From IMG/VR virus record IMGVR_UViG_3300031221_000001, positions 31,138 to 95,137 of that record: DNA of 64,000 nt, one strand, 5' to 3'. The position numbers were made by a program, and so were the translations under genes. This stretch comes from a virus. This document shows positions 1 through 64,000 of this stretch, piece by piece; within the stretch, counting starts at the first letter, position 1; the number at the start of each line of letters is the position of its first letter. The notes beneath the pieces are model-generated. The model searched no databases and was not told the origin of the DNA. It saw only the letters and a list, made by a program, of their open reading frames with translations.

Positions 1-1
1 T

Positions 2-88
2 GTGTTAGTTGATGACGTAGCTTATGCAAATGAAAATTTTACAAGCAAAGATGCTCATACCAATTACAGCGATACCACTTGCCCTTAA
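2..88 (+). CDS. C-terminal end of an unidentified protein (5' truncated)
   Basis: An open frame enters from the left edge and stops at TAA 86-88, giving 28 residues that end in SDTTCP. It is probably the tail of a larger virion or fibre protein, because adhesin-like genes follow at once in the same direction. Too little is present to assign a family. The following 40 bases are almost pure A/T with repeated AAATA, which is the usual leader composition for the next few genes. Confidence 0.5.
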   Translation: MLVDDVAYANENFTSKDAHTNYSDTTCP

Positions 89-128
89 AATAAATAATAA
101 TAACAAGTAAATAAATAAATAAAAAATT

Positions 129-419
129 ATGAAACCAAATGCAATAGCAAGTCCAGACGTTTTTCATCAAGCGACAACAGGACAATACGGAATAGTCAAA
201 CTTATAACTGATGATGTTAGTGCTGATAAAGTAGATGATTCTAAAGTTAATTTTGCCTTCATTAAATCTGAAGAAGACAACAGCTCTTTTGCTTGTAAGC
301 TAAGGAGAGATTATGACGATGTGTTTACTTGGAACTTAGACAAAGGCGATGTAATACCTGGTCCTTTTTATGAAATCACAAAGGTCGTTGGCATCTTGGC
401 TTGCTATCCTACAAAATAA
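129..419 (+). CDS. Small protein of unknown function
   Basis: A 96-residue soluble protein without signal peptide or membrane segment. It has an acidic middle and a hydrophobic C-terminal strand-like end. ATG 129 follows an A/T-only leader. I do not recognise the family. It lies in a run of small genes flanking an adhesin-like gene, so a role in the fibre or receptor-binding module is plausible but is inferred from position only. Confidence 0.7.
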   Translation: MKPNAIASPDVFHQATTGQYGIVKLITDDVSADKVDDSKVNFAFIKSEEDNSSFACKLRRDYDDVFTWNLDKGDVIPGPFYEITKVVGILACYPTK

Positions 420-425
420 ATTATT

Positions 426-584
426 ATGAAATTAGGAATGGGTTTAGGACTACATAAGCACAGGTTTAGAGGTGTTGGTGGAGATAGAACTCCCCCTAAC
501 AAAATGACTATTGAAAGTGTTGAGCTTACTAATGACACAACACCTCCTAATAAGATGACTATTGAATCTGTAGAATTAACTTAA
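426..584 (+). CDS. 52-residue protein with a duplicated 14-residue motif
   Basis: A short ORF starting seven bases after the previous stop: MKLGMGLGLHKHRF... and stopping at TAA 582-584. Residues 22-35 and 39-52 are the same 14-residue motif, TPPNKMTIESVELT, so most of the protein is a tandem duplication. Short glycine-rich proteins of this style sit beside fibre genes in flavobacterial phages and prophages as far as I recall, but no function is known to me. The clean spacing to both neighbours and the conserved repeat at protein level support it being expressed. Confidence 0.6.
   Translation: MKLGMGLGLHKHRFRGVGGDRTPPNKMTIESVELTNDTTPPNKMTIESVELT
489..581 (+). repeat. Two in-frame copies of a 42-base unit
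   Basis: Codons for TPPNKMTIESVELT occur at about 489-530 and again at 540-581. The protein copies are identical, while the DNA copies differ at several synonymous positions. This argues for selection on the peptide and against a very recent DNA duplication. Confidence 0.75.
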
Positions 585-595
585 AAATAAATAAT

Positions 596-1618
596 ATGGT
601 ATTAAAAATAATAGCAAATTTAAACGGAGGTGACTTAGTTACTCTTGATAATGAACTAACATATAAAATATATGGTTCTGCTGATAACTATGCTTCACCA
701 ATAGCTACTTTAGGTAGTGCTATTAATGATAGTAAAGTAAGCGTTGCAAATGGAATTGTAACTATTGATAATGTTAACGTAGGAACTGAAGATGTTTTTA
801 AAATATCTTCTGTTGATGAGGCTGGAAATGAAGCTGAATTAAGTGATGCGATTTATAATATTGACCCACAAGCACAGGCACAAATAACACGTATTCAAAA
901 CGCTGGTGGTACTATTGAAGATGCTAATATAATTGATGCAGACATTAAATTTCTGAAATCAATAGGATTATTTGCAAATTTAAAATATGCAGTAGACCCT
1001 CGTGCTGGTATTATACAAAGAGTAGATGGTTCTGATATTTTTGCATCTAAGATATTTGATTACAGTGGTAGTGATGCAGATACAGCAAATGCTACAGGTT
1101 CAGAACAACCAAAAAAAGGTGTTCTAAACGGTGTTACTTCATTAGATTTTGATGGAGTAAACGACAGGCTTACAAATACAAATACCGTTAGTTTCCTTGC
1201 AGGTGAAGAAATGTTTTCTGTTGCTGTTTATGCACAGGATTTTGATAGTTCAGAAAAATACGGTTCTATAATAGACAAATTCAGCCTAAATGAGAGTGGA
1301 AAAGAATTTGCAAAATCAAGAGATGATATAGGAATTTTCGGAAATAGAATACCATACACTCCTTATCAAAACGTACAAATAATAGCTAGTGGTACAGTTG
1401 ACACAAATAATTTGTCAACAGGTTTTATTAATGGTTCTCAAATCGGACAAAAAACTGAAGTAGCTAATGCTGTAGGTAAAAGATTAGGAGTTAATAGAAA
1501 TGACTCATTTTATGCAAAAGCAAAATTTCAAAAGAATTGGGATTTTAACAAACTTCCTACAGAATCACAGGCTGCTGCAATTAATACTTATTTAACCAAT
1601 CAATTTAATATTTCTTAA
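596..1618 (+). CDS. Adhesin-like / receptor-binding protein with Ig-like and lectin-like regions
   Basis: A 340-residue protein. Residues 1-90 look like one fibronectin-III/Ig-like domain (alternating strands, GTEDVFKISSVDEAGNEAE). After a helical linker, residues about 130-340 resemble the LamG/concanavalin-type jelly roll seen at the ends of Bacteroidota phage and cell-surface proteins (SLDFDGVNDRL, FINGSQIG). The likely role is host-surface recognition on a tail fibre or tip. There is no signal peptide, as expected for a virion protein. Glycine is mostly encoded by GGT, unlike the GGA-rich genes after 2.6 kb. The family call is by pattern only. Confidence 0.6.
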   Translation: MVLKIIANLNGGDLVTLDNELTYKIYGSADNYASPIATLGSAINDSKVSVANGIVTIDNVNVGTEDVFKISSVDEAGNEAELSDAIYNIDPQAQAQITRIQNAGGTIEDANIIDADIKFLKSIGLFANLKYAVDPRAGIIQRVDGSDIFASKIFDYSGSDADTANATGSEQPKKGVLNGVTSLDFDGVNDRLTNTNTVSFLAGEEMFSVAVYAQDFDSSEKYGSIIDKFSLNESGKEFAKSRDDIGIFGNRIPYTPYQNVQIIASGTVDTNNLSTGFINGSQIGQKTEVANAVGKRLGVNRNDSFYAKAKFQKNWDFNKLPTESQAAAINTYLTNQFNIS

Positions 1619-1620
1619 TT

Positions 1621-1824
1621 ATGTATTATAAAGGAACTAAATCGCAATGTGAAGATTATAACTTAGAGGTTTATAATGGCACAGAAAGCATGAAGCAAGA
1701 CCCCTTTACAACCTCTTACGCTTCAATTCAAGAAATAGAAGGACAGTTTTATATTTTGAAGCATAAAGATTTTGAAAGTAATATGGATGAAGTTAGTCAA
1801 GTCCCAAAAAAAACAGAAATATGA
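1621..1824 (+). CDS. Small protein of unknown function next to the adhesin gene
   Basis: 67 residues, starting two bases after the adhesin stop and overlapping the next gene at ATGA (1821-1824), so it is translated in the same transcript. It has a short N-terminal YYKGT motif followed by a hydrophilic body. Similar small proteins follow fibre genes in other flavobacterial phages as far as I recall, but no function can be given. Confidence 0.65.
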   Translation: MYYKGTKSQCEDYNLEVYNGTESMKQDPFTTSYASIQEIEGQFYILKHKDFESNMDEVSQVPKKTEI

Positions 1825-2099
1825 AAAAATTTAAAGATTACCTAAAAAGAACACGCCACCACCTTCACGCTATTGTAGGCATAGCGGGCGGATTCCTAGC
1901 CTCTTTGTCACTTTCATGGGTTTGGCTAGGTTTTAGGAATTTAGAGGCTTTAGACAAGGCTATGTGGTTTCTCGCACCAGCTTTTATTATAGGTTTGATT
2001 TGGGAATGGAAACAGGGAAAAATTAATAAGTGGGATATTTTTGTGAGTGGTATAGCGATTTCTACAGGAGTATATTTAGGGGGAATTGTATTTAACTGA
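1821..2099 (+). CDS. Holin-like small membrane protein (copy 1)
   Basis: A 92-residue protein with two or three hydrophobic helices: about residues 17-38, 48-64 and 72-91. A basic N-terminus (KKFKDYLKRTRHHLH) precedes the first. The layout matches the next gene (HLH-x-IVG near the N-terminus, an acidic residue after helix two, and D-x-x-x-x-G-I before the last helix), so the two look like paralogues. Size and membrane topology fit a holin, the inner-membrane pore former of lysis. No endolysin is recognised beside it, so the role is inferred. Confidence 0.5.
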   Translation: MKKFKDYLKRTRHHLHAIVGIAGGFLASLSLSWVWLGFRNLEALDKAMWFLAPAFIIGLIWEWKQGKINKWDIFVSGIAISTGVYLGGIVFN

Positions 2100-2136
2100 A
2101 TTGTAAAACATTTATTACAATAAATAAATATAAATT

Positions 2137-2478
2137 ATGAAGTTTTTTGACAAGATTATTAAAGAGAGATGGCACTTACACATTATTGTAGGGGAAGGTT
2201 TTGGATTTCTTCTATTTGTAGCATTTAGTTTGTTAGGATTTTATGATTCTACGAGATGGTGGGAAGAGATGGTTATTCAATTAGTTTTTGGAACTGTGTT
2301 TGGCTTGGCTTTTGAAATTATCCAGGACCACACTTCGGCGGTTTATTACAAGAAACTGGAGATACTCTACAAATTACAAATTTTCTCAAGAAATAAAATC
2401 GTAGAGAGCAAAGCAGATGCTTTCGCCACAGGCATTGGTTTTGCGGTCATTATTCCACTTATTTACATTTTTATTTAA
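2137..2478 (+). CDS. Holin-like small membrane protein (copy 2)
   Basis: A 113-residue membrane protein with helices at about residues 15-35, 47-62 and 94-113. It shares with its upstream neighbour the start RWHLHIIVGEGFGF, a central E-x-x-Q after the second helix and a DAFATGIGF segment leading into the last helix. The D...TGIGF end loosely recalls VanZ-like membrane proteins. A paired holin/antiholin is one reading. An immunity or superinfection-exclusion membrane protein is another. Confidence 0.45.
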   Translation: MKFFDKIIKERWHLHIIVGEGFGFLLFVAFSLLGFYDSTRWWEEMVIQLVFGTVFGLAFEIIQDHTSAVYYKKLEILYKLQIFSRNKIVESKADAFATGIGFAVIIPLIYIFI

Positions 2479-2482
2479 TTTT

Positions 2483-2530
2483 ATGAGTATATTGCTACAT
2501 AAGAGTCGTAATGAAGGCGAAAGTCACTAA
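2483..2530 (+). CDS. Possible 15-residue leader-type ORF
   Basis: ATG 2483 opens MSILLHKSRNEGESH and stops at TAA 2528-2530, just before a long hairpin. It is only 15 codons, so it may be chance. Its place between a gene end and a stem-loop would suit a leader peptide or a remnant of a larger gene. No start signal other than the A/T-rich upstream sequence supports it. Confidence 0.2.
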   Translation: MSILLHKSRNEGESH

Positions 2531-2535
2531 TATAA

Positions 2536-2572
2536 ACACTACATAGCCATTCGTCGGTAGGCAATGTAGTGT
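2536..2572 (+). other. Long stem-loop between modules
   Basis: Arms 2536-2548 and 2560-2572 are 13 bases each and pair at 12 of 13 positions around an 11-base loop (ATTCGTCGGTA). No T-run follows, so it is not a standard intrinsic terminator. It lies at the junction between the GGT-rich adhesion/holin module and the rest of the window. It could be an RNA processing site, an mRNA-stabilising end or a recombination joint. Confidence 0.6.
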
Positions 2573-2607
2573 AAATGTATAATCGACAAAACCAAAATTA
2601 AAATCAA

Positions 2608-3006
2608 ATGAGTAAAGAAGACAGTAAAAAAGTAGAAGTAGAGATCAAGAATCTCTCAGAAGTGGAATTGAATGCGCACGAGTCAGGAAGAATTATCGTA
2701 ACAGAGACTGAAGACGGTCAGGTAACGATTTCAGCAAAGACTAAAGGAGCGGTGAATGTAACGTATTTAGTTGGATTACTGGAGGTAGCTAAAAACGACA
2801 TCCTCAATCGTCAAGAAGGAGACGAACATCAGCAAGAGACTGTTGATGTCGTTCTTGAAGAAATCGACTTTGAGATGGATGTCCAAGGACAACTAAAATC
2901 TCAAGGAAAGAAAGTAGGAGACACAATTCAGATGCCAGAGCAAATCGCTGAACTTAGGAACACAGCCAAATTACAGTTTGAAAAAAGTAAGAAGGTTAAC
3001 AAATAG
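2608..3006 (+). CDS. Acidic protein of unknown function
   Basis: 132 residues, very rich in Glu, Lys, Val and Gln, with no membrane segment. The N-terminal 60 residues look like beta strands (RIIVTETEDGQVTISAKTKG). The C-terminal part is helical and charged. The gene is closed by a terminator 20 bases downstream, so it is the last gene of its transcript. The function is not recognised. Confidence 0.7.
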   Translation: MSKEDSKKVEVEIKNLSEVELNAHESGRIIVTETEDGQVTISAKTKGAVNVTYLVGLLEVAKNDILNRQEGDEHQQETVDVVLEEIDFEMDVQGQLKSQGKKVGDTIQMPEQIAELRNTAKLQFEKSKKVNK

Positions 3007-3025
3007 TAAAATCACGACAACAATT

Positions 3026-3060
3026 AAAAGTCCTACAGATTAACGTTTGTAGGACTTTTT
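3026..3060 (+). terminator. Intrinsic terminator
   Basis: Perfect 12-base arms (3026-3037 and 3048-3059; core AGTCCTACA / TGTAGGACT) around a 10-base loop, running straight into TTTTT at 3056-3060. It separates the 2608-3006 gene from the next transcript, whose promoter begins immediately after. Confidence 0.9.
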
Positions 3061-3092
3061 GTTGCATTAAACATATTGTTTAGTTATCTTTA
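3061..3092 (+). promoter_or_regulatory. Bacteroidota-type promoter
   Basis: GTTG at 3061-3064, exactly 20 bases, then TATCTTTA at 3085-3092. This matches the Bacteroidota vegetative pattern TTTG-N19/21-TAnnTTTG except for the last base. The ATG of the next gene is 21 bases downstream. The same arrangement recurs elsewhere in the window. Confidence 0.7.
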
Positions 3093-3113
3093 GTAAATAT
3101 TAAATCTAATGAT

Positions 3114-3545
3114 ATGGACAATAAGTATCGAGTACTAAAGGCATTGCAGAAGATAGAGCAATTACCACAAGACATACCTTCAGAAAAAGGATTGTCACAG
3201 ATATTCAAAGATCACGACTGTAAAAATTATGTGCGCTTAGCTAAGTATCTGGTGAACAATAAATATCTTGAAAGAAAAGGATCTCCTAAAACTAAATACG
3301 TTTACACTTGGAGATGTAGTCACAGACCGAACATAAAGATGGTTGAGTTAATAATCAAAGGAGTTAGTAAAGTCAATAAAATCCAGAATCGACAGTACAA
3401 TAAGTCGTCCAGAGCAAGTAGGCACCTATCGCCTAGCCAAGATTTTAGAATACAGATAGACCAACAAATCGATAAAGTTCAAAAAGAAATTGACGAAAGA
3501 AGATTAATTTTACAGGCATTAAATACATTAAGATCAGAACTATGA
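3114..3545 (+). CDS. Putative winged-helix protein
   Basis: 143 residues. Residues 1-70 show a helix-helix-helix-strand pattern (LAKYLVNNKYLERKGSPKTKYVY) like a winged helix whose wing is KGSPKTKY. The last 40 residues are a charged coiled coil (IQIDQQIDKVQKEIDERR). This fits a DNA-binding oligomer. It is first in a transcript of five small genes leading into the portal gene, where a small terminase often sits. Transcriptional regulator or small terminase subunit are both possible and I cannot choose. Confidence 0.55.
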   Translation: MDNKYRVLKALQKIEQLPQDIPSEKGLSQIFKDHDCKNYVRLAKYLVNNKYLERKGSPKTKYVYTWRCSHRPNIKMVELIIKGVSKVNKIQNRQYNKSSRASRHLSPSQDFRIQIDQQIDKVQKEIDERRLILQALNTLRSEL

Positions 3546-3853
3546 GAGAGCTAGAAAAACACAACCCTGACAGTCACAAACAGATCAAGCAGGCAGAAAT
3601 TAAGAAACAGCACAACCTACTAGGGTCATTCAAAAAAATTAGAGGACTAACACTGTTTCAAATGGATGTTACTACAGGAAAGATCTCCAAAGCAAAATTT
3701 GAACAACGGACCGTAGAATATGTTGGACAAAAAAAGCGAAACAAACTGATAGCAGAAGAGAACTGTCTGTATGTTCAAGCGTTGAATTTTAAGAACGCTA
3801 AAAAGAAGTTTACTAAGAAAGTTAAACAGCTAATAGCACAAAAACATGACTAA
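3542..3853 (+). CDS. Basic protein of unknown function
   Basis: 103 residues, overlapping the previous gene by four bases (ATGA) and the next by eight. It is strongly basic and lysine-rich, with no membrane segment, which suggests nucleic acid contact. No family is recognised. Translational coupling with both neighbours implies a common transcript. Confidence 0.65.
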   Translation: MRELEKHNPDSHKQIKQAEIKKQHNLLGSFKKIRGLTLFQMDVTTGKISKAKFEQRTVEYVGQKKRNKLIAEENCLYVQALNFKNAKKKFTKKVKQLIAQKHD

Positions 3854-4232
3854 ATTACACGCAATCGCCTTTGATCGGTATAAGAGTGAGCAGACTACTG
3901 AAGGAGTGATTTATAACATAGTGGATCAAGAGCACAACGTAATTGTCCAGTACTTTGTGTCGCATAAAGAATACACACTCCACGACATGTATATAGAGAA
4001 TCAATCTAGAGCACCAAGTAGTATGAAAAGAGCCTTGCAAAATTATCTCGATGATAGGTACGGTAAAGATTTGTGGAAGATCAAAACAGTATTTACAGGA
4101 ATGATGGTCAAGAGGAGTCAGAGGTTGAGGCAAATAACGTTCAATCGAGATTCGATAAGGCTAGTGTACAACATGACAGACAAGCAAGTAGAGACAGGTA
4201 AGGCGAATCAAAACTCACAAAACGGTTTTTAG
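3846..4232 (+). CDS. Protein of unknown function
   Basis: 128 residues, mildly basic, mixed alpha/beta. The N-terminal half has strands (IAFDRYKSE, VIYNIVDQEHNVIVQYF) and the C-terminal half a basic helix (MMVKRSQRLRQITFNRDSIR). It overlaps the previous gene by eight bases. No recognisable motif. Confidence 0.65.
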   Translation: MTKLHAIAFDRYKSEQTTEGVIYNIVDQEHNVIVQYFVSHKEYTLHDMYIENQSRAPSSMKRALQNYLDDRYGKDLWKIKTVFTGMMVKRSQRLRQITFNRDSIRLVYNMTDKQVETGKANQNSQNGF

Positions 4233-4279
4233 TTAACGATTAATTGGTGAGCTTTAGAAAAATTATACACAACAATCTC

Positions 4280-4822
4280 ATGGAAGACATTTCACAACAC
4301 ATAAAGGATAGACAGAACTTAATTAGAAACAACATTGGAGATAGTATTTCTAAAGGATCCTTTTCAGACGAATTTAGATATAACAGTAATGCAATTCCAA
4401 TATCTAAGACAGGGAAAGAAATCAAAGTCAAGCTAGAAGACGTTAAGCGAGGTTCAATAAATCGTTGCAACGATTTAGCGAATGAAATGAAAGATCTATT
4501 AGCCAAGTGCTCAACTGTGCCAACAGAAGAACCTTCTACATACGAGTTTCAAAAAATGAAAAGCAAGTTCGATGTCATCCCTAAAATGTTTTCATTCAAA
4601 CACGAAGAGATGAATGTGTCAGAAGGATCAATGGATCAGCCAAAACAAATGTCTTCTGAAGAAAAGGCTCAAAGAGAGTGCTGTCACATGTACAACGAAA
4701 AGGTATACAGCTACATTAATGCAAAAATTGATGCCTATGTAATTGATATAATGATTGACGGACTTAAAGATAGTCGCAACTACGACTTAACAATAACACA
4801 AGCAACTCATTTAGGATTTTAA
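4280..4822 (+). CDS. Helical protein of unknown function
   Basis: 180 residues from ATG 4280. The frame is open back to a TTG at 4244, but A-rich sequence precedes ATG 4280 and the other genes here use ATG, so I prefer it. The protein is mostly helical and charged, with no membrane segment and no motif I recognise. The stop is followed two bases later by the start of the next gene. Confidence 0.65.
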   Translation: MEDISQHIKDRQNLIRNNIGDSISKGSFSDEFRYNSNAIPISKTGKEIKVKLEDVKRGSINRCNDLANEMKDLLAKCSTVPTEEPSTYEFQKMKSKFDVIPKMFSFKHEEMNVSEGSMDQPKQMSSEEKAQRECCHMYNEKVYSYINAKIDAYVIDIMIDGLKDSRNYDLTITQATHLGF

Positions 4823-4824
4823 TT

Positions 4825-5130
4825 ATGGAGCACAAGATAAGAGAACATGCACAAGCAAAAGAAAACAACATTCACAGTCTATTGAAGAAGTCAATAGATC
4901 AATCAATGACTGAGCAGGAATTTACTGAAAAGTACGGATCAGGATATGAAGTATTTGCAAAATCTGACATTGCACAATTTGTACACGATGCAGTAGATAC
5001 AGAAGACATGTCTTTCGAAGATGCCGTGACTGAAGTTAAGACCTTAAATCCTGTATTGATCAAAGCAAACGGAATCGATGAACTTTCTACTCGATATGTT
5101 AGAAAAATTGAAGAAGAGAACCAACAATAA
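4825..5130 (+). CDS. Small acidic helical protein of unknown function
   Basis: 101 residues, acidic and helical, located directly before the portal gene in the same transcript. No motif is recognised. Its position suggests a role in head assembly or packaging, which is inference only. Confidence 0.65.
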   Translation: MEHKIREHAQAKENNIHSLLKKSIDQSMTEQEFTEKYGSGYEVFAKSDIAQFVHDAVDTEDMSFEDAVTEVKTLNPVLIKANGIDELSTRYVRKIEEENQQ

Positions 5131-5140
5131 ACGAAGCTAA

Positions 5141-6865
5141 ATGGAGTTTAATTACGTCTCTACGTCAACGCTAGGGGACTCAGATGATTCTAAAAAAGAA
5201 TCTATTAACGAGAACCAACTAGGCGATCAGCTAGATGCAATAAAAAAGTCACGCCATCAAATGGCAATAGATGAAGGTAGGGTGCTTGAAAGAGCATTCC
5301 AATCGTCAGATCCAGACATATTGCTCAAAGCAAACAGTCATTGGGAGGACGTTCAGCAACGAGAGGGGAGTGGTACGAAATCTGACTTAGTAGACCCTAA
5401 CGCATGGACCGATTCTGTAGGGTATAAAAGTAAGGCAGTCTCAATGTCTTACGGAATGCTTAGAAAAATGGCAATAACGCCAGTAATTAAAGCAATTATA
5501 AGTACAAGACAGACTCAAGTATCTGCGTTCTCATCTCCTCAAAAAAATAAGTACGAAACGGGATTTGTTGTAAGGAAAAAGAAAGAGTTTTATACTGAAG
5601 AAGAGCCCAAAGTTTCTAATTCAGACAAGCAAACAATAAAAAAGATCACTCAATTCATAATTAGTGGTGGAGAAAAATCTAACGCATGGCACGGAGACAG
5701 TTTTGATAGCTTTTTGAAGAAAGTTACCGCAGATTCGTTGACAATCGATCAGGGATGCTTTGAAGTTGTAAGAAACAGAAAGGGAATTCCAACAGAATAC
5801 TTAGCAGTCGATGGAGCTACCTTTAGAATAGCTGATAGCTATGACGACGACAAGTATAGTGAAGGATCTTCTACTAAAAGAGAAAAGATTAGAGGATATT
5901 ACCCTTCATACGTTCAAGTAATTGATGGGATAATCAAAAACGAATACTATCCGTGGGAACTGTGCTTCGGAATACGAAACACTACGACTGACATATATGC
6001 TAATGGCTACGGGAAAAGTGAAGTCGAGGAGCTAGTAAGCATAATCACATGGATGTTGTACGCAGATTCTTATAATGGTAAATTCTTTTCGCAAGGATCA
6101 AGTCCTAAAGGAATGATTAAAGTGTCTAAAGGAATGAACCGTAACAGACTTGCAGAATTTCGTCAACAATGGATATCAATGGTTGCTGGAGTACAGAATG
6201 CATGGAAAATGCCAATCATTGAAGCAGAAAAAATGGACTATATCGACTTGCAAAAAAGCAACACAGACATGCAATTTGCTCAATGGCAAGAATATTTGAT
6301 TAAAATTGCATGTGCGATATTCAAAATTGCTCCAGAAGAGGTAGGATTTAATTTAGGGAATGCATCTGGAGGCGGAGCAATGTTTGAAGGTAACGGAGAG
6401 GCTAAGATTAAATACTCTAGAGACAAAGGATTGAAGCCATTGCTCAAATCGATTGAATTCTGGATCAACAAATGGATCGTCAATGCAATCGATGAAGATT
6501 TTGAATTTAAGTTCGTTGGATTAGAGGTTGATACTGAAGAAGCTGAAGTGGAGTTGGATATCAAAAAAGTAGGCAGCTTTATGGGATTCAAAGAAGCTCG
6601 AAGAAAACACAACCTTCCAGAAGAGCTTGAAGAGGGAGACTTTACACTAAACCCACAATACATTCAAATGATTCAGTCAAGAGAAATGAAGGGAGAGCAA
6701 GAAGAAAACGGTCAAGCTGTTGAAGAAGAATTTGAAGAAGACTCATTGTGGGACAATTTAGAGACCGATGATGAAGTGATCAAATCAATGTTTACGTCAG
6801 AACAGTTATCAGGACATCAAAACAATCCTATGATGGCAGATGCATTTAAAATGTTAATGGAATAG
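5141..6865 (+). CDS. Portal protein
   Basis: A 574-residue protein expected to form the dodecameric ring at the capsid vertex through which DNA is packaged and the tail is attached. The order of features fits portal families: a helical N-terminus, a core with TRQTQVSAFSSP, the WHGDSFDSFL segment and DSLTIDQGCFEVVRNRKGIP, a stem-like region about residues 300-420 (MDYIDLQKSNTDMQF, IFKIAPEEVGFNLG), and a very acidic C-terminal tail. Length is normal for large myoviruses. The gene leads the head module, with protease-scaffold and capsid genes downstream. Confidence 0.9.
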   Translation: MEFNYVSTSTLGDSDDSKKESINENQLGDQLDAIKKSRHQMAIDEGRVLERAFQSSDPDILLKANSHWEDVQQREGSGTKSDLVDPNAWTDSVGYKSKAVSMSYGMLRKMAITPVIKAIISTRQTQVSAFSSPQKNKYETGFVVRKKKEFYTEEEPKVSNSDKQTIKKITQFIISGGEKSNAWHGDSFDSFLKKVTADSLTIDQGCFEVVRNRKGIPTEYLAVDGATFRIADSYDDDKYSEGSSTKREKIRGYYPSYVQVIDGIIKNEYYPWELCFGIRNTTTDIYANGYGKSEVEELVSIITWMLYADSYNGKFFSQGSSPKGMIKVSKGMNRNRLAEFRQQWISMVAGVQNAWKMPIIEAEKMDYIDLQKSNTDMQFAQWQEYLIKIACAIFKIAPEEVGFNLGNASGGGAMFEGNGEAKIKYSRDKGLKPLLKSIEFWINKWIVNAIDEDFEFKFVGLEVDTEEAEVELDIKKVGSFMGFKEARRKHNLPEELEEGDFTLNPQYIQMIQSREMKGEQEENGQAVEEEFEEDSLWDNLETDDEVIKSMFTSEQLSGHQNNPMMADAFKMLME

Positions 6866-6869
6866 CGCA

Positions 6870-7598
6870 ATGAAATCAATCAAAGATTACATACTAATTT
6901 TTATAATTGCAATGCTGGCAATCTTCTCTGGATATCAGTGGTGGAGAGCTAGTCAGGCTGATGACGTAATCAAAGATTACAAAAGGTACGTGATAGAACG
7001 CGACACCTTAATTGAAGTGTCTAAAGGACAGTACAAAAAGATAGTCGACGATACCAAGTCAATTAAAGAGTTAAATCAAACACTGAAAAATAGGAATGAG
7101 GAATTGTTTGAGGTGATAGAAGAACAGAATAAGGACATAGTTTCGCTAATTGAAATAACTCAATCATTCAAGTCGAAAACCGATACAGTCTATGTTGAAA
7201 GCGACAACTCTTTTGTAGACTATTATCCGTCAAAACAAGATCCGTTTGTACAGTACACCAGTAGATACGTTTCCAGTAATAAAAGAATCGGTGAATGGTC
7301 TCTTTCAGATATAAACATAGACTTAGTGATTAGCGAAAAGATGCCAGGACTATTTGAGGCAGATCTTAAAGGACCCTCTTTCTTAAAAATAAGCTCGCTG
7401 CAAGTAGAATCGTTGCCATTAGAAAACGTCAATCCAGATAATTTCGGATGGCTGTTGGGAGGATCGTTGGATTACAATTGGACAGATCAGTCCCCAGCAG
7501 TAGATTTGTATGGAGGAGTGCGTGTTAAGAAAACTAACATATTTCTTAAAGCAGGAACTGACGCAACTTTAGGAGTAGGACTAATTAAAGAGTTTTAA
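6870..7598 (+). CDS. Membrane-anchored coiled-coil protein with a beta-rich C-terminus
   Basis: 242 residues. One transmembrane helix at about residues 8-24 is followed by a coiled coil (about 30-110). The C-terminal 60 residues are strands with Gly and aromatic residues ending in LGVGLIKEF, which resembles the outer-membrane-barrel-like end of small Bacteroidota phage proteins. An inner-membrane anchor, a periplasm-spanning coil and an outer-membrane-like end would suit a spanin-type lysis protein. Its place between portal and head genes is odd for that role. Function unproven. Confidence 0.5.
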   Translation: MKSIKDYILIFIIAMLAIFSGYQWWRASQADDVIKDYKRYVIERDTLIEVSKGQYKKIVDDTKSIKELNQTLKNRNEELFEVIEEQNKDIVSLIEITQSFKSKTDTVYVESDNSFVDYYPSKQDPFVQYTSRYVSSNKRIGEWSLSDINIDLVISEKMPGLFEADLKGPSFLKISSLQVESLPLENVNPDNFGWLLGGSLDYNWTDQSPAVDLYGGVRVKKTNIFLKAGTDATLGVGLIKEF

Positions 7599-7600
7599 CG

Positions 7601-7738
7601 GTGGCTAAGCGATACAAAGACAAGCCTAGATACAAAGCAATCAATGGCTATGAGAAAGAGTTTAAGAAGCAGTTTTCTAGCGTTTTAAGCCTTGCACTGA
7701 AAGACGTCGAAAAGAAAATGTATCAAATGATAAAATAA
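7601..7738 (+). CDS. Small basic protein, GTG start
   Basis: GTG 7601 lies two bases after the previous stop and opens a 45-residue frame (AKRYKDKPRYKAINGYEKE...) that ends at TAA 7736-7738. It is lysine-rich with a helical second half. There is no ATG before residue 40. The exact fit into the gap and the protein-like composition support it, but no family is recognised. Confidence 0.5.
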   Translation: MAKRYKDKPRYKAINGYEKEFKKQFSSVLSLALKDVEKKMYQMIK

Positions 7739-7741
7739 TTG

Positions 7742-7749
7742 TACTTTTA
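7742..7749 (+). promoter_or_regulatory. Possible promoter -7 element
   Basis: TACTTTTA matches TAnnTTTA, and the next ATG is 15 bases downstream at 7765. No convincing TTTG/GTTG lies 19-21 bases upstream, so this is weak. Confidence 0.3.
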
Positions 7750-7764
7750 TAAAAAAATAAATCG

Positions 7765-8730
7765 ATGGAAGAATTTAATGTTATAAAGCAAAACCTTCAA
7801 AGAAAATCTCAAATACTCAAGTCATTTGGATACGAAGATCCTGACACTATTGAAAAAGGAAAGGCTGCGAATGAGGGAGAAGAAAGAGAGTGGAATGGCA
7901 AAAAGTATAAGAAGACTGGAGGCAAGTGGATTCCAGTAACAGGAGATAAGAAAGGCAAAAGTGATGACGGTAAAGGCGACAAGTCTGCTAAAGACGATCA
8001 GAAGAAGATAAAAAAACCTGTACAATCAGGAGAGCCTGGAGAAGTGAGCAATCACGAAATCGCTCAGATGTCTTATATGAAAAAAGTGATGGATGAGAGT
8101 CCAGAAAGAGCTTATGAAATTTACCAAGAATTGTCACCAGAAGCACAATCAAAGATTCCTCAAGATGTAGTAAACAAGATTGTTGAATCTGGAATGAGTG
8201 AAGGAGAAGATCCTGCAGCAAAAGTGTTTGACGACGACAATAAAGGCAGTGAGCAGTCATTCAAGTATTCAGACGATATGAACAGCTTCAGAGAGTCGGT
8301 TCGTCGAATGAGAAAGATATATAATACGTTGACAGATGCGCTCGAAGACGAAGTTGTATTAGAGCAGTTAGGATACGATAAAGAAAGCGCTCAAGAAAAA
8401 ATTGGTAATATCTACAAGTGGATGGACGGTGCTAGAGAGCACAAAAAACAGTTAGAGAGCAACAAAAAACAGTTAGAGAGCAACAAAAAACAGTTAGAGA
8501 GCAACAAAAAACAGTTAGAGAGCAACAAAGTGAGCACTCCTGCTGAAGCAGCTAAAAGGTACGATGAGCTGAGACAGTCAATAGGACAGTCGATGCTTGA
8601 AGAGTTTACGAGTGAAGGAAACAGCGCTGAAGACGTAGATTGGTCATCGTTTGAAGATGAAATGAACGACAGAATTGCAGACATGTTAGGTGAAGAAGGA
8701 ATGGAGTTGTATGAAAAAAACTTCGAATAA
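7765..8730 (+). CDS. Head-module protein with a four-copy heptad repeat
   Basis: 321 residues. An N-terminal basic stretch contains REWNGKKYKKTGGKWIPV, a short motif that I associate with phage head-module proteins. A Lys/Asp/Gly-rich linker, a helical middle, the perfect heptad repeat KKQLESN x4 (residues about 227-254) and an acidic C-terminal domain follow. The repeat should form a coiled-coil rod. The function is not known. Its position between portal and MuF-like genes suggests a minor head or scaffolding-associated protein. The stop overlaps the next start (TAATG). Confidence 0.65.
   Translation: MEEFNVIKQNLQRKSQILKSFGYEDPDTIEKGKAANEGEEREWNGKKYKKTGGKWIPVTGDKKGKSDDGKGDKSAKDDQKKIKKPVQSGEPGEVSNHEIAQMSYMKKVMDESPERAYEIYQELSPEAQSKIPQDVVNKIVESGMSEGEDPAAKVFDDDNKGSEQSFKYSDDMNSFRESVRRMRKIYNTLTDALEDEVVLEQLGYDKESAQEKIGNIYKWMDGAREHKKQLESNKKQLESNKKQLESNKKQLESNKVSTPAEAAKRYDELRQSIGQSMLEEFTSEGNSAEDVDWSSFEDEMNDRIADMLGEEGMELYEKNFE
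8443..8526 (+). repeat. 21-base unit, four perfect tandem copies
   Basis: Four head-to-tail copies with no mismatch: 8443-8463, 8464-8484, 8485-8505 and 8506-8526. Each encodes KKQLESN, exactly one heptad. Perfect identity at silent positions points to recent expansion. Copy number could change without breaking the frame. It is not a CRISPR array, since there are no spacers. Confidence 0.95.
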
Positions 8731-9155
8731 TGCTGAAACAGCAAATTATACAGAGCAACATCTTTAAAGGATTTAAGGCAGAGATAAATTCTGCCGTTGG
8801 AGTGGTATTTGACAAATCTAACAAGATCCTAATAGGCCTATCAAATGACGACGATGATAGAAATGGAAAGTGGTGCTTTTTAGGAGGAGGAGTCGACGAA
8901 GGAGAAAGTCCTTTACAAGCAGCAATAAGAGAGGTTTATGAAGAAGGAGGTGTCTCAGTTACGCCATTAGCGATATCAATGATCGTACATCCGTCAAAAC
9001 CTACAGTAGGATTTTTTGTATTGAAATGCGATACAGATATGCCAGAAATGGTTAAGAACGAAGAGTTTGACGAAATGAAGTGGATTGAGGTGTCTAAGAT
9101 ACCAGAAACAATGCTTCCGTTGAACTTAGAAATATTGAAAATGATAGGTAAATAA
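8730..9155 (+). CDS. Nudix hydrolase
   Basis: 141 residues with a complete Nudix box at residues 53-75: G-x5-E-x7-REVYEEGGV matches G-x5-E-x7-REU-x-EE-x-GU. Nudix enzymes cleave nucleoside diphosphates linked to another group, using divalent metal held by the box glutamates. The substrate cannot be told from sequence; oxidised nucleotides, NADH/ADP-ribose or RNA caps are all known in the family. It sits unexpectedly inside the head-assembly operon and overlaps both neighbours at the start/stop, so it is co-translated with them. Confidence 0.88.
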   Translation: MLKQQIIQSNIFKGFKAEINSAVGVVFDKSNKILIGLSNDDDDRNGKWCFLGGGVDEGESPLQAAIREVYEEGGVSVTPLAISMIVHPSKPTVGFFVLKCDTDMPEMVKNEEFDEMKWIEVSKIPETMLPLNLEILKMIGK

Positions 9156-10120
9156 TGATATTTACGCCTCAACAGATCGTAGAAATATTACAAATCGTTG
9201 ACAGATACACTTTAACGTTTGTAGCACATCACGTAAGTCCAGACATTTTATCAGATCAAGACAAAGAAGTGTTACGTTCAAGTGGTATCGACTTGACAGG
9301 AATTCCTATTGACAGATCTAACGTCACTCAGGCATTCAAGTTTGGAATTTTAAGCACAACACTTCAAGATCCTACAGTCAGGTCTATGAGCTATCAACAA
9401 TTTAAGTCGTACCTGAGTAGTGGAAAAATGTTTAGCTTAAATCCGCTAGAACTTTCTGCATTAAACAATTTACAGTATCAAACATATAGAGATGTATCAA
9501 AACTGTCAGGGAAGGTCAAGGATGACATTACAGACACGCTAGTTCATGCAGACAGAAAGAATCATACAGTCAAACATTCCAAGACAGTAACAGATGCTGC
9601 AAGAAGAGCTGTTGAAAACAGAAAAGGCGTTGCAGATATTGTATCGACAATAGGACGAAAAACCGAAAAGTGGGATAAGGATTTAGGAAGAATAGCAGAC
9701 TTCACATTACATACAGCATTCGATGAGGGACGCGCTATGGGATACGTTAAGGAGGGAGGAGACCATGCGATCGTATATAAAGACGTGTACCCAGGAGCAT
9801 GTCCTCACTGCATAAGAGCATTTTTAAAAGGAGGAGCAGGTAGCGAACCTAAACTATTCAAAGTTAGTGAGCTTAGAGCTAACGGAACCAATGTTGGAAA
9901 AAAGGTTGGTGACTGGCTTCCAGTAATAGGACCTCATCATCCATGGTGCAGGTGTACTTTAATGGACACTCCTAGAGGATTTACAGTAGCAGACTACAAT
10001 GCAGGCAAATGGTATTGGAATGGCAAGGACTTTGAAAGAGATATGAGTAAGTTCGAAAGAAAAGTAAATAGAAACAGTAAAGTAAACGTAACCGTAAACA
10101 GCAAAACTACACAAATATGA
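9155..10120 (+). CDS. MuF-like head morphogenesis protein
   Basis: 321 residues. The C-terminal half carries the hallmark of the Mu gpF family: CPHC at about residues 215-218 and HPWCRCTL at about 262-269, with the preceding helix FTLHTAFDEGRAMGY. These Cys/His residues probably bind zinc. The N-terminal half is helical. Members are minor head proteins, sometimes injected with DNA, and are encoded after the portal, as here. It lacks any obvious toxin domain such as those fused to some MuF proteins. Confidence 0.82.
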   Translation: MIFTPQQIVEILQIVDRYTLTFVAHHVSPDILSDQDKEVLRSSGIDLTGIPIDRSNVTQAFKFGILSTTLQDPTVRSMSYQQFKSYLSSGKMFSLNPLELSALNNLQYQTYRDVSKLSGKVKDDITDTLVHADRKNHTVKHSKTVTDAARRAVENRKGVADIVSTIGRKTEKWDKDLGRIADFTLHTAFDEGRAMGYVKEGGDHAIVYKDVYPGACPHCIRAFLKGGAGSEPKLFKVSELRANGTNVGKKVGDWLPVIGPHHPWCRCTLMDTPRGFTVADYNAGKWYWNGKDFERDMSKFERKVNRNSKVNVTVNSKTTQI

Positions 10121-10326
10121 AAAGAGTGTTAATAGCAATTAAAGAATGGTGGAACAGAAACAAAATCTTGAAGCAAGAGAATCAAATTCTCAAGAACAAG
10201 TTAGTGCAAAGAGATCGTCAACTGATAATGGCATCAATCAACTACTCATCGGTTAAGGATCAACTCTCTGAAGCACAGCAAGAGCTGATTGTGAAAGAAT
10301 TACATATTGCATTGTTAAAAAAATAA
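10117..10326 (+). CDS. Small coiled-coil protein
   Basis: 69 residues, overlapping the MuF-like gene by four bases (ATGA). An amphipathic N-terminus (VLIAIKEWWNRNK) is followed by a leucine/glutamine coiled coil over the rest. No family is recognised. It may be a minor head or membrane-associated protein. Confidence 0.6.
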   Translation: MKRVLIAIKEWWNRNKILKQENQILKNKLVQRDRQLIMASINYSSVKDQLSEAQQELIVKELHIALLKK

Positions 10327-10343
10327 ACTTTTAGGACAGTTAG

Positions 10344-10376
10344 GTTGGTGACTTGTGTATGAAATAGGTATATTTG
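10344..10376 (+). promoter_or_regulatory. Bacteroidota-type promoter
   Basis: GTTG at 10344-10347, 21 bases, then TATATTTG at 10369-10376, which is an exact match to the Bacteroidota -7 consensus TAnnTTTG. ATG 10409 is 32 bases downstream. This is the only site in the window whose -7 element ends in G and fits the cellular consensus perfectly. Confidence 0.7.
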
Positions 10377-10408
10377 TAACCAATAAGAACAGTTTAATAA
10401 ACTTAAAG

Positions 10409-10696
10409 ATGAAAACGATAATCTTAAAATCAGCAGACAACTCAATCAAATCAGAAGTCAAAGTAGATATTTTTGCAACCACTGCAGAATTGCAAGTTCC
10501 AGGATTCGATACTAGATTTACTGGAATGGAAATTGTAGACGATGAAGCTGCAATTGTGGCAGGAATTAATGTGAGAAACATTGAATACAACTGGCAATCT
10601 CTAGTTGCTCTTGCTCAAGAAAACAACCTATCATTATTTGTAATAGATCTCAATGGATCTGAAAGTGGTCCGGTAGAAGTTGTGGAAGCTCCATAG
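10409..10696 (+). CDS. Small protein of unknown function
   Basis: 95 residues from ATG 10409. The frame is open to a GTG at 10355, but that would lie upstream of the likely transcription start, so the ATG is preferred. It is a compact alpha/beta protein with strands KTIILKSADNS and EVKVDIFATT and a helix AAIVAGINVRNIE. No family is recognised. It precedes a membrane protein and the protease-scaffold gene in the same transcript. Confidence 0.65.
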   Translation: MKTIILKSADNSIKSEVKVDIFATTAELQVPGFDTRFTGMEIVDDEAAIVAGINVRNIEYNWQSLVALAQENNLSLFVIDLNGSESGPVEVVEAP

Positions 10697-10698
10697 CA

Positions 10699-11484
10699 AT
10701 GCGTGATCGCAAAATGAATAGTAATCGAAAAATTGAAAGTATGTTTACTGGATTTTGGGGCACAGTTAAAACACTAAAGCCCTCTCACATATTTATTGTT
10801 GTTTTATTAGGTCTATTAGCATATACTTTAATTAATGGAGGATTTAACTACTTAACTGAACAATCGAAAAACAAGCTGAAACAAGAGCTTGCTACTGAAA
10901 TTGTACAGCTACAAGAAGAAAATCGGAGAATTAAAGACTCAATAACTAGAGACAGGCAGATAAGAGAACAAAATCAAAGTAGAATTAATGTAGATAAGAT
11001 TTACGAGTTGATGGACGAGATTGAAAGAAACATTCCGTCAGCAAACAGTATTTCAATATACTACATTCACGATTCAGGTGGTGTGCCTAAAAGTGGTGTA
11101 CCACTTAAAGCAACTGTCCTTTATGAAAAAAGAGACAAAGAGGTTCCTTCATTAAAAAAATACTGGAAATCAGAGCCTATACCAGAAGGATTTTTCTACT
11201 ACAACAAATTTATATATGATTACAGAGAAAAATACGTCTCAGACGTAACTCAAGAAAAGAAAATTTACGTAGAAGAAACGATTGAATTATTGTCGAGATA
11301 TAAGACTAAAGCTATGTACGGAGTGTTTATAGAACAAAGCACTGCAGGAACGTATTACTTGAATTTCGGATTTCCTAAAACAGATCCGTTTGAAGAGGAT
11401 AGATACATAAAATATCGAGTGTTAGAATACGCAAAAAGAATCAGGCCGTTACTTCAAGTAGCAGAGGCTTCAATACTAAATTAA
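10699..11484 (+). CDS. Single-pass membrane protein with a soluble C-terminal domain
   Basis: 261 residues. A transmembrane helix at about residues 30-48 is followed by a coiled coil (about 55-100) and a roughly 150-residue alpha/beta domain starting at ISIYYIHDSGG. That domain vaguely resembles a GAF-like sensor fold, but I cannot name it. ATG 10714 is an alternative start five codons in. It is unusual to find a membrane protein between head genes. A role in anchoring head assembly to the membrane or in superinfection control is speculation. Confidence 0.55.
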   Translation: MRDRKMNSNRKIESMFTGFWGTVKTLKPSHIFIVVLLGLLAYTLINGGFNYLTEQSKNKLKQELATEIVQLQEENRRIKDSITRDRQIREQNQSRINVDKIYELMDEIERNIPSANSISIYYIHDSGGVPKSGVPLKATVLYEKRDKEVPSLKKYWKSEPIPEGFFYYNKFIYDYREKYVSDVTQEKKIYVEETIELLSRYKTKAMYGVFIEQSTAGTYYLNFGFPKTDPFEEDRYIKYRVLEYAKRIRPLLQVAEASILN

Positions 11485-11485
11485 G

Positions 11486-13054
11486 ATGAACAGTCAATTT
11501 AACACAGTCCTTTCAATCGAATTAATCAAGGCTAAGTCTAGTGGCGGCAAGTCTGTGATGAAGATGAAAGGAATTGCATCCACTCCCTCATTAGATAGTG
11601 ACGGAGAGTACTTAGATCCGAAAGGGTTCGAAGTTGAATACTTTTTGAAGTACGGATTTATGAATTGGAATCATCAAACCAACAGTGATCCTTTATCTGT
11701 AGTAGGAAAGCCTTTATCAGCAAAGGTGAATCGAAATGGAGATTTTGAAATAGAGTTTGAGCTGTTTGAGAAGAGCGCAAAAGCTATTCAAATTTACGAG
11801 CTACAAAAGATTCTTGAAAATCAAGGAATGTCTCTAGGACTATCAATTGAAGGTAAGGTAATAGAGAGAAATCCAAAAGACAACAGGATAGTAACTAAGG
11901 CTCAAATAACAGCATGTGCAATAACTCCTAACCCAAAGAACCAAGATACAGTCACTTCGATCATAAAAGGTCAAGGATTTAACAAACTTTCTGCATACGA
12001 CGAAATGTCAGAGGAGGAAAGAGAAAAGGCATTGATGGCCGGAAGTAGTAGTGGATCTGCACTGTCTAAGGAATCTCTCAATGGGAGTGTTAAAGAAATT
12101 GAGAAAAAAACTTTTAGTAAAGCCAAGTTCTTTGATAAAGTTTTCAGAAAGTTACCCTCGATTTCTATAAGAGGTGCACAAAAGATGTACGAATTAACTT
12201 ACAAAATTGAAAAATCATTAATTATGTCAGAAGAGAATAAACAAAAAGAAGGGTTCGTGTCTGAAGAGGCTATTCAGAAAGCACTTGAAATATTAGAGCT
12301 CCAAGAACCTGAGGCGAAACAAACGCCAGAAGGAACTGAAATGCCAGCAGCACAACAATCGCAAGAGTCTGCTGACCAAGAAGAAGAGGTTTCTGTTAAA
12401 GAGTCTAAACAAGAACACGCTCAATCTTCAGCTACTGAAGAAGAAGAGACTGAAGAAGAAGAGACTGAAGAAGAAGATGTAGATCATAGAGACGCTGCTT
12501 TAGTAAAGGCAAGATTGACAATTGAAGAATTGTCAAAAGCGCTAGAAGTAAAGACGCCGTCAAAGAAAGATCCAGAGCCAGAGATTCAAAAGTCAATTGA
12601 AACAGAAACTCCTACACAGTCAGACAACGTATTGTTGAAAGGAATTGGTGAACTTCTAAAAGGTGAAATTAGTGGATTCAAGTCAGAAATTGATAAGAAG
12701 TTTCAAGCAGTTGGAACATTGACTAAGTCGATGACAGACCAAAACGCTGAACTTTTTAAAAGAATCACTAACCTAGAGAAAGAGCCTCAGGGAAGAAAAA
12801 GCATAACCACACAATCGTATGTGGAAAAAAGCTTTGGAGACGGTGACATAAAAAAAGGAGCACAAGAAGATCAGTTAAGCATCTCTCGACACAAAAGACA
12901 AATTTGTGATTTATTGACTAAGTCAATTACAGGAGATGAAGGAATTACTGATCAGAGAACTGCTAGTGAGATCATGGCTTTTGAACAAGCAGGTCACGTA
13001 AGTAAGGGCTTAATTCAAAAAGCAAAAGATTTAGGGTACGCACTAACCAAATAA
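11486..13054 (+). CDS. Prohead protease fused to scaffolding domain
   Basis: 522 residues. Residues about 25-160 are a prohead maturation protease domain: GIASTPSLDSDGEYLDP, then the catalytic His in NWNHQ (H63) and the Ser in MSLGLSIEG (S116 region), followed by ITACAITPNP. Residues about 230-522 are low-complexity, highly acidic and coiled-coil, as expected for the scaffold that fills the procapsid and is then digested. An internal start such as ATG 12224 (MSEENKQKEG) could yield free scaffold, as in some other phages. The capsid gene follows. Confidence 0.85.
   Translation: MNSQFNTVLSIELIKAKSSGGKSVMKMKGIASTPSLDSDGEYLDPKGFEVEYFLKYGFMNWNHQTNSDPLSVVGKPLSAKVNRNGDFEIEFELFEKSAKAIQIYELQKILENQGMSLGLSIEGKVIERNPKDNRIVTKAQITACAITPNPKNQDTVTSIIKGQGFNKLSAYDEMSEEEREKALMAGSSSGSALSKESLNGSVKEIEKKTFSKAKFFDKVFRKLPSISIRGAQKMYELTYKIEKSLIMSEENKQKEGFVSEEAIQKALEILELQEPEAKQTPEGTEMPAAQQSQESADQEEEVSVKESKQEHAQSSATEEEETEEEETEEEDVDHRDAALVKARLTIEELSKALEVKTPSKKDPEPEIQKSIETETPTQSDNVLLKGIGELLKGEISGFKSEIDKKFQAVGTLTKSMTDQNAELFKRITNLEKEPQGRKSITTQSYVEKSFGDGDIKKGAQEDQLSISRHKRQICDLLTKSITGDEGITDQRTASEIMAFEQAGHVSKGLIQKAKDLGYALTK
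12434..12478 (+). repeat. 15-base unit, three copies, in the scaffold region
   Basis: Three in-frame units encoding TEEEE, TEEEE and TEEED at 12434-12448, 12449-12463 and 12464-12478. Only the last base of the third copy differs. It lies in the acidic scaffold part of the protease-scaffold gene. Confidence 0.85.
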
Positions 13055-13057
13055 GAG

Positions 13058-13065
13058 TACCTTTA
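13058..13065 (+). promoter_or_regulatory. Possible promoter -7 element before the capsid gene
   Basis: TACCTTTA (TAnnTTTA) lies in the 82-base gap between the scaffold and capsid genes, 71 bases before the capsid ATG. No clear upstream TTTG/GTTG at 19-21 bases was found. A separate capsid promoter would be sensible, but the support is weak. Confidence 0.35.
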
Positions 13066-13136
13066 TCAAAAATATTAAAGACTGTATAAATTAACTGAAT
13101 GATTGGAAGCAAAAACTTTAATAAAACAAATTACCA

Positions 13137-14663
13137 ATGGAAAACATGTCAGTAAATCTTGCAGACTATCAGCACGGTTCTGGTTTTGGTGATTCAGCAA
13201 TGAATCAAGCTAACCTAAGCACTGAACAACTTAGTGAGTTAAACAAAGCACTTGAAGCAGGACAACTGCAAGGTGGTGATTTAACTGGAGATCAGTCAAG
13301 TGGTGGAGCACTAAAAACAGAAAGCCTCGAAAGCTCTTTAAAACTTATCACCTTCAAAGAAAGTGATATTCGTTTTTGGAAACGCTTTCCTAAAAGTGCT
13401 GCATTCAACACAGTTGAAGAGTATAATCAATTAACTAGCTACGGTACCGATCGTGGAGGATTCAACAACGAAGGCGAACTGCCCGAAGAAGAAGACTCTA
13501 ATTACATACGTAAGGCTGAGCACGTCAAGTACTTAGGCGTAACGAAGTCTGTGACTCACCAAATGCAGTTAGTGAACACTAACATCGGATCTGTTATTCA
13601 GAGAGAGACTACAAACGGAATTATGTGGATCTTGAGAAAAGCAGACAGAGCCTTATTTCACGGAGACTCAGAGGTCGTAGGTCAAGAGTGGAATGGTCTA
13701 TATGCACAGCATATGAACAACGATCAGTACGCAAACCTAGACGAGTATATGGACTCTGATTTAGTGATCGACTTACGTGGCAAGACACTAAAACAAACCG
13801 ATCTTGAGAGAGGGTCTCAAACACTATTGAACAAATTTGCACAAGCAGACTTGTTAGTGGCTCCTCCAGTTGTACTTTCTGATTTCGCTACAGGATTTTA
13901 TGACAAGCAACGTGTTATGCTTGGAGGTGGTGCGAACAACACCAACACAACTTCTGGACAGCACATGAGCAACTTCCAGTCTATGTACGGGAAGATAGAG
14001 TTTGAATACGATATTTTCGCTGCAAAATCTCCAGCAAAGCTTCCAAGTGCAAACGCAACATCGCCAAAAGCACCTAGTGCACCTACTGCTGACGGAACAG
14101 CTCCAGCAACAGTAATTACTTCAGATGGATCAAGTAAGTTTGCTGATGGGAAAGGAGATTACTTCTATGGAGTAGCTGCAATGAACAGATATGGTGAATC
14201 AGCAATCGCTCAAATTGGAGGCACTGTAACAGTTGCAAACAATGACGACTCAGTCGATCTCAAATTTGCTGCAACAGCAGGTCCTTATCAACCAAACGCT
14301 TACATCATATTTAGATCAAAAGTCAATCCAGGAACAGCATTTGCTAACACACCAATGTCTCCTATCATAGTAATTCCAGCGACAGGAAACGACGTTAAGA
14401 GAGGATCTCTTGCTAACGGAGTTGATGGTGGAGCTGCAGGTATCGTAAGAGATAGAAACAGATACCTTCCAGGAACACAAGACAGTTTACTATTGCAAGC
14501 AGACACTGACGTGATTGAATTTAAACAATTGGCACCTTTAATGAAAATGCCACTTGCTAAGTTGAGTCCAGCCGATAGATTTATGGTACTATTGTATGGT
14601 ACTCCTATCGTGTACGCACCAAGTAAAATGGTCAGATATATAAATATTGGTAGAGAATTTTAA
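13137..14663 (+). CDS. Major capsid protein
   Basis: 508 residues. The region SLESSLKLITFKESDIRFWKRFPKS... NTVEEYN followed by VKYLGVTKSVTHQMQLV resembles capsid proteins of SPO1/Twort-like myoviruses, which adopt the HK97 fold. An N-terminal helical segment of about 55 residues may be a delta domain removed by the upstream protease. Residues about 300-430 look like an inserted Ig/fibronectin-like domain (PSAPTADGT... FYGVAAMNRYGESA... AYIIFRSK), probably displayed on the capsid surface. The gene follows the protease-scaffold gene and ends at a terminator, as befits a highly expressed gene. Confidence 0.9.
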   Translation: MENMSVNLADYQHGSGFGDSAMNQANLSTEQLSELNKALEAGQLQGGDLTGDQSSGGALKTESLESSLKLITFKESDIRFWKRFPKSAAFNTVEEYNQLTSYGTDRGGFNNEGELPEEEDSNYIRKAEHVKYLGVTKSVTHQMQLVNTNIGSVIQRETTNGIMWILRKADRALFHGDSEVVGQEWNGLYAQHMNNDQYANLDEYMDSDLVIDLRGKTLKQTDLERGSQTLLNKFAQADLLVAPPVVLSDFATGFYDKQRVMLGGGANNTNTTSGQHMSNFQSMYGKIEFEYDIFAAKSPAKLPSANATSPKAPSAPTADGTAPATVITSDGSSKFADGKGDYFYGVAAMNRYGESAIAQIGGTVTVANNDDSVDLKFAATAGPYQPNAYIIFRSKVNPGTAFANTPMSPIIVIPATGNDVKRGSLANGVDGGAAGIVRDRNRYLPGTQDSLLLQADTDVIEFKQLAPLMKMPLAKLSPADRFMVLLYGTPIVYAPSKMVRYINIGREF

Positions 14664-14682
14664 TCGCCAATCAACACTATTC

Positions 14683-14711
14683 AAAACCCGATCTAAAATA
14701 GATCGGGTTTT
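14683..14711 (+). terminator. Intrinsic terminator after the capsid gene
   Basis: Perfect 12-base arms (14683-14694 and 14700-14711; core ACCCGATCT / AGATCGGGT) around a 5-base loop, followed by a T-rich stretch. It lies 20 bases after the capsid stop and separates head from neck genes. It may allow extra capsid transcript. Confidence 0.92.
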
Positions 14712-14727
14712 ATTGTTTAATTTTATG

Positions 14728-14735
14728 TATATTTA
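14728..14735 (+). promoter_or_regulatory. Probable promoter for the neck/tail operon
   Basis: TATATTTA fits the -7 pattern and lies between the terminator and ATG 14760, with the same 24-base spacing to the start codon that other promoters here show. The -33 element is not clear, because the upstream sequence is the terminator stem. Confidence 0.5.
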
Positions 14736-14759
14736 GATCTAACTTAAAAACTGTAAACA

Positions 14760-15203
14760 ATGGCATTTATTAAATCCAACAAGATTGATGAAAGAGCAAA
14801 ATCAAGAAGCACACCCTTCGGACAAATTAGCTTTGACGAGAAAGGTGTAGCTGAAGTAGAGCAGTCAGTAGCTGATCACTTATGTAAAATCTCTCCATCA
14901 TTAACACTAGTGTCAGATCAAGGATCGAGCACACCAGAAACAGACACACCAGAAACAGACACACCAGAAACAGACATCGCTTCAACTCCAAAAGTTGAAA
15001 ACGCTATCCAAGAATCTGTAGAAGAGGAAAGCAAAGATCAGTTAGATGAGGTACGTCAATCATTAGATCACAAATCTATGTCTGAAATTCGTCAAATTCT
15101 TAAAGACGCAGGAATAGAAGAGGAGGAGTTTGAAAAAGAAGAATTTAAAGGTAAAGAAGGAAAGCCTGCCTTAATCGAATTTGTAATCCAGAAATTGCAC
15201 TAA
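14760..15203 (+). CDS. Small neck-region protein with SAP/HeH-like C-terminus
   Basis: 147 residues. The N-terminal half is followed by a linker with the repeat TPETD x3, then an acidic stretch. The C-terminal 45 residues (SMSEIRQILKDAGIEEEEF... KPALIEFVIQKL) resemble the helix-extended-loop-helix/SAP domains found in phage head-completion and DNA-associated proteins. It is the first gene after the capsid terminator, where head-decoration or head-tail connector genes sit. The precise role is unknown. Confidence 0.6.
   Translation: MAFIKSNKIDERAKSRSTPFGQISFDEKGVAEVEQSVADHLCKISPSLTLVSDQGSSTPETDTPETDTPETDIASTPKVENAIQESVEEESKDQLDEVRQSLDHKSMSEIRQILKDAGIEEEEFEKEEFKGKEGKPALIEFVIQKLH
14931..14975 (+). 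repeat. 15-base unit, three perfect tandem copies
   Basis: Three identical copies (14931-14945, 14946-14960, 14961-14975) of ACACCAGAAACAGAC, encoding TPETD in a linker. In frame, so copy number may vary without loss of function. Confidence 0.95.
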
Positions 15204-15214
15204 GAACAAATTTA

Positions 15215-15997
15215 ATGGCTACATTAAAATATCTAGTTCGGTCAAATAAAAACGATTCGTTAATTTCACCAAGTGAATTGACGAATCGTTATTTCTTTGG
15301 CATACCAATCATTGATCAAGGAGGCAATGTAATGAGTGAGGAGTCTCTTAACTTTTACATTCAGTCTGCAACTAAGTCTATCGAAGGACTGATCAATTCA
15401 AAGTTAAAAAAACAAGTGATTGAAGAGTCACTAAGTTATCACATAAATGACTATAAGAGTTGGGGATTTATACCAACTAGCTTTCCTGTAATAAAAGCAC
15501 ATTCATTGACAGGATTTATAGGCAACGTTCAGCAAATAGAATTTCCACCAGAATGGCTGTCTGCAAAGAGAACCACTGACGAAGGAGGATATCATAGAGC
15601 GATTTATCTAATACCTACGACTGGTGCTGCAAAAAGTAATAGTGTAGTGTATAGCGGAATTTCTCCACAATTAGGATGGTTTGGTCAAAAAACGGTACCT
15701 AATTATTGGACAATAAAATACTGTACATCGTTTGAAAATGTACCAGAAGATATCATCGACGCTGTAGGAAAGCTCGCTGCAATTAACGTGTTTCACCAGT
15801 TAGGAGACATAATTTTAGGTGCAGGTATCGCCTCACAATCAATAGGGATTGATGGACTCAGTCAAAGCATTTCAACAACATCATCAGCAACAAATGCTGG
15901 GTACGGTGCTAGAATAACTGGATACTTGACGGATCTAAAACAAGCTAAGGTCGATCTAAAAGAGAAGTACGACGGAATAGTTTTCGGAGTGCTGTAA
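15215..15997 (+). CDS. Putative head-tail connector (adaptor) protein
   Basis: 260 residues, mostly helical with a beta-rich middle. Its position straight after capsid genes and before the completion proteins is that of the head-tail adaptor that docks on the portal. The helix SEESLNFYIQSATKSIEGLINSKL near residue 45 resembles connector proteins that begin with a helical bundle. No catalytic motif. The family is assigned by position and general pattern. Confidence 0.6.
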   Translation: MATLKYLVRSNKNDSLISPSELTNRYFFGIPIIDQGGNVMSEESLNFYIQSATKSIEGLINSKLKKQVIEESLSYHINDYKSWGFIPTSFPVIKAHSLTGFIGNVQQIEFPPEWLSAKRTTDEGGYHRAIYLIPTTGAAKSNSVVYSGISPQLGWFGQKTVPNYWTIKYCTSFENVPEDIIDAVGKLAAINVFHQLGDIILGAGIASQSIGIDGLSQSISTTSSATNAGYGARITGYLTDLKQAKVDLKEKYDGIVFGVL

Positions 15998-16008
15998 AAA
16001 ATTACAAC

Positions 16009-16827
16009 ATGGACAATCTATCAGGAAACAGCTATATTCAAGCCACTCCAGTCAACACACAAGGAAAGGCTAGAGTCGATCTAGCTAAGAGCGATTTTGA
16101 TGCAATTATCTGGCAGAAAGGATATGACGTGTTGCTGGATAGAGCAATTAAGTGTCCTTGTAGAAATGTTGCTGACAATCAAGGATTGTCAGACTGCAAG
16201 AATTGTGGAGGTAGTGGATGGTGCTTTATCAATAGAAAGGCCACTAGGATGGTTCTTCAGTCAATGAACAAAGACACACAGTTTAAGGAGTGGAGCATGG
16301 AAAGATTAGGCACCACTAGAATTTCTTGTTTAAACGAAGAAAGAATATCCTACATGGATAGAATTACTGTGACAAGTGCGACAGTGACCACATCACAAAC
16401 AGTTCACTTTAAAGAGCATAGTGACGGTGTATTTAGAGCAGCGATTATATATCCGATAAAGAAATTAATTTATAGCTTCCTATTTAAAGGATCACAAACA
16501 CCCTTATTCAGAGCAGTAGAAGGAACGGATTTCGATATTGTAGATGGGAATTGGATTGAGTTAAAAAGTCAGCACAATCAAGATCATCCTACAATGTCTT
16601 TGAGATATGAACACAATCCGATGTATCACATACTAGATACAAATAGAGATGTAATGACAAGTAAAAAGTCTATCTCAGGCAAAAATGTCAAGAACAACTA
16701 TCCTGTCTCAGGAATAGCAAAACTAGCTCATTACGTGTTAGATGAACAAAGCTTCAATGGAGATTTTTTACTCGACAATAGCTTTGAGGAAAATTGCAAA
16801 GATAAATATACAGACAAACAGTGCTAA
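16009..16827 (+). CDS. Neck protein with a cysteine cluster
   Basis: 272 residues. Cysteines at 49, 51, 63, 66 and 72 (CPC... CKNCGGSGWC) form a compact zinc-ribbon-like cluster near the N-terminus. The rest is beta-rich. It sits between the connector and tail-completion genes, so a head-completion or neck role is likely. The zinc site is inferred from Cys spacing. Confidence 0.6.
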   Translation: MDNLSGNSYIQATPVNTQGKARVDLAKSDFDAIIWQKGYDVLLDRAIKCPCRNVADNQGLSDCKNCGGSGWCFINRKATRMVLQSMNKDTQFKEWSMERLGTTRISCLNEERISYMDRITVTSATVTTSQTVHFKEHSDGVFRAAIIYPIKKLIYSFLFKGSQTPLFRAVEGTDFDIVDGNWIELKSQHNQDHPTMSLRYEHNPMYHILDTNRDVMTSKKSISGKNVKNNYPVSGIAKLAHYVLDEQSFNGDFLLDNSFEENCKDKYTDKQC

Positions 16828-16830
16828 TAA

Positions 16831-17598
16831 ATGATTGATCTTCAAATAGACACTAGAGCTCTTTCAGAAGAGTTCAGCATGACACAGCAAGACGTTGATG
16901 GAATGTCTGAGTTCGTTGTCGACGAAGTGACTGCTGCATTTGCTAGAAAGTGGGACAATCAAGCAAAAACAAACTTAAACAGCACTAGAGAGCAGTATAG
17001 AAACGCTCTTCAAGTAAGTAAAAGAGGTAGATTTACAGGAGTGGTGTCATTGAATCCTGCAGTATGGATAGCCAATGCATTAGAGATGGGAGCTAGTTCA
17101 TATGATATGAAAACAGGACTTCTCAACTCATCTAAGGTAAAATATACCAGTAAAGGAAAGCCTTACATAACGGTACCTTTTAGATTTGCGACTGCAGGAT
17201 CTGTTGGAGAAAGCTCTTTGTTCGCAGGAGTAATGCCAACAACGATCTCAAATCAAGTTCAACAGGCACCGCCAAAATCTAGCTTAAAGATGGAGCAAAT
17301 TCCATCACAATATCACATGCCTAAAAGTGCTTCGTTGAGAAATAGACTAAGAAGTAGAGGATTTTCTCAAATGGAAAGAAACACTAAAGTGACTTCAATT
17401 TATGAAGGACTTCAAAGAAACAGTAAAGGGTCTGGGTATGTAATGTTCAGAAGAGTAAGTTTAAACAGTGATGCAGATAGATTTATTCATCCAGGATTTG
17501 AACCTAGAATGTTGGCTGATAAGGCATTAAACAATATGAACGTCCCACAAGTAGTAGACGTAGCAATAGACAACTACTTAGCAAATTTAGGAATGTAA
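16831..17598 (+). CDS. Tail-completion protein (HK97 gp10-like)
   Basis: 255 residues. The N-terminal helix with FARKWDNQAKTNLNSTREQYRNAL and the C-terminal DRFIHPGFEP motif followed by a helix are typical of HK97 gp10-like/tail-completion proteins that sit at the head-tail joint. Its place four bases after the neck protein and overlapping the next gene's start supports this. The stop overlaps ATG 17598. Confidence 0.65.
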   Translation: MIDLQIDTRALSEEFSMTQQDVDGMSEFVVDEVTAAFARKWDNQAKTNLNSTREQYRNALQVSKRGRFTGVVSLNPAVWIANALEMGASSYDMKTGLLNSSKVKYTSKGKPYITVPFRFATAGSVGESSLFAGVMPTTISNQVQQAPPKSSLKMEQIPSQYHMPKSASLRNRLRSRGFSQMERNTKVTSIYEGLQRNSKGSGYVMFRRVSLNSDADRFIHPGFEPRMLADKALNNMNVPQVVDVAIDNYLANLGM

Positions 17599-18272
17599 TG
17601 GCAATAATGATACCAGAGCTAGTGTTGTTCAATATCGTGAACAATCTAGTCGAATATTTAGGAACCAATTTTACAGAAGAATCTGATGAAACTAAAACGT
17701 TTTTACACAGAATCTTTAAGGGAAGTGTGCACGACAAAAAAGATTACTACGATCAAGCAGTAGCGTTGTTTACTAGAAAAAATGACAACCCGAGAAGTGT
17801 AAGAACTAGGCTGTTTTTTGATGCAGAAAGAGCTAAAATACCGACCGTCCACATAACAATGCCTGCAGACAGTAATGGAGAAGACTCGATTGGAGTAGGA
17901 GAGAGCGGAATGCCAGAATCTATGTATGAAGACAGCACTTCTCTAACCCCAAGTTACGAAAGAAGATTTGACACAACATTTCAGATCATATGTACTTCAG
18001 ACAACCATTCAGAGGTGTTAATAATGTATCACGCAATTCGTGCAGGGCTGATTAGCATATTCGACACAATAAGCTTATCAGGTCTTGAAAATGCAAAAAT
18101 TAGTGGTCAAGAACTCAGAATTAAATCGGACCTTGTGCCAGAAAACATATTTATGAGGGGGATAGGAATAGCGTCCTCTTATGAAGTTAAGGTTCCTAGA
18201 TTGTGGAGTGAACAGAAAATCGTAGATCTCTTCATATGTCCAGATCAACCTAAAATTAAATTAGATGAGTAA
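17598..18272 (+). CDS. Putative tail terminator / neck protein
   Basis: 224 residues, alpha/beta, with a long helix near the N-terminus and a beta-rich middle (RRFDTTFQIICTSDNHSEVLIMYHAIRAGL), which is the pattern of tail terminator proteins that cap the tube. The order neck, completion, terminator, sheath, tube is standard for myoviruses. It overlaps both neighbours by one to eight bases. Confidence 0.6.
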   Translation: MAIMIPELVLFNIVNNLVEYLGTNFTEESDETKTFLHRIFKGSVHDKKDYYDQAVALFTRKNDNPRSVRTRLFFDAERAKIPTVHITMPADSNGEDSIGVGESGMPESMYEDSTSLTPSYERRFDTTFQIICTSDNHSEVLIMYHAIRAGLISIFDTISLSGLENAKISGQELRIKSDLVPENIFMRGIGIASSYEVKVPRLWSEQKIVDLFICPDQPKIKLDE

Positions 18273-18468
18273 GAAAATTAAAAAAGTAACAGCAAAGCAG
18301 TTTTCGTCAATGATAGGAATATCTAATAGAGGGAAGTTTTACGTAAACAAAATGCTATCGAACGAAAAAGCGTCACTCAAAGAGTGGTCAAATACATTTA
18401 TTAAAATTGGTTTAATCGAAAAGGAGCCTTCAATAGTAACTAATCAAAGCTCCAATAACAACAAATAA
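18265..18468 (+). CDS. Small basic protein before the sheath gene
   Basis: 67 residues, basic, with a helix-turn-helix-like middle (TAKQFSSMIGISNRGKFYVNKML). It overlaps the terminator-protein gene by eight bases. It could be a translational partner or a small structural adaptor. No family is recognised. Confidence 0.55.
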   Translation: MSKKIKKVTAKQFSSMIGISNRGKFYVNKMLSNEKASLKEWSNTFIKIGLIEKEPSIVTNQSSNNNK

Positions 18469-18470
18469 AC

Positions 18471-20099
18471 ATGGCAACAGAGTTCAACTTTAACGGTCAA
18501 TTAATTAAGCTACCAGGTGCATATGCCGAAATCAAATCTGGAATCAACAATGCTCCTTTAGCATTTTCTTATGGAAATGTTTTAGTGATCGACACAGACT
18601 CAAGCAATGAGTTTGGAGGAGGTTCTGGAATTAATGGAGAGAGTGCTGAAGGGCAAGATTCAATCTATACCTTCGACAATGTAAGAGACGTTCGACAATT
18701 TTTAGGAGGTGGCGAATTGTGGGACAATGTAGGACCCTTATTTCGACCTTTTGGCTCTGGATCTCAAGGAGTCAGTAACTTAATCTACATTAGAGCATTA
18801 ACTACTGTAGCAGCTACATTGGAATTGACACTAGAGAACGGAGCATTAACGTTTGCCGCAAAGCATGAAGGCCTTGTAGGAAACGGAGTGGAAGTCGATG
18901 ATGAATTAATTAAGGGATTTGCAGTAACCGTTGAAGCAGGAACATTAAGTACTGACAAATTTAGATTAAGATTCTGGAGAGGAACTTTTACAGGAAACGC
19001 ACAAGATGGTCGCTCATATAACGGACTGTCTCAAGAGCAGTCTAGACCAAGATTACTTGCAACATCACCTGAGGTAGCAACGATTCAAGAGATAATCGAC
19101 TGGGCTGAAGCGAATTTTGATTTCAACAATCACTTTTTGCTAACAGGCAACACAATTTCAAATACTGGAGAGATCGTATCTGGAGATCTAACGTCACTAG
19201 CTGGAAACAACTTATTTAGCGGAGGAACTCAAACAAGCGCTCCAGCAGACATGGATGCAGTTTTAGATGCAATTACCAAACTAGATTATACTCACATCTA
19301 CAGTCTAGAAAGCGGAATAGACGCTTTAGGAGTCAACAACTTTAAAATATTATCTCACTTAGAGAGTGAAGCTAGATATGAAAAATTCCTAGTAGTTGCT
19401 GGAGGTGAAGACAAAGACACATTCCAATCGCAAAGTATCGCTTCTGCAACAGCATTTAACAGTCAAAAAGTGATACTTTGTCACGGAGGATGTTACGATA
19501 GAGGAATTTCTGGAACTGCTGGATTGAGAAAGAAAAATGCAAGATATCATGCAGCGTACATTATTGGAAGAGTTGCAGGATTGCCACCACAAACTCCACC
19601 AACATTCAAAGGACTAGGATATTTAGGAGAGTTGCACAAAATGACGGACAGTGAAAGAGAGCTTGCACTAGATGCGGGAGTGATCACTACTTATTTAGAC
19701 GATGAAATAGGATCCTCTGTCATCACTCAAGGGGTTAACACACTGCAGAAGAATGACAATTTAGTCAATGAGGATGGCACGTCATATTCTTGGCAATTAA
19801 TGAGAATTGCTGCTCAGTTGAACAAAGAAATAGTAATCAACGCTAAAGTTCAACTTTTAGGAAACCAAAACGAAGGACCTAATAGAGCAACACTTTCTCC
19901 AGAAGTAGTTCAAGAGTGGGTTAGAGGTTTCTTGAAAAACAAGACTGCAAGGGCAACAGAAGACGATCTAATCTTATCATCACAAGATGTGACTGTAACG
20001 ATAGATCAAGATGCATACTGCATTAATTATGCATTTGTGCCAAACTTTGAAGTAAATAAACTATTTTTCACTGGATTAATTTTAGATCCAAACATATAA
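18471..20099 (+). CDS. Tail sheath protein
   Basis: A 542-residue protein that forms the contractile outer layer of the tail. It begins with LPGAYAEIKSG and holds the sheath-typical KHEGLVGNGVEV segment and a conserved C-terminal region with IDQDAYCINYAFVPNFEVNKLFFTG, where neighbouring subunits interlock. Length is in the usual range. It is followed directly by the tube gene. Its presence is the main reason to call this a myovirus. Confidence 0.9.
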   Translation: MATEFNFNGQLIKLPGAYAEIKSGINNAPLAFSYGNVLVIDTDSSNEFGGGSGINGESAEGQDSIYTFDNVRDVRQFLGGGELWDNVGPLFRPFGSGSQGVSNLIYIRALTTVAATLELTLENGALTFAAKHEGLVGNGVEVDDELIKGFAVTVEAGTLSTDKFRLRFWRGTFTGNAQDGRSYNGLSQEQSRPRLLATSPEVATIQEIIDWAEANFDFNNHFLLTGNTISNTGEIVSGDLTSLAGNNLFSGGTQTSAPADMDAVLDAITKLDYTHIYSLESGIDALGVNNFKILSHLESEARYEKFLVVAGGEDKDTFQSQSIASATAFNSQKVILCHGGCYDRGISGTAGLRKKNARYHAAYIIGRVAGLPPQTPPTFKGLGYLGELHKMTDSERELALDAGVITTYLDDEIGSSVITQGVNTLQKNDNLVNEDGTSYSWQLMRIAAQLNKEIVINAKVQLLGNQNEGPNRATLSPEVVQEWVRGFLKNKTARATEDDLILSSQDVTVTIDQDAYCINYAFVPNFEVNKLFFTGLILDPNI

Positions 20100-20108
20100 T
20101 CAACAATC

Positions 20109-20588
20109 ATGGCAGATAAAGTATTGACAGCTCCATTGGCATTAATTAAAGTTAATGGAGTCACCATAGGAAAGATGAAGAACTTGAGAATCACAGAAAC
20201 CTTCAGAAGAGGTAGAGTTAGTGGCATCGGTGAAGTTGTAGCTTCTGAAGTTCCTGTATTGGAATTTAACGGAACCGTAACTTCAGAATTCTATGAAATA
20301 GATTTCTCGACAACAGGAATTCCAGATGCAATTAAAAGAAAAGCTACCTCTGTTCAAGGATTTATTGACAACATTCTTCTTCAAGAAGAGGGAGTTAATA
20401 TAGTGATCTTTAAGAAAGTTACAGACTTTACAGATCCTCAAACAGGACTGTTGAGAGCTAAACTTAAAGAGCATGCGACGATAACTAGAGCATTCATCGA
20501 TAGAGAAGGAATGGATGTTTCTGAAGGACAAATCAGTGGACATAACCAGGACTTCACTTATCTAGATCCAATTCTATCTAGCTTATAA
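20109..20588 (+). CDS. Tail tube protein
   Basis: 159 residues, almost all beta structure (LIKVNGVTIGKMKNLRITETFRRG), which is the normal size and fold pattern of the inner tube subunit of contractile tails. It lies between sheath and assembly-chaperone genes, as expected. Confidence 0.85.
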   Translation: MADKVLTAPLALIKVNGVTIGKMKNLRITETFRRGRVSGIGEVVASEVPVLEFNGTVTSEFYEIDFSTTGIPDAIKRKATSVQGFIDNILLQEEGVNIVIFKKVTDFTDPQTGLLRAKLKEHATITRAFIDREGMDVSEGQISGHNQDFTYLDPILSSL

Positions 20589-20610
20589 ATTAATTGCAAA
20601 ACCGTATAAA

Positions 20611-21000
20611 ATGGAAAGCTTAAAAAGAGCCCTAACGTTCAACGTTAAAGGAAATCAGTACAACATTAAAACTCCAACGTCAGGACAGTTATGGGATGTG
20701 GAAGAAATGAAAGCATTATTGACTAACGGTCAATACGGAAACGTATTGAATCACAGAACGTATTGGTCTGAGTATAACTTAGACAACGTAGACATGTTTG
20801 CTTATATCTCAGTATTGTGCCCACAAGTGATTAAAGACTTAGAGGTAGAGACGTGGAAAGACTTAGATCCTTTCGACTTGGCAGAGTTGAAGAACGCATA
20901 CAAAAAACAATTTCTTCCGTGGTATAATGAGTTTACTAAAATGCTGAAATCTGTAGAAAAGCAAAACGTAGACTCTCCTGATGAAAAATCTGATAAATAA
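20611..21000 (+). CDS. Tail assembly chaperone, upstream ORF
   Basis: 129 residues. Position between tube and tape-measure genes, size and the acidic/helical make-up fit the first tail assembly chaperone (gpG-like), which coats the tape measure during tail growth. The last 20 bases overlap the next ORF, which lies in the +1/-2 frame. An AAAAA run at 20984-20988 lies within the overlap and could allow frameshifting into a longer gpGT-like product. Confidence 0.75.
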   Translation: MESLKRALTFNVKGNQYNIKTPTSGQLWDVEEMKALLTNGQYGNVLNHRTYWSEYNLDNVDMFAYISVLCPQVIKDLEVETWKDLDPFDLAELKNAYKKQFLPWYNEFTKMLKSVEKQNVDSPDEKSDK

Positions 21001-21448
21001 ACTATTTCGGGCACTATCGTCGACGAAAAGGCCTCTTGAAAAACATCAAGAGGTTTCTTCGTTAACGTTGATAGATCAGGCAAGAAGAGATGTCAAGCCT
21101 TCATACAATTCATCCAGTGACTTAAAAGAATTCATTACTCGATGGAACGCGATGTATCCGATAGACAGATGGTGGAGAGAGAAGTATAGAATCCCACTGA
21201 ACAGTCCAGAACATAGAAGGGCTGTGGTGCTAGATATGAAATTAGATTGGGAAGAAGACTTACTGTACAGACAAGTCAAAACTGAAATAGGTACACAAAG
21301 TAAAACAAAATACGTTCCAGGTCGAGGAGCGTGGTTAAAAAAGCGTGAAATTGAAAAGCCAACAGACGATCAGGTTAACGATATGTTCGATGGTTTAGAT
21401 TTATCTAGAATTGAAGGAGGTGAAGATTCTTCAGAAATAATAGTATAG
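20981..21448 (+). CDS. Tail assembly chaperone, downstream ORF
   Basis: 155 residues if started at ATG 20981, inside the end of the previous gene. In many tailed phages this second ORF is made only as a frameshift fusion with the first. Here it has its own ATG, so either mode is possible. The frame is closed upstream by TAG at 20969-20971, so any shift must happen between about 20972 and 20998. The protein is basic in the middle (WWREKYRIPLNSPEHRR) and acidic at the end. The tape-measure gene starts two bases after its stop. Confidence 0.7.
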   Translation: MKNLINKLFRALSSTKRPLEKHQEVSSLTLIDQARRDVKPSYNSSSDLKEFITRWNAMYPIDRWWREKYRIPLNSPEHRRAVVLDMKLDWEEDLLYRQVKTEIGTQSKTKYVPGRGAWLKKREIEKPTDDQVNDMFDGLDLSRIEGGEDSSEIIV

Positions 21449-21449
21449 C

Positions 21450-23180
21450 ATGTCCCAGTCTAGGAGAGAAATAGTATTTAATGCAAGAGATAACGGAGTA
21501 GGTGACTTTATGTCAAAGCTTCGTCAATCGGCAAATGAGTTAGGTAGAGACTTGATTAGAGAGTCGATGCAAAACTCTAGTAGTGCTCAAGAAGCAGTTA
21601 AGTATTACGAACAACAAGTTCGATTGCTTGAGAAAAAAACTCGACTAGAGCAGAAAAGTACTAGAGCGTCTCTAGACAGCAGATACAACAATCTACTAGG
21701 AAAGGATGGTGCCAATCAATCCAAATTAAGTAGCGACTACAAAGATCAAATTTCAGACCTACAAAGAAGTACTCGAGAAGACACAATTCAGCTCGACTTA
21801 CTTAGAGAACTGATTGATACAGTCAAGTTGACCTCAAACGAAGAAGTTCGTTCAGACAACAAAAACTCTACAAGAGAACAAAGTAGTGCTGAAAGAAGTA
21901 GATTAGCTTCAGACGTAGGTCCAGAAGCGACTGATCTAGCAGATCAGCTTTCTGAAGAAGGTGGCGGAGGATCTGGCGGAGGATCTGGCGGTAAGAGATC
22001 GAGACTCTCAGGACTTAATGTAGGATCGTTAATGAAAAAGGTTGCTACTTCAGGAGATTCAGTTGGTGCAGTCAACAGTGTCTTAGAACAGGCCAATGAC
22101 ATGGAGATCATGGGTACTGGATTGGGAATTCTAACTGGAGTGATAGGAACTAGTGTCGCTGCATTAAATATTCGTGCGCAAAGAGAGAAGTCAGCAGAAA
22201 TGATGTCAGCTCTTTCTGGACTATCAATAGATTCAATACTTGATCAAGGAATTGGAGGTACAGAGTTTGGGGGATACGGAGCAGGCACCTTAGGAGTGTC
22301 GAGAGAAGATTTCTTATCAAACAACATTCCAAGTACAATTAGAGCGTTAGGAACTAGTAGAAATGCTGGAAGAAGTGCTGTTCAATCATTAGAAGTTCAA
22401 AAAGGATTCGGAGTAGATCAGTCTACTGTAGGAACGCTGGATAGATTAAGTAGGGTGATGGAAGGCGTTGCAGGATCTCAAGCATTGGCTTCTAAAGTGT
22501 ACAGCAGTATGTACGGAACAGGAGCTCTTGGCCAGAACAATAATGATATGGCTAGAATGCAAGACATTATGCAAGGATTCGCGTCATTTCAAGAGGGACA
22601 ATTTATGCGATCTGGAACTGTTGACGGAACAACTACGCTAGGACTAATGCGGTCTCTACAAAATCTTGGAGGAAACTTTCAAAGAGACGACTATGCGTTC
22701 GATACAATAAACCGACTAAATTCTGGACTGTCACAAGGAGGATCTCCAGAATCTAATGCAATAAAATTTGACGTTTTAAGAAGGCAAAATCCAAACAAAA
22801 GCTTTTTTGAGCTTCAAATGGAAATGGAAAAAGGTGTCAACTCAAAAGGATATCTTAGTGGGATGTTTGATTATGTCAAGAATACTGGAGGAGATGTTAA
22901 TAGTCAATCAATGCTATTTGATCAACTGACTGGAGGATCTATGAGAAAGAAAGATATTTTCGACTTAATTTCTGGGAAAACTAGCCTAGATCAAATTAAT
23001 ACTGAAGGAGATGCTAGAGATCCTAGCATTCAACAAAGAGCAGCTAGTGCCAGTTCTGGAGCTCAGGCCGAACTATTGAATTTCACAGAATCGTTTAAGG
23101 ACGTAATGGAGCCTGTTGGAGAACAAATTGAAGAACTAATCAAATTGGTTGGTGAAATGAATAGAAAAATAGACCTATAA
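21450..23180 (+). CDS. Tape measure protein
   Basis: 576 residues. A long N-terminal coiled coil (about residues 15-150), a Ser/Arg-rich segment, a flexible GGGGSGGGSGG linker near 175, a short hydrophobic stretch (MGTGLGILTGVIGTSVAAL, about 220-240), then a helical C-terminal half ending in an amphipathic helix. It follows the chaperones and precedes the hub. It is short for a tape measure: at about 1.5 angstrom per residue it would set a tail of at most roughly 85 nm. Confidence 0.75.
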   Translation: MSQSRREIVFNARDNGVGDFMSKLRQSANELGRDLIRESMQNSSSAQEAVKYYEQQVRLLEKKTRLEQKSTRASLDSRYNNLLGKDGANQSKLSSDYKDQISDLQRSTREDTIQLDLLRELIDTVKLTSNEEVRSDNKNSTREQSSAERSRLASDVGPEATDLADQLSEEGGGGSGGGSGGKRSRLSGLNVGSLMKKVATSGDSVGAVNSVLEQANDMEIMGTGLGILTGVIGTSVAALNIRAQREKSAEMMSALSGLSIDSILDQGIGGTEFGGYGAGTLGVSREDFLSNNIPSTIRALGTSRNAGRSAVQSLEVQKGFGVDQSTVGTLDRLSRVMEGVAGSQALASKVYSSMYGTGALGQNNNDMARMQDIMQGFASFQEGQFMRSGTVDGTTTLGLMRSLQNLGGNFQRDDYAFDTINRLNSGLSQGGSPESNAIKFDVLRRQNPNKSFFELQMEMEKGVNSKGYLSGMFDYVKNTGGDVNSQSMLFDQLTGGSMRKKDIFDLISGKTSLDQINTEGDARDPSIQQRAASASSGAQAELLNFTESFKDVMEPVGEQIEELIKLVGEMNRKIDL

Positions 23181-26126
23181 ATGAAATCGGTACTAGGACA
23201 ATTAGTAAACAATCAAGCTATTCGAGGAAACGATAGTGCAGGATCTGGGAGGTTCGGTAGTAGTAGGAAAAGGAACATTGATGGCAAGTGGATAAATATA
23301 CCACAAGGACATCAGGGATTGGATATAATCACTTTTCCTGGACAAGCGATAAAAAGTCCTATCAGTGGAAAAATTGTAAAAGTTGGGAAAGCATATTCAG
23401 ACGATTCAAGATTTGACACACTTCACATTCAAGGAGATGAGGAATGTTACAGCGGAATTAGGTGCAAATTACTATACATATCTTCATCAGTGTCAGGAAT
23501 ACTGAATAAAACCGTTACTAGAGGCGAAGTAATAGGAGTTGCTCAGAACATAAGCGTAAAATACAAAGGAGCGACGAATCACTTACATTTAGAGGTGTTT
23601 TTCAATGGACTGATTCAAGATCCAACTAGTCTTTTTGGTCCAGAAAGTTGTGACGCTATCGACAATTCAATAGCAATCTCAGAAGTTGCGAATTTATTGA
23701 ATCAAGAAAACACACAATTCACTGCAGTAGAATACATACACCACATAGATCAGCCAGCGCAAATTGAAGACTTATTATCTCAAGAAGAATTTCAAAAAGT
23801 CTCTTTAGATAAAAATCAACTATTGCAGATTAGATATGAGGGAAGAACTAATCACCGAAGACTGTATGAAGGCCTCTCAATAACTGAAAAGAAAAAGTAC
23901 AATAAAGGTTCAACAGAATACAGCCCTTCTGCGAACTATCCAATAGTACAAGGAACTACAATTTTCATTCCAGTAAAGTCTGTTACGATTCAGAGCGCTT
24001 ATGAAAGCAACATTACGGTGACGAAAACCGTCTCCACAAAGTATTTCGCGCCAATCCTTAGAGAACTGACAAACGATCCAGGATTTGTGCCAGGATCTAA
24101 GAATAGAGGAGTAGATGCAAAGGACATTAGGCCTCAACTAACAGTTTGGTTATGGTCAAGAACTAAGTACTTAGAGAGTGGAGGAGATGATGGATTCGTT
24201 GATCTTACAAAAGACATTGTATCGTGCAATACAGGGAATACAATGGTCGATGGAGGCAACTTTACCATAAACCTTGCTCCAGTAATTACTAGGCTAATTG
24301 AAGAGCAAGATTCAGAAGGAAATTCTAGAAGCTATTGGAAGAAGATCGACAGCGATCACTACTCAGATCAAGATTCGTCTGACAGCGTATCTCTAGGTCA
24401 TATAAATAGAGAAAGAGCTTTCACATCAAACACAATAGGTTCTGAGTACGTTAGAAACGATCTGTATTACGAGAAAATTATTCAACAAAACGATTTAGTT
24501 TTTATCTCTTTTGAGAAATTAAAGATTGAAGGAAATGATATTTTAAACTCAGTTGGTGGTAAGTGGTACGATATGATTGGACTAGTTGACATTGTAACTA
24601 GACAAGATACAGCATCGACTTCAGATGCAACGATGTCTATTAGAGGGAGAGATTTATTCAAAGTGCTTCAAGACGACAATAGCTACTTCAATCCATACAG
24701 TATTGGACACGTAAATAGCTTGTATGGAGGAGAGTTGGGATCTCGATTTCTTCAAGGAGAGTTCAAAGAGATTTCAGCAATCATTCCGAGATCAATTAGA
24801 GACTCGATTGAATTCATTTTTCACAGAATAGCTTCAATTGGATATGTTCCGAATGATATTTTTAAAGACTTTACAAACAAAACCCAAACAACAAAGACCG
24901 TAAAAGGTGAAGACAAAAACGTAGAGAAGCAGGTTAAAGGAGTTTGGCAGTTGTTCAAAGTATTTATCGATCAATCGATTCAAGATTTAAAGGTAATTGA
25001 TGACAGTGTTGCAAATCCTAACGGATCTGTGTTGCAAATAATTAGAAAAATTTGTCAACAAGAATTTGTAGAATTTTTCGGTGACACCTATGGCGATAAA
25101 TACTATTTGACTTGTAGAAAGCCTCCATTTACATTTGATGCAGTCAGTCAAGCAGTTTGGAACTTAGATACAGTAGACGAAGACTTTTCTTCATTCCAAC
25201 AAGAGCAGCAAACTCCTGTAGGTCAAGCGACTACGCAACAAAAAAATCGATACGCTCAGAGAGAGGTTAGAAAACAGAAAGAGGTTGATGCAAGACAGAA
25301 TACAAACGACATAGTAATTGACGACAACAATGACACAGCATTTGCTGTTCAAGGACTAGACGAAGCCGTAGTTACTGTTTCGGAGAACTATCCAAGAGTA
25401 ATTAATATCAATGAAGACGACATTCACACATCAAATTTACAGTTCACTAACGAATATTATGCATGGTACAAACTAACAGATAAGGGGAATTTTGCTGGCA
25501 ATGCTGTAAATTTAGGACACGTTCCAGCGATATATTTTGACGAATACGCTCAGATTTTTGGAAACAGAATGCTAGATGTGACAAACAATTACAGCAACTA
25601 TAACTTTTTTGATCACAAAGAAGGCGAGAGAGAAGCAGACTTGTACGCTGAACAGGCATCTCAACTACTATCGTTTCTAGTAGAATCCAACATATATCTA
25701 CCATTCACAAGGCAAGGAACGATTACGATTAATGGGGACCGAAGAATCAAAAAAGGACATTGGATATATTATAGGCCTACCAAAGAATTCTTTTATGTTA
25801 CAGGAGTAGATCATTCAATTGCAATAAGTAAAGACAGTATTGATCGAACGACAAGATTGACGGTTGAGAGAGGGATGGTCAAATCTTACATTAGAAACAA
25901 GCCAGTCACAGTAACGGACAGATCAGGACAGGAAAGGCAGATTGACGTATCGTACTTCAATATAGTGGATATTGAAAAGCTAAAGGACGGAATATATGAC
26001 GTTGTGACTAAAGGATCAGCAAGTGAAAAGTTTGATTACAAAGCAAACATGTCTCTAAATGTAGATGTGATGGACTTCTTTTTACAGAAAAGACAATTTG
26101 AACAAAAGTATCAGTATGAAGACTAG
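23181..26126 (+). CDS. Baseplate hub protein with N-terminal M23 peptidase domain
   Basis: 981 residues. Residues about 40-155 are a zinc metallopeptidase of the M23/lysostaphin type: H44 and D48 in HQGLD and the HLH motif near residues 134-136. Such enzymes cut peptidoglycan cross-bridges. Next comes a LysM-like stretch (about 205-260), then a long hub region with SIRGRDLFKVL (about residue 480), a phrase typical of gp27/gpD-like hub proteins. The C-terminal part contains an insertion rich in Gln. The combination gives a cell-wall-cutting hub that acts during injection, functionally like T4 gp27-gp5. The stop overlaps the spike gene. Confidence 0.82.
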   Translation: MKSVLGQLVNNQAIRGNDSAGSGRFGSSRKRNIDGKWINIPQGHQGLDIITFPGQAIKSPISGKIVKVGKAYSDDSRFDTLHIQGDEECYSGIRCKLLYISSSVSGILNKTVTRGEVIGVAQNISVKYKGATNHLHLEVFFNGLIQDPTSLFGPESCDAIDNSIAISEVANLLNQENTQFTAVEYIHHIDQPAQIEDLLSQEEFQKVSLDKNQLLQIRYEGRTNHRRLYEGLSITEKKKYNKGSTEYSPSANYPIVQGTTIFIPVKSVTIQSAYESNITVTKTVSTKYFAPILRELTNDPGFVPGSKNRGVDAKDIRPQLTVWLWSRTKYLESGGDDGFVDLTKDIVSCNTGNTMVDGGNFTINLAPVITRLIEEQDSEGNSRSYWKKIDSDHYSDQDSSDSVSLGHINRERAFTSNTIGSEYVRNDLYYEKIIQQNDLVFISFEKLKIEGNDILNSVGGKWYDMIGLVDIVTRQDTASTSDATMSIRGRDLFKVLQDDNSYFNPYSIGHVNSLYGGELGSRFLQGEFKEISAIIPRSIRDSIEFIFHRIASIGYVPNDIFKDFTNKTQTTKTVKGEDKNVEKQVKGVWQLFKVFIDQSIQDLKVIDDSVANPNGSVLQIIRKICQQEFVEFFGDTYGDKYYLTCRKPPFTFDAVSQAVWNLDTVDEDFSSFQQEQQTPVGQATTQQKNRYAQREVRKQKEVDARQNTNDIVIDDNNDTAFAVQGLDEAVVTVSENYPRVININEDDIHTSNLQFTNEYYAWYKLTDKGNFAGNAVNLGHVPAIYFDEYAQIFGNRMLDVTNNYSNYNFFDHKEGEREADLYAEQASQLLSFLVESNIYLPFTRQGTITINGDRRIKKGHWIYYRPTKEFFYVTGVDHSIAISKDSIDRTTRLTVERGMVKSYIRNKPVTVTDRSGQERQIDVSYFNIVDIEKLKDGIYDVVTKGSASEKFDYKANMSLNVDVMDFFLQKRQFEQKYQYED

Positions 26127-27024
26127 AAGGATATACAGACAAATAGGACACTCAAAGATTGTAGGAGTTGGAGAGGATAGTCCTGTAGTTGGTTTTGGAT
26201 TTGCAATAATTCCAAACGACATGGACCGATCTACGTATATAAATCGATACTACAAGACAGGACTGTGTATGATCGTCAGTACATACAATGAAGTAATTAA
26301 AGACGTGAGAGTGCCTCTACACTTACTTCAAGAAATACAGTTTCCACAACAATCAGGAGCGTACGGATCATTAGTTTCTTGGAATTGCCAGCCTGTCACG
26401 AATCAGATTTCTTTAACAGGAATACATCAAGGACCAGGCAAAATTTTCCTTAAAAAAGAAAACGTGTGGACCACTTCTAGAACGATTGCTGGAAAGGGAC
26501 GAATATCGACTATAACAGACCTCAATACAAAGACTCATACAATCAACAGTCGAAACGACGAGAGTGTAGAAGGAGGAATCTCGCTGATATCGTCTAGTGA
26601 AGTAGGAAAGTCAAAGTTCAGTATATACAATAACGGATCTGCGATACTGGAGACAGATGACAAATTAGATGTGGTTTGTGAAAATCAAATATCGATTAAA
26701 ATAGGATCGGAAAAGCCTAGCCACTTAACTATTGATGGTGAAGGCAACTTATCATACACCGATCAGCACGAAAATACGGTCCGGATTACACAAGAAGGAA
26801 TATTGCAAGAAGCAAAGCTAATTCAGTTAGGCAAGGAGGCCGAGCAAGAAGCTATGCTTTCGGGAGAATGGAAGACTCTTCAAGAAAAGCTAATTCAAGC
26901 GATTCAATCATTGACCGTGCCAACAGCGCTAGGACCGTCAGGAACTCCAATCAATACGCAAGTGTTTAGTCAAATAGCACAAGAGCTAGATAAAGTGAAA
27001 TCTAAAAAAGTCACCCTAGAATAA
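26116..27024 (+). CDS. Baseplate spike protein (gpV-like)
   Basis: 302 residues from ATG 26116. An upstream in-frame TTG at 26098 is less likely. The N-terminal part fits an OB-fold (IVGVGEDSPVVGFGFAIIPND). A beta-helix-like middle follows (FSIYNNGSAILETDD, HLTIDGEGNLSYTD). The C-terminus LTVPTALGPSGTPINTQVF is typical of phage baseplate assembly protein V/spike proteins. Located after the hub gene, it should form the central spike trimer. It overlaps the hub gene by 11 bases. Confidence 0.75.
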   Translation: MKTRRIYRQIGHSKIVGVGEDSPVVGFGFAIIPNDMDRSTYINRYYKTGLCMIVSTYNEVIKDVRVPLHLLQEIQFPQQSGAYGSLVSWNCQPVTNQISLTGIHQGPGKIFLKKENVWTTSRTIAGKGRISTITDLNTKTHTINSRNDESVEGGISLISSSEVGKSKFSIYNNGSAILETDDKLDVVCENQISIKIGSEKPSHLTIDGEGNLSYTDQHENTVRITQEGILQEAKLIQLGKEAEQEAMLSGEWKTLQEKLIQAIQSLTVPTALGPSGTPINTQVFSQIAQELDKVKSKKVTLE

Positions 27025-27485
27025 TGCTTAATCAAAAGATTCTTATACAAGAAATTCGTAAAATTGCAGATCAAGAAAGTCCGCAATTCGAACGCTTTCC
27101 TAAAACTTCAATCGAAGTTGCTGAGAGATGGTCAAAGGCAATTGACGTATACGCAAAGGCAATTGTACCACAATCAACGTCGTCAGCAAAGGCTAGGACA
27201 GAAATGATTGCTATAATGAGCACAATCTCTCCTACAGTAGACGGATTAACTATTCTCAGTCAAGCAATTACTACATACGCTATATCACTAGCGATAGGAA
27301 TGGGACCTACTTTTGTAGCAGTGCCTCCTACAATTCCGTTAGCACTAGCTTCAGTAGCTCCTGTAGGTCTGTCAGGAGGATCGTCTGATCAATGCTGTAC
27401 TCTACTTGGTGAAATTATTGACAAATGGTTCAGATTAGGGATAGCAGTAAATACATCAACGGGAGCGACTATCGTTTGGAATTAA
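27024..27485 (+). CDS. Baseplate-associated protein of unknown function
   Basis: 153 residues. A helical N-terminus is followed by a hydrophobic, Pro/Ala-rich middle (IGMGPTFVAVPPTIPLALASVAPVG) and two adjacent cysteines near residue 128. Similar small proteins with such Pro/Ala segments are found by spike genes in marine phages as far as I recall. It might be a spike cap or chaperone. The start overlaps the spike stop. Confidence 0.5.
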   Translation: MLNQKILIQEIRKIADQESPQFERFPKTSIEVAERWSKAIDVYAKAIVPQSTSSAKARTEMIAIMSTISPTVDGLTILSQAITTYAISLAIGMGPTFVAVPPTIPLALASVAPVGLSGGSSDQCCTLLGEIIDKWFRLGIAVNTSTGATIVWN

Positions 27486-27511
27486 ATTAGGATATTTACT
27501 GCAAAAATAAT

Positions 27512-27925
27512 ATGAGTCAGAGAATTGTAATAGATCGGTACAGCCCTGAAGAGTCTCAGACAATTGGAAAGTTCTACTTATTAGGTCAATCCGACAGTCT
27601 CTTGAAGGAGTGGGACTCTATGGAATTGCCATGGCTAAACAATCAACAATATATAAGTTGCGTTCCTATTGGAATTTACACTGCAATTAGACACTACTCA
27701 CCAAAGTTTGGAGAATGTCTATGGATTCAAGACGTTCCTGGCAGATCTGAGATATTAGTGCATTATGCTAACTATCACTATGACCTACTTGGATGTATTG
27801 GTATTGGTCAAGACCTAGCTTACATTGATCAAGATAAAGACATCGACATCACATCTTCTAGAAAATCAATGAGAGAGTTGATGGAATTAATAGAAGGAGA
27901 CGCGATAGAGATTGAAATAAAATAA
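27512..27925 (+). CDS. DUF5675-like protein
   Basis: 137 residues. The segment LPWLNNQQYISCVPIGIYTAIRHYSPKFGECLWIQDVP, followed by HYANYHYDLLGCIGIG, matches the conserved core of the DUF5675 family as I know it, with the invariant Cys and His-Tyr positions. Members occur in phages and contractile secretion clusters. A role in cell-wall binding or cleavage has been suggested but is not established. It lies in the baseplate module between spike and tail genes. Confidence 0.7.
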   Translation: MSQRIVIDRYSPEESQTIGKFYLLGQSDSLLKEWDSMELPWLNNQQYISCVPIGIYTAIRHYSPKFGECLWIQDVPGRSEILVHYANYHYDLLGCIGIGQDLAYIDQDKDIDITSSRKSMRELMELIEGDAIEIEIK

Positions 27926-27928
27926 CGC

Positions 27929-28666
27929 ATGGCACTAGAATCAGCACAGCAAATTCAAAAATTCATAACAGACGCAGGAAAGGCGGGTGCAAACGCACTA
28001 TTTCCTAATGACTTTGAATATTATGCAATTACGCTTGAATTGACAGATTCTAAAGGAACCACTGTAGACTACTTGACTTTTCCTGTCAATCCTGAGGGAA
28101 TTGATTATAATGAAACTAGTTTAGTCAACATTAAAAAGACATTAGGTGGAGTAACTGCACTAGATACATCAAGCTTCATTCCAAAAAAATACACAATTAC
28201 AGGAACGTTTGGTAAAAAGTTTAGATTGCTACTAACAAAGCCTTCCACTAGTGAACTGTCTACAGATAAAGGAGTGTACGATAAAATTCAAAGTGGATTA
28301 GAAATCAAAACATCTGTATTGAACGCAAAGCTCAAAACAGGGTACGGAACCACAAAGCTATTAGAGGCAATCATAACAAAGTCTAGCGGATTAGATCAGT
28401 ACAATCGTCCAATGAGACTGTACTTATACAATCCTACTCTCAATCATAATTTTTTGGTTAAGAGTCAATCGATCATGTTACATCAAGACAAGCAGGCGTC
28501 GAATATGATGTGGAAGTACACACTAACGCTAACAGCAATTGCACCAATCGACAGATTGAAGGTCGATCAAGATGTAGACTCTTCTCTTTTGAACTCCTCA
28601 TCAATTTCTGTGTTGAGTAAAGGAGCGAACATTTTAGCTAAGAACATCAAACAAAGCATTTTTTAA
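27929..28666 (+). CDS. Putative baseplate / tail-tube initiator protein
   Basis: 245 residues. An N-terminal helix is followed by a beta domain with LTFPVNPEGIDYNE and ITGTFGKKF, a phrase seen in phage and injection-system proteins that join tube and baseplate. There is no membrane segment. A role as a tube initiator or hub-adaptor is inferred from this pattern and from its place between DUF5675 and the wedge genes. It overlaps the next start. Confidence 0.6.
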   Translation: MALESAQQIQKFITDAGKAGANALFPNDFEYYAITLELTDSKGTTVDYLTFPVNPEGIDYNETSLVNIKKTLGGVTALDTSSFIPKKYTITGTFGKKFRLLLTKPSTSELSTDKGVYDKIQSGLEIKTSVLNAKLKTGYGTTKLLEAIITKSSGLDQYNRPMRLYLYNPTLNHNFLVKSQSIMLHQDKQASNMMWKYTLTLTAIAPIDRLKVDQDVDSSLLNSSSISVLSKGANILAKNIKQSIF

Positions 28667-29592
28667 TGGCACTTCCAAACGACATAGTCTCACAATTTCA
28701 CAAATTGACTAGATATCCATTAGCTGAGTATCTAAATCAATTCGTCGACTTTATTGACGTTGATAGAAACAATATTTTAGAATATTATTCGGGAAACGTT
28801 GACGTTCCTAATAAAACTAGTTTTGAAAAACTAAACAACTTACTCAAGCACAGCTCGCTAATTAATGATACGATAGAGAATTATAGAGACAGAATGAATA
28901 ATGGAGCTTACTGGGAACTTGTTGAGCTTCTATCTAACATAGAAGTCTCTCTCTCAACAATTGAAAACAGCTCTAAGTGGTTACGATCTACAATTTCAAA
29001 AAACAACTTTACTCCACAAGTTGAGTTAAATTATGTACTAAAACAGTTAGAAACGTTAGAGGATGCTTCTGTCAAGTCTGGATCCAATGACAAGGACAAC
29101 GATTGGGTGACTATTGCATTAAGAAATGACCTAGAAGAAGAATTGTACACTCCAGACGGAGGGAATTCACTACTAATAGGATATCAAAACAAACTGACAG
29201 TAAGACTGCAATCAGTTGTTGATAATGTAGTAGGTGAAAAAGCATATGGACTAGACTTCAATAAAAAGCTGACCTTCAACCAAGAAGGACTTGAGGTGTT
29301 AGGCTATAAAGAAACGATGTCTCAGTCCGTCAATGTTCTAGCAAATTTGAGACAAGGAAACACTCCAGAATTTCCGCAAGACGGGATTCAAAGTGAGTTA
29401 GTTGTTGGAAGCAACAGAGCAGCGATTGCATATCCAGTACTGTTTAGACAGTTTTATGCAACTTTTAGAAGAGATGATACGTTAAAAGCACTAAGGATAA
29501 CCAATATAGAAAATACGCAAGAAGCACTTTTATTAGACTTCTCAGTAGAGACTAGATTGGGGGAAGAAATAGAACAAACAACGCAACTATGA
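28666..29592 (+). CDS. Baseplate protein, possibly gp25-like at the C-terminus
   Basis: 308 residues. The N-terminal half is helical (about residues 40-130). The C-terminal 90 residues (GIQSELVVGSNRAAIAYPVLFRQFYATFRRDDTLKALRITNIE) loosely fit the wedge protein gp25/GPW pattern. The next gene is a J-like wedge protein, with which gp25 always partners. The call is uncertain. Confidence 0.5.
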   Translation: MALPNDIVSQFHKLTRYPLAEYLNQFVDFIDVDRNNILEYYSGNVDVPNKTSFEKLNNLLKHSSLINDTIENYRDRMNNGAYWELVELLSNIEVSLSTIENSSKWLRSTISKNNFTPQVELNYVLKQLETLEDASVKSGSNDKDNDWVTIALRNDLEEELYTPDGGNSLLIGYQNKLTVRLQSVVDNVVGEKAYGLDFNKKLTFNQEGLEVLGYKETMSQSVNVLANLRQGNTPEFPQDGIQSELVVGSNRAAIAYPVLFRQFYATFRRDDTLKALRITNIENTQEALLLDFSVETRLGEEIEQTTQL

Positions 29593-30776
29593 TAACTAGA
29601 ATTTCGACAATAAACGAACTCAAACAGATATACGTTGAGATCTTATTAAACAAAACAGATAAGATAACTAAAATATCTGACGAGAGCGTTAATAATGGCA
29701 TTGCGTATGGTATTGCTAAGATAGGCCAGAAAGCAGCTAAGGACATAGCACTAGTTGAAAGCCACTCCTTTCCGAACAGCGCTTTCGGGAAACACTTAGA
29801 TCAAGTTGCAGAAAAGAATGGGATTGCGCCTAGATTTGGAGCAAGTCAGTCATCAACTTATTTAAGGGTAGTGGCTACTCCAGGAACTGAATATGTAGTA
29901 GACACTCACACATTCTTCGGAAGCGGAGAGACGTTTGAACTAATTGAAGATGTTACTGTCGGCACTGAAGGATATGTGTACGCAAAAGTACGAAGCCAAG
30001 ATGTGGGACTGAAAACTAATCTTGCAGCACTGACCATAAATACAGTAACTCCACAACCGACAGGACATTTATTTGTAACAAATGAATATGAAGCTACTGG
30101 AGGTAGAAATGTTGAAGGAGATGCGTTATTCAAATTAAGAATTAAGGACGGTGCAAACATTAGTGCTAGAGGAACCTTAGCGTATATCACTCAAGTATTT
30201 TTGAAATTCAACTCAAACATACTTAGCGTATATAGTTATGGGGTGAATGATCAAAATCAAACAGTACTTGCAATAGCAACGCAGAACGGAGTAGATCTCA
30301 ATTCAGATGAATTGAGTCAATTATCTGTAGACGTAGCGCCGTATTTAAGTTTGACTGAATTTAATTCAGTAACCAACAATAGTATAGGAGTAGAATTGAG
30401 AAATGTAGAGTATCAAGAAATAGACATTAGCTTTAGAACGGAGCTGATTCAATCAACCTCTGCAGACTCAATTAGAAAAGACCTACAAATTAGAATGAGC
30501 AAATATTTAGATATAAGAAACTGGAAGGCAGGACAGCAAGTTGAGTGGGATGCTCTGTTACAAATAGTCAAAGAACATCCAAGCATAAAATATGTTGCAG
30601 ATTCATTCTTTTCTCCAAGAAGAGATGTGTATGTTGAGCCAGGAAAGTTTCCTAGGGTTCGAGGATTTGTGATGCTCGATCTCGATGGTAAATTAATCAA
30701 TGACAATCAAGGACTGCTAGATCCAATCTTCTATCCGAACGATATAGACTTTAGCTTTCAACAAACTATACTATAA
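29589..30776 (+). CDS. Baseplate J-like wedge protein
   Basis: 395 residues. The layout and phrases (HLDQVAEKNGIAPRFGASQSS, EATGGRNVEGDALFKLRI, and a C-terminal WKAGQQVEWDALLQIV domain) match the baseplate J/Mu gp47 family, which form the wedges that hold the baseplate in its extended state. It overlaps the upstream gene by four bases and the next by one. Confidence 0.85.
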   Translation: MITRISTINELKQIYVEILLNKTDKITKISDESVNNGIAYGIAKIGQKAAKDIALVESHSFPNSAFGKHLDQVAEKNGIAPRFGASQSSTYLRVVATPGTEYVVDTHTFFGSGETFELIEDVTVGTEGYVYAKVRSQDVGLKTNLAALTINTVTPQPTGHLFVTNEYEATGGRNVEGDALFKLRIKDGANISARGTLAYITQVFLKFNSNILSVYSYGVNDQNQTVLAIATQNGVDLNSDELSQLSVDVAPYLSLTEFNSVTNNSIGVELRNVEYQEIDISFRTELIQSTSADSIRKDLQIRMSKYLDIRNWKAGQQVEWDALLQIVKEHPSIKYVADSFFSPRRDVYVEPGKFPRVRGFVMLDLDGKLINDNQGLLDPIFYPNDIDFSFQQTIL

Positions 30777-33058
30777 TGAGTGGAGTCTCCGATTTAACCT
30801 CTGCAGGAAAGACTAAGACCATAGTATCTAATCCTAGTGGTCAGGTAAAGAACGCAACTACATACTACAAAGATTGTGGATTGCCTAATACACCTCCAAT
30901 TTTAGAGGATATTAGAATTAGAATCGACAGCAATTCTACCCATCAGTTCACTACATCAGATTTTTTGGAAAAATATCAAGATGTAGAAGGCGACTTGCCG
31001 TTAAGTGTCGTTGTAACTAGAGTGCCTAATAAAGGAACCTTAAAGCTAAATCAAATTCCAGTAATAAATGGTCAAAAGATTTCGTTTTCACAGATAGAGA
31101 GCTTGTCATTCACTCCTGCAGAAGGAGGTGGTGGAATTAAATACACTAACTGCAAAGTTCAAATTAATGACGATGGGATTGCTCCGAATCCGTTTAGTGT
31201 GGTTTCTAAAATAACGTTTGACGTAATTATAAACGAACCACCATCAGTACAAGACAACAGCATTTCAATCATAGACGATGAATCCTACACTTTTAAGGTC
31301 AACGACTTTCTTATAGGATTCGTTGATAGTCAAAATGATCAGCCATTACAGTTGCAGATACAGTCTCTTCCAGAACAAGGAATTCTCAGACTTGACGGAC
31401 AAACGTTAACTGTAGGACAAATAATTGGAATCTCACAAGCACAGCTAATAAGATACATCCCAACACAAAATTCATTCGGAACTCCAGTCACTAGCTTCTT
31501 ATTTGCTGTTAGCGATGAAGGTTCTCAAGAGTTTAGTGAAAGTGCACAAATGTTCATTAACGTAAACGCCAGGCCACAGTTCAATGGGTCTGTGATTACA
31601 TTAGAGTTCAATTCTTCGTTCAGATTCTCACAAGACTTTTTTAATCAAAGAACTGTAGATCCTGACGAAGATGGTTTGAGCGCAATAAAAATAATCAATC
31701 CGCCAGCAGTTGGTCAATTGACATTCAAAGGCGTTCAAGTTCAGCAGAATCAAGCAATACCAATATCCTCACTAAGTCAATTCGAATTAAAGTACACTCC
31801 TATAATAGGACAGTCAGGATACGGATATACTACAATAATATTTCAAGTAAGAGATGCTGATAGTGAGAGTCCTGCTTGGAGTAACGCTAACACTACGACA
31901 GTTAATGTATTGGAAGAAGTCAATGAGCCACCTACAGTTTCTAATGGATTATCATTTACCATAGAGACCTCAACAGAATATTCATTTACGTGGGCACAGT
32001 TTGAGAATGAGTTTGTAGATCCTGAAGGCGATCCTATGCAAACGGTGAGAATAGAATCTCTTCCACAGATTGGATCTCTAATCTATCTAGGCAATCCAGT
32101 TGCGCAAGGAGATGAATTTACACAAGCACAAGTTGCAGATTTGAAATATCAATCGGCACTCGTAGCTCCTCTAACAGAAGCGTTTAGTTGGTCTGCAGAA
32201 GATAGTGTAGGTCAATTTAGCAACATAGGAACAGTGACAGCAACGATAGAGCAGCCAGTACAACCTGCTCCAGACACGATAGCGTTAGAAATTGCTGTAG
32301 GAGGGTGTAGAGTTGTTGCAAATAATTGGACACCTGCATGGATTTTGGCAACCGACTTTGTAGAACTTAACACGATAGTGTATTCAGATGAGCTATTAAC
32401 TCAAAGAGTAAATGGACAAAATCAAATTCACAGAATCAAGCAAATTCCGTTTGTAATTCCAAAAGAATTTGTAATCAACTCTCAAGGAGAAATTACTTTA
32501 GTCAGGAATTGTGGACTTCAAGTATCAGCAGCTTCAGTCGAAGTTGCGCCAGGTAATTGTACCGATTCGATTGGAGATCTGCAATTTACAGAGCTTTTTT
32601 ATTCGTCAGGAGCTACTTTGGAAGAAGGAACGATTTTATACACAGAAGATTCGTTGACTACAAAATTCAATGGTGGTGGAAACGATTATAGATTTAAAAG
32701 TGTAAATGGATTGCTAATTGAGCAACTATTTACAATAGAAAGTAATGGAGAAATTGGTAGCGCAGATGCTTGCATCAATGCTCAAGGATATGACGGAGTG
32801 CTTTTAGTCAATGACTGTTCGACTAGTGGAGGACTAAATACCCTAGTTGATTTAACAGATACGACAGTAGGAGGAGTAGCGTTTTATCCAGGATCGCTTG
32901 ACAGATTTCCTGGTCAAGATCTCTTGTATAGAATAAGTTTCGGAGGAGAAAATCAGTTTTATCCTCCAGGAGCAACTCAACTAATTATTTCATCGTTCTT
33001 AGTAAAGATAAACAATAACGGACAAATCACTCAACGAAATCAATGTAGCATTTTTTAA
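30776..33058 (+). CDS. Large baseplate-associated repeat protein (cadherin/Ig-like)
   Basis: 760 residues. Residues about 35-500 are four cadherin-like repeats of about 110 residues, each starting with PPILEDI/PPSVQDN/RPQFNGS/PPTVSNG and ending near a RFSQDFF/YSFTWAQFEN-type helix. Residues about 500-760 are three further repeats of about 75 residues, each ending in VINSQGEI / IESNGEI / INNNGQI. Such chains extend from the baseplate or fibres and often bind the host surface. No enzyme motif is seen. Confidence 0.7.
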   Translation: MSGVSDLTSAGKTKTIVSNPSGQVKNATTYYKDCGLPNTPPILEDIRIRIDSNSTHQFTTSDFLEKYQDVEGDLPLSVVVTRVPNKGTLKLNQIPVINGQKISFSQIESLSFTPAEGGGGIKYTNCKVQINDDGIAPNPFSVVSKITFDVIINEPPSVQDNSISIIDDESYTFKVNDFLIGFVDSQNDQPLQLQIQSLPEQGILRLDGQTLTVGQIIGISQAQLIRYIPTQNSFGTPVTSFLFAVSDEGSQEFSESAQMFINVNARPQFNGSVITLEFNSSFRFSQDFFNQRTVDPDEDGLSAIKIINPPAVGQLTFKGVQVQQNQAIPISSLSQFELKYTPIIGQSGYGYTTIIFQVRDADSESPAWSNANTTTVNVLEEVNEPPTVSNGLSFTIETSTEYSFTWAQFENEFVDPEGDPMQTVRIESLPQIGSLIYLGNPVAQGDEFTQAQVADLKYQSALVAPLTEAFSWSAEDSVGQFSNIGTVTATIEQPVQPAPDTIALEIAVGGCRVVANNWTPAWILATDFVELNTIVYSDELLTQRVNGQNQIHRIKQIPFVIPKEFVINSQGEITLVRNCGLQVSAASVEVAPGNCTDSIGDLQFTELFYSSGATLEEGTILYTEDSLTTKFNGGGNDYRFKSVNGLLIEQLFTIESNGEIGSADACINAQGYDGVLLVNDCSTSGGLNTLVDLTDTTVGGVAFYPGSLDRFPGQDLLYRISFGGENQFYPPGATQLIISSFLVKINNNGQITQRNQCSIF

Positions 33059-33060
33059 TT

Positions 33061-34797
33061 ATGACAGAAGTAAACAACATACTATCGAGTACTGGACAAG
33101 CGATTAGGTTTAAGCTTGACGGTCCTATTACTGGCGTTGAAGGCATTGAAGGATTTACTGATAAAGTGACTGGAGAGGATCAGTTTAAGTTTATTGAGAA
33201 AGAATTTAGATTTACAACAGATGCGATAAATTGGGGGAATTGGATTGAATTAACTGATCAAAATTTACAGCAAATCGACATCAAGCCTCAATTTGATTTT
33301 GATATCGAATATAGGTACACAAGAAGAGGCTCTGAGGGAGGAGAGATTGAGTGGTGTTGGATCAATTTAAACACAGTCAAAGCCGACACTAATTGTGGAG
33401 AGGCTTTTAGTGACAGTATATTTGCACAATTTTTTAATTGTTGCTGTGATCAGGAGGTGCTAAATTGGTGTACAAATGTTCTTGAAAAAGTGTATGCATC
33501 AGGAATTGTGTCGAAGAGCTTAGTGAGAAATCAAAATCGGAACTTGAATAATGAAGATAGAGACTATATCGATTTTTGGAGATCAATAACCTGCTACTTT
33601 GCATTATTTGTCGCATATGCAAGAAAGTTTGAAAATTTAGATCAAGAACAGAGCTTGTTGACTGAATACTTGACTCAGAGAGGAATGTACCTATCTAGTG
33701 ATCAGCCATTAGATTCGATGCAGACGTTAATGAAGAGATATCACAATCAAATCTCGAAGAGATCGACAATTAGAATGGTTCAGTCTTCAGAAGAGATTGA
33801 TGGAGAGTTATTGAGACTAACATCTTACGATGCACATCAAGACGAATTCCTATTCAGCTCATCAAACAGTAAAACTTGTGGGTGGAGCGTTAATCAAAAC
33901 AGTCCTTTATTTAGAACAATTCACAATCAACTAGATTTAATTAAAATCTACAACATTCCGAAAGACGCTCAGATAGCTTCAGAAGTGTTTCCACTAATAA
34001 ATGAAGATGCGTGTACATTGGTGAACTCTTCTTCATCACTAGGATCTGCAGCAGTGAAAGAGCCTCCAATACTAGAAATTACGCCAGTGATCTCTCAAAA
34101 AAGTGGAATAAGTGTAGGAGGAATTCTTTCACAGACACAGGGACTTTTCGAAGAAGGGCTATTCGAAGAAGGATTGTTCGAGCAAGGATCTACGCCAGGA
34201 CAAAATGCAGAAGACTTTAAGGTGATTGTAAGCTCAAACATAACATACGCATTATCTTTCTATATGAAGACAACAGATCTTTCAGCAAAAATAAGTGTAA
34301 GTGGTCTAGGATTTGACGGACTAGATCGAGTGGTCAATCCATTAAATTTAGGAGTGACTACTGGAGGACTGTCTGTAACAAAGCTGTCCAATGTCGCATT
34401 GAACAAAATTACTTTACCTAAGGTAGATCAATGGTACTATGTTAGAGTGATCTTATTCAACTCATCGCAACGATTTATTGACGATCCTGAAGTACTAAAA
34501 ACATCGTTGGGTGTAGGTAATAATTTAAAAATGAGTAATTCTATGATAAGGTTTGCTCCAGAAGTTGTGTTAGATAATACAAATTCCGATATTGCACCGT
34601 CAACTAAAATATCTCTAAAAAATATTGAATTCAAACCGTTAAATACTGACTACGGAAAAGGATTTGTTGGAGGAACTTCTTTAATTGAAACTTGGATGAA
34701 AAACAACTCATTACAGCTAAATGAAGAAGACATTAATCAAGCTGTCAGAAACGATCTTATTCCATATAAAATGGGATTTGTAAACAATTTTATATAA
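33061..34797 (+). CDS. Baseplate wedge or fibre-attachment protein
   Basis: 578 residues. The N-terminal 110 residues are a beta domain; a Cys-rich segment (FFNCCCDQEVLNWC) follows near residue 125. Then a helical part (about 150-250) with YLTQRGMYLSSDQPLDSMQTLMKRY, a short repeat LFEEG x3, and a beta-rich C-terminal domain. The last 25 residues resemble a linker helix. It lies between a wedge and the collar fibre, so it probably connects fibres to the baseplate. Not assignable to a named family by eye. Confidence 0.55.
   Translation: MTEVNNILSSTGQAIRFKLDGPITGVEGIEGFTDKVTGEDQFKFIEKEFRFTTDAINWGNWIELTDQNLQQIDIKPQFDFDIEYRYTRRGSEGGEIEWCWINLNTVKADTNCGEAFSDSIFAQFFNCCCDQEVLNWCTNVLEKVYASGIVSKSLVRNQNRNLNNEDRDYIDFWRSITCYFALFVAYARKFENLDQEQSLLTEYLTQRGMYLSSDQPLDSMQTLMKRYHNQISKRSTIRMVQSSEEIDGELLRLTSYDAHQDEFLFSSSNSKTCGWSVNQNSPLFRTIHNQLDLIKIYNIPKDAQIASEVFPLINEDACTLVNSSSSLGSAAVKEPPILEITPVISQKSGISVGGILSQTQGLFEEGLFEEGLFEQGSTPGQNAEDFKVIVSSNITYALSFYMKTTDLSAKISVSGLGFDGLDRVVNPLNLGVTTGGLSVTKLSNVALNKITLPKVDQWYYVRVILFNSSQRFIDDPEVLKTSLGVGNNLKMSNSMIRFAPEVVLDNTNSDIAPSTKISLKNIEFKPLNTDYGKGFVGGTSLIETWMKNNSLQLNEEDINQAVRNDLIPYKMGFVNNFI
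34141..34185 (+). repeat. 15-base unit, three imperfect tandem copies
   Basis: In-frame units encoding GLFEE, GLFEE and GLFEQ at 34141-34155, 34156-34170 and 34171-34185. The DNA copies differ at several synonymous sites. Confidence 0.8.
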
Positions 34798-36704
34798 TGG
34801 ATTTAAAAATATCAAACAATCTTTTTTTAGGACTTCAAGAACTTGAACATCTCAAGCAATCTCTTAAAAAAGATGGATATGAAAGACTGTTCAAACATAT
34901 GATATCCTCATATGGAGTTGTGCGTCCATTTGAAGACAATGAGTTTACGAACTTAGAAATAGTAAGCTCAGGACTTGGAAACATAACTTTAAGAGCAGGC
35001 ATTGCAATAGACTCAGAGCTTAACGCAATACAAATCGATCAAGATCAAACGGCAATAATCAATGTACCCAACGATCAAGTCGAAAGGAACGTTATAATCA
35101 GCTACAGAGAGACGGTTTTAGAAGAAGGAACTATAAATATTCAGCAAGATGGTACCATAGTGGGTGTCGAAACAGAATTTATCAAAAAGTTGAGAGGATT
35201 GCCAAACTTTCCTTCGAAAATAGTCTTTCCTTTATCAGAAAACAATACTAAGGAATATACAATTCAAGCAGTACAGAACGATAACGTAGCAACGTTGAAC
35301 GTTGTTGGAAGTGAGCTTGTTGCAGAAAGCAATCAAGCATACAGTGTTGTGGGAACATTTACTGCAGGAATTGCAATTCCTACAATAGATAAGTTTCCTT
35401 TAATTCGAGACGGATATCAAATAGAACTTAGAGAAGAATCTGAGCTAATTCAAGGAAAGGAGTTTGTATTAGCTACTGTAACGCGTAACGGTACGATTGT
35501 TAATATTGAAGATAAAAGACTAGACAACATCTTCAACTTCTTAACCCAAGACGTGCAGGCAACTAACTCTAGTGAGTTTGAAAGCGAGAACATAGCCTGT
35601 ACAGAAGTTAAGTTCAAACCTAGTGCAGGAGCAGTCGATTCGAGTGATGTAAGAGTTGAGTGGGGAGTTCGAAGCGTTTCTTGGAGCGTAAATCCGACTA
35701 CACGAAGATTAAGAATTTTCGATGGCAAAGGAGGTTCCTGGGACGACTTTTCAGAATTCACTGCAGGAGATTTTCAAGGACAATATGTTGTTTTCGAAAA
35801 CGGACAGAGCTGTGAAATTTTAGAAAGTCAACTAATTGACGGAGACATTGAATTAGAGCTAGAATATCAGTCAAGCTATTTAAGTGACGGAGCAATTAGA
35901 ATTGGTCCAGCAGGATTGATCGAACTTAGAGTGGTAAATAAGAGTAAGAACGTTACGTTTGAAAAAATTGTTCCAGGATTTGCAGGATTTGCACAGATAC
36001 AGCTACCTCCAGGGACTTATAACATTAAATATAGACTAATTGACGATAGACAGATAACTAGCTTCAGGAACGTCAAAGAAAACAGTTATTTAGGAGAGAA
36101 AAGCTTCAATGACAATGGCTTTTTAATTACTGGAAGTGAAGTCAATAAATTTTCAACTGATGGAGATGTTGAAGTTACTGTTGCTGACAATTCGTTGTTC
36201 AAACTTCTAAATAGCATTGTGTTTCCAGGAGTAGTGTGGGATTACTCTGGCGACATAGCGAACATTCCAAGCGGATGGGTATTGTGTAACGGACAGCAAA
36301 TAAATGCTCCAGGATCAATCTATAATGGACAAAATGCTCCAGACATACAAGGGAAAGTTACTGTAGGACAAAAATCTTCTGACAGCGATTTCGATACAGT
36401 AAAAGAGTCTGGAGGAGAGAAGTCACACACACTAACGGAAGACGAAATGCCTACTCACTCACACGAAGGAAATACAAATAGAGCAGGAAATCACTCGCAT
36501 GATGGATTTGCTGTAGGACCTTATGATGGAGCTGAACTTAGTGGAGGATTTGACGGAGGACCTAATCTTTTTAGACAAAGGCCAATACAAGTGAACAATA
36601 ATGGAGAACACGAACATACACTGAGTATTGAAAATAAAGGTGGAGGTCAGTCGCACAACAATCTACAACCGTACATAGTGATGTATAAAATTATGAAACT
36701 TTAA
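34797..36704 (+). CDS. Tail fibre with phage tail-collar domain
   Basis: 635 residues. The C-terminal 160 residues are a tail-collar domain: WDYSGDIANIPSGWVLCNGQ, PDIQGKVTVG, then His-rich metal-binding loops (HTLTEDEMPTHSHEG, NHSHDG, HEHTLS) and the final LQPYIVMYKIMKL. The His-x-His motifs usually hold iron or zinc and stabilise the fibre tip. The N-terminal half should attach to the baseplate. Likely receptor-binding fibre. Confidence 0.88.
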   Translation: MDLKISNNLFLGLQELEHLKQSLKKDGYERLFKHMISSYGVVRPFEDNEFTNLEIVSSGLGNITLRAGIAIDSELNAIQIDQDQTAIINVPNDQVERNVIISYRETVLEEGTINIQQDGTIVGVETEFIKKLRGLPNFPSKIVFPLSENNTKEYTIQAVQNDNVATLNVVGSELVAESNQAYSVVGTFTAGIAIPTIDKFPLIRDGYQIELREESELIQGKEFVLATVTRNGTIVNIEDKRLDNIFNFLTQDVQATNSSEFESENIACTEVKFKPSAGAVDSSDVRVEWGVRSVSWSVNPTTRRLRIFDGKGGSWDDFSEFTAGDFQGQYVVFENGQSCEILESQLIDGDIELELEYQSSYLSDGAIRIGPAGLIELRVVNKSKNVTFEKIVPGFAGFAQIQLPPGTYNIKYRLIDDRQITSFRNVKENSYLGEKSFNDNGFLITGSEVNKFSTDGDVEVTVADNSLFKLLNSIVFPGVVWDYSGDIANIPSGWVLCNGQQINAPGSIYNGQNAPDIQGKVTVGQKSSDSDFDTVKESGGEKSHTLTEDEMPTHSHEGNTNRAGNHSHDGFAVGPYDGAELSGGFDGGPNLFRQRPIQVNNNGEHEHTLSIENKGGGQSHNNLQPYIVMYKIMKL

Positions 36705-36707
36705 CAG

Positions 36708-37613
36708 ATGAAACTATACTATACAGGAGCTCCAGACTTCTTACAAGAGCAAGAAAATCCTCTTCAGTCTTTAGGAGGATACATTTCGAAATCTCCAGTT
36801 AAAAATGGAGGAGTTGCATCAATTTTCGGATCTATTTCACAGAAACTTCTTAGAGAGGGAAGTAAGGAGTACAGAATTGTTGCTTTAAAAAATGAAACAG
36901 AGTCAAGTAAAGCGATAACGCTATACTACTCCAATTTATCAAAGGATCCAGTATCTAGCTTTAAGATGGGATTGGTTGCACCAGCAACGGATGATTGTGA
37001 AGGCTTGTATGTGGAAAAGATAGCAAGTATATACAACAAGCCTGTAAGCGGATCATTTGCAGACAATAGAGGTGAAGCAAATGCGTTAAGATTTAGTATC
37101 GAACCTCAACAGTTTATAGGAATATGGATTGAGCGATCAATTAACAAATTCAAAGGATCACAGATATTGAGTTGTGAGAAAATGATAGCAGAATTCAACA
37201 CTGAAGACGTAAATCAAGAAATCGAAGTTTCAATTCAAGATAGTGACGTAATAGGAACCTACTGGACGTTTAATACAGTAGATAGTAGAGTTTATGTATG
37301 GTATGATGATGAGAGTAATCCTTCAGTAGTACAAGTAGCTGACAGAGAGGGCATTCGAGTTAAGGTTTCGTCAACTGACACCGAAGAGCAAGTTGCTCAA
37401 AAAACTCTCACAGTTCTTCAGTCAATTGTTGAAGAAAGAGGTGAAGCAACAGTCACTGTTCAAGGAACCACTTTAACAATAAAGCAAACTCAATCAGGAA
37501 AGGTGGAGGAGCCTAACGTAGGAACTTCACCAATAATGCTTTCACAAGAACAAGGACAGTCGTCAGTTCAAGAAACTTTAGAATCTTTAGAAATAACCAT
37601 AGATTATTTGTAA
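36708..37613 (+). CDS. Fibre-associated protein of unknown function
   Basis: 301 residues. The N-terminal phrase LYYTGAPDFLQEQENPLQSLGGY is shared with proteins next to fibre genes in other phages as far as I recall. The body is beta-rich (YRIVALKNETESSKAITLYY) with a C-terminal alpha/beta domain (YWTFNTVDSRVYVWYD). It starts four bases after the fibre gene. Possibly a fibre tip, adaptor or chaperone. Confidence 0.6.
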   Translation: MKLYYTGAPDFLQEQENPLQSLGGYISKSPVKNGGVASIFGSISQKLLREGSKEYRIVALKNETESSKAITLYYSNLSKDPVSSFKMGLVAPATDDCEGLYVEKIASIYNKPVSGSFADNRGEANALRFSIEPQQFIGIWIERSINKFKGSQILSCEKMIAEFNTEDVNQEIEVSIQDSDVIGTYWTFNTVDSRVYVWYDDESNPSVVQVADREGIRVKVSSTDTEEQVAQKTLTVLQSIVEERGEATVTVQGTTLTIKQTQSGKVEEPNVGTSPIMLSQEQGQSSVQETLESLEITIDYL

Positions 37614-37638
37614 TCAAAAGATATTTGTTCTATATTTA
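37607..37638 (+). promoter_or_regulatory. Bacteroidota-type promoter at the head of the packaging/replication region
   Basis: TTTG at 37607-37610, exactly 20 bases, then TATATTTA at 37631-37638. It overlaps the end of the preceding gene. ATG 37643 is only four bases past the -7 element, where others here show 16-41, so transcripts from it would be leaderless or nearly so for the first gene. Confidence 0.55.
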
Positions 37639-37642
37639 TGAA

Positions 37643-38233
37643 ATGAAGATTAGGACAGTGGTTTATCAATTATATAGCGACTTTGTTGTAAAGTTTTATA
37701 GCCTAGAGGATTCGATAGATAATTATACAAAGTCTGGAGACGTTATCGTTACAGACTTTTTGATTGAATTACATAAAAAGATAGGGCTACAATCGATTGG
37801 AGTAAAGGACATCTACAGATACCTAATATTTCAATTTGATTACTGGAGCTCTAAACAAGTTTCGTTTGGAGACAAAATTACTTTAAAGAGAGTGTTCGGA
37901 AAGTCTTCACTAAAAAGGTATTTTGAGAGAAGTGTAAATTTTTCTTGGTACAATGCAGAACTCAATCTTAGCCAATATCAAATCGAACCTTCAATGATAT
38001 CTCAATATCAAATCAAGAAGCTGAAAAACTTTTCAGAGCTTGATCCACAAGAAGAGATGGAGAAGCAAAGACACTTAAATCAAGACGAAGGGCTAAGAAA
38101 TTGCATTGAAGGAACTACGCTATTTAACCATAGAAGTCCTTCATGTACGACATGTAGAGTTAGAGACGTATGTAAAAAATTGTTGAAGAAAAATTATTTA
38201 GGAATATATATCGATAGAGGATATGATAGGTAG
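37643..38233 (+). CDS. Protein of unknown function with C-terminal cysteine cluster
   Basis: 196 residues from ATG 37643. The frame is open to a TTG at 37625. The body is helical. Near the C-terminus CTTCRVRDVC (C-x2-C-x4-C) suggests a metal-binding knuckle, possibly with a more distant Cys in LRNCIEG. It starts a new transcript with HNH and terminase genes, so a DNA-related role is plausible. It overlaps the next gene. Confidence 0.6.
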   Translation: MKIRTVVYQLYSDFVVKFYSLEDSIDNYTKSGDVIVTDFLIELHKKIGLQSIGVKDIYRYLIFQFDYWSSKQVSFGDKITLKRVFGKSSLKRYFERSVNFSWYNAELNLSQYQIEPSMISQYQIKKLKNFSELDPQEEMEKQRHLNQDEGLRNCIEGTTLFNHRSPSCTTCRVRDVCKKLLKKNYLGIYIDRGYDR

Positions 38234-38756
38234 TAGAGAAGTGAAGCGATGTGCAAAGTGTGATTGTGGAGAGAAAAGGTTGATTGTTAACAAAAGACAC
38301 AGTCTTTGTCAAGAAAAAAATAGAGAGAGGCTGGATCATAACAGCGGAGAAGAGAGGGTCGTTCAACGAAAGCTCGCTGCCAAATCTCTCACATCAAACA
38401 AAGGACTTTCTCCAGGCAAAAAGAGGTTGGGGCTGTCCAAAAAGAAGAAGGATACAAATACATCTTACAAGAAAGTGTGTGAGCAGATTGGTGAAGAAAG
38501 AGGAATGGAGTGTGAAGGTTGTGGAACGCATCAGAGGCTAAGCTTTAGTCACTTATCTCCTAGAAGTAGAAGACCTGACTTAATTGACGATCCAAGGAAT
38601 ATTCATATTCACTGTATGGACGGAGATGGTGTGGTAGGTTGTCATACAAAGTATGAGGCAGGAGATTGGGAAGAGCTTAATGACAAATGGACGATCGTAT
38701 TTTCGCTAAGAGAAATTGATCCAGAATATTTAAGAATAAAAACGATGAATCAATGA
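38223..38756 (+). CDS. HNH-like zinc protein (putative endonuclease)
   Basis: 177 residues. The N-terminal part has a Cys pair (CAKCDC) and a very basic linker. The C-terminal half has the HNH/zinc framework: CEGCG, SHLSPRSRRPDL, then NIHIHC and CHTKYE. HNH nucleases near the terminase often assist DNA packaging by nicking. Here the large terminase is 1.5 kb downstream. It overlaps both neighbours by a few bases. Catalytic competence is uncertain because the first His is in a SHL context. Confidence 0.7.
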   Translation: MIGSREVKRCAKCDCGEKRLIVNKRHSLCQEKNRERLDHNSGEERVVQRKLAAKSLTSNKGLSPGKKRLGLSKKKKDTNTSYKKVCEQIGEERGMECEGCGTHQRLSFSHLSPRSRRPDLIDDPRNIHIHCMDGDGVVGCHTKYEAGDWEELNDKWTIVFSLREIDPEYLRIKTMNQ

Positions 38757-39271
38757 AGGGACATTTAACATATGCAGCAGCAGAATATGCTCAAGACTCT
38801 GATAGTAGAGGAGTAAGGCCAATTAGCTCAGTTGATGGACAGATCATTACAGAACTGATAGAACTTTTACAAGTTAAGGGACAGGGCGACATAGCTAAAG
38901 TTCTTGATCGATGGAAAGCTATTGATGATCAAGAAATATTAGACCATATAGTCGATTTGTCTAAAGGGGAATTAAGTGCCCTAGATAGTGAGATTTTAGA
39001 ATTTAAAGATACGAAAGTAGCATTTATTCAAATAAAAAATCATATCTTTGAAGCACATCAATTATTTAGTATAGAAACAAAGTCGTCATACAAAAATGGG
39101 CGATCATTATATTGTCTAATCATTAATGGAGTTGACGAAAACATGACATCAATAAGAGGTGTAAAGAAAACAAACGTCATCGTAGAATACTACTCCGAAA
39201 AGCAATTAAACAATGAAGTAGAATCAATTAAAAAAAAGCTAACTGAATACTCTAACTGTGTATTCTTATAA
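38753..39271 (+). CDS. Protein of unknown function
   Basis: 172 residues, mixed alpha/beta, mildly acidic, overlapping the HNH gene by four bases. The N-terminus shows helices (IITELIELLQVKGQGDIAKVLDRW). The C-terminal half has strands and a final charged helix. No motif is recognised. Confidence 0.65.
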   Translation: MKGHLTYAAAEYAQDSDSRGVRPISSVDGQIITELIELLQVKGQGDIAKVLDRWKAIDDQEILDHIVDLSKGELSALDSEILEFKDTKVAFIQIKNHIFEAHQLFSIETKSSYKNGRSLYCLIINGVDENMTSIRGVKKTNVIVEYYSEKQLNNEVESIKKKLTEYSNCVFL

Positions 39272-39279
39272 GACGTATT

Positions 39280-39534
39280 ATGAGCAAGAAAATAGATATC
39301 AATGAGAAAACAGATTTCACTACTGCAGCGCTAGTAGATCACCTCAACAAAGAGTTTGGATCAAAGGAAACAGGAGAGCTGTTTACTTTAGGAGACGTTC
39401 AACAATACTTGAGAAGAGGGTTTCTTCCAAAAAAATATGGAAACAACACTTTAGAGAGAATTGAAAACGCTCAAGTTGGATTGAAGTTGATAAGACTTCG
39501 TCCTGACAGTAAGGGAAAGCTGAAGCAAGACTAA
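39280..39534 (+). CDS. Small basic protein, possible DNA-binding
   Basis: 84 residues with a helix-rich core (AALVDHLNKEFGSKETGELFTLGDVQQYLRRGFLP) resembling a helix-turn-helix, followed by a basic tail. It sits two genes before the large terminase. A small terminase role would fit position and size but is not supported by a clear motif. Confidence 0.5.
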   Translation: MSKKIDINEKTDFTTAALVDHLNKEFGSKETGELFTLGDVQQYLRRGFLPKKYGNNTLERIENAQVGLKLIRLRPDSKGKLKQD

Positions 39535-39552
39535 CCACATAAACAATTGTAA

Positions 39553-40215
39553 ATGAAAGTAGCAAACATCGCTATCTGGGATCTAGAGACTGGAGGACTG
39601 AAAAAAGATAAACATGCAGTGGCAGAGATCGCCATCATCATCATCAATTCTGAAACATTAGAAGAGGTAGATAGGTACGAAGCGATCATAGCACCGTACG
39701 AATTGCCTAATGGAGAAATGGTTCAGTATGATCAAAGAGCGTTAGACTATAACGGACTGACTATGAGAAGGATTGAGGCTGGAGAAGACCCTAAAACAGT
39801 AGCTAGAGCAGTTCGTGATTTATGTAAAAAGCATAAAATAGGATTGCGTGGAGGTAATGGAAAATTAATTCCTGCAGGACACAATTTAGAAGCGTTTGAT
39901 ATACCTTTCTTCGAATACTTTCTGTCTTTATTTAAAATAAAGTACAGTGACCTATTTCAAACTTGGTCATTAGATACGTTATGGGTGACCAGACTAAAAT
40001 GGGTTGCTGACGGAAGTATTTTGAATCACAAATTAGGAACTGCTTGTGAAACCGCTGGAGTTCCGTTAATAGATGCCCACAGGGCAATGAACGATGTCGA
40101 AGCTAATACAGAACTAGTTCGATTCTTTCTAAGATTATTGAGAGGGGATGGACGGTCTGGAGAAGCTGTGATGGCTACTGTAAAGGAAAGGGCTAGAGCA
40201 ACTTTCAAATTTTAA
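39553..40215 (+). CDS. DnaQ-like 3'-5' exonuclease
   Basis: 220 residues. All DEDDh motifs are visible: WDLETGG (D-x-E) at the N-terminus, GHNLEAFDIPFF in the middle, and DAHRAMNDVEAN (H...D) near residue 180. The family removes 3' mismatches from DNA or trims RNA. The separate DNA polymerase III alpha gene at 53-56.5 kb has a degenerate PHP domain, so this enzyme may proofread for it. Its stop overlaps the terminase start. Confidence 0.85.
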   Translation: MKVANIAIWDLETGGLKKDKHAVAEIAIIIINSETLEEVDRYEAIIAPYELPNGEMVQYDQRALDYNGLTMRRIEAGEDPKTVARAVRDLCKKHKIGLRGGNGKLIPAGHNLEAFDIPFFEYFLSLFKIKYSDLFQTWSLDTLWVTRLKWVADGSILNHKLGTACETAGVPLIDAHRAMNDVEANTELVRFFLRLLRGDGRSGEAVMATVKERARATFKF

Positions 40216-41930
40216 TGGCAAAGAAACACAACAAAGCACACATACCAGCATCCCCTGTCGCAGTAGACAATCAAGTCCCGCTATCAATAAATCAGCTTGA
40301 CGACGTGTACTCCATAGTACATGAAATGATTGAAAACTTAGATGAGGCTGCAATTAGTGAATTAAGTGGAGGTCAGAATCTAAGCATTGATCAAATCATA
40401 GATACTTTAATTGACGAAACCGCTGCAGTCGTTGCATCTAAACACTCAACATTACAAACAGGATCTTTTGGATATTTAGAGAAGTTTACTGACGAAGTCG
40501 AAGAGACTTTGCGATGTAAGAGCTTAAACTATTTCATAATATCTGTTTTGCCCGAATTTATTTTAGGTTGGCATAACATAGAGTGGTCAAACCTAATTCA
40601 AATTAACAGATTGCTTTGTGTACTAGCAGCACGTGATCACGGAAAGTCTTACCACTTTAGCTTTGCATATCCTCTGTGGCAGATGTACAGATATAAGCGC
40701 AAAGGAACTCATCTAAATCCAACACCGAAAGAGTTTCAAATGGCAAGAGAGGGTCTTTTGATCACTAACGAATTTGGACTTGCTCGTCACTTTTTGGCTA
40801 TGATCAAAGAAGAGATTGGAGCGAACGATATCTTGAGAAATAGACTGATGCCTGATTCCAAAAGAGAGGGTTGGGGAGCAGAGAAGATTGTTTGTAAGAA
40901 CGGAGCTTCATTGGCAATAAAGTCTGCAGGATCCAAGATTAGAGGCTATCATCCCACATATATCGTACTAGACGACTTTCTAAACGAATCGTCTTTGTAC
41001 AGTCAAGATCAACGAGACAAATACTGGAACACTTTTAGTGCTGTGATTCTGCCAGCACTATCTCCTGGAGGGCAGATGTTGATTGTAGGTACTCCATTTT
41101 TTGAAAAAGATCTATATGCACATCTGAAAGATACTGGAAAGTATAGGGTCTTTGAATATCCAGCAATATTTCCAAATGGAAAATTGCTCTTTCCTCAAAG
41201 ACACACCTTCGATTCCTTAATGGAAAAGAAACAGATTCTCGGTTCGCTAATATTTTCGAGAGAGATACTAGTCAAGCCCATATCGGACAGCGCTTCGATT
41301 TTTCCTTACGACAGTTTGAGAAATGCAATCAAAGGACAGGATTCGGTAGATGTGACTCCAAACATAGATTCTAGCGCAAGAAGGTTCGCTAAAATTGTTG
41401 TCGGATGTGATTTTGCTATTTCATCAAACATTGGAGCTGACTTTAGTGTGTTCACAATATTAGGAGTTGATGAGTTAGGAATTTTTCATGTATTGAATTG
41501 TTGGAGAAAGGCTGGGTCGAATTACGGACAGCAGATAGCAGCATTGAAAAAGATAAACAACGACTTTAGACCAGACGTAATGTATGCAGAGGACAATGGA
41601 ATGCAACAAATCTTCATTCAAATGATGGAAGATGCAAACTTGCCAGTTGTAGGAAAAACCACTAATGCAATAAACAAGAAATCACTATATAAAGGAATTC
41701 CTTCTCTTGCAGTACTGTTCGAGACTGGACGAATTAAATTTCCATACGGAACCCAAAGAGCAAAAAACTTGACCGATCTATATTTTGGAGAACTCAACAG
41801 TATAACGTATATTCAAGACACAGGAAAGTTGGAGTCGGTCTCTCAACATGACGACTGTGGAATGTCATTGTGGAATGCAGTAAATGCAGCAAAAGGAGAC
41901 CTCGAAGAATTCGACTTTTCATTTATTTAA
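40215..41930 (+). CDS. terL: Terminase large subunit
   Basis: A 571-residue DNA-packaging motor. The ATPase has a Walker A-like LAARDHGKSY near residues 137-147, Walker B YIVLDDFL near 248, and the coupling motif MLIVGTPF near 290. The RNase H-like nuclease has Asp in GCDFAISSNIGADFS (about 396-410), Glu/Asp in MYAEDNGMQ (about 456), and a late Asp in SQHDDC (about 541). Length and motif order are normal. It lies far from the portal, between packaging-related genes and the helicase. Confidence 0.92.
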   Translation: MAKKHNKAHIPASPVAVDNQVPLSINQLDDVYSIVHEMIENLDEAAISELSGGQNLSIDQIIDTLIDETAAVVASKHSTLQTGSFGYLEKFTDEVEETLRCKSLNYFIISVLPEFILGWHNIEWSNLIQINRLLCVLAARDHGKSYHFSFAYPLWQMYRYKRKGTHLNPTPKEFQMAREGLLITNEFGLARHFLAMIKEEIGANDILRNRLMPDSKREGWGAEKIVCKNGASLAIKSAGSKIRGYHPTYIVLDDFLNESSLYSQDQRDKYWNTFSAVILPALSPGGQMLIVGTPFFEKDLYAHLKDTGKYRVFEYPAIFPNGKLLFPQRHTFDSLMEKKQILGSLIFSREILVKPISDSASIFPYDSLRNAIKGQDSVDVTPNIDSSARRFAKIVVGCDFAISSNIGADFSVFTILGVDELGIFHVLNCWRKAGSNYGQQIAALKKINNDFRPDVMYAEDNGMQQIFIQMMEDANLPVVGKTTNAINKKSLYKGIPSLAVLFETGRIKFPYGTQRAKNLTDLYFGELNSITYIQDTGKLESVSQHDDCGMSLWNAVNAAKGDLEEFDFSFI

Positions 41931-41948
41931 TCGATTGTAAATTTTAAT

Positions 41949-43316
41949 ATGAAAGTACTTACAGACAACTTTATCAACGAGTTGTTCAAAATCTGTCTTA
42001 GAAAAAAGCAGATATTTGAAATAGCGCAAACACATCTGAAATTTAACTACCTTCCATCAGAGCAGTACAAAGAAATTTGGCAAGCGATGTCGAAGTACTA
42101 TGACAGTGCGGAAAAGTTATTGACGATAGGACTGCTAACTCAACAATTTGAAAATAGGCCAAAGGTCATAGATGTAATTAATGACGTCAAGAAGGCAGAC
42201 GTTCCAGAAGATCAAGCTGTTCTCGAACAGCTTGAGGTATTCATCAAAAACAAAATATTTATAGAGGCGTATTCAGACCTTCACGACAAGTTCAATCGTG
42301 ACGACAAAAATGGAGCGTTTGAGTTAATGGGTGAAGTTGCTGAACAACTCAAAGAATTTAAGATAACAGAAAAGTCTCAAGGACACAGAGTCTTTGCAGA
42401 TTTTGGGAAAAGACATAACGAAAGGGTAACTAATAACGCTCAAGTTCAAGAAATTCAAGCAGCGATTAAGAGAAAGGTCCCTACAGGAATCTTTCCAATA
42501 GACAAACTGTTGCGAGGAGGAATCGATAAAGGAGATACGTTTTTAATTCTAGCAGATTCTGGAGTAGGAAAGTCTAAGATGTTGAAACATATGGGACTTA
42601 GCGCAGCTAGAAGAGGATATAGAGTAGTTCACATACAAGCTGAGGGAACTGCAAAAGAAGCAGAAGAGGCCTACGATGCAGCAATTGCGGGAGCAACTGT
42701 ACACGACGTTGAGGTGGGTGCGTTAAGTGACAAAGAGCTTGGTAAAATCGAAAATGCACTATCAGTATTGATGAGTCAAGGAGGAGAGATTCATATTAAG
42801 GCGTTTGAGCAGTTCGATAGTGGTAGTATGAGAGACGTTCATTCCTTTTGTGAAGTAATTCAAGATCAGTATGGTGAAATCGATTTGCTGTTAGTGGATT
42901 ATTTAGACGAGGTCGAACCTGGAGATGGTAAAAGATACTTCTCAAACCAAGACGGAACTAGACTATCAAAACGTGCAAGTGCTAAGAAGTTTAAAAACAT
43001 ATGTGTAGAATTTGATTGTGCAGGAGCAACAGCTACACAATCGAGTGATATAAAAGATGCAGACAAAGAAAATCCAGAATTCTTTTTAAAGAGAGGAAAC
43101 ACGTCAGAAAACAAAAAACTACTTCAACCGTTTTCATATTTATTTACATTAAACAGAACAACTACTGAGGAGCAAAATAACATTATGAGACTTTATGCGG
43201 ATAAGTTGAGAAAGTATGGAGCCGAAGATAGAGCAATGTCAATAGTAACTAATTTCAATGTAGAAAGATTCTACGACCACAAGCGAACTGTAAAAACTTT
43301 TGGAGAGTATGAATGA
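41949..43316 (+). CDS. Replicative DNA helicase (DnaB-like)
   Basis: 455 residues. After a helical N-terminal domain, a RecA-type motor has Walker A ADSGVGKS (about residues 201-208), Walker B LLLVDYLDEV (about 313) and a later TQSSD sensor. The PTGIFPIDKLLRGGIDKGD lead-in is typical of DnaB-family helicases. It should unwind DNA at the fork. Its last codons overlap the primase start, so the two are co-translated, as in many phages. Confidence 0.85.
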   Translation: MKVLTDNFINELFKICLRKKQIFEIAQTHLKFNYLPSEQYKEIWQAMSKYYDSAEKLLTIGLLTQQFENRPKVIDVINDVKKADVPEDQAVLEQLEVFIKNKIFIEAYSDLHDKFNRDDKNGAFELMGEVAEQLKEFKITEKSQGHRVFADFGKRHNERVTNNAQVQEIQAAIKRKVPTGIFPIDKLLRGGIDKGDTFLILADSGVGKSKMLKHMGLSAARRGYRVVHIQAEGTAKEAEEAYDAAIAGATVHDVEVGALSDKELGKIENALSVLMSQGGEIHIKAFEQFDSGSMRDVHSFCEVIQDQYGEIDLLLVDYLDEVEPGDGKRYFSNQDGTRLSKRASAKKFKNICVEFDCAGATATQSSDIKDADKENPEFFLKRGNTSENKKLLQPFSYLFTLNRTTTEEQNNIMRLYADKLRKYGAEDRAMSIVTNFNVERFYDHKRTVKTFGEYE

Positions 43317-44331
43317 TATGACTCACAGAATGCAAAAGGTAGCTGAAGCATTCAATCTCAATCTCAGAAACAAATCTCCAAAAGGATGGATTTATGGAGG
43401 AACGTGTCCGTTCTGTAATAGGAGCGATAAGTTCGGAATAAAGTTGAACTATGAGAGAGGGAAGTATAGGAATCACGTCTCGTTCAATTGCTTTCACGGA
43501 TCGTGTCAAGAAAAAGGTAGTGAGTTCAAGCTATTGAAAGAGGTAGGCCTTCTTCACTTAATAAGTGACGGAGAGTTTATTGGAGAAAAAGACAAGTTAG
43601 AGCAACTAACCTTTATTTCAGAAGAGGTAGACATTGACGATGAGGTTCCTACAAAACATAAGCCGTTCGGATATCGTAGAGTCGATAGCGATCCGTACTT
43701 AAATGGAAGAGGATTCAAGCCATGGCAATATCAAACATATAATGTTGGAAGAACTAAAATGTACGATCCTTTAAAGGATTACGTGATTTTTCTAATAGAA
43801 GAAGACAGAGAGAATAAAGGATACGTGGCTAGGCTTACGTGGAGTAAAGAAAAAATCAAACAGCAAGAAGATTTAGGAAGGTTAGTGTTGAGGTATAAAA
43901 ATGAAGGAGGTGTTGATTTTGGAAAACTTTTATTCGGAATAGACGAAATTGTTAGTGAAGTAACTAAAAGAGTGATTTTGGTCGAAGGAGTAACGGACAA
44001 GGCTAACGTAGACAAATTGCTAAGACTTAATCTAAATGAGAAAACTAAATGCTGTTGTAGTTTTGGAAAAAAGATTTCAGAAGAGCAAATCTTTAAATTA
44101 TGGAAAAAAGGAGTAGAGCAAATAGTCGTTCTATACGATCCTGATGCTGTCGATGCGTCAAAACAATATTCATATCAACTTAAATTGTGGTTTAATAATG
44201 TGAAAGTGGGATATTTACATTCAAACGATCCAGGAGACGTTGATAGAAAAGAACTTTTAGAGGTACTTAAAAATGCAGAGACTCCAGGAACTTTCGATGT
44301 TATGAGAGTGCAAAAATTTAATTTAAAATAA
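43309..44331 (+). CDS. DNA primase (DnaG-like, Toprim)
   Basis: 340 residues from ATG 43309. An in-frame TTG nine bases earlier is less likely. An N-terminal zinc-finger region has CPFC near residue 33 and CFHGSC near 62. The Toprim domain has VILVEGVTDK (Glu, about 222) and VVLYDPDAVD (D-x-D, about 273). It makes RNA primers for the fork. It overlaps the helicase gene by eight bases. Confidence 0.85.
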   Translation: MNDMTHRMQKVAEAFNLNLRNKSPKGWIYGGTCPFCNRSDKFGIKLNYERGKYRNHVSFNCFHGSCQEKGSEFKLLKEVGLLHLISDGEFIGEKDKLEQLTFISEEVDIDDEVPTKHKPFGYRRVDSDPYLNGRGFKPWQYQTYNVGRTKMYDPLKDYVIFLIEEDRENKGYVARLTWSKEKIKQQEDLGRLVLRYKNEGGVDFGKLLFGIDEIVSEVTKRVILVEGVTDKANVDKLLRLNLNEKTKCCCSFGKKISEEQIFKLWKKGVEQIVVLYDPDAVDASKQYSYQLKLWFNNVKVGYLHSNDPGDVDRKELLEVLKNAETPGTFDVMRVQKFNLK

Positions 44332-44343
44332 ATCGTAAAAAAA

Positions 44344-44865
44344 ATGAGCGAAAGAAAAACTCGAAATCAAACTCTATTTCAATATCTAGAGAGCTTACAA
44401 ACAGAGTACATAAATGCCGAACTGAGAAAGAAAATCTATCCAATCGTAAAAGATAAAAGATTTTACGAAAGAACGATGAAGTGGAAGAGGCAGAAGATTG
44501 AAGATATTGCTCAAAGAAATGAATTACCTACTATCTTCACCAATAGCGAAGAGAAGTCTCGCATATATGAAAAGACGTATACCAAATACGGACTGCCAAA
44601 CTTTCTTTACAGAAACGAAAGTGAGATCGTGGAGTTTAGAAAGTGGGACGTCATAAACTATTTTGCTAAAGAAGCTGAGGTTAAGCTTGATGAAGGTGAA
44701 GGCAAGGTTTCTGTAGGAACTATCGTCGACAACTCAGACATCTCAGCAATTTTCTTCGACCATACTGATGTGATAGACTATAACAAAAATGTAGTAATCG
44801 TCAAAGTGAAAGGAGAGGCAGCTCAAAAGCCGTACTTAATTAAACACATTTCAAGAATACTGTAA
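44344..44865 (+). CDS. Protein of unknown function in the replication module
   Basis: 173 residues, basic N-terminal helices (RKTRNQTLFQYLESLQTEYINAELRKK), then an acidic alpha/beta domain ending in strands. No motif is recognised. It sits between primase and the QueD-like gene in the same orientation. Confidence 0.65.
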   Translation: MSERKTRNQTLFQYLESLQTEYINAELRKKIYPIVKDKRFYERTMKWKRQKIEDIAQRNELPTIFTNSEEKSRIYEKTYTKYGLPNFLYRNESEIVEFRKWDVINYFAKEAEVKLDEGEGKVSVGTIVDNSDISAIFFDHTDVIDYNKNVVIVKVKGEAAQKPYLIKHISRIL

Positions 44866-44876
44866 AAACTAAACAA

Positions 44877-45359
44877 ATGGGAAATTTTAGATCAACAAAA
44901 GTAATTGACGGATTCAGTACATGCTTTCGTCAATGGAGAGCAAAAGACACTCACTGTTCATTCATACATGGGTATGGAGTCAGTGTGAAATTTATTTTTA
45001 AGGGAGAATTAGATAATCGAAACTGGGTAGTTGATTTTGGAGGATTCAAGAGATCGAAAATAGGAATAGAAACTACAAAAGATGTTTTCTTACCACCAAA
45101 ACAATACCTTTCATGGCTACTAGATCACACAATGGTAGTTGCTGAAGATGATCCAGAACTTGAAACGTTTCAGGCGATGAGCGACAAAGGAATGATTCAG
45201 TTAAGAACGATTGACGGTGTAGGTTGTGAAAAGTTTGCAGAATACATTGGAACCAGATTTGCAGAATGGTGTACTGCTGAAACTATGGGACGTGCTAAGC
45301 TAATCTCATGTGAATTTAGAGAGCACGAAAAAAATTCAGCGATTTGGTTTGCTGAATAG
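44877..45359 (+). CDS. queD: QueD-like 6-carboxytetrahydropterin synthase (phage type)
   Basis: 160 residues of the T-fold 6-pyruvoyl-tetrahydropterin synthase/QueD family, the second step of 7-deazaguanine synthesis (7,8-dihydroneopterin triphosphate to 6-carboxytetrahydropterin). Visible: catalytic Cys27 in THC, H31 in the FIHGYG motif, VVDFGGFK, LDHTMVV, and the C-terminal VGCEKFAEYI with a conserved Glu. Two of the three usual zinc His are changed: the first (FSxxH) reads FSTCF and the HGH motif reads HGY. FolE and QueE genes follow within 2 kb. Confidence 0.75.
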   Translation: MGNFRSTKVIDGFSTCFRQWRAKDTHCSFIHGYGVSVKFIFKGELDNRNWVVDFGGFKRSKIGIETTKDVFLPPKQYLSWLLDHTMVVAEDDPELETFQAMSDKGMIQLRTIDGVGCEKFAEYIGTRFAEWCTAETMGRAKLISCEFREHEKNSAIWFAE

Positions 45360-45379
45360 ATGATGTGTGGTTATCTTTA
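45348..45379 (+). promoter_or_regulatory. Bacteroidota-type promoter
   Basis: TTTG at 45348-45351, exactly 20 bases, then TATCTTTA at 45372-45379. The ATG of the next gene is 24 bases downstream at 45404. It overlaps the end of the QueD-like gene, so the QueE-FolE group can be transcribed on its own. Confidence 0.7.
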
Positions 45380-45403
45380 TCTACATACATAAAAGATCGT
45401 AAA

Positions 45404-45760
45404 ATGAAAAAGCTAAGTAAAAGAGTATCAAAGAATGGATACGTCTACAAACAGACTCAAAGATATGACTGTCCAGTTTCTGGAAGATCAGTTATTATTT
45501 ACAGCATGCATACTAACGACGACGAAGAAAAGTTAATTGCACACGAGACCTTTATTATCCCAATTCGAAAAAAGCCAATTACAACTCCTAGCGGAATAAT
45601 AGTTCCTCCAGGAGAGAAGTTTCCTGGCAATCAGGAGTTTGGAACTACAGTCAAGGGAAGTAATTGCGGAGGAATTGATTCACAAACTCAAATTCTAGAG
45701 GAATTTGAAAAACTCAAAAAGTATTTACAAAATGGAAAAAGCAAGTTCAAAACCAGCTAA
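45404..45760 (+). CDS. Protein of unknown function upstream of queE
   Basis: 118 residues from ATG 45404. The frame is open to a GTG at 45365 that lies inside the promoter, so the ATG is preferred. The protein is basic and beta-rich with a Pro/Gly middle (IIVPPGEKFPGNQEFG) and a helical end. It overlaps queE by 29 bases, so it is co-translated with it. No family is recognised. It may assist the deazaguanine pathway, which is inference from position. Confidence 0.6.
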   Translation: MKKLSKRVSKNGYVYKQTQRYDCPVSGRSVIIYSMHTNDDEEKLIAHETFIIPIRKKPITTPSGIIVPPGEKFPGNQEFGTTVKGSNCGGIDSQTQILEEFEKLKKYLQNGKSKFKTS

Positions 45761-46499
45761 GAAGACTATTCTCGAGGTTTACAGAGCCGTTCAGAGTGAA
45801 GGTAGTCGAATAATGCCTACAGTGGTGATACGTACATCAGGATGTACTCATCGATGTTATTTTGGCGAAGGAGGTTGGTGTGACTCATGGTACACCTCGA
45901 TTCATCCTGAGAAGTCATTATATGACATTGAAGACGTTAAGCAGATGTACAAAGACAATCCTCAGATTAAAGAAATGATGATCACAGGAGGATCTCCGAC
46001 AATGCATCCAAAACTATTGCAAGAGCTAACTCAGTTTGCTAAAGAAAACGGAATTGTAACTACAATAGAAACTGAAGGATCACATTACGTAGAAACCGAT
46101 CATCCGATAGATTTGATTTCACTATCTCCTAAATTAAGCAATAGTGTGCCAGTGCTGGGAGCGGTCACTCCTAAAGGAAAGGTAGTAGACGAGAAGTTTA
46201 TAAAGCAACACAATAAGTTCAGAATGAACATCGACACGATGAAGCAGATGCTGGAATACCACACAGACTATCAGCTGAAGCCGGTGTGGGGTGGTGGAGA
46301 AGAAGCTTTGCAAGAGATTAGGGATTTGGTTAAAGAATTAGGTATTCCAAACAATAAAGTATGGATGATGCCTGCAGGAGACACTAGAGAACAGCTAGTT
46401 AAAATGTATCCTGTCGTAATGGAACAGTGCATTGAGGAAGGTTGGAACTTTACGGGAAGACCGCACATTATAGCCTATCAAGATCAAAGAGAAGTGTAG
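45732..46499 (+). CDS. queE: QueE-like radical SAM 7-carboxy-7-deazaguanine synthase
   Basis: 255 residues from ATG 45732. An upstream in-frame TTG is less likely. QueE converts 6-carboxytetrahydropterin to 7-carboxy-7-deazaguanine (CDG) with S-adenosylmethionine and a [4Fe-4S] cluster. Visible: Q-x-EG near residue 21, three cluster cysteines C38, C42 and C50 in GCTHRCYFGEGGWCDSWYT, the MMITGGSPT glycine motif, and ETEGSH. The spacing is C-x3-C-x7-C and not the common C-x3-C-x2-C. The start lies inside the preceding gene and the stop overlaps an HNH gene. Confidence 0.82.
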   Translation: MEKASSKPAKKTILEVYRAVQSEGSRIMPTVVIRTSGCTHRCYFGEGGWCDSWYTSIHPEKSLYDIEDVKQMYKDNPQIKEMMITGGSPTMHPKLLQELTQFAKENGIVTTIETEGSHYVETDHPIDLISLSPKLSNSVPVLGAVTPKGKVVDEKFIKQHNKFRMNIDTMKQMLEYHTDYQLKPVWGGGEEALQEIRDLVKELGIPNNKVWMMPAGDTREQLVKMYPVVMEQCIEEGWNFTGRPHIIAYQDQREV

Positions 46500-46873
46500 T
46501 GACCGTTCAAGATAGGGAGAGGGCTTATAAAAAGAATAGATACAAGAGCGATCCGAATTTTCGAATGAGAATTCTCCTCAGATCTAGACTTTATCAAGTA
46601 GTAAAAGGCAAGATGTCTAAAGAGAGTGCAGAAATCCTCGTAGGATGTAGCTATACTGAACTGATCATCTACATAGAGTCTCAATTTAAGCCAGGAATGT
46701 GCTGGGAAAATAGAAAGCAGTGGCATTTAGATCACAAAGTTCCTTGCGCAAAGTTCGACCTCACTATAATTGAAAATCAAAAGAGATGTTTTCATTACAC
46801 TAACCTTCAGCCATTATGGGCAAGCCAAAACTTATCAAAAGCAGCAAAATTAACTATAAAAACAAATAAATGA
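46499..46873 (+). CDS. HNH endonuclease, GTG start
   Basis: 124 residues from GTG 46499, which overlaps the queE stop (TAGTG). The frame is open further upstream, but only inside queE. The basic N-terminus (RERAYKKNRYK) and the core WHLDHKVPCAKFDLT... CFHYTNLQPLWASQNLSKAAK match a family of phage-borne HNH nucleases. The HNH residues would be the LDH pair and the Asn of NLQPLW/NLSK. It interrupts the queE-folE pair, a pattern typical of selfish homing-type nucleases. It could also take part in packaging or replication. Confidence 0.75.
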   Translation: MTVQDRERAYKKNRYKSDPNFRMRILLRSRLYQVVKGKMSKESAEILVGCSYTELIIYIESQFKPGMCWENRKQWHLDHKVPCAKFDLTIIENQKRCFHYTNLQPLWASQNLSKAAKLTIKTNK

Positions 46874-47517
46874 AACTACTATCGAGAGCTAACGGAAACG
46901 TTGCTAGAACAGAAGTTGAAAAACTTGAAATGCTAGAAAAGGCACAGTATCATTACGGAAAATTCCTAACATCAATGGGATTTGACTGGGAAGCGGATCC
47001 TCACACCGTAGACACTCCGAAAAGAGTTGCAAAAGCGTGGATTAACGATCTTATCAGCGGATCGATCAATCCAATGTGTAAAGTCACCGCTTTTCCGAAT
47101 CACGAAGGATATACAGGACTAATTTGTCAAACACAAATTCCTGTAATTAGTATGTGTGCTCATCACAACCTAAGTTTTATTGGAGTAGCGCACGTAGCGT
47201 ACATTCCAGGTAAAAGTAAAGACGATATGGTTGTAGGACTATCTAAGCTAAATCGAATCGTAGATTGGTACAGTAGAAGACCGAACATCCAAGAATCGTT
47301 GACGAAACAAATTCACGACGAAATCGACAAGTTGTGTGTCGGTAATCGAGGAGTGGCTGTAGTAATTGAATCTCAACACAATTGTGTTAGATGTAGAGGA
47401 ATCAAGAATAGTAGTGTGATGAAAACTTCTCAAATGAGCAAGTACTTTTTCGACAACAGTATAGGAACTAGACATGAATTTTTTAGTTTAATTGATCAAT
47501 CACGTCACAATGGATAG
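46870..47517 (+). CDS. folE: GTP cyclohydrolase I
   Basis: 215 residues. FolE turns GTP into 7,8-dihydroneopterin triphosphate, the first step of both folate and 7-deazaguanine synthesis. Motifs: MCAHHNLSFIGVAHVAYIPG (zinc Cys97 and catalytic His) and HNCVRCRGI (second zinc Cys and RG) near residues 170-178, plus GLSKLNRIVDWYSRRP. The length is normal. It overlaps the HNH gene by four bases and the next gene by eight. Together with QueD- and QueE-like genes it supplies CDG. Confidence 0.9.
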   Translation: MKLLSRANGNVARTEVEKLEMLEKAQYHYGKFLTSMGFDWEADPHTVDTPKRVAKAWINDLISGSINPMCKVTAFPNHEGYTGLICQTQIPVISMCAHHNLSFIGVAHVAYIPGKSKDDMVVGLSKLNRIVDWYSRRPNIQESLTKQIHDEIDKLCVGNRGVAVVIESQHNCVRCRGIKNSSVMKTSQMSKYFFDNSIGTRHEFFSLIDQSRHNG

Positions 47518-48025
47518 TATATTTTCAACTCAAAAGGCAATTAAGAAAATGGTTCATAAGTGTGCCTGTAGCATACAGGCACGTACGTTAAATCCTCCAA
47601 TTCCTGTAGTGATGTTAGGAGTGTTGAATGGAGCAATGCCATTTTTAACTGACCTAACTAGAAACTTGCCTTACATGGACATGCAGATAGATACAATTCA
47701 ATGCAAGAGCTACAGTGGAATGTTCGTTCGTGAAAAAGTTAAGATAACTAAAAAGCCAGATCTTGATTTGAATGGACTTCGAGTGATTATTGTTGAGGAC
47801 ATCGTTGATAGTGGAGAAACTATTACTGCCATCAAAAAATATCTCAACAAGAGCTATAAAGAGATCAGTAGCATAGAGGTGTGTTCGTTATTTAAGAGAG
47901 ATGGTTGTGATCTATACTTAGAGCACCTAGGTCGCGTAGTTCCTGATGGACTATGGTTGTATGGATACGGAATGGACAACGACCAATTAGACAGAAACAT
48001 TCCAGAAGTAATGATTAAATCGTAA
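47510..48025 (+). CDS. Purine-type phosphoribosyltransferase
   Basis: 171 residues from ATG 47510. A TTG at 47492 opens the frame earlier but is unlikely. The PRPP-binding motif VIIVEDIVDSGETI near residues 100-113 is clear, with the flanking VVMLGVLNGAMPF loop, which together match hypoxanthine/guanine phosphoribosyltransferases. It would join a purine base to PRPP. Within this cluster it may salvage guanine released by base exchange or handle a deazapurine, which is inference. It overlaps folE. Confidence 0.8.
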   Translation: MDSIFSTQKAIKKMVHKCACSIQARTLNPPIPVVMLGVLNGAMPFLTDLTRNLPYMDMQIDTIQCKSYSGMFVREKVKITKKPDLDLNGLRVIIVEDIVDSGETITAIKKYLNKSYKEISSIEVCSLFKRDGCDLYLEHLGRVVPDGLWLYGYGMDNDQLDRNIPEVMIKS

Positions 48026-48035
48026 AACAAAAACA

Positions 48036-48575
48036 ATGTTAAATTCAAGACAGATTTTAGATCAAAAGATTATCACAGGACCAATCGATGACGATATGGT
48101 AGCACAAGTAGGAGTTGACCTACGAGTAATTGAAATCAAGAGCATTTATGGGGGAGGAGTAGTTCCTCAACAAGGCAAAACTAAATTAGCTCACAAAGAG
48201 CCTGTTAAAAGAAACGGTGGAAGAGAGGTTGGATTAGAAAATGCAGTATGGCTATTACAGCCAGGAGCATACGACGTAACCTTTGAGCAAGGATGTGACA
48301 TTCCTGCAGACAAAGTAATGCTACTTCGCCAAAGAAGCTCTTTGTTAAGAAATGGATCAATCTTACATTCCAGCGTATTTGATCCAGGATTCAGTACAAA
48401 GAATGTAGGAACAGTTCTCATAGTAATTTCTCCAATCGTAATCGAATTTAAAGCAAGAATTGCACAAGCATACATTCACGAATGCACTGAGGTCGCAAGT
48501 GAAGATTTATATGACGGTCAGTTCCAAGGAGACAAGCAAAGAGATCAATCAAAAAACGTAAAGGATGCAAAGTAG
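48036..48575 (+). CDS. dCTP deaminase-like / dUTPase family protein
   Basis: 179 residues. The motif LRQRSSLLRNGSILHSSVFDPGFST carries the R-S-S-L and Gly signature of dCTP deaminase, and YDGQFQG near the C-terminus matches the nucleotide-binding end of the same family. The product would be dUTP (or dUMP), a thymidylate precursor. It overlaps the next gene by 11 bases. A bifunctional or dUTPase-only role cannot be excluded. Confidence 0.75.
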   Translation: MLNSRQILDQKIITGPIDDDMVAQVGVDLRVIEIKSIYGGGVVPQQGKTKLAHKEPVKRNGGREVGLENAVWLLQPGAYDVTFEQGCDIPADKVMLLRQRSSLLRNGSILHSSVFDPGFSTKNVGTVLIVISPIVIEFKARIAQAYIHECTEVASEDLYDGQFQGDKQRDQSKNVKDAK

Positions 48576-49533
48576 AGTCGTAATAAATCTCCAAGTTGAA
48601 GGAATACATGCATGGCCTGGAGTCACAGAAACCAAATATGTAAATAAAGTAGGATATTTACAATTTCCACACAGACATACGTTTGAATTCAAGTGTGAGA
48701 AAAGTGTTAGTCACGCAGATAGAGACATTGAAATCATCGACTTAAAGCATCAAGTCCTAATATATCTTAAACAAAAGTACACTGACGCTTCACGAGTAAA
48801 TTCTACAGGCATTGTCCATGATTTTGGTACTAATTCTTGTGAAATGATTGCTGAAGAGTTAGTGAAACATTTTAAGTTAGAGAGATGTGAAGTTCTTGAA
48901 GATGGAGAAAATGGTGCTGTGGTTTATGAAGATCGTGTAGAAGATTTTCCTCCAAAGTACTATTTTAAGGCAAAAGAGGTACCTGAAGACTTTAGAGACA
49001 ACATTATAAAAAAAATGGAACATCGAATGGTTTTTGGCATAGAGCCTCCCATAGACACTAGAGGAAAGAACGTTACATTCATTTGTAGTTATCTTAAAGG
49101 AGGTAAGAGCACCTTTTCTCACCTACTTGCTCAAGGAATGGACTGTAGATCGCCAGTGGCAAATAAGATTAAGGTGATCGAAGTTAGTGAAATTGTGAAA
49201 AAGCTTCTCAACAAGAGTGAGAGATCTGATTTGCAAGGACATCCAGAACTCAGCGATCAGATTTATCAAGAAATACTAAGAGCAAGCATGGATTACGAAA
49301 ACGTAATCGTTAGCGGAGCACGTCAATTGACTTTACTGAAAGCATTTCCAGAAGCAACGTTTATCTGGATTGATACGCCAAACGACGTCAGATATCAAAG
49401 GTTTAGAGATGATAAGTCGGCAAAAGACCCTAATAGTGGCGAAGCATCTTTTCACAAAGCAAATCTAGGTGACCTTGATTTAGGAATTGCCGATGTAAAA
49501 CAATACATTTTTAAAAGAAACGGATGTCTGTAA
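48565..49533 (+). CDS. QueD-like T-fold domain fused to a P-loop (deoxy)nucleotide kinase-like domain
   Basis: 322 residues. Residues 1-125 resemble a 6-PTPS/QueD fold: GIHAWPG (first His), FPHRHTFEF (H-x-H), DIEIIDLKHQV, SCEMIAEELVKHF and EVLEDGENGAVV align in order with QueD sequence landmarks. Residues about 165-322 look like a deoxynucleoside monophosphate kinase: CSYLKGGKST (P-loop), VIVSGARQL, and ATFIWIDTPNDVRYQRFRDD. The fusion could couple a pterin or deazaguanine step with nucleotide phosphorylation. The first-domain assignment is by eye; the kinase call is firmer. Confidence 0.55.
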   Translation: MQSRVVINLQVEGIHAWPGVTETKYVNKVGYLQFPHRHTFEFKCEKSVSHADRDIEIIDLKHQVLIYLKQKYTDASRVNSTGIVHDFGTNSCEMIAEELVKHFKLERCEVLEDGENGAVVYEDRVEDFPPKYYFKAKEVPEDFRDNIIKKMEHRMVFGIEPPIDTRGKNVTFICSYLKGGKSTFSHLLAQGMDCRSPVANKIKVIEVSEIVKKLLNKSERSDLQGHPELSDQIYQEILRASMDYENVIVSGARQLTLLKAFPEATFIWIDTPNDVRYQRFRDDKSAKDPNSGEASFHKANLGDLDLGIADVKQYIFKRNGCL

Positions 49534-49546
49534 GATAATAAAGAGG

Positions 49547-49554
49547 TATCTTTA
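49547..49554 (+). promoter_or_regulatory. Probable promoter for the ligase gene
   Basis: TATCTTTA, the same -7 octamer as at 3085, 45372, 51884 and 56593, with ATG 49579 lying 24 bases downstream. The -33 candidate 20 bases upstream is GATG, a weaker match. Confidence 0.55.
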
Positions 49555-49578
49555 TGATATAATTTAAAAGACAGTAAA

Positions 49579-50703
49579 ATGAAAACATTATACAAGAGAG
49601 CTAGAAACGGAAAGATTCAACAATGGAGTGTTGAAATTGAAGGAGACAAGTACAGAACTACTGAAGGATACAAGTACAGAGCTACCGAAGGATACGTTGA
49701 TGGAAAACTAACAACGTCTGAATGGACAGTTTGTCAACCTAAAAACGTAGGTAGATCTAATGAAGTTTCTGCTCCAGAACAAGCAGTTAAGCAAGCAATT
49801 TCAAGAGCTAAAAAAAAGAAGGATCGAGGATATGTTGAGGACATATCCTTCATTGATCAAGTAGAGATAGTGGATCCGATGCTTGCATACAAATGGAAAG
49901 ATCATAAAGACAAGACTGTAGGACTTCTTGCGAGTCAACCAAAACTTGACGGAATTCGCTGTGTAGGTACAATAAATGGACTATTCACTCGACAAGGGAA
50001 AAAGATAACTTCTGCACCTCACATTGAATCTGCAGTAATTAAAATGCTTGACGGAGTTCCTAAAGGAGTCACTCTTGACGGAGAGCTTTACAACCATGAC
50101 TTGAAAGAGAATTTCAACGAAATAACTTCAATTGTAAGAAAGCAAAAGCCTAAGCAAGCAGATTTAGAAAAATCTAAGCAAGTTTTGCAATATCATGTAT
50201 ATGACATTGACCATCAGAGACAGACGTTCGCACAAAGATTCTCTGCACTGAAAATTCTAGTGCATCAGCAGAAAGAAGATTCTCCAATCAAACTAGTTGA
50301 TACTGTATTTATTGAAAGAAACGATGCGGAAGACAATGAGCCTTTAATGACACTTTATCAAGGATATTTAACTGCAGGATTTGAAGGACAGATGATTCGT
50401 GGAGCAAATAGCTTGTACAAGTCAGGTCGTAGTAAAGATTTGTTGAAGAGAAAAGAGTTTGAAGATGGCGAATTTCAAATAGTCGACATTGAAGAGGGAG
50501 CAGGAAATCGTAGTGGAATGATGGGAAGGGTTAAATTTGATGGATTTAATTCTAATGCACGTGGAGGGTACGACTTTTACAAAGAATTGTGGGAGAACAA
50601 GGACAAGTACATAGGAAAGATGGCTACTGTTAGATATCAGAACTTAACTCCAGACGGTAAGCCGAGATTTCCAGTAATGATAGCGATAAGAGACTATGAG
50701 TAA
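49579..50703 (+). CDS. ATP-dependent DNA ligase
   Basis: 374 residues. An N-terminal WGR-like region (about 1-90) is followed by the nucleotidyltransferase core: active-site Lys in QPKLDGIR (motif I, about residue 120), TLDGELY (III), GFEGQMIR (IV) and DLLKRKEF (V), then an OB-fold with FQIVDIEEGAGNRSG. It seals nicks using ATP via a lysine-AMP intermediate. The N-terminus carries a 24-base in-frame duplication. Stands behind its own promoter and before a hairpin. Confidence 0.9.
   Translation: MKTLYKRARNGKIQQWSVEIEGDKYRTTEGYKYRATEGYVDGKLTTSEWTVCQPKNVGRSNEVSAPEQAVKQAISRAKKKKDRGYVEDISFIDQVEIVDPMLAYKWKDHKDKTVGLLASQPKLDGIRCVGTINGLFTRQGKKITSAPHIESAVIKMLDGVPKGVTLDGELYNHDLKENFNEITSIVRKQKPKQADLEKSKQVLQYHVYDIDHQRQTFAQRFSALKILVHQQKEDSPIKLVDTVFIERNDAEDNEPLMTLYQGYLTAGFEGQMIRGANSLYKSGRSKDLLKRKEFEDGEFQIVDIEEGAGNRSGMMGRVKFDGFNSNARGGYDFYKELWENKDKYIGKMATVRYQNLTPDGKPRFPVMIAIRDYE
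49648..49695 (+). repeat. 24-base in-frame tandem duplication in the ligase gene
   Basis: 49648-49671 and 49672-49695 are 22 of 24 identical, encoding KYRTTEGY and KYRATEGY. It is probably a recent duplication within the N-terminal WGR-like region. Confidence 0.8.
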
Positions 50704-50715
50704 GAACAAGCAGCG

Positions 50716-50746
50716 GTGTGAGGCTCTTTGAAAAGAAACCTCACAC
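50716..50746 (+). terminator. Stem-loop after the ligase gene (possible terminator)
   Basis: Arms GTGTGAGG (50716-50723) and CCTCACAC (50739-50746) pair perfectly, with a further CTTT/AAAG possible inside. No T-run follows, so termination is uncertain. It is the main structure in the 134-base gap 50704-50837. A weak TAAATTCT octamer at 50799 is the only promoter-like string I see in the remainder. Confidence 0.5.
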
Positions 50747-50837
50747 TCATTAATGGACTGCAAAATTAATCAAGACGCTAGCAAAGTAAAAGAGTGTTTA
50801 AATTCTAATGCCTGAAAAAGGGGAAAACTAATTTAAT

Positions 50838-51077
50838 ATGTCAAGAAGATCAGCAACGTTTAATGCATGTGACTTTTTAGTAGAAAAAATTAAGAATCAC
50901 TGCTTAGCGCATCAAGGTGAAATGCCTAATGCGATGACGATCAGTCCTAATCTGTACGAAAAAGTTCGAGAATTTTGTACAGGAGAACAGTCCAGACTGT
51001 TTATGGGAGTTGAGTTATATAGATCAAGAGATCTAGAATACACACAAATTTTATACAAATACAAAACACACACATAA
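50838..51077 (+). CDS. Small protein of unknown function
   Basis: 79 residues, alpha/beta, with two Cys (about residues 11 and 22) and a third near 47. The sequence MTISPNLYEKVREFCTGEQS suggests a helix after a short strand. It overlaps the TGT-like gene's start by one base, so it is co-translated with it. It may be a partner of the base-exchange enzyme. No family is recognised. Confidence 0.6.
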   Translation: MSRRSATFNACDFLVEKIKNHCLAHQGEMPNAMTISPNLYEKVREFCTGEQSRLFMGVELYRSRDLEYTQILYKYKTHT

Positions 51078-51859
51078 TGGACTTTTATTACATACCACCA
51101 AGATCGCAAAACGAATTAATGCACAATGGAGACAGATACTTCTGTTTAGCACAACAGTATCTTAGCGATGATAAATACGCAGCATTCTTTCAGAATCTTT
51201 CTGACGATGCATGGGTCACTTTAGATAATGGCGCAGGCGATCATGATTTAGTGACTGAAGACGCTCTCTTTAAAGTAATGAAAGAGTTGATTCCTAACGA
51301 AGTGATTCCACCAGACATATTATTTGATCATACAAAAACTAGACAGAATGCACTTGCGTTTTATGAAAGAATGGTCAAAGAAGAGCTTGACGATAAGATA
51401 GAAGTGCTTTTCTGTCCTCAAGGCAAAAATCAGTTAGATTGGCTAACATCTTATGTGTGGGCATTGGAGCGAGATTGGATAAAAACAATTGGTTTAAGCA
51501 AAATATCTGTCCCTCAAGCGTTTTTAGGAGTGAAAGGAGACGTAGGCATTATGGAAGCACGACACAACTGTTTCAACTATCTCAAAGTGCACGGACTAAT
51601 ACAAAAACCAATGCACCTATTAGGAATGGGCGATCCTAGAGAATTTCAATATTATCAACAATTTGAAGAGGGTGCTTACATTAGAAGTTCAGATAGCTGC
51701 AACTCTATTTGGAGTGCAATCAATCAATTAGATTGGACTGAGGAAAAGTTCGAAAGAGTACCTACTCCAAAAGACTATTTTGATAGGGACGAGTTGACCG
51801 ACAAACAGAGAACTGTTTTTGAAAATAACGTAGACTTTCTCAAAGAGTCTGTAGTTTAG
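51077..51859 (+). CDS. TGT-fold DNA guanine transglycosylase, DpdA-like
   Basis: 260 residues that read as a TIM barrel of the tRNA-guanine transglycosylase superfamily: TLDNGAGDHD with D50 (matching the DSGG strand), PPDILFDHTKTRQNALAFYERM, LFCPQGKN (QG motif), IKTIGLSK (IGG-like), KPMHLLGMGDPREF, and YIRSSDSC with an Asp near 206 as nucleophile candidate. Phage members of this group (DpdA types) exchange guanine in DNA for a 7-deazaguanine base. It is shorter than bacterial TGT. The DNA substrate is inferred from the phage context and the folE/queD/queE genes nearby. Confidence 0.72.
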   Translation: MDFYYIPPRSQNELMHNGDRYFCLAQQYLSDDKYAAFFQNLSDDAWVTLDNGAGDHDLVTEDALFKVMKELIPNEVIPPDILFDHTKTRQNALAFYERMVKEELDDKIEVLFCPQGKNQLDWLTSYVWALERDWIKTIGLSKISVPQAFLGVKGDVGIMEARHNCFNYLKVHGLIQKPMHLLGMGDPREFQYYQQFEEGAYIRSSDSCNSIWSAINQLDWTEEKFERVPTPKDYFDRDELTDKQRTVFENNVDFLKESVV

Positions 51860-51883
51860 ATATGATTAAAGATAACTTTTTAG

Positions 51884-51891
51884 TATCTTTA
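51884..51891 (+). promoter_or_regulatory. Probable promoter
   Basis: TATCTTTA with ATG 51908 lying 16 bases downstream. TATG 19 bases upstream (51861-51864) is a weak -33 candidate. It shares the octamer with the other promoters here. Confidence 0.5.
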
Positions 51892-51907
51892 GGTAAAATC
51901 TAAAAGA

Positions 51908-52411
51908 ATGGAAACAATAAGTAAATCAATTTCACAAAACAGCTACATGATAACTGACGAAGGAAACGTTATTGGATTCTTCGACGTAGGGGAAGAAGGA
52001 TCTAAAGGAGCACACACAATTTTAATTGGAGAAGACACTGAGATCGTAAAATCGATGTCAGTTACCAAACAGGTGATTTACGATGCAGTACACAAGTCTA
52101 AGTCTCAGTTCAGTGATAAGTATTCATCTGAAATGAATAAGCAAGCACCTTTAACTGCGAAACAGTATTACGATGCACTGAGATCGTATATTGTAGACAA
52201 CAAAACTCCAATTCCTAAGAAATCCACTAAGGCCAAAACCTCAAAGGCTCAACCCAAAGCTAGTGGATCTAAATTGACGCGAAAAGATCAAGTCAGACAG
52301 CTCTTAGATCAGGGAACAACTTCTTCAAGTAAAATTGCTGAAGAGTTATGTACAAATGCTAGCTATGTAGCGAGGCTAGTCAAACAAATAAAGAATGAAG
52401 GTAGTAATTAA
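51908..52411 (+). CDS. Putative DNA-binding regulator with C-terminal HTH
   Basis: 167 residues. The N-terminal 110 residues are alpha/beta and of unknown type. A Lys/Ser/Pro-rich linker (about 100-120) leads to a C-terminal helix-turn-helix (RKDQVRQLLDQGTTSSSKIAEELCTNASYVARLVKQI), with the recognition helix near NASYVARLV. It probably binds DNA. Its own promoter and its position before the polymerase gene suggest a regulatory role, but this is inference. Confidence 0.6.
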   Translation: METISKSISQNSYMITDEGNVIGFFDVGEEGSKGAHTILIGEDTEIVKSMSVTKQVIYDAVHKSKSQFSDKYSSEMNKQAPLTAKQYYDALRSYIVDNKTPIPKKSTKAKTSKAQPKASGSKLTRKDQVRQLLDQGTTSSSKIAEELCTNASYVARLVKQIKNEGSN

Positions 52412-53030
52412 TGCAGTGGAGGCTTTAGTTGGAAGAAGGCCTAATACAATCAAAGAAGTTCGCGCTGAATTGATGGCTTTTCTTAAAATAAACAATGCTG
52501 AAGATTTAATTGTAGACGACGACATAGAAATGTTGTTGGAGCTATGTTCTATTTATAGCGAAATACCAATTGAGCAGCTAATTAACAAAAACATATCTAA
52601 GGAATTAAACAAAGAAGAGCTCTACAAAAGAGTTGGTCCGAGAATGATTCCTCTTCAAAGAGAAACTGACAAACGCTTACTAAAAAAAGTAGCAGAAGTT
52701 ATAGTGGACATTCATGCAGACTTGCATTATGAATTTAAACAGCACGGAATTGTGTTTATCGATCAAGTGAATGTAGTATTTTCTTTTGAACAGATAAGGT
52801 CGATAGAGGGAATGCCTAACGAACTTAGTGGAGCAGTAGTTTTTCCAAGAATTAAAAACCTTGAAGATAGAAATAGCTTGATTCCTCAAAGCTATTTAGA
52901 GGATAAAAAGTGGACATTCAAAACTCTAAGAAATAAATATAGCAGGCTAGAAGCTAGGTACTTAACAACTACCGAACTAATGGATCTACTAACTAATCGT
53001 GAAATAATTACACATGGGAATTACAGATAG
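52395..53030 (+). CDS. Protein of unknown function
   Basis: 211 residues, mostly helical, acidic N-terminal half and a more basic C-terminal half with DKKWTFKTLRNKYSRLEARY. It overlaps the regulator by 17 bases and the polymerase gene by 17 bases. No motif. Possibly a polymerase accessory protein, judged from coupling only. Confidence 0.6.
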   Translation: MKVVINAVEALVGRRPNTIKEVRAELMAFLKINNAEDLIVDDDIEMLLELCSIYSEIPIEQLINKNISKELNKEELYKRVGPRMIPLQRETDKRLLKKVAEVIVDIHADLHYEFKQHGIVFIDQVNVVFSFEQIRSIEGMPNELSGAVVFPRIKNLEDRNSLIPQSYLEDKKWTFKTLRNKYSRLEARYLTTTELMDLLTNREIITHGNYR

Positions 53031-56000
53031 TCTAAAACAATGGCTGAAAGAAAATTCAGTAAACTATGCAGAATTGGGATTCGGTAGAGTTCATGTAAAA
53101 GGACTGGGATCTCTAATAGAGTTCATTCCAAGAGAATTTGGCAACACAATAGATGTGCAAGGGAAAATGTTCACTCTGAACATAGGCCAGCAAGTGATTG
53201 AGTACATCATTGACAATAAAGTAGATCACGTGATTTATGAATTTGGAGGTAACCATTACTACACACCAATATCTCACATCGCAAATGCACAAATGGTTTT
53301 ACTTAAAAATGTTGGAGGTCATGACGATTCGTTGATTCCAGATTTTGGAAGAGCATTTCTAGGAGTTCATGGAAGATATGAGATGATGAACGGAAGTAGA
53401 GACTATCAAGATTGGTGTGATAAAGCAAAATTCCTAAAATTCAAAGCATTAGGAATTTGTGAAAAGAACACTCTAGCAGGAACTCTTCCGTTTCAAATGG
53501 CGTGTGTTAAGAACAAGCTTCAACCAATTATAGGATACACAGTCGAAGTGGAGAATGGTAAAGGAGAGCATTTTGATTTAAGACTGTATTGTATCAATAC
53601 AAAAGGATGGAGAAATCTTTTGAGAATCAACAAGCTAGTAAATGTCGATCAGGAAGGATTTGCGTTCGAAAAGCAATTACTTGAATATGGCGAAGGACTT
53701 TTATGTTGCATCTCTCCTGGAATGCACGCAACAAAGCTAATGCTTACGTCATATAAAAGAGCTTTCGACAAGACAATGTTTCAAATCACAACTAATGAAT
53801 ATGCAGGAAACGTTAAAGACAAAGAGATCCTCTCTTCAATCAAAAACTATTTAGACAATTTTCGAAGCATTGTAGATCCGATACTAATTAGCGACGCATA
53901 TTGTATCGACAAAGACGACACTCATATTCGTACTGTATTAAATAAGCAAGGAAAAGTTCAATTTAATCACTCAACAACCAATCACTATTTTAGAAGCCTT
54001 TCTGAGCAGTTCGTTGAATTAGAACCGCTATTTAGAATTGAAGACGGAAGGTTAGAGGACGTATATATTGATTCCTTTGAATCACTAGATTGGGTAATTG
54101 AAAATTGCAAATTTAACATAAACACCAAAGAATTGTTCTTACCAAAGTATGAAATGACTGAGGCTGAGCAAAGCGAATATAATGGAGAGACCTCAGACTT
54201 CTTTGACGATTTAATTGCTGATGGAATGAGGAGAAAGTTTGAAAAAGAACTATCGGGTCCTAATGGAGATTCTTTTGAAAACGAACTGTGGGAGAGAGTA
54301 GATTCAGAGCGTGCAGTAATAGTTAAAGGTGGCTTTATTGATTATTTTTTAATTTTGTGGGACATTGTAAATTGGTGTAAAACGCAAAACATTCAGACAG
54401 GACCTGGAAGAGGGTCTGCAGCGGGATGTTTGATATCATATTTGTTGGGAATCGTAAAGATAAATCCTCTAAGATATGACTTGATTTTTGAACGCTTTCT
54501 CAATGAATCACGTATACAATCAGAGCTTCCAGATATTGATATTGACTTTGCTTCAGACAGAAGAGATGAGGTGATTGAATACATGAAAAAAAGGTACGGT
54601 GAAGATTATGTTTGTAGAGTAGGAACGTATGGTACTCTTCAGATGAGAGGTGTATTGAAAGAACTTGCAAGAGCTTACGGAGTTCAAGGAGACAAGTATA
54701 ACATGAACTTTGTGACGAAATTGATTAGTCAAGACAACGGAACTTGGGAACCTTTATTTAAAGACGCAGCTTCTGAGCCTTTGCTCAAGCAGTTTGTTAT
54801 TGACAATCCTAGAATCGTAAACGATGCTAGGATTGCACTAAACTCAATCAAATCAGCTTCAGTACATGCATGTGCAACTATTATAGTTCCAAAAATCACT
54901 GACGAGGAGGGGAATTCGTTAAACATCTACGACCAAATTCCAGTAAGAAAAGATTCTGACGGAACTTTGATTAGTGAGTGGGAAGGAGACGTGATGGCCG
55001 ATGCGGGATTTTTAAAAGAAGACATTCTATCAACCAAACAGATGGCTAAGATTGGTTCGATATTTGATTTAGTCAAGGAAAGAGAGGGTATACAATTAGA
55101 TATGGAAGAGATTCCACTCGATGATGAAAACGTGTATCGTCTGTTTCAGAAAGGATTAAATCAAGACGTATTTCACTTCGGATCGAGTGGATTGACGATT
55201 TACTTGAAGGACGTTCATCCAGAAAATATCGATGAATTAATTGCATGTATTGCACTTTATCGTCCAGGAGCTATGGCATCCAACGCACACACGGACTTTG
55301 TTAAACTTAAAAAAGGCGAAAAAGAGGTGACGCACGATTATCTTCTACAATCAGTGACTTCAGAAACTTATGGATTGTACATCTATCAAGAACAGATTAT
55401 GAAAGCCGCTCAGACATTAGGAGACTTTAGCTTAGCTGAAGCTGATGGTGTTAGAAAAGCAATGGGTAAAAAGATCAAGGATAAAATGGACTCGTACAAA
55501 GTTCAATTTGTTAAAGGAGCAGTCAATAAAGGATGTGACAAGCTTGAGGCGGAAAAGATTTGGAACAAGATGGAAGTGTTTGCTGGTTATGGATTCAACA
55601 AATCTCACGCAGCAGCGTATAGTGTGATAGGATATTACTGTAACTGGTTAAAGTATCACTATCCATTGGAATTCTGGACAGTAGCTTTTCAATATGCAAA
55701 GAATGAAAAGATTCAAGACTTTGTTGCAGAAATTAAAAGAATGGGACATATAGGAATTGTCGCTCCAGACATAAACAAATCTCACTTAGAATTTCATTCA
55801 GATCCAGAACAATATAAAATCTACTGGAACCTTTCTCAAATTAAATACGTAGGAGAGGCTGCAGCAAGTGCAATCATTGAAGGTAGAGATAAGGACGGAA
55901 AGTTCTTTTCAATTGAAGAGTTCAACGAAAGGGTTCCTAGTAGAGCAGTGAATAAAAGAACTGTAGAGCACTTAATTTTAGCAGGATGTTTTGATGAAAT

Positions 56001-56562
56001 GTACTCAGTTCGACAGTCTAGTGATAGGCTACAAATTCTCCAAGAATACTATGAGTTGAGAAAAGAGGAATTGCCTAAAGAGTATAAGGACAATCGAGCA
56101 GTGGATCATTATTGGTCTATTAGACAAGCAGAGGTGAGTAAATTATCAAATTTAGATTACATCAAACTGTTTAGACAAACTCAGTTTGCCAATTACACCA
56201 GTGAATACGTTAGTAGTGAAGAGGTGTCGAAACCTTTAGAGCGTAAAGTCAAGCAAAACGTTATGATAGCAGGTACGGTAGTTGAGGCTGTAATTAGAAA
56301 GACTAAAAAGGATAAAACAGAATATGCTGTAATACGATTGATGCAAGACCAATATCAAATGCAAGTCAGAGTGTGGCCACAACAACTTAATCCTAATGAC
56401 GACCAATTCGATGTTAGATTTGACGGCCTTAAAGAGTTTATTGAACAAGACAAAAACAAATTATGTGTTTTTAGAGGAGTGATGGAATACAATGACTACG
56501 TCAAAGGCAATGAGATTGTACTGTCCGATAGAATTAATGGACCTACGTACGAAATATTTTAA
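53014..56562 (+). CDS. DNA polymerase III alpha subunit (DnaE-like)
   Basis: 1182 residues, the usual DnaE size. Family C palm motifs are clear: GPGRGSAAGCLISYLLGI near residue 462 and PDIDIDF near 505 with the two catalytic Asp. The thumb/finger regions and the helix-hairpin-helix (YGFNKSHAAAYSVIGYYCNWLK) follow, and a C-terminal OB-fold (VMIAGTVVEAVIRKTKKDKTEYAVIRLMQ). The N-terminal PHP domain is degenerate: LHVHSxYS reads LGVHGRYE and the TDHGN motif reads CEKNT, so its metal site is probably lost. The separate DnaQ-like enzyme may supply proofreading. Confidence 0.93.
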   Translation: MGITDSLKQWLKENSVNYAELGFGRVHVKGLGSLIEFIPREFGNTIDVQGKMFTLNIGQQVIEYIIDNKVDHVIYEFGGNHYYTPISHIANAQMVLLKNVGGHDDSLIPDFGRAFLGVHGRYEMMNGSRDYQDWCDKAKFLKFKALGICEKNTLAGTLPFQMACVKNKLQPIIGYTVEVENGKGEHFDLRLYCINTKGWRNLLRINKLVNVDQEGFAFEKQLLEYGEGLLCCISPGMHATKLMLTSYKRAFDKTMFQITTNEYAGNVKDKEILSSIKNYLDNFRSIVDPILISDAYCIDKDDTHIRTVLNKQGKVQFNHSTTNHYFRSLSEQFVELEPLFRIEDGRLEDVYIDSFESLDWVIENCKFNINTKELFLPKYEMTEAEQSEYNGETSDFFDDLIADGMRRKFEKELSGPNGDSFENELWERVDSERAVIVKGGFIDYFLILWDIVNWCKTQNIQTGPGRGSAAGCLISYLLGIVKINPLRYDLIFERFLNESRIQSELPDIDIDFASDRRDEVIEYMKKRYGEDYVCRVGTYGTLQMRGVLKELARAYGVQGDKYNMNFVTKLISQDNGTWEPLFKDAASEPLLKQFVIDNPRIVNDARIALNSIKSASVHACATIIVPKITDEEGNSLNIYDQIPVRKDSDGTLISEWEGDVMADAGFLKEDILSTKQMAKIGSIFDLVKEREGIQLDMEEIPLDDENVYRLFQKGLNQDVFHFGSSGLTIYLKDVHPENIDELIACIALYRPGAMASNAHTDFVKLKKGEKEVTHDYLLQSVTSETYGLYIYQEQIMKAAQTLGDFSLAEADGVRKAMGKKIKDKMDSYKVQFVKGAVNKGCDKLEAEKIWNKMEVFAGYGFNKSHAAAYSVIGYYCNWLKYHYPLEFWTVAFQYAKNEKIQDFVAEIKRMGHIGIVAPDINKSHLEFHSDPEQYKIYWNLSQIKYVGEAAASAIIEGRDKDGKFFSIEEFNERVPSRAVNKRTVEHLILAGCFDEMYSVRQSSDRLQILQEYYELRKEELPKEYKDNRAVDHYWSIRQAEVSKLSNLDYIKLFRQTQFANYTSEYVSSEEVSKPLERKVKQNVMIAGTVVEAVIRKTKKDKTEYAVIRLMQDQYQMQVRVWPQQLNPNDDQFDVRFDGLKEFIEQDKNKLCVFRGVMEYNDYVKGNEIVLSDRINGPTYEIF

Positions 56563-56568
56563 AAAACA

Positions 56569-56600
56569 GTTGCTCTAGAGATAATGGTTAGGTATCTTTA
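56569..56600 (+). promoter_or_regulatory. Bacteroidota-type promoter
   Basis: GTTG at 56569-56572, exactly 20 bases, then TATCTTTA at 56593-56600. ATG 56642 is 41 bases downstream, leaving a short leader. It drives the recombination module. Confidence 0.7.
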
Positions 56601-56641
56601 TGGTCTAGAAAACAAATTGTAAAAACTAAACATTGGAAATT

Positions 56642-57577
56642 ATGTCAGATTTATTAGTAAAGTACACACAAGAATTCTTAGAGAAAAAAGAGGAGTCCAG
56701 ACTAAGAACTATTCTTCAGAGAGCCTTTGGAATAACCAAAGGAATTTCAAAGTTAGAAAAGCAAGAGCTTATTGATTCAATCATTGAGAACAGAGAAAGG
56801 GCGTTGGCTGAAGTATCAGCAAACAAGAATGTTCGTCCAGATTTGATTTATAAGAAAGACGGAAAAGAATTCAAAGCAAAGTTTCAGCCCGAAACTGATG
56901 AGTTCGACGAATGCATTGTATTAATTGATGGTGATGGAGAGAAGGCGTATGAAATGCTTGAAGATTTTAATTCAGAATATAAGCAAATGAAGTATTCTGA
57001 ATTCACAGACAAGAATTACGTAGCTCCGAAAATCTTAGACGATGATATTTCAGACGTACCTACACTTGAAGAACCTGAGGTCGATGAGAATATGCCAGAA
57101 AAGACTTCTGAATCTGAAGAGGCTTCTGAATCTGAAGAGCCTGTTGAAAAAGAAAAGGAGCACAAAACGCTAAAAAACGTTAAAGCAGCCACCAACGCTT
57201 ACTCTAAAATTTACAAAGAGACCATGCAACGATTTGGTTATCTCACTGAAGAGGAGGATGGATTTTTAGAGGATTTGCCAGAAATCACTAAATTATCAAA
57301 CTCTGAGTTCAAGTCTACTTATGGATTTGATGATTTAGAGTCTGCTAAAATAGAGTTGTCTAAACAAGACAAGCCTGAGCAAAAACAAGACAGACCTTCA
57401 ATCACTACGCCAAAAAAAGGGTCTAAAAGTAGTCGAGTAATTCAAATCGTCAAGGACTTAGAGAAAAAAGGTGAAAAATACACTTCTGGAACTGTAATGA
57501 AAAAATTAAAAGAGTTACATGGAGAAGACATTCACCGTAGCTTCTGTATAACCTTAATGAAAAGAGCTACTTCGTAA
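56642..57577 (+). CDS. Acidic protein of unknown function, possible DNA-binding C-terminus
   Basis: 311 residues from ATG 56642. An in-frame TTG at 56633 is less likely. Helical N-terminal domain, a long acidic, low-complexity middle (about 130-180, including TSESEEASESEE), then a C-terminal 60-residue domain (SSRVIQIVKDLEKKGEKYTSGTVMKKLKEL) that looks like a helix-turn-helix. It overlaps the next gene by one base. It lies in front of recombination genes. Function unknown. Confidence 0.6.
   Translation: MSDLLVKYTQEFLEKKEESRLRTILQRAFGITKGISKLEKQELIDSIIENRERALAEVSANKNVRPDLIYKKDGKEFKAKFQPETDEFDECIVLIDGDGEKAYEMLEDFNSEYKQMKYSEFTDKNYVAPKILDDDISDVPTLEEPEVDENMPEKTSESEEASESEEPVEKEKEHKTLKNVKAATNAYSKIYKETMQRFGYLTEEEDGFLEDLPEITKLSNSEFKSTYGFDDLESAKIELSKQDKPEQKQDRPSITTPKKGSKSSRVIQIVKDLEKKGEKYTSGTVMKKLKELHGEDIHRSFCITLMKRATS
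57104..57139 (+). repeat. 18-base unit, two tandem copies
   Basis: 57104-57121 and 57122-57139 differ at one base and encode TSESEE and ASESEE in the acidic linker. Confidence 0.8.
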
Positions 57578-58128
57578 TGGCATCAGAAACACTACAGATA
57601 TCGTTTAAGGACAAAATAATCAATCTTCATTTCGAAGAGTTTGAGGACGATATAGACATCGATCAATTAACTACAATCGATTGGACGAATCTATACGCAG
57701 AGATTGTAACAATCCCTGCGTTGATGAATCGTGTAGGAATATGGAAGGCGGAAGCAGAAAATGCACATTCTTCTCAAAAAATGGGATTTGAAATCTATAA
57801 GGCTCAAACTGCTCATAGATTAAGAAGAACGTTTAAAACAGTAATTAGTAGCGCTGGAAAGGATAGTAAGAAGCCGAAAAGCAATCCTGAAATTGAAGAA
57901 GAGGTTTTGATGGACGAAGGAGTTCAGTTGAGGCACAAAAAACTGCTAAGACTAAAAAAAGAGGCCGAATATATGGATGCACTATACTGGGCAGTGAAGT
58001 CAAAAGAAATGAAGCTGAATCGTATTAGCGACAATATGGGATTTGCTCCAGAAGATTTTGAAAAATCATTAGTTGAAGGAAAGTATAATGGAATTCTAAT
58101 CAAGGCTAGAGAGAAGTTAATTAAGTAA
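57577..58128 (+). CDS. Putative recombination mediator (UvsY-like)
   Basis: 183 residues, mostly helical. The region IPALMNRVGIWKAEAENAHSSQKMGFEIYKAQTAHRLR followed by a helical C-terminus (AEYMDALYWAVKSKEMKLNRI) has the size and pattern of UvsY-like mediators in T4-type phages. The next genes encode an SSB and, after the Mre11-like gene, RecA, which is the functional setting of UvsY. The assignment is inferred. Confidence 0.45.
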   Translation: MASETLQISFKDKIINLHFEEFEDDIDIDQLTTIDWTNLYAEIVTIPALMNRVGIWKAEAENAHSSQKMGFEIYKAQTAHRLRRTFKTVISSAGKDSKKPKSNPEIEEEVLMDEGVQLRHKKLLRLKKEAEYMDALYWAVKSKEMKLNRISDNMGFAPEDFEKSLVEGKYNGILIKAREKLIK

Positions 58129-58133
58129 ATATC

Positions 58134-58165
58134 GTTGTGTGTGAGATATAAAAGTATTATGTTCT
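58134..58165 (+). promoter_or_regulatory. Possible promoter for the SSB gene
   Basis: GTTG at 58134-58137, exactly 20 bases, then TATGTTCT at 58158-58165, which fits TAnnTT but not the last two bases. It lies in a 94-base gap, with ATG 58223 57 bases downstream. A moderate candidate. Confidence 0.4.
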
Positions 58166-58222
58166 ACACATCAAAAATAGATCTAACAAGGTCGCAATAA
58201 TAATTATAAACATTAAGTAAAA

Positions 58223-59524
58223 ATGGCAAAGTTTGACAGAAGTGCGTTCAAAGCAACAAGAGTAGATGCTCTAGAGCAGCAATCTAAAACAGTAGATTCT
58301 TTAACTGGAAAAGGCTCTGGTGATAGAGCAAAAGTACTAGAACTAAAGAGAGATGGTAGTAAAAACAAGCTACGAATCTTTCCAAAACATCCAGACACAA
58401 AGTCATGGGCGTATCCAAAAACGGTACATTTCTTGAAAGTTACCTACACAGACAAGGACGGTAATGTAATCAAGGATGATAAGGGAAATCCTAAAGTAGG
58501 AAAGAAACCTATCTTCAATTCACGAGTTCACGGAGCAACTCAAAAAGACATCATTGACGAGTATATCAATTTCGTATACAAGCGAGCTTATGATGAGATT
58601 CAAGACGATGATACTCGTAAAAAGTTCCTTAGACCTATTGAAGGCTGGAAGGCTGGAGGTACGTGGAATCCTGGAATCAAGTCTCAAAGTAGATGGATTG
58701 TTTACGGAAATCTTAATGGAGATTTCGGAAGAGTAGAACTTCCAACTACAGTAAAGAATCGTCTAAATGAAATCGCCGCAGGACAAGACGATGAGGATGG
58801 ATCAATTGTAGTTGACCCGTTCACAGATATCGATGATGGTCGTAAAGTGTTTGTTTCTTATGATAAGGATCAAAAGGATCCTGCAAAGAAATATTCCACA
58901 GCAATTGACCTAAACAAATCGACTCCTTTAACAGACAAAGAGTTCGAACAGTTTGTTGACCAAACGCCATTAGAAAAGCTGTACAGCAAAGTGTACAAGA
59001 GAAGAGATTTCATGATGGCTATGGAAGGGCTAAAAACATTTGACGAAGAAAGTGCAAAAACACTTCAACAAATGGGATTTGATAGTGGATACGAAGTGTT
59101 CACGTTCGATTCTTTCTTAGACACTGCAGAAGAGATTAGTGAATACTATTCTGAAGAAGAGGACGATGAAGAATTAGAGAACGAAAAGCCAGGGAACGAA
59201 TTTCTTTCTTTAGAAGAAGATGAGGGTGATGATGTCGAAGAAGATGATAACGATGCTCCGTTCGAATCAGATAGCGATGACGTTGACGACATGGACATGG
59301 CTCAACTAAAAGCTCATATCAAAAAAAGCGGTTTGAGCATTCGAGTTCTTCCATCGTACAAGGTAGATCAAGTACGTCAGTTCGTTAAAGAAGAAGAAGC
59401 GCTGATTGCAGAAGAAGCATTGATTGCTGCAGAAGAAGCAATGACTGCTACACAAGAACCTAAGCAAGAAAAGGCTAAAGCAGGTAGTAGACTTGCTAAT
59501 TTAAAGGGAAGAGTTAAAAAATAA
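58223..59524 (+). CDS. Single-stranded DNA-binding protein (gp32-like)
   Basis: 433 residues. The N-terminal 290 residues fit a large OB-fold protein like T4 gp32 (KLRIFPKHPDTKSWAYPKTVHFLKV, SRWIVYGNLNGDFGRVELP). An acidic segment (about 310-355) recalls the SSB tail that binds partner proteins. It is followed, unusually, by a basic SAP/LEM-like segment (about 355-395, MAQLKAHIKKSGLSIRVLPSYKVDQ) and an Ala/Glu-rich end. It lies just before the tRNA and recombination genes. The family is judged from the neighbours and composition. Confidence 0.65.
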   Translation: MAKFDRSAFKATRVDALEQQSKTVDSLTGKGSGDRAKVLELKRDGSKNKLRIFPKHPDTKSWAYPKTVHFLKVTYTDKDGNVIKDDKGNPKVGKKPIFNSRVHGATQKDIIDEYINFVYKRAYDEIQDDDTRKKFLRPIEGWKAGGTWNPGIKSQSRWIVYGNLNGDFGRVELPTTVKNRLNEIAAGQDDEDGSIVVDPFTDIDDGRKVFVSYDKDQKDPAKKYSTAIDLNKSTPLTDKEFEQFVDQTPLEKLYSKVYKRRDFMMAMEGLKTFDEESAKTLQQMGFDSGYEVFTFDSFLDTAEEISEYYSEEEDDEELENEKPGNEFLSLEEDEGDDVEEDDNDAPFESDSDDVDDMDMAQLKAHIKKSGLSIRVLPSYKVDQVRQFVKEEEALIAEEALIAAEEAMTATQEPKQEKAKAGSRLANLKGRVKK

Positions 59525-59538
59525 CTCCTCATCCAAAG

Positions 59539-59613
59539 TCTCACGTAGCTCAGTTGGTAGAGTGGCTCTTTTTTATAAGGAGCAAGTCATAGGTTCGAAT
59601 CCTGTCGTGAGAC
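59539..59613 (+). tRNA. tRNA with an enlarged anticodon arm (anticodon uncertain, possibly UUA)
   Basis: A cloverleaf folds well: acceptor 59539-59545 with 59606-59612 (7 bp), D arm 59548-59563, variable loop 59584-59588, and T arm 59589-59605 with loop TTCGAAT. The anticodon arm (59565-59583) has 19 bases where 17 is normal. With a 6-bp stem the loop is TTTTATA and the anticodon reads TTA, which decodes the stop codon UAA. With a 5-bp stem the loop has nine bases. G59538 pairs with C59613, an extra bp as in tRNA-His. CCA is not encoded in the standard place (C-A-A follows C613). Confidence 0.75.
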
Positions 59614-59632
59614 CAAATTAAAGACAGTTAAA

Positions 59633-60661
59633 ATGAGCAAACCGTTATTGATGGTCATAACTGACCCACACATCGACGTGTCAAACTTAGACATCGTCCC
59701 TAAAATGATTAAAGACGCAATTAGCAAAGCGAAAGAGTTAGGATTAGACAGGATTTACGTTGGAGGAGACATTTTTACCTCAAGAAAATCACAATTCTTG
59801 GCAGTTCTCCTTTCGTGGATGGATGTTTTAGATTTTGCCGAAGAGGAGCAAATAGATGTCGTTGCGATTCCAGGAAATCACGACAAAGCAGACTATACTT
59901 CTGTAGAAAGCTATTTAGATGTATATGAAGATCATTCAGCATTCACTCTTGTCAGAACACATGCAAAGTTCCAGGTAGGCAAGTTTACACTACATCTAGT
60001 TCCTTTCTTTGAAGAAAAGCAAACATATGGTCAGTACCTAAAGCTAGCAAAGCCTGAAGGAAAGCACGATATTCTACTAACGCACGTTGCAGTTAATGGT
60101 GTGCGAAATAATGACGGTAGTGAGGTAGAAGAATCGCTTTCTACAAGTAAGTTCGATAAGTTTTTCAAGGTATTCATAGGTCATTATCACGACGCACAGC
60201 AAGTAGGAGACAACATTTACTATATAGGCTCATTGAGACAGAAAAACTACGGTGAGGACGAGTATAAAGGATACACTGTATTGTATGAAGACGGATCTCA
60301 CGAAATGATCCCTAGTGAATTCAAAAAGTTTGTTACAGTCAAAATAGATTTGGATGAAGTCGACAATAAAGAGTTGACTAATTTGAGAAAGCAGTATCAA
60401 GATTCTGAAGATAGTGTTCGATTCAAGTTTACTGGAAGTAAAGAAAAGGTCACTTCTTTAGACAAAAGTAAATTCGATGCTGTTGGAATTAACGTAAAGT
60501 GTGAATATAAAAACGTTGACGTTGATGTTGATTTCGCTCAAGCAGAACAGTTTGGAGGATTTGACCAAAGTAAGATTAAAGAAGAGTGGATCGAATTCTG
60601 TCAAAATAATGACGACATAGATCAAGAGCAAGGAACCGAACTATTAAATCAAATATTATAA
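59633..60661 (+). CDS. Mre11/SbcD-like nuclease
   Basis: 342 residues. The metallophosphoesterase motifs are complete: DPHID, GGDIF, GNHD, THVAV and GHYHD, with two metals bound. With the Rad50/SbcC-like ATPase two genes downstream it should form the SbcCD/gp46-47 complex that resects DNA ends for recombination. The tRNA lies 19 bases before its start. It is two bases from recA. Confidence 0.88.
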
Positions 60662-60662
60662 A

Positions 60663-61643
60663 ATGAGTTTAGCTAAAGCATTAGATAAGTTGAATAAAAC
60701 TTATGGAATCAATACTGTAAACAAAGTTAAAGACCTGGAATCGCTAGAAATACAAAGGTTTTCTAGTGGATCACTGCAACTAGATAGAGCGCTAGGAGGT
60801 GGATATCCGGTTGGTAGAATTATTGAAATCTACGGACCGGAATCTTCAGGGAAAACTACACTAGCTCTTCACGCAATAGCGGAAGTTCAACGTCAAGGAA
60901 AGACAGCAGCCTTTATCGATGCTGAACATGCACTAGACACTCACTATGCGTCAGCAATTGGAGTAGATATCGATGAAATGATACTTTCTCAACCAGACAA
61001 CGGAGAACAGGCACTAGAGGTCGCTGACAATTTGGCTAGAAGTGAAGAGGTTGGTTTGATTGTGATAGATTCAGTCGCAGCACTAACTCCTAAAAGTGAA
61101 TTGGATGGAGAGATGGGAGACAATGCTGTAGGTAGGCAAGCAAAATTGATGGCACAGGCAATGAGAAAACTTGTTCCAGCGAGTAAGCAGAATAGCTGTA
61201 CGATCATCTTCATCAATCAAATAAGAATGAAGATTGGAGTAATGTTTGGTAATCCAGAAACTCAGCCAGGAGGAAACGCATTGAAATTTGCTGCCAGTCA
61301 GAGACTAGATATTCGTAAAGGAAAGGCCGTCAAAGATGGAGATGTGGTTATTGGAAACGATACTAAAGTCAAAGTGGTTAAAAATAAAGTCGGAATTCCT
61401 CACAGAGTTGCAGAGACGTTCATTAGATACGGAAGAGGTCTAGTCAAAGAAATGGAGCTTTTAAAGCTAGGAGTAGATTTAGACATAATTGAAAAATCAG
61501 GAGCTTGGTTCAGTTATCAAGGTGCTAAAATTGGCCAAGGCCAAAGTAAATCACTTGAGGTACTATTAGAGAACCCTGATTTATGTGATGAGATTGAAGA
61601 CAAAATTTTAAAAGCATTAGAACTGCTAAAAACTCAAAAATAG
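60663..61643 (+). CDS. recA: RecA recombinase
   Basis: 326 residues. Walker [10 protein letters not shown], Walker B LIVIDSV, the [27 protein letters not shown] segment (loop L1/L2) and the N-terminal recA start ([25 protein letters not shown]) identify it. The C-terminus is shorter than in cellular RecA. It promotes strand exchange. It lies between the two subunits of the resection complex, so it belongs to one recombination operon. Confidence 0.95.
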
Positions 61644-63554
61644 ATGTATACACCAAAAAGACTGTGGTTAAGAAACGTAATGTCTCACAAAGATAGTGAG
61701 TTTGTGTTTGAGAATGGAAAGGCTGTGATGGTTCAAGGAATTAACTTGTCTGACGATGGTCAGTTGAGTAACGGATCAGGAAAATCAGCAATTTTAGAAG
61801 GAATTTCTATTGCAATTAGAGGAAACACTCTAAGAGATATTTCAGCAAAGGATTTAGTGAGAGACGGACAGAAATCGTGCATTGTAGAAATGGAGCTTCT
61901 AAATTCAATCGATCAAAAGACGTTGAAGATTAGAAGAACGATCTTCTCTAATACTAAAAGTGCAGAGTTGATGATAACAGTTGATGGAGAGATTCCAAAA
62001 CAACTAAGCGTCAATAGTGAAGAAAAGGTAGATGTTCGTGAAGGAAACGATTGGATCATATACACAATTGGAGTGTCAAAAGAAGATTTGTTAAATTACT
62101 TTTTGATCAGTAAAGAAAAGTACACTGCGTTTCTCAACATGTCTGACGGACCTAAGAAAGAGGTGATTGGCAGATTCAGCAAATCGAATTTATTGGATCC
62201 TGTTTATGGCGTGATTAGTGAAAAGGTCTCAAAGGTCGAAAAGCAAATTAGAGATCTGCAGGACGGAGTTGTTGCTTGTGAAAGTAGAATTCAAGTATAT
62301 AAGGAGCAGCTTGAAAGTGAGAATGTTGAAGAGAAAGAGAAGAAGAAGCAGCAAAAAATTGACTCTTATCGAGAAAAAATTTCACAGGCAAATCAAGTTT
62401 TAGACCAAGAAAAAAAGCTGTTGCCAGAGCTACAAGCAACTCTCAAAGAGGCAGAAGAGATATATGCACAAAAGCAATCTGCGTTGAAGAAAATGGATCA
62501 TACAGCAAAAATAAATCTATTAAACAAGCATAGAGCGCTAATAAAAAGTCAAGGGAAAGAGCTCAGGCAAGAATTGAAAGAGATTGAGAATCTCAAATTA
62601 GATCTAGAGAAAGCTATTCACGGAGCGGTGGAGTGTCCAGAATGTAAGGCTGAATTCAGCATATCAGACGACTCCTTTGATGTAAAAAAATCTCGTGAAA
62701 ACTTAGATGAGTTTGATAAAGCAATAAAAGAGGTTGAGAGAGATATTGATGAAAAAGTGAGCGAATACAATACTATTGACGGTAAAATTGAAAAGTTACA
62801 GCAAGAAGCGTCGAACGCTAAGCAAAGTGCAATGAAAGCAGAAACTGCTACAATTGAAGCTCAGCACAAAATAAAGAACAAAGAGATTACGATAGCTAGC
62901 CAACTACAGTCGATCAGTAATTGGCTAAACAGCATTCAAAACGTTCACGAAGAGGTTGTTAAAGATATGAGTGATGAGGTTACTGAAAAAATTGAACAGC
63001 AAGAGGTTCAGATAAAGACTTATCAAGATCAACTAGAAAACTTAGATCACGAAATTTTTCAACACAAAGAATGGAATGGTGTGATGACTAAGTTTAAAAC
63101 ACACCTATCTAACAAGGCGATCGCTGTAATAGAAGCACATTGCAATGAGTACCTTGGAAGAATGAAAACTAATCTTCAAGTCAAATTGGAAGGTTACAAA
63201 ATCAACAGATCTGGAGATATAAGAGAAAACATCACGGCAAAAGTTTTGAGAGACGGAATTGAAGTCGGACTGTTTGGTAAGTTTTCTAGTGGAGAAAAGG
63301 CTAGAATTCAAATCGCTATGATCTTCTCATTGCAGAGATTGATTAACATGAATAGTGAAGGAGGTGGATTAGATTTGTGCTTTCTTGATGAAGTAATTGA
63401 ATCGGTCGATAGTGAAGGAATTGAAGGAATTATGAACACATTGAATGGCTTAGAAGAAACCATTGTTGTGGTGACTCACGGAACATTCAATAAAAATTAT
63501 CCTAACATAACTGAAGTGAAAAAGGTTAAAGGAATTTCGATAATAAATCAGTAG
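61644..63554 (+). CDS. Rad50/SbcC-like ATPase
   Basis: 636 residues. ABC-type head domains: N-terminal NGSGKSAILEG (Walker A), C-terminal FSSGEKARIQIAM (signature) and LDLCFLDEVIESVD (Walker B). Between them long coiled coils flank a zinc hook, CPECKAEF near residue 330. It pairs with the Mre11-like protein. It is short for a Rad50, as in other phage homologues. It starts right after the recA stop. Confidence 0.9.
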   Translation: MYTPKRLWLRNVMSHKDSEFVFENGKAVMVQGINLSDDGQLSNGSGKSAILEGISIAIRGNTLRDISAKDLVRDGQKSCIVEMELLNSIDQKTLKIRRTIFSNTKSAELMITVDGEIPKQLSVNSEEKVDVREGNDWIIYTIGVSKEDLLNYFLISKEKYTAFLNMSDGPKKEVIGRFSKSNLLDPVYGVISEKVSKVEKQIRDLQDGVVACESRIQVYKEQLESENVEEKEKKKQQKIDSYREKISQANQVLDQEKKLLPELQATLKEAEEIYAQKQSALKKMDHTAKINLLNKHRALIKSQGKELRQELKEIENLKLDLEKAIHGAVECPECKAEFSISDDSFDVKKSRENLDEFDKAIKEVERDIDEKVSEYNTIDGKIEKLQQEASNAKQSAMKAETATIEAQHKIKNKEITIASQLQSISNWLNSIQNVHEEVVKDMSDEVTEKIEQQEVQIKTYQDQLENLDHEIFQHKEWNGVMTKFKTHLSNKAIAVIEAHCNEYLGRMKTNLQVKLEGYKINRSGDIRENITAKVLRDGIEVGLFGKFSSGEKARIQIAMIFSLQRLINMNSEGGGLDLCFLDEVIESVDSEGIEGIMNTLNGLEETIVVVTHGTFNKNYPNITEVKKVKGISIINQ

Positions 63555-63563
63555 ATTAGTATT

Positions 63564-63845
63564 ATGAAAAAAAGTTATCTATACGTACATGCTGGGACCT
63601 TACAGCAGTTTCAAGAATATGAGAGGCAGCAAGTTGACGGAGTCGAGTGTATCCAAATTTTAGACGGAGAAACTTTAAGAGGCAGAACTCAAGGACTTGT
63701 GGTTAGAATTGGAACTCATTATGAAAAGTGGAATGCACAAGAAATTGAAGAGTCGATTGCTATTCACGAAGATCTGTGGAGCAAGAGTTCTTCAAGTAGC
63801 CCACAAGATGATGAACAGGGAAATTTAGACTATGGAATCGAATAA
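63564..63845 (+). CDS. Small protein of unknown function
   Basis: 93 residues, a strand-rich N-terminal half (SYLYVHAGTLQQFQEYERQQVDGVECIQILDGETLRG), a helix, and a Ser/Asp-rich tail. It begins nine bases after the Rad50-like gene and overlaps the next gene by 14 bases, so it belongs to the recombination operon. No family is recognised. Confidence 0.65.
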   Translation: MKKSYLYVHAGTLQQFQEYERQQVDGVECIQILDGETLRGRTQGLVVRIGTHYEKWNAQEIEESIAIHEDLWSKSSSSSPQDDEQGNLDYGIE

Positions 63846-64000
63846 AAGATTTATAGGAATTGATCCAGGAAAGACAGGGCACGTCGTTGAACTAGACAAT
63901 AGTGGAAAGATTGTAGATCATTATGTTACTCCAGTAATTGGTAAGGAGTACGACAAACAGCAAATGAGTACAAACTTGTTTAAGTTCTCCCCATACAATA
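63832..64000 (+). CDS. RuvC-like resolvase, 3' truncated by the window
   Basis: ATG 63832 opens MESNKRFIGIDPGKTGHVVELDNSGK, continuing to the window edge after 56 residues. FIGIDPGKTG is the first motif of the RuvC family with its first catalytic Asp. A Holliday-junction resolvase is fitting at the end of a recombination operon. The other catalytic residues lie beyond the window. Confidence 0.7.
   Translation, partial: MESNKRFIGIDPGKTGHVVELDNSGKIVDHYVTPVIGKEYDKQQMSTNLFKFSPYN

Follow-up and report, generated by a model that had tools for sequence, protein, structure and literature searches.

The window, a stretch of 64,000 nucleotides covering positions 31,138 to 95,137 of the IMG/VR record IMGVR_UViG_3300031221_000001, belongs to an uncultured phage whose host is probably a member of the Bacteroidota. 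The locus sits in the replication module, as the preliminary description had placed it, with a DnaB-type helicase encoded upstream and, on the downstream side, genes for DNA ligase, PolIII alpha and RecA, and comprises the following features:

44877–45359, + strand: QueD-type 6-carboxytetrahydropterin synthase, converting H2NTP to CPH4 (phrog_2389 "QueD-like", E=3.7e-33; PTPS, E=1.1e-8)
45365–45760, + strand: small protein between queD and queE, no family match (positional homologs in L006 and L007)
45732–46499, + strand: QueE, radical-SAM 7-carboxy-7-deazaguanine synthase (phrog_2076, E=4e-47)
46870–47517, + strand: FolE, GTP cyclohydrolase I (PF01227, Pfam GTP_cyclohydroI, E=7.6e-44)
47510–48025, + strand: hypoxanthine-guanine phosphoribosyltransferase-type enzyme, PRTase (TIGR01203, E=1.3e-30; PDB HGPRTs, E=7e-21)
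48036–48575, + strand: dCTP deaminase/dUTPase-family protein (DCD, E=1.5e-9)
48565–48930, + strand: QueD-fold (T-fold) paralog domain, N-terminal in the 48565–49533 protein (phrog_17812, E=5e-24)
49060–49533, + strand: P-loop kinase domain behind the QueD-fold domain of the same protein (AAA_18, E=1e-5)
51077–51859, + strand: predicted minimal TGT-fold DNA guanine transglycosylase of the DpdA family phrog_20335 (E=1.3e-61)

The four open reading frames singled out by the preliminary description (FolE, QueD-like, QueE-like and TGT-fold) all exist where it had located them, and the three enzymes among them are matched by profiles; the protein joining the QueD-fold paralog to a kinase (48565–49533), the HGPRT-type PRTase (47510–48025) and the lack of QueC were missing from that description. 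The gene order QueD-QueE-FolE-...-QueD paralog-kinase-DpdA is conserved in Cellulophaga phage phiST and related contigs, and in most loci a dCTP deaminase/dUTPase-family protein lies near a DpdA of the 51077–51859 type.

The set of FolE, QueD and QueE is complete and each enzyme keeps its motifs, so that homology and motifs support the earlier proposal that the three cover the route from GTP to 7-carboxy-7-deazaguanine (CDG). QueD has retained its catalytic Cys and Asp-His dyad together with the terminal Glu, and carries HGY in place of HGH as in the phiST, ACP17 and immuto phages, while QueE is 60% identical to the phiST enzyme and its CX3CX7C cluster motif is common to phiST, L008 and L009. 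FolE also serves folate synthesis, and its presence is what could speak for genes that support the infected cell in its folate or tRNA queuosine metabolism instead of modifying DNA; we regard this as extremely improbable, since QueC is absent from the phage record and the 51077–51859 protein gives no match to the tRNA TGT profile and groups with a phage family.

The kinship of the 51077–51859 protein with TGT is invisible by sequence: searches of Pfam, NCBIfam and PDB (the last by phmmer/hmmsearch) found no usable similarity to TGT or DpdA, and hhalign gave 2% for its family against E. coli TGT, 2% against the phrog_10773 DpdA and 30% against the Paride type. A weak match to DUF6610 (E=0.06) was set aside. 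The TGT fold and the DpdA likeness proposed earlier are nevertheless seen in the AF2 model, a confident one (pLDDT 90.3) with a TGT-like (beta/alpha) barrel, whose top 22 PDB matches are all TGT or DpdA (Foldseek, probability 1.00), with E=4e-6 against TGT and E=1.5e-4 against the bacterial DpdA 7ui4; the Vibrio nt-1 protein R9TGF0 is also among the fold-search matches. Homology of this family to TGT thus rests on structure, because the sequence-profile link is absent. DpdA2 was likewise reported not to be detectable from DpdA1 by PSI-BLAST (PMC6884629).

The 51077–51859 protein could have grouped with non-DpdA families; instead, it falls into one family with a protein of Flavobacterium phage immuto_2-6A that is annotated as DpdA (hhalign 99.5%, E=3e-23, 247 columns), a phage family that also includes phiST gp042 and for which a scan of genome contigs found no cellular relatives. 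Residues D50, D80, Q115 and D206 are kept in 30/30 homologs and were paired with D102, D156, Q203 and D280 of TGT by motif order only. The TGT fold and these invariant residues suggest that the enzyme would swap guanine in DNA for a modified base via a covalent Asp intermediate. DNA is only a putative substrate, because the enzyme has just 260 aa and no Zn-binding domain.

In the 48565–49533 protein, the N-terminal domain is modelled by AF2 with a pLDDT of 88.6 and finds E. coli QueD (4ntk) as its top Foldseek match (E=1.4e-5). The three Zn-binding His (H15, H36 and H38), the purine-binding Glu (E112) and a S91-C92-E93 stretch are invariant, whereas the position of the QueD catalytic Cys is occupied by an invariant Leu32 and the conserved Asp-His is missing. 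A role as a second QueD was ruled out, since the catalytic residues are gone. The domain is of the phrog_17812 type, which may correspond to DpdL, reportedly predicted by Cui et al. 2023 (NAR 51:9214) to act on CDG as a decarboxylase in phages with dDG; the paralog described here differs in its kinase fusion. Decarboxylation is not readable from sequence, and the domain is best called a candidate, DpdL-like CDG decarboxylase. The paralog is fused otherwise elsewhere, to an HNH-like region in MA9V-3 and to another N-terminus in Bakedbeans.

An AAA_18 kinase is fused to the paralog or lies at most about 1 kb away in every examined locus of the DpdA clade of this phage. A constant coupling of the kinase with the whole DpdA family was dropped as an idea, given the D479-type loci without AAA_18 kinase; a T4 gp1-type kinase occurs in D479 and Ahp1 and is not general. 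As for the PRTase, it is also present in the clusters of L006, L007, L008 and L041; an essential role for it was discarded, given that phiST, MA9V-3, L009 and L014 do without it. The PRTase, the P-loop kinase joined with the paralog in one protein and the small size of a DpdA that lacks nucleic-acid-binding extras would all suit a nucleotide route, where PRTase and kinase make a (d)NTP analogue from the free base for the phage polymerase and the TGT-like protein acts on nucleotides, not DNA. This we consider very unlikely in view of the many loci of the family that lack the PRTase, phiST and MA9V-3 included, of the D479-type branch devoid of kinase, and of the annotated DNA guanine transglycosylase of immuto within the same family.

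No match to PF06508 (QueC) was found anywhere in the 95,137-base record, and thus neither QueC nor Gat-QueC, one of which is expected in Dpd systems of the preQ0, G+ or preQ1 type, was found in it. A wider comparison revealed QueC in 0/28 paralog-bearing contigs of at least 30 kb, 24 of which have a strong QueE, and in 12/12 QueE-positive phages without paralog. This anti-correlation is strong (Fisher p about 6e-11, counts 12/0 versus 1/39). QueC matches in D479 (69/210 positions) and X1 (below cut-off) were taken, by judgement, as probably other N-type ATP pyrophosphatases. We had expected of a DpdL, on our own terms and not from a published criterion, that it would replace QueC in CDG-making phages, and this is what was observed. 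From the anti-correlation we infer that the pathway probably ends at CDG and that this compound would be converted, with decarboxylation to 7-deazaguanine as the likeliest reaction, ahead of insertion into DNA by DpdA. With QueC absent and the paralog in its place, the predicted base is CDG or a CDG product (7-deazaguanine) and not a preQ0 derivative.

The near-complete exclusion suggests that the step of the paralog is a chemical substitute for that of QueC, and its invariant Zn triad, Glu and new invariant Cys92 look catalytic. Both facts weigh against a modification consisting of dCDG or of a preQ0-type base completed by the host, with DpdA inserting CDG or host preQ0 and a paralog that only carries or channels CDG. 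QueC is missing from the phage but widespread among bacteria, with the Bacteroides control genome as one example, and the varied fusions of the paralog (kinase, HNH-like region, other N-terminus) suit a carrier or adaptor; this explanation seems to us rather unlikely, and a host QueC could still convert CDG.

Altogether, the CDG pathway and a TGT-fold relative of DpdA are best read, from sequence and structural models, as a predicted modification of DNA with a 7-deazaguanine, a kind of phage system that is already known. It is likely, in our estimation, that the locus makes such a base via CDG and the paralog, and that DpdA exchanges guanine for it in the phage DNA. FolE, QueD and QueE would turn GTP into CDG, on which the zinc-site paralog would act in the absence of QueC, most likely by decarboxylation to 7-deazaguanine; the TGT-fold enzyme would then install the base, and the HGPRT-type enzyme may plausibly salvage the released guanine to GMP. 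In the resulting DNA, dG would be replaced by 2′-deoxy-7-deazaguanosine and/or its 7-carboxy form, and the modified base would block restriction enzymes contacting guanine N7, probably shielding the phage from those of its host.

A GT4 glycosyltransferase adjoins the paralog in 58/79 other loci, which fits poorly with a product bare at C7 that offers nothing to glycosylate; the cultured Acidovorax phage ACP17 is among the phages with this variant. Other paralog-bearing phages have a glycosyltransferase in place of the small DpdA. The paralog might alternatively make a CDG derivative with a reactive handle, to be phosphorylated by the fused kinase or glycosylated by GT4 into new hypermodified guanines, which we hold to be unlikely; the fused P-loop kinase would pertain to this phage lineage and GT4 to lineages with a large DpdA.

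The locus of phiST (KC821604, gp036-gp042), which like phi13:1 is a cultured Cellulophaga relative, is one of the closest known systems. QueD, QueE, FolE, paralog (gp040), kinase (gp041) and DpdA (gp042; 42% identity, TM 0.95) follow one another there as they do here and QueC is absent, though paralog and kinase are separate genes and MazG replaces PRTase and dUTPase. Cui et al. reportedly analysed phiST DNA in 2023, with dDG/dCDG as the outcome. Flavobacterium phage vB_FspM_immuto_2-6A (NC_055915) shares the small DpdA family, QueD, QueE (63%), PRTase and FolE with this phage, but carries QueC, QueF and a formyltransferase and lacks the QueD paralog, as corresponds to a preQ0/preQ1 branch. 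In the DpdA1/DpdA2 systems of 9g, CAjan and nt-1, FolE, QueD and QueE also feed a TGT-fold DNA enzyme; unlike here, they include QueC or Gat-QueC, giving dPreQ0, dADG or dG+ (Hutinet et al. 2019, PMC6884629). The precedent invoked by the preliminary description, phages with folE, queD, queE and a DpdA, thus holds for the CDG pathway and the DpdA relative but not for QueC, as the published phages also have this gene and carry dPreQ0, dADG, dG+ or dPreQ1 (PMC6884629).

These observations support a QueC-less branch of 7-deazaguanine DNA-modification systems, with one small DpdA family apparently served by two feeds, QueC/QueF in immuto and the QueD paralog here. The two partners of the paralog, fused kinase and alternative glycosyltransferase, could extend the known base chemistry. 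Moreover, the near-complete exclusion between paralog and QueC (0/28 versus 12/12) allows the modified base to be predicted, directly and testably, in hundreds of phages, as at least 580 relatives were found in IMG/VR among at least 599 matched stretches.

The window spans positions 31138-95137 of a virus record with 95,137 bases. Its replication module includes a DnaB-type helicase (41949), a DNA ligase (49579), PolIII alpha (53014) and RecA (60663), with a terminase upstream at 40215. The preliminary description had proposed FolE, QueD-like and QueE-like genes for the route to 7-carboxy-7-deazaguanine (CDG), and family profiles identified all three:

46870-47517: FolE
44877-45359: QueD-type, with the catalytic Cys, Asp-His and Glu all retained
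45732-46499: QueE, with a CX3CX7C cluster motif spaced as in Cellulophaga phage phiST

FolE, QueD and QueE constitute an established pathway to CDG (PMC13329287, PMC6884629). The window QueD carries HGY in place of HGH but should still function as such, because its catalytic residues are kept and HGY is common to phiST, ACP17, BUCT-ZZ01 and the QueC-bearing Flavobacterium phage immuto_2-6A. A relative otherwise syntenic with the window (L007, 2950-3519) encodes a canonical HGH-type QueD, a gene swap inside a single locus. In the QueE of X1, Paride and BUCT-ZZ01 the usual C-x3-C-xn-C motif is unmatched, which suggests a variant cluster-binding arrangement.

Sequence searches with the 51077-51859 protein, in which a TGT fold akin to DpdA had been noted, matched nothing related to TGT among the families or in the PDB, and hhalign related it to TGT at 2%; nevertheless, the assignment was upheld by structure prediction and by a family shared with an annotated DpdA. 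The AlphaFold2 model, built on eight window-clade sequences (pLDDT 90.3, pTM 0.87), retrieved TGTs from the PDB with Foldseek at probability 1.00 (1iq8, E=4e-6), as well as the bacterial DNA preQ0 insertase DpdA (7ui4, E=1.5e-4). Among viral models it matched phiST M4SLA5 (TM 0.95) and, weakly, R9TGF0 of Vibrio nt-1, the phage from which the DpdA2 family was defined (PMC6884629). Profile comparison placed it in one family with the D479-type phage proteins (99%) and with the immuto_2-6A protein annotated 'DNA guanine transglycosylase DpdA' (99.5%). Residues D50, D80, Q115 and D206 are identical in 30/30 homologs; they follow the same order as what we take to be their TGT counterparts, D102, D156, Q203 and D280, a mapping at motif level. 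Its tie to TGT is structural only. The protein is a bare barrel of 260 residues that lacks a Zn-binding extension.

The 48565-49533 protein, overlooked in the preliminary description, is a fusion. Its residues 1-122 belong to phrog_17812 (model pLDDT 88.6; best PDB match, E. coli QueD 4ntk). A P-loop kinase (AAA_18) makes up the C-terminal half. Across 20 phages H15, H36 and H38 (the PTPS Zn triad), E112 and S91-C92-E93 are invariant, whereas Leu stands at the QueD catalytic Cys position and the Asp-His dyad is absent. Since the triad is kept and those catalytic residues are lost, the N-terminal domain is a QueD-fold paralog, whose reaction is most likely a different one. The kinase is fused to the paralog or near it in every window-clade small-DpdA locus examined; in phiST the two are adjacent genes directly before DpdA. 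Independently of this fusion, the paralog is joined to other N-terminal domains in MA9V-3 (L001 13623-14525; an HNH-like region) and Bakedbeans gp176 (L020 5221-6372).

No QueC (PF06508) was matched anywhere in the 95,137-base record. In 18 records searched whole, nearly all chosen via the paralog or DpdA, QueE was found in 16; QueC was unmatched in 16 and weakly or partially matched in two. Among 28 IMG/VR contigs of at least 30 kb found by the paralog alone, QueE profiles matched 25 (24 strongly) and QueC none. Conversely, 12 taxonomically spread QueE-positive phages, picked by absence from the paralog list, had QueC in 12/12 and the paralog in 0/12. Against the 40 QueE- and paralog-positive records of both samples, with the above-cut-off D479 match scored as QueC, Fisher's exact test (12/0 versus 1/39) gave p of about 6e-11, a value indicative only, as related phages are not independent and the control was chosen paralog-negative. 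Mutual exclusion is near-complete, and therefore the paralog occupies the place of QueC in the pathway, after CDG. The two look like interchangeable feeders upstream of one DpdA family, because immuto_2-6A combines the DpdA family of the window with QueC and lacks the paralog. The simplest proposal for the paralog is decarboxylation of CDG to 7-deazaguanine, which agrees with DpdL, an enzyme reportedly predicted by Cui et al. in 2023.

Neighbouring genes were surveyed at 79 paralog loci, partly related to one another. A GT4 glycosyltransferase occurred in none of the 18 with a small or D479-type DpdA. Of the 61 that lack this DpdA, 58 have GT4, and in many of them the DpdA is of a large type (p=5e-15). 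The GT4-bearing loci, among L027-L104 from IMG/VR and in ACP17 (L016), Phosso (L017), X1 (L018), Paride (L021) and BUCT-ZZ01 (L022), possibly represent a glycosylated 7-deazaguanine system. Such a partner is difficult to reconcile with a product whose C7 carries H alone, and mainly for that reason we keep in view an unlikely alternative, in which the paralog yields a CDG derivative with a reactive handle, later decorated by the kinase or GT4. An HGPRT-type phosphoribosyltransferase (TIGR01203, E=1e-30), recurrent in part of the small-DpdA family, is proposed to salvage guanine freed by base exchange. In Faecalibacterium phage Roos (L015 6031-7899) the paralog, a phrog_887 DpdA and a transporter of Vut_1/YhhQ type follow one another, and neither QueD nor QueE was found in its record; this looks like a salvage version importing a 7-deazaguanine.

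Altogether, the genes and their folds support the proposed 7-deazaguanine DNA-modification system well; the correction needed is its placement on a QueC-less CDG/7-deazaguanine branch. By homology, FolE converts GTP to H2NTP, QueD this to CPH4 and QueE the latter to CDG. The 48565 N-terminal domain would yield 7-deazaguanine, as its QueD fold, lost QueD residues and QueC exclusion suggest, and the 51077 protein, judging from fold, family and invariant acids, would exchange it for guanine in DNA. Protection from restriction, established for other 7-deazaguanines (PMC6884629), would probably extend to the window phage. The system belongs to a known kind, with phiST closest, and the kinase fusion is its distinctive feature.

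A tRNA gene at 59539-59614, also present in the identical relative L005 and absent from relatives L006-L009, was called with anticodon TTA, which would read UAA, even though TAA ends 44 of 65 ORFs in the window and is thus their most frequent stop. Its anticodon is uncertain because the Rfam alignment shows two extra nucleotides inserted in the anticodon loop. The L011 phage encodes a tmRNA of its own, with the tag AEYKLAA, as well as tRNA-Gln, at 6105-6455 and 6806-6879 (record ~26105-26879).
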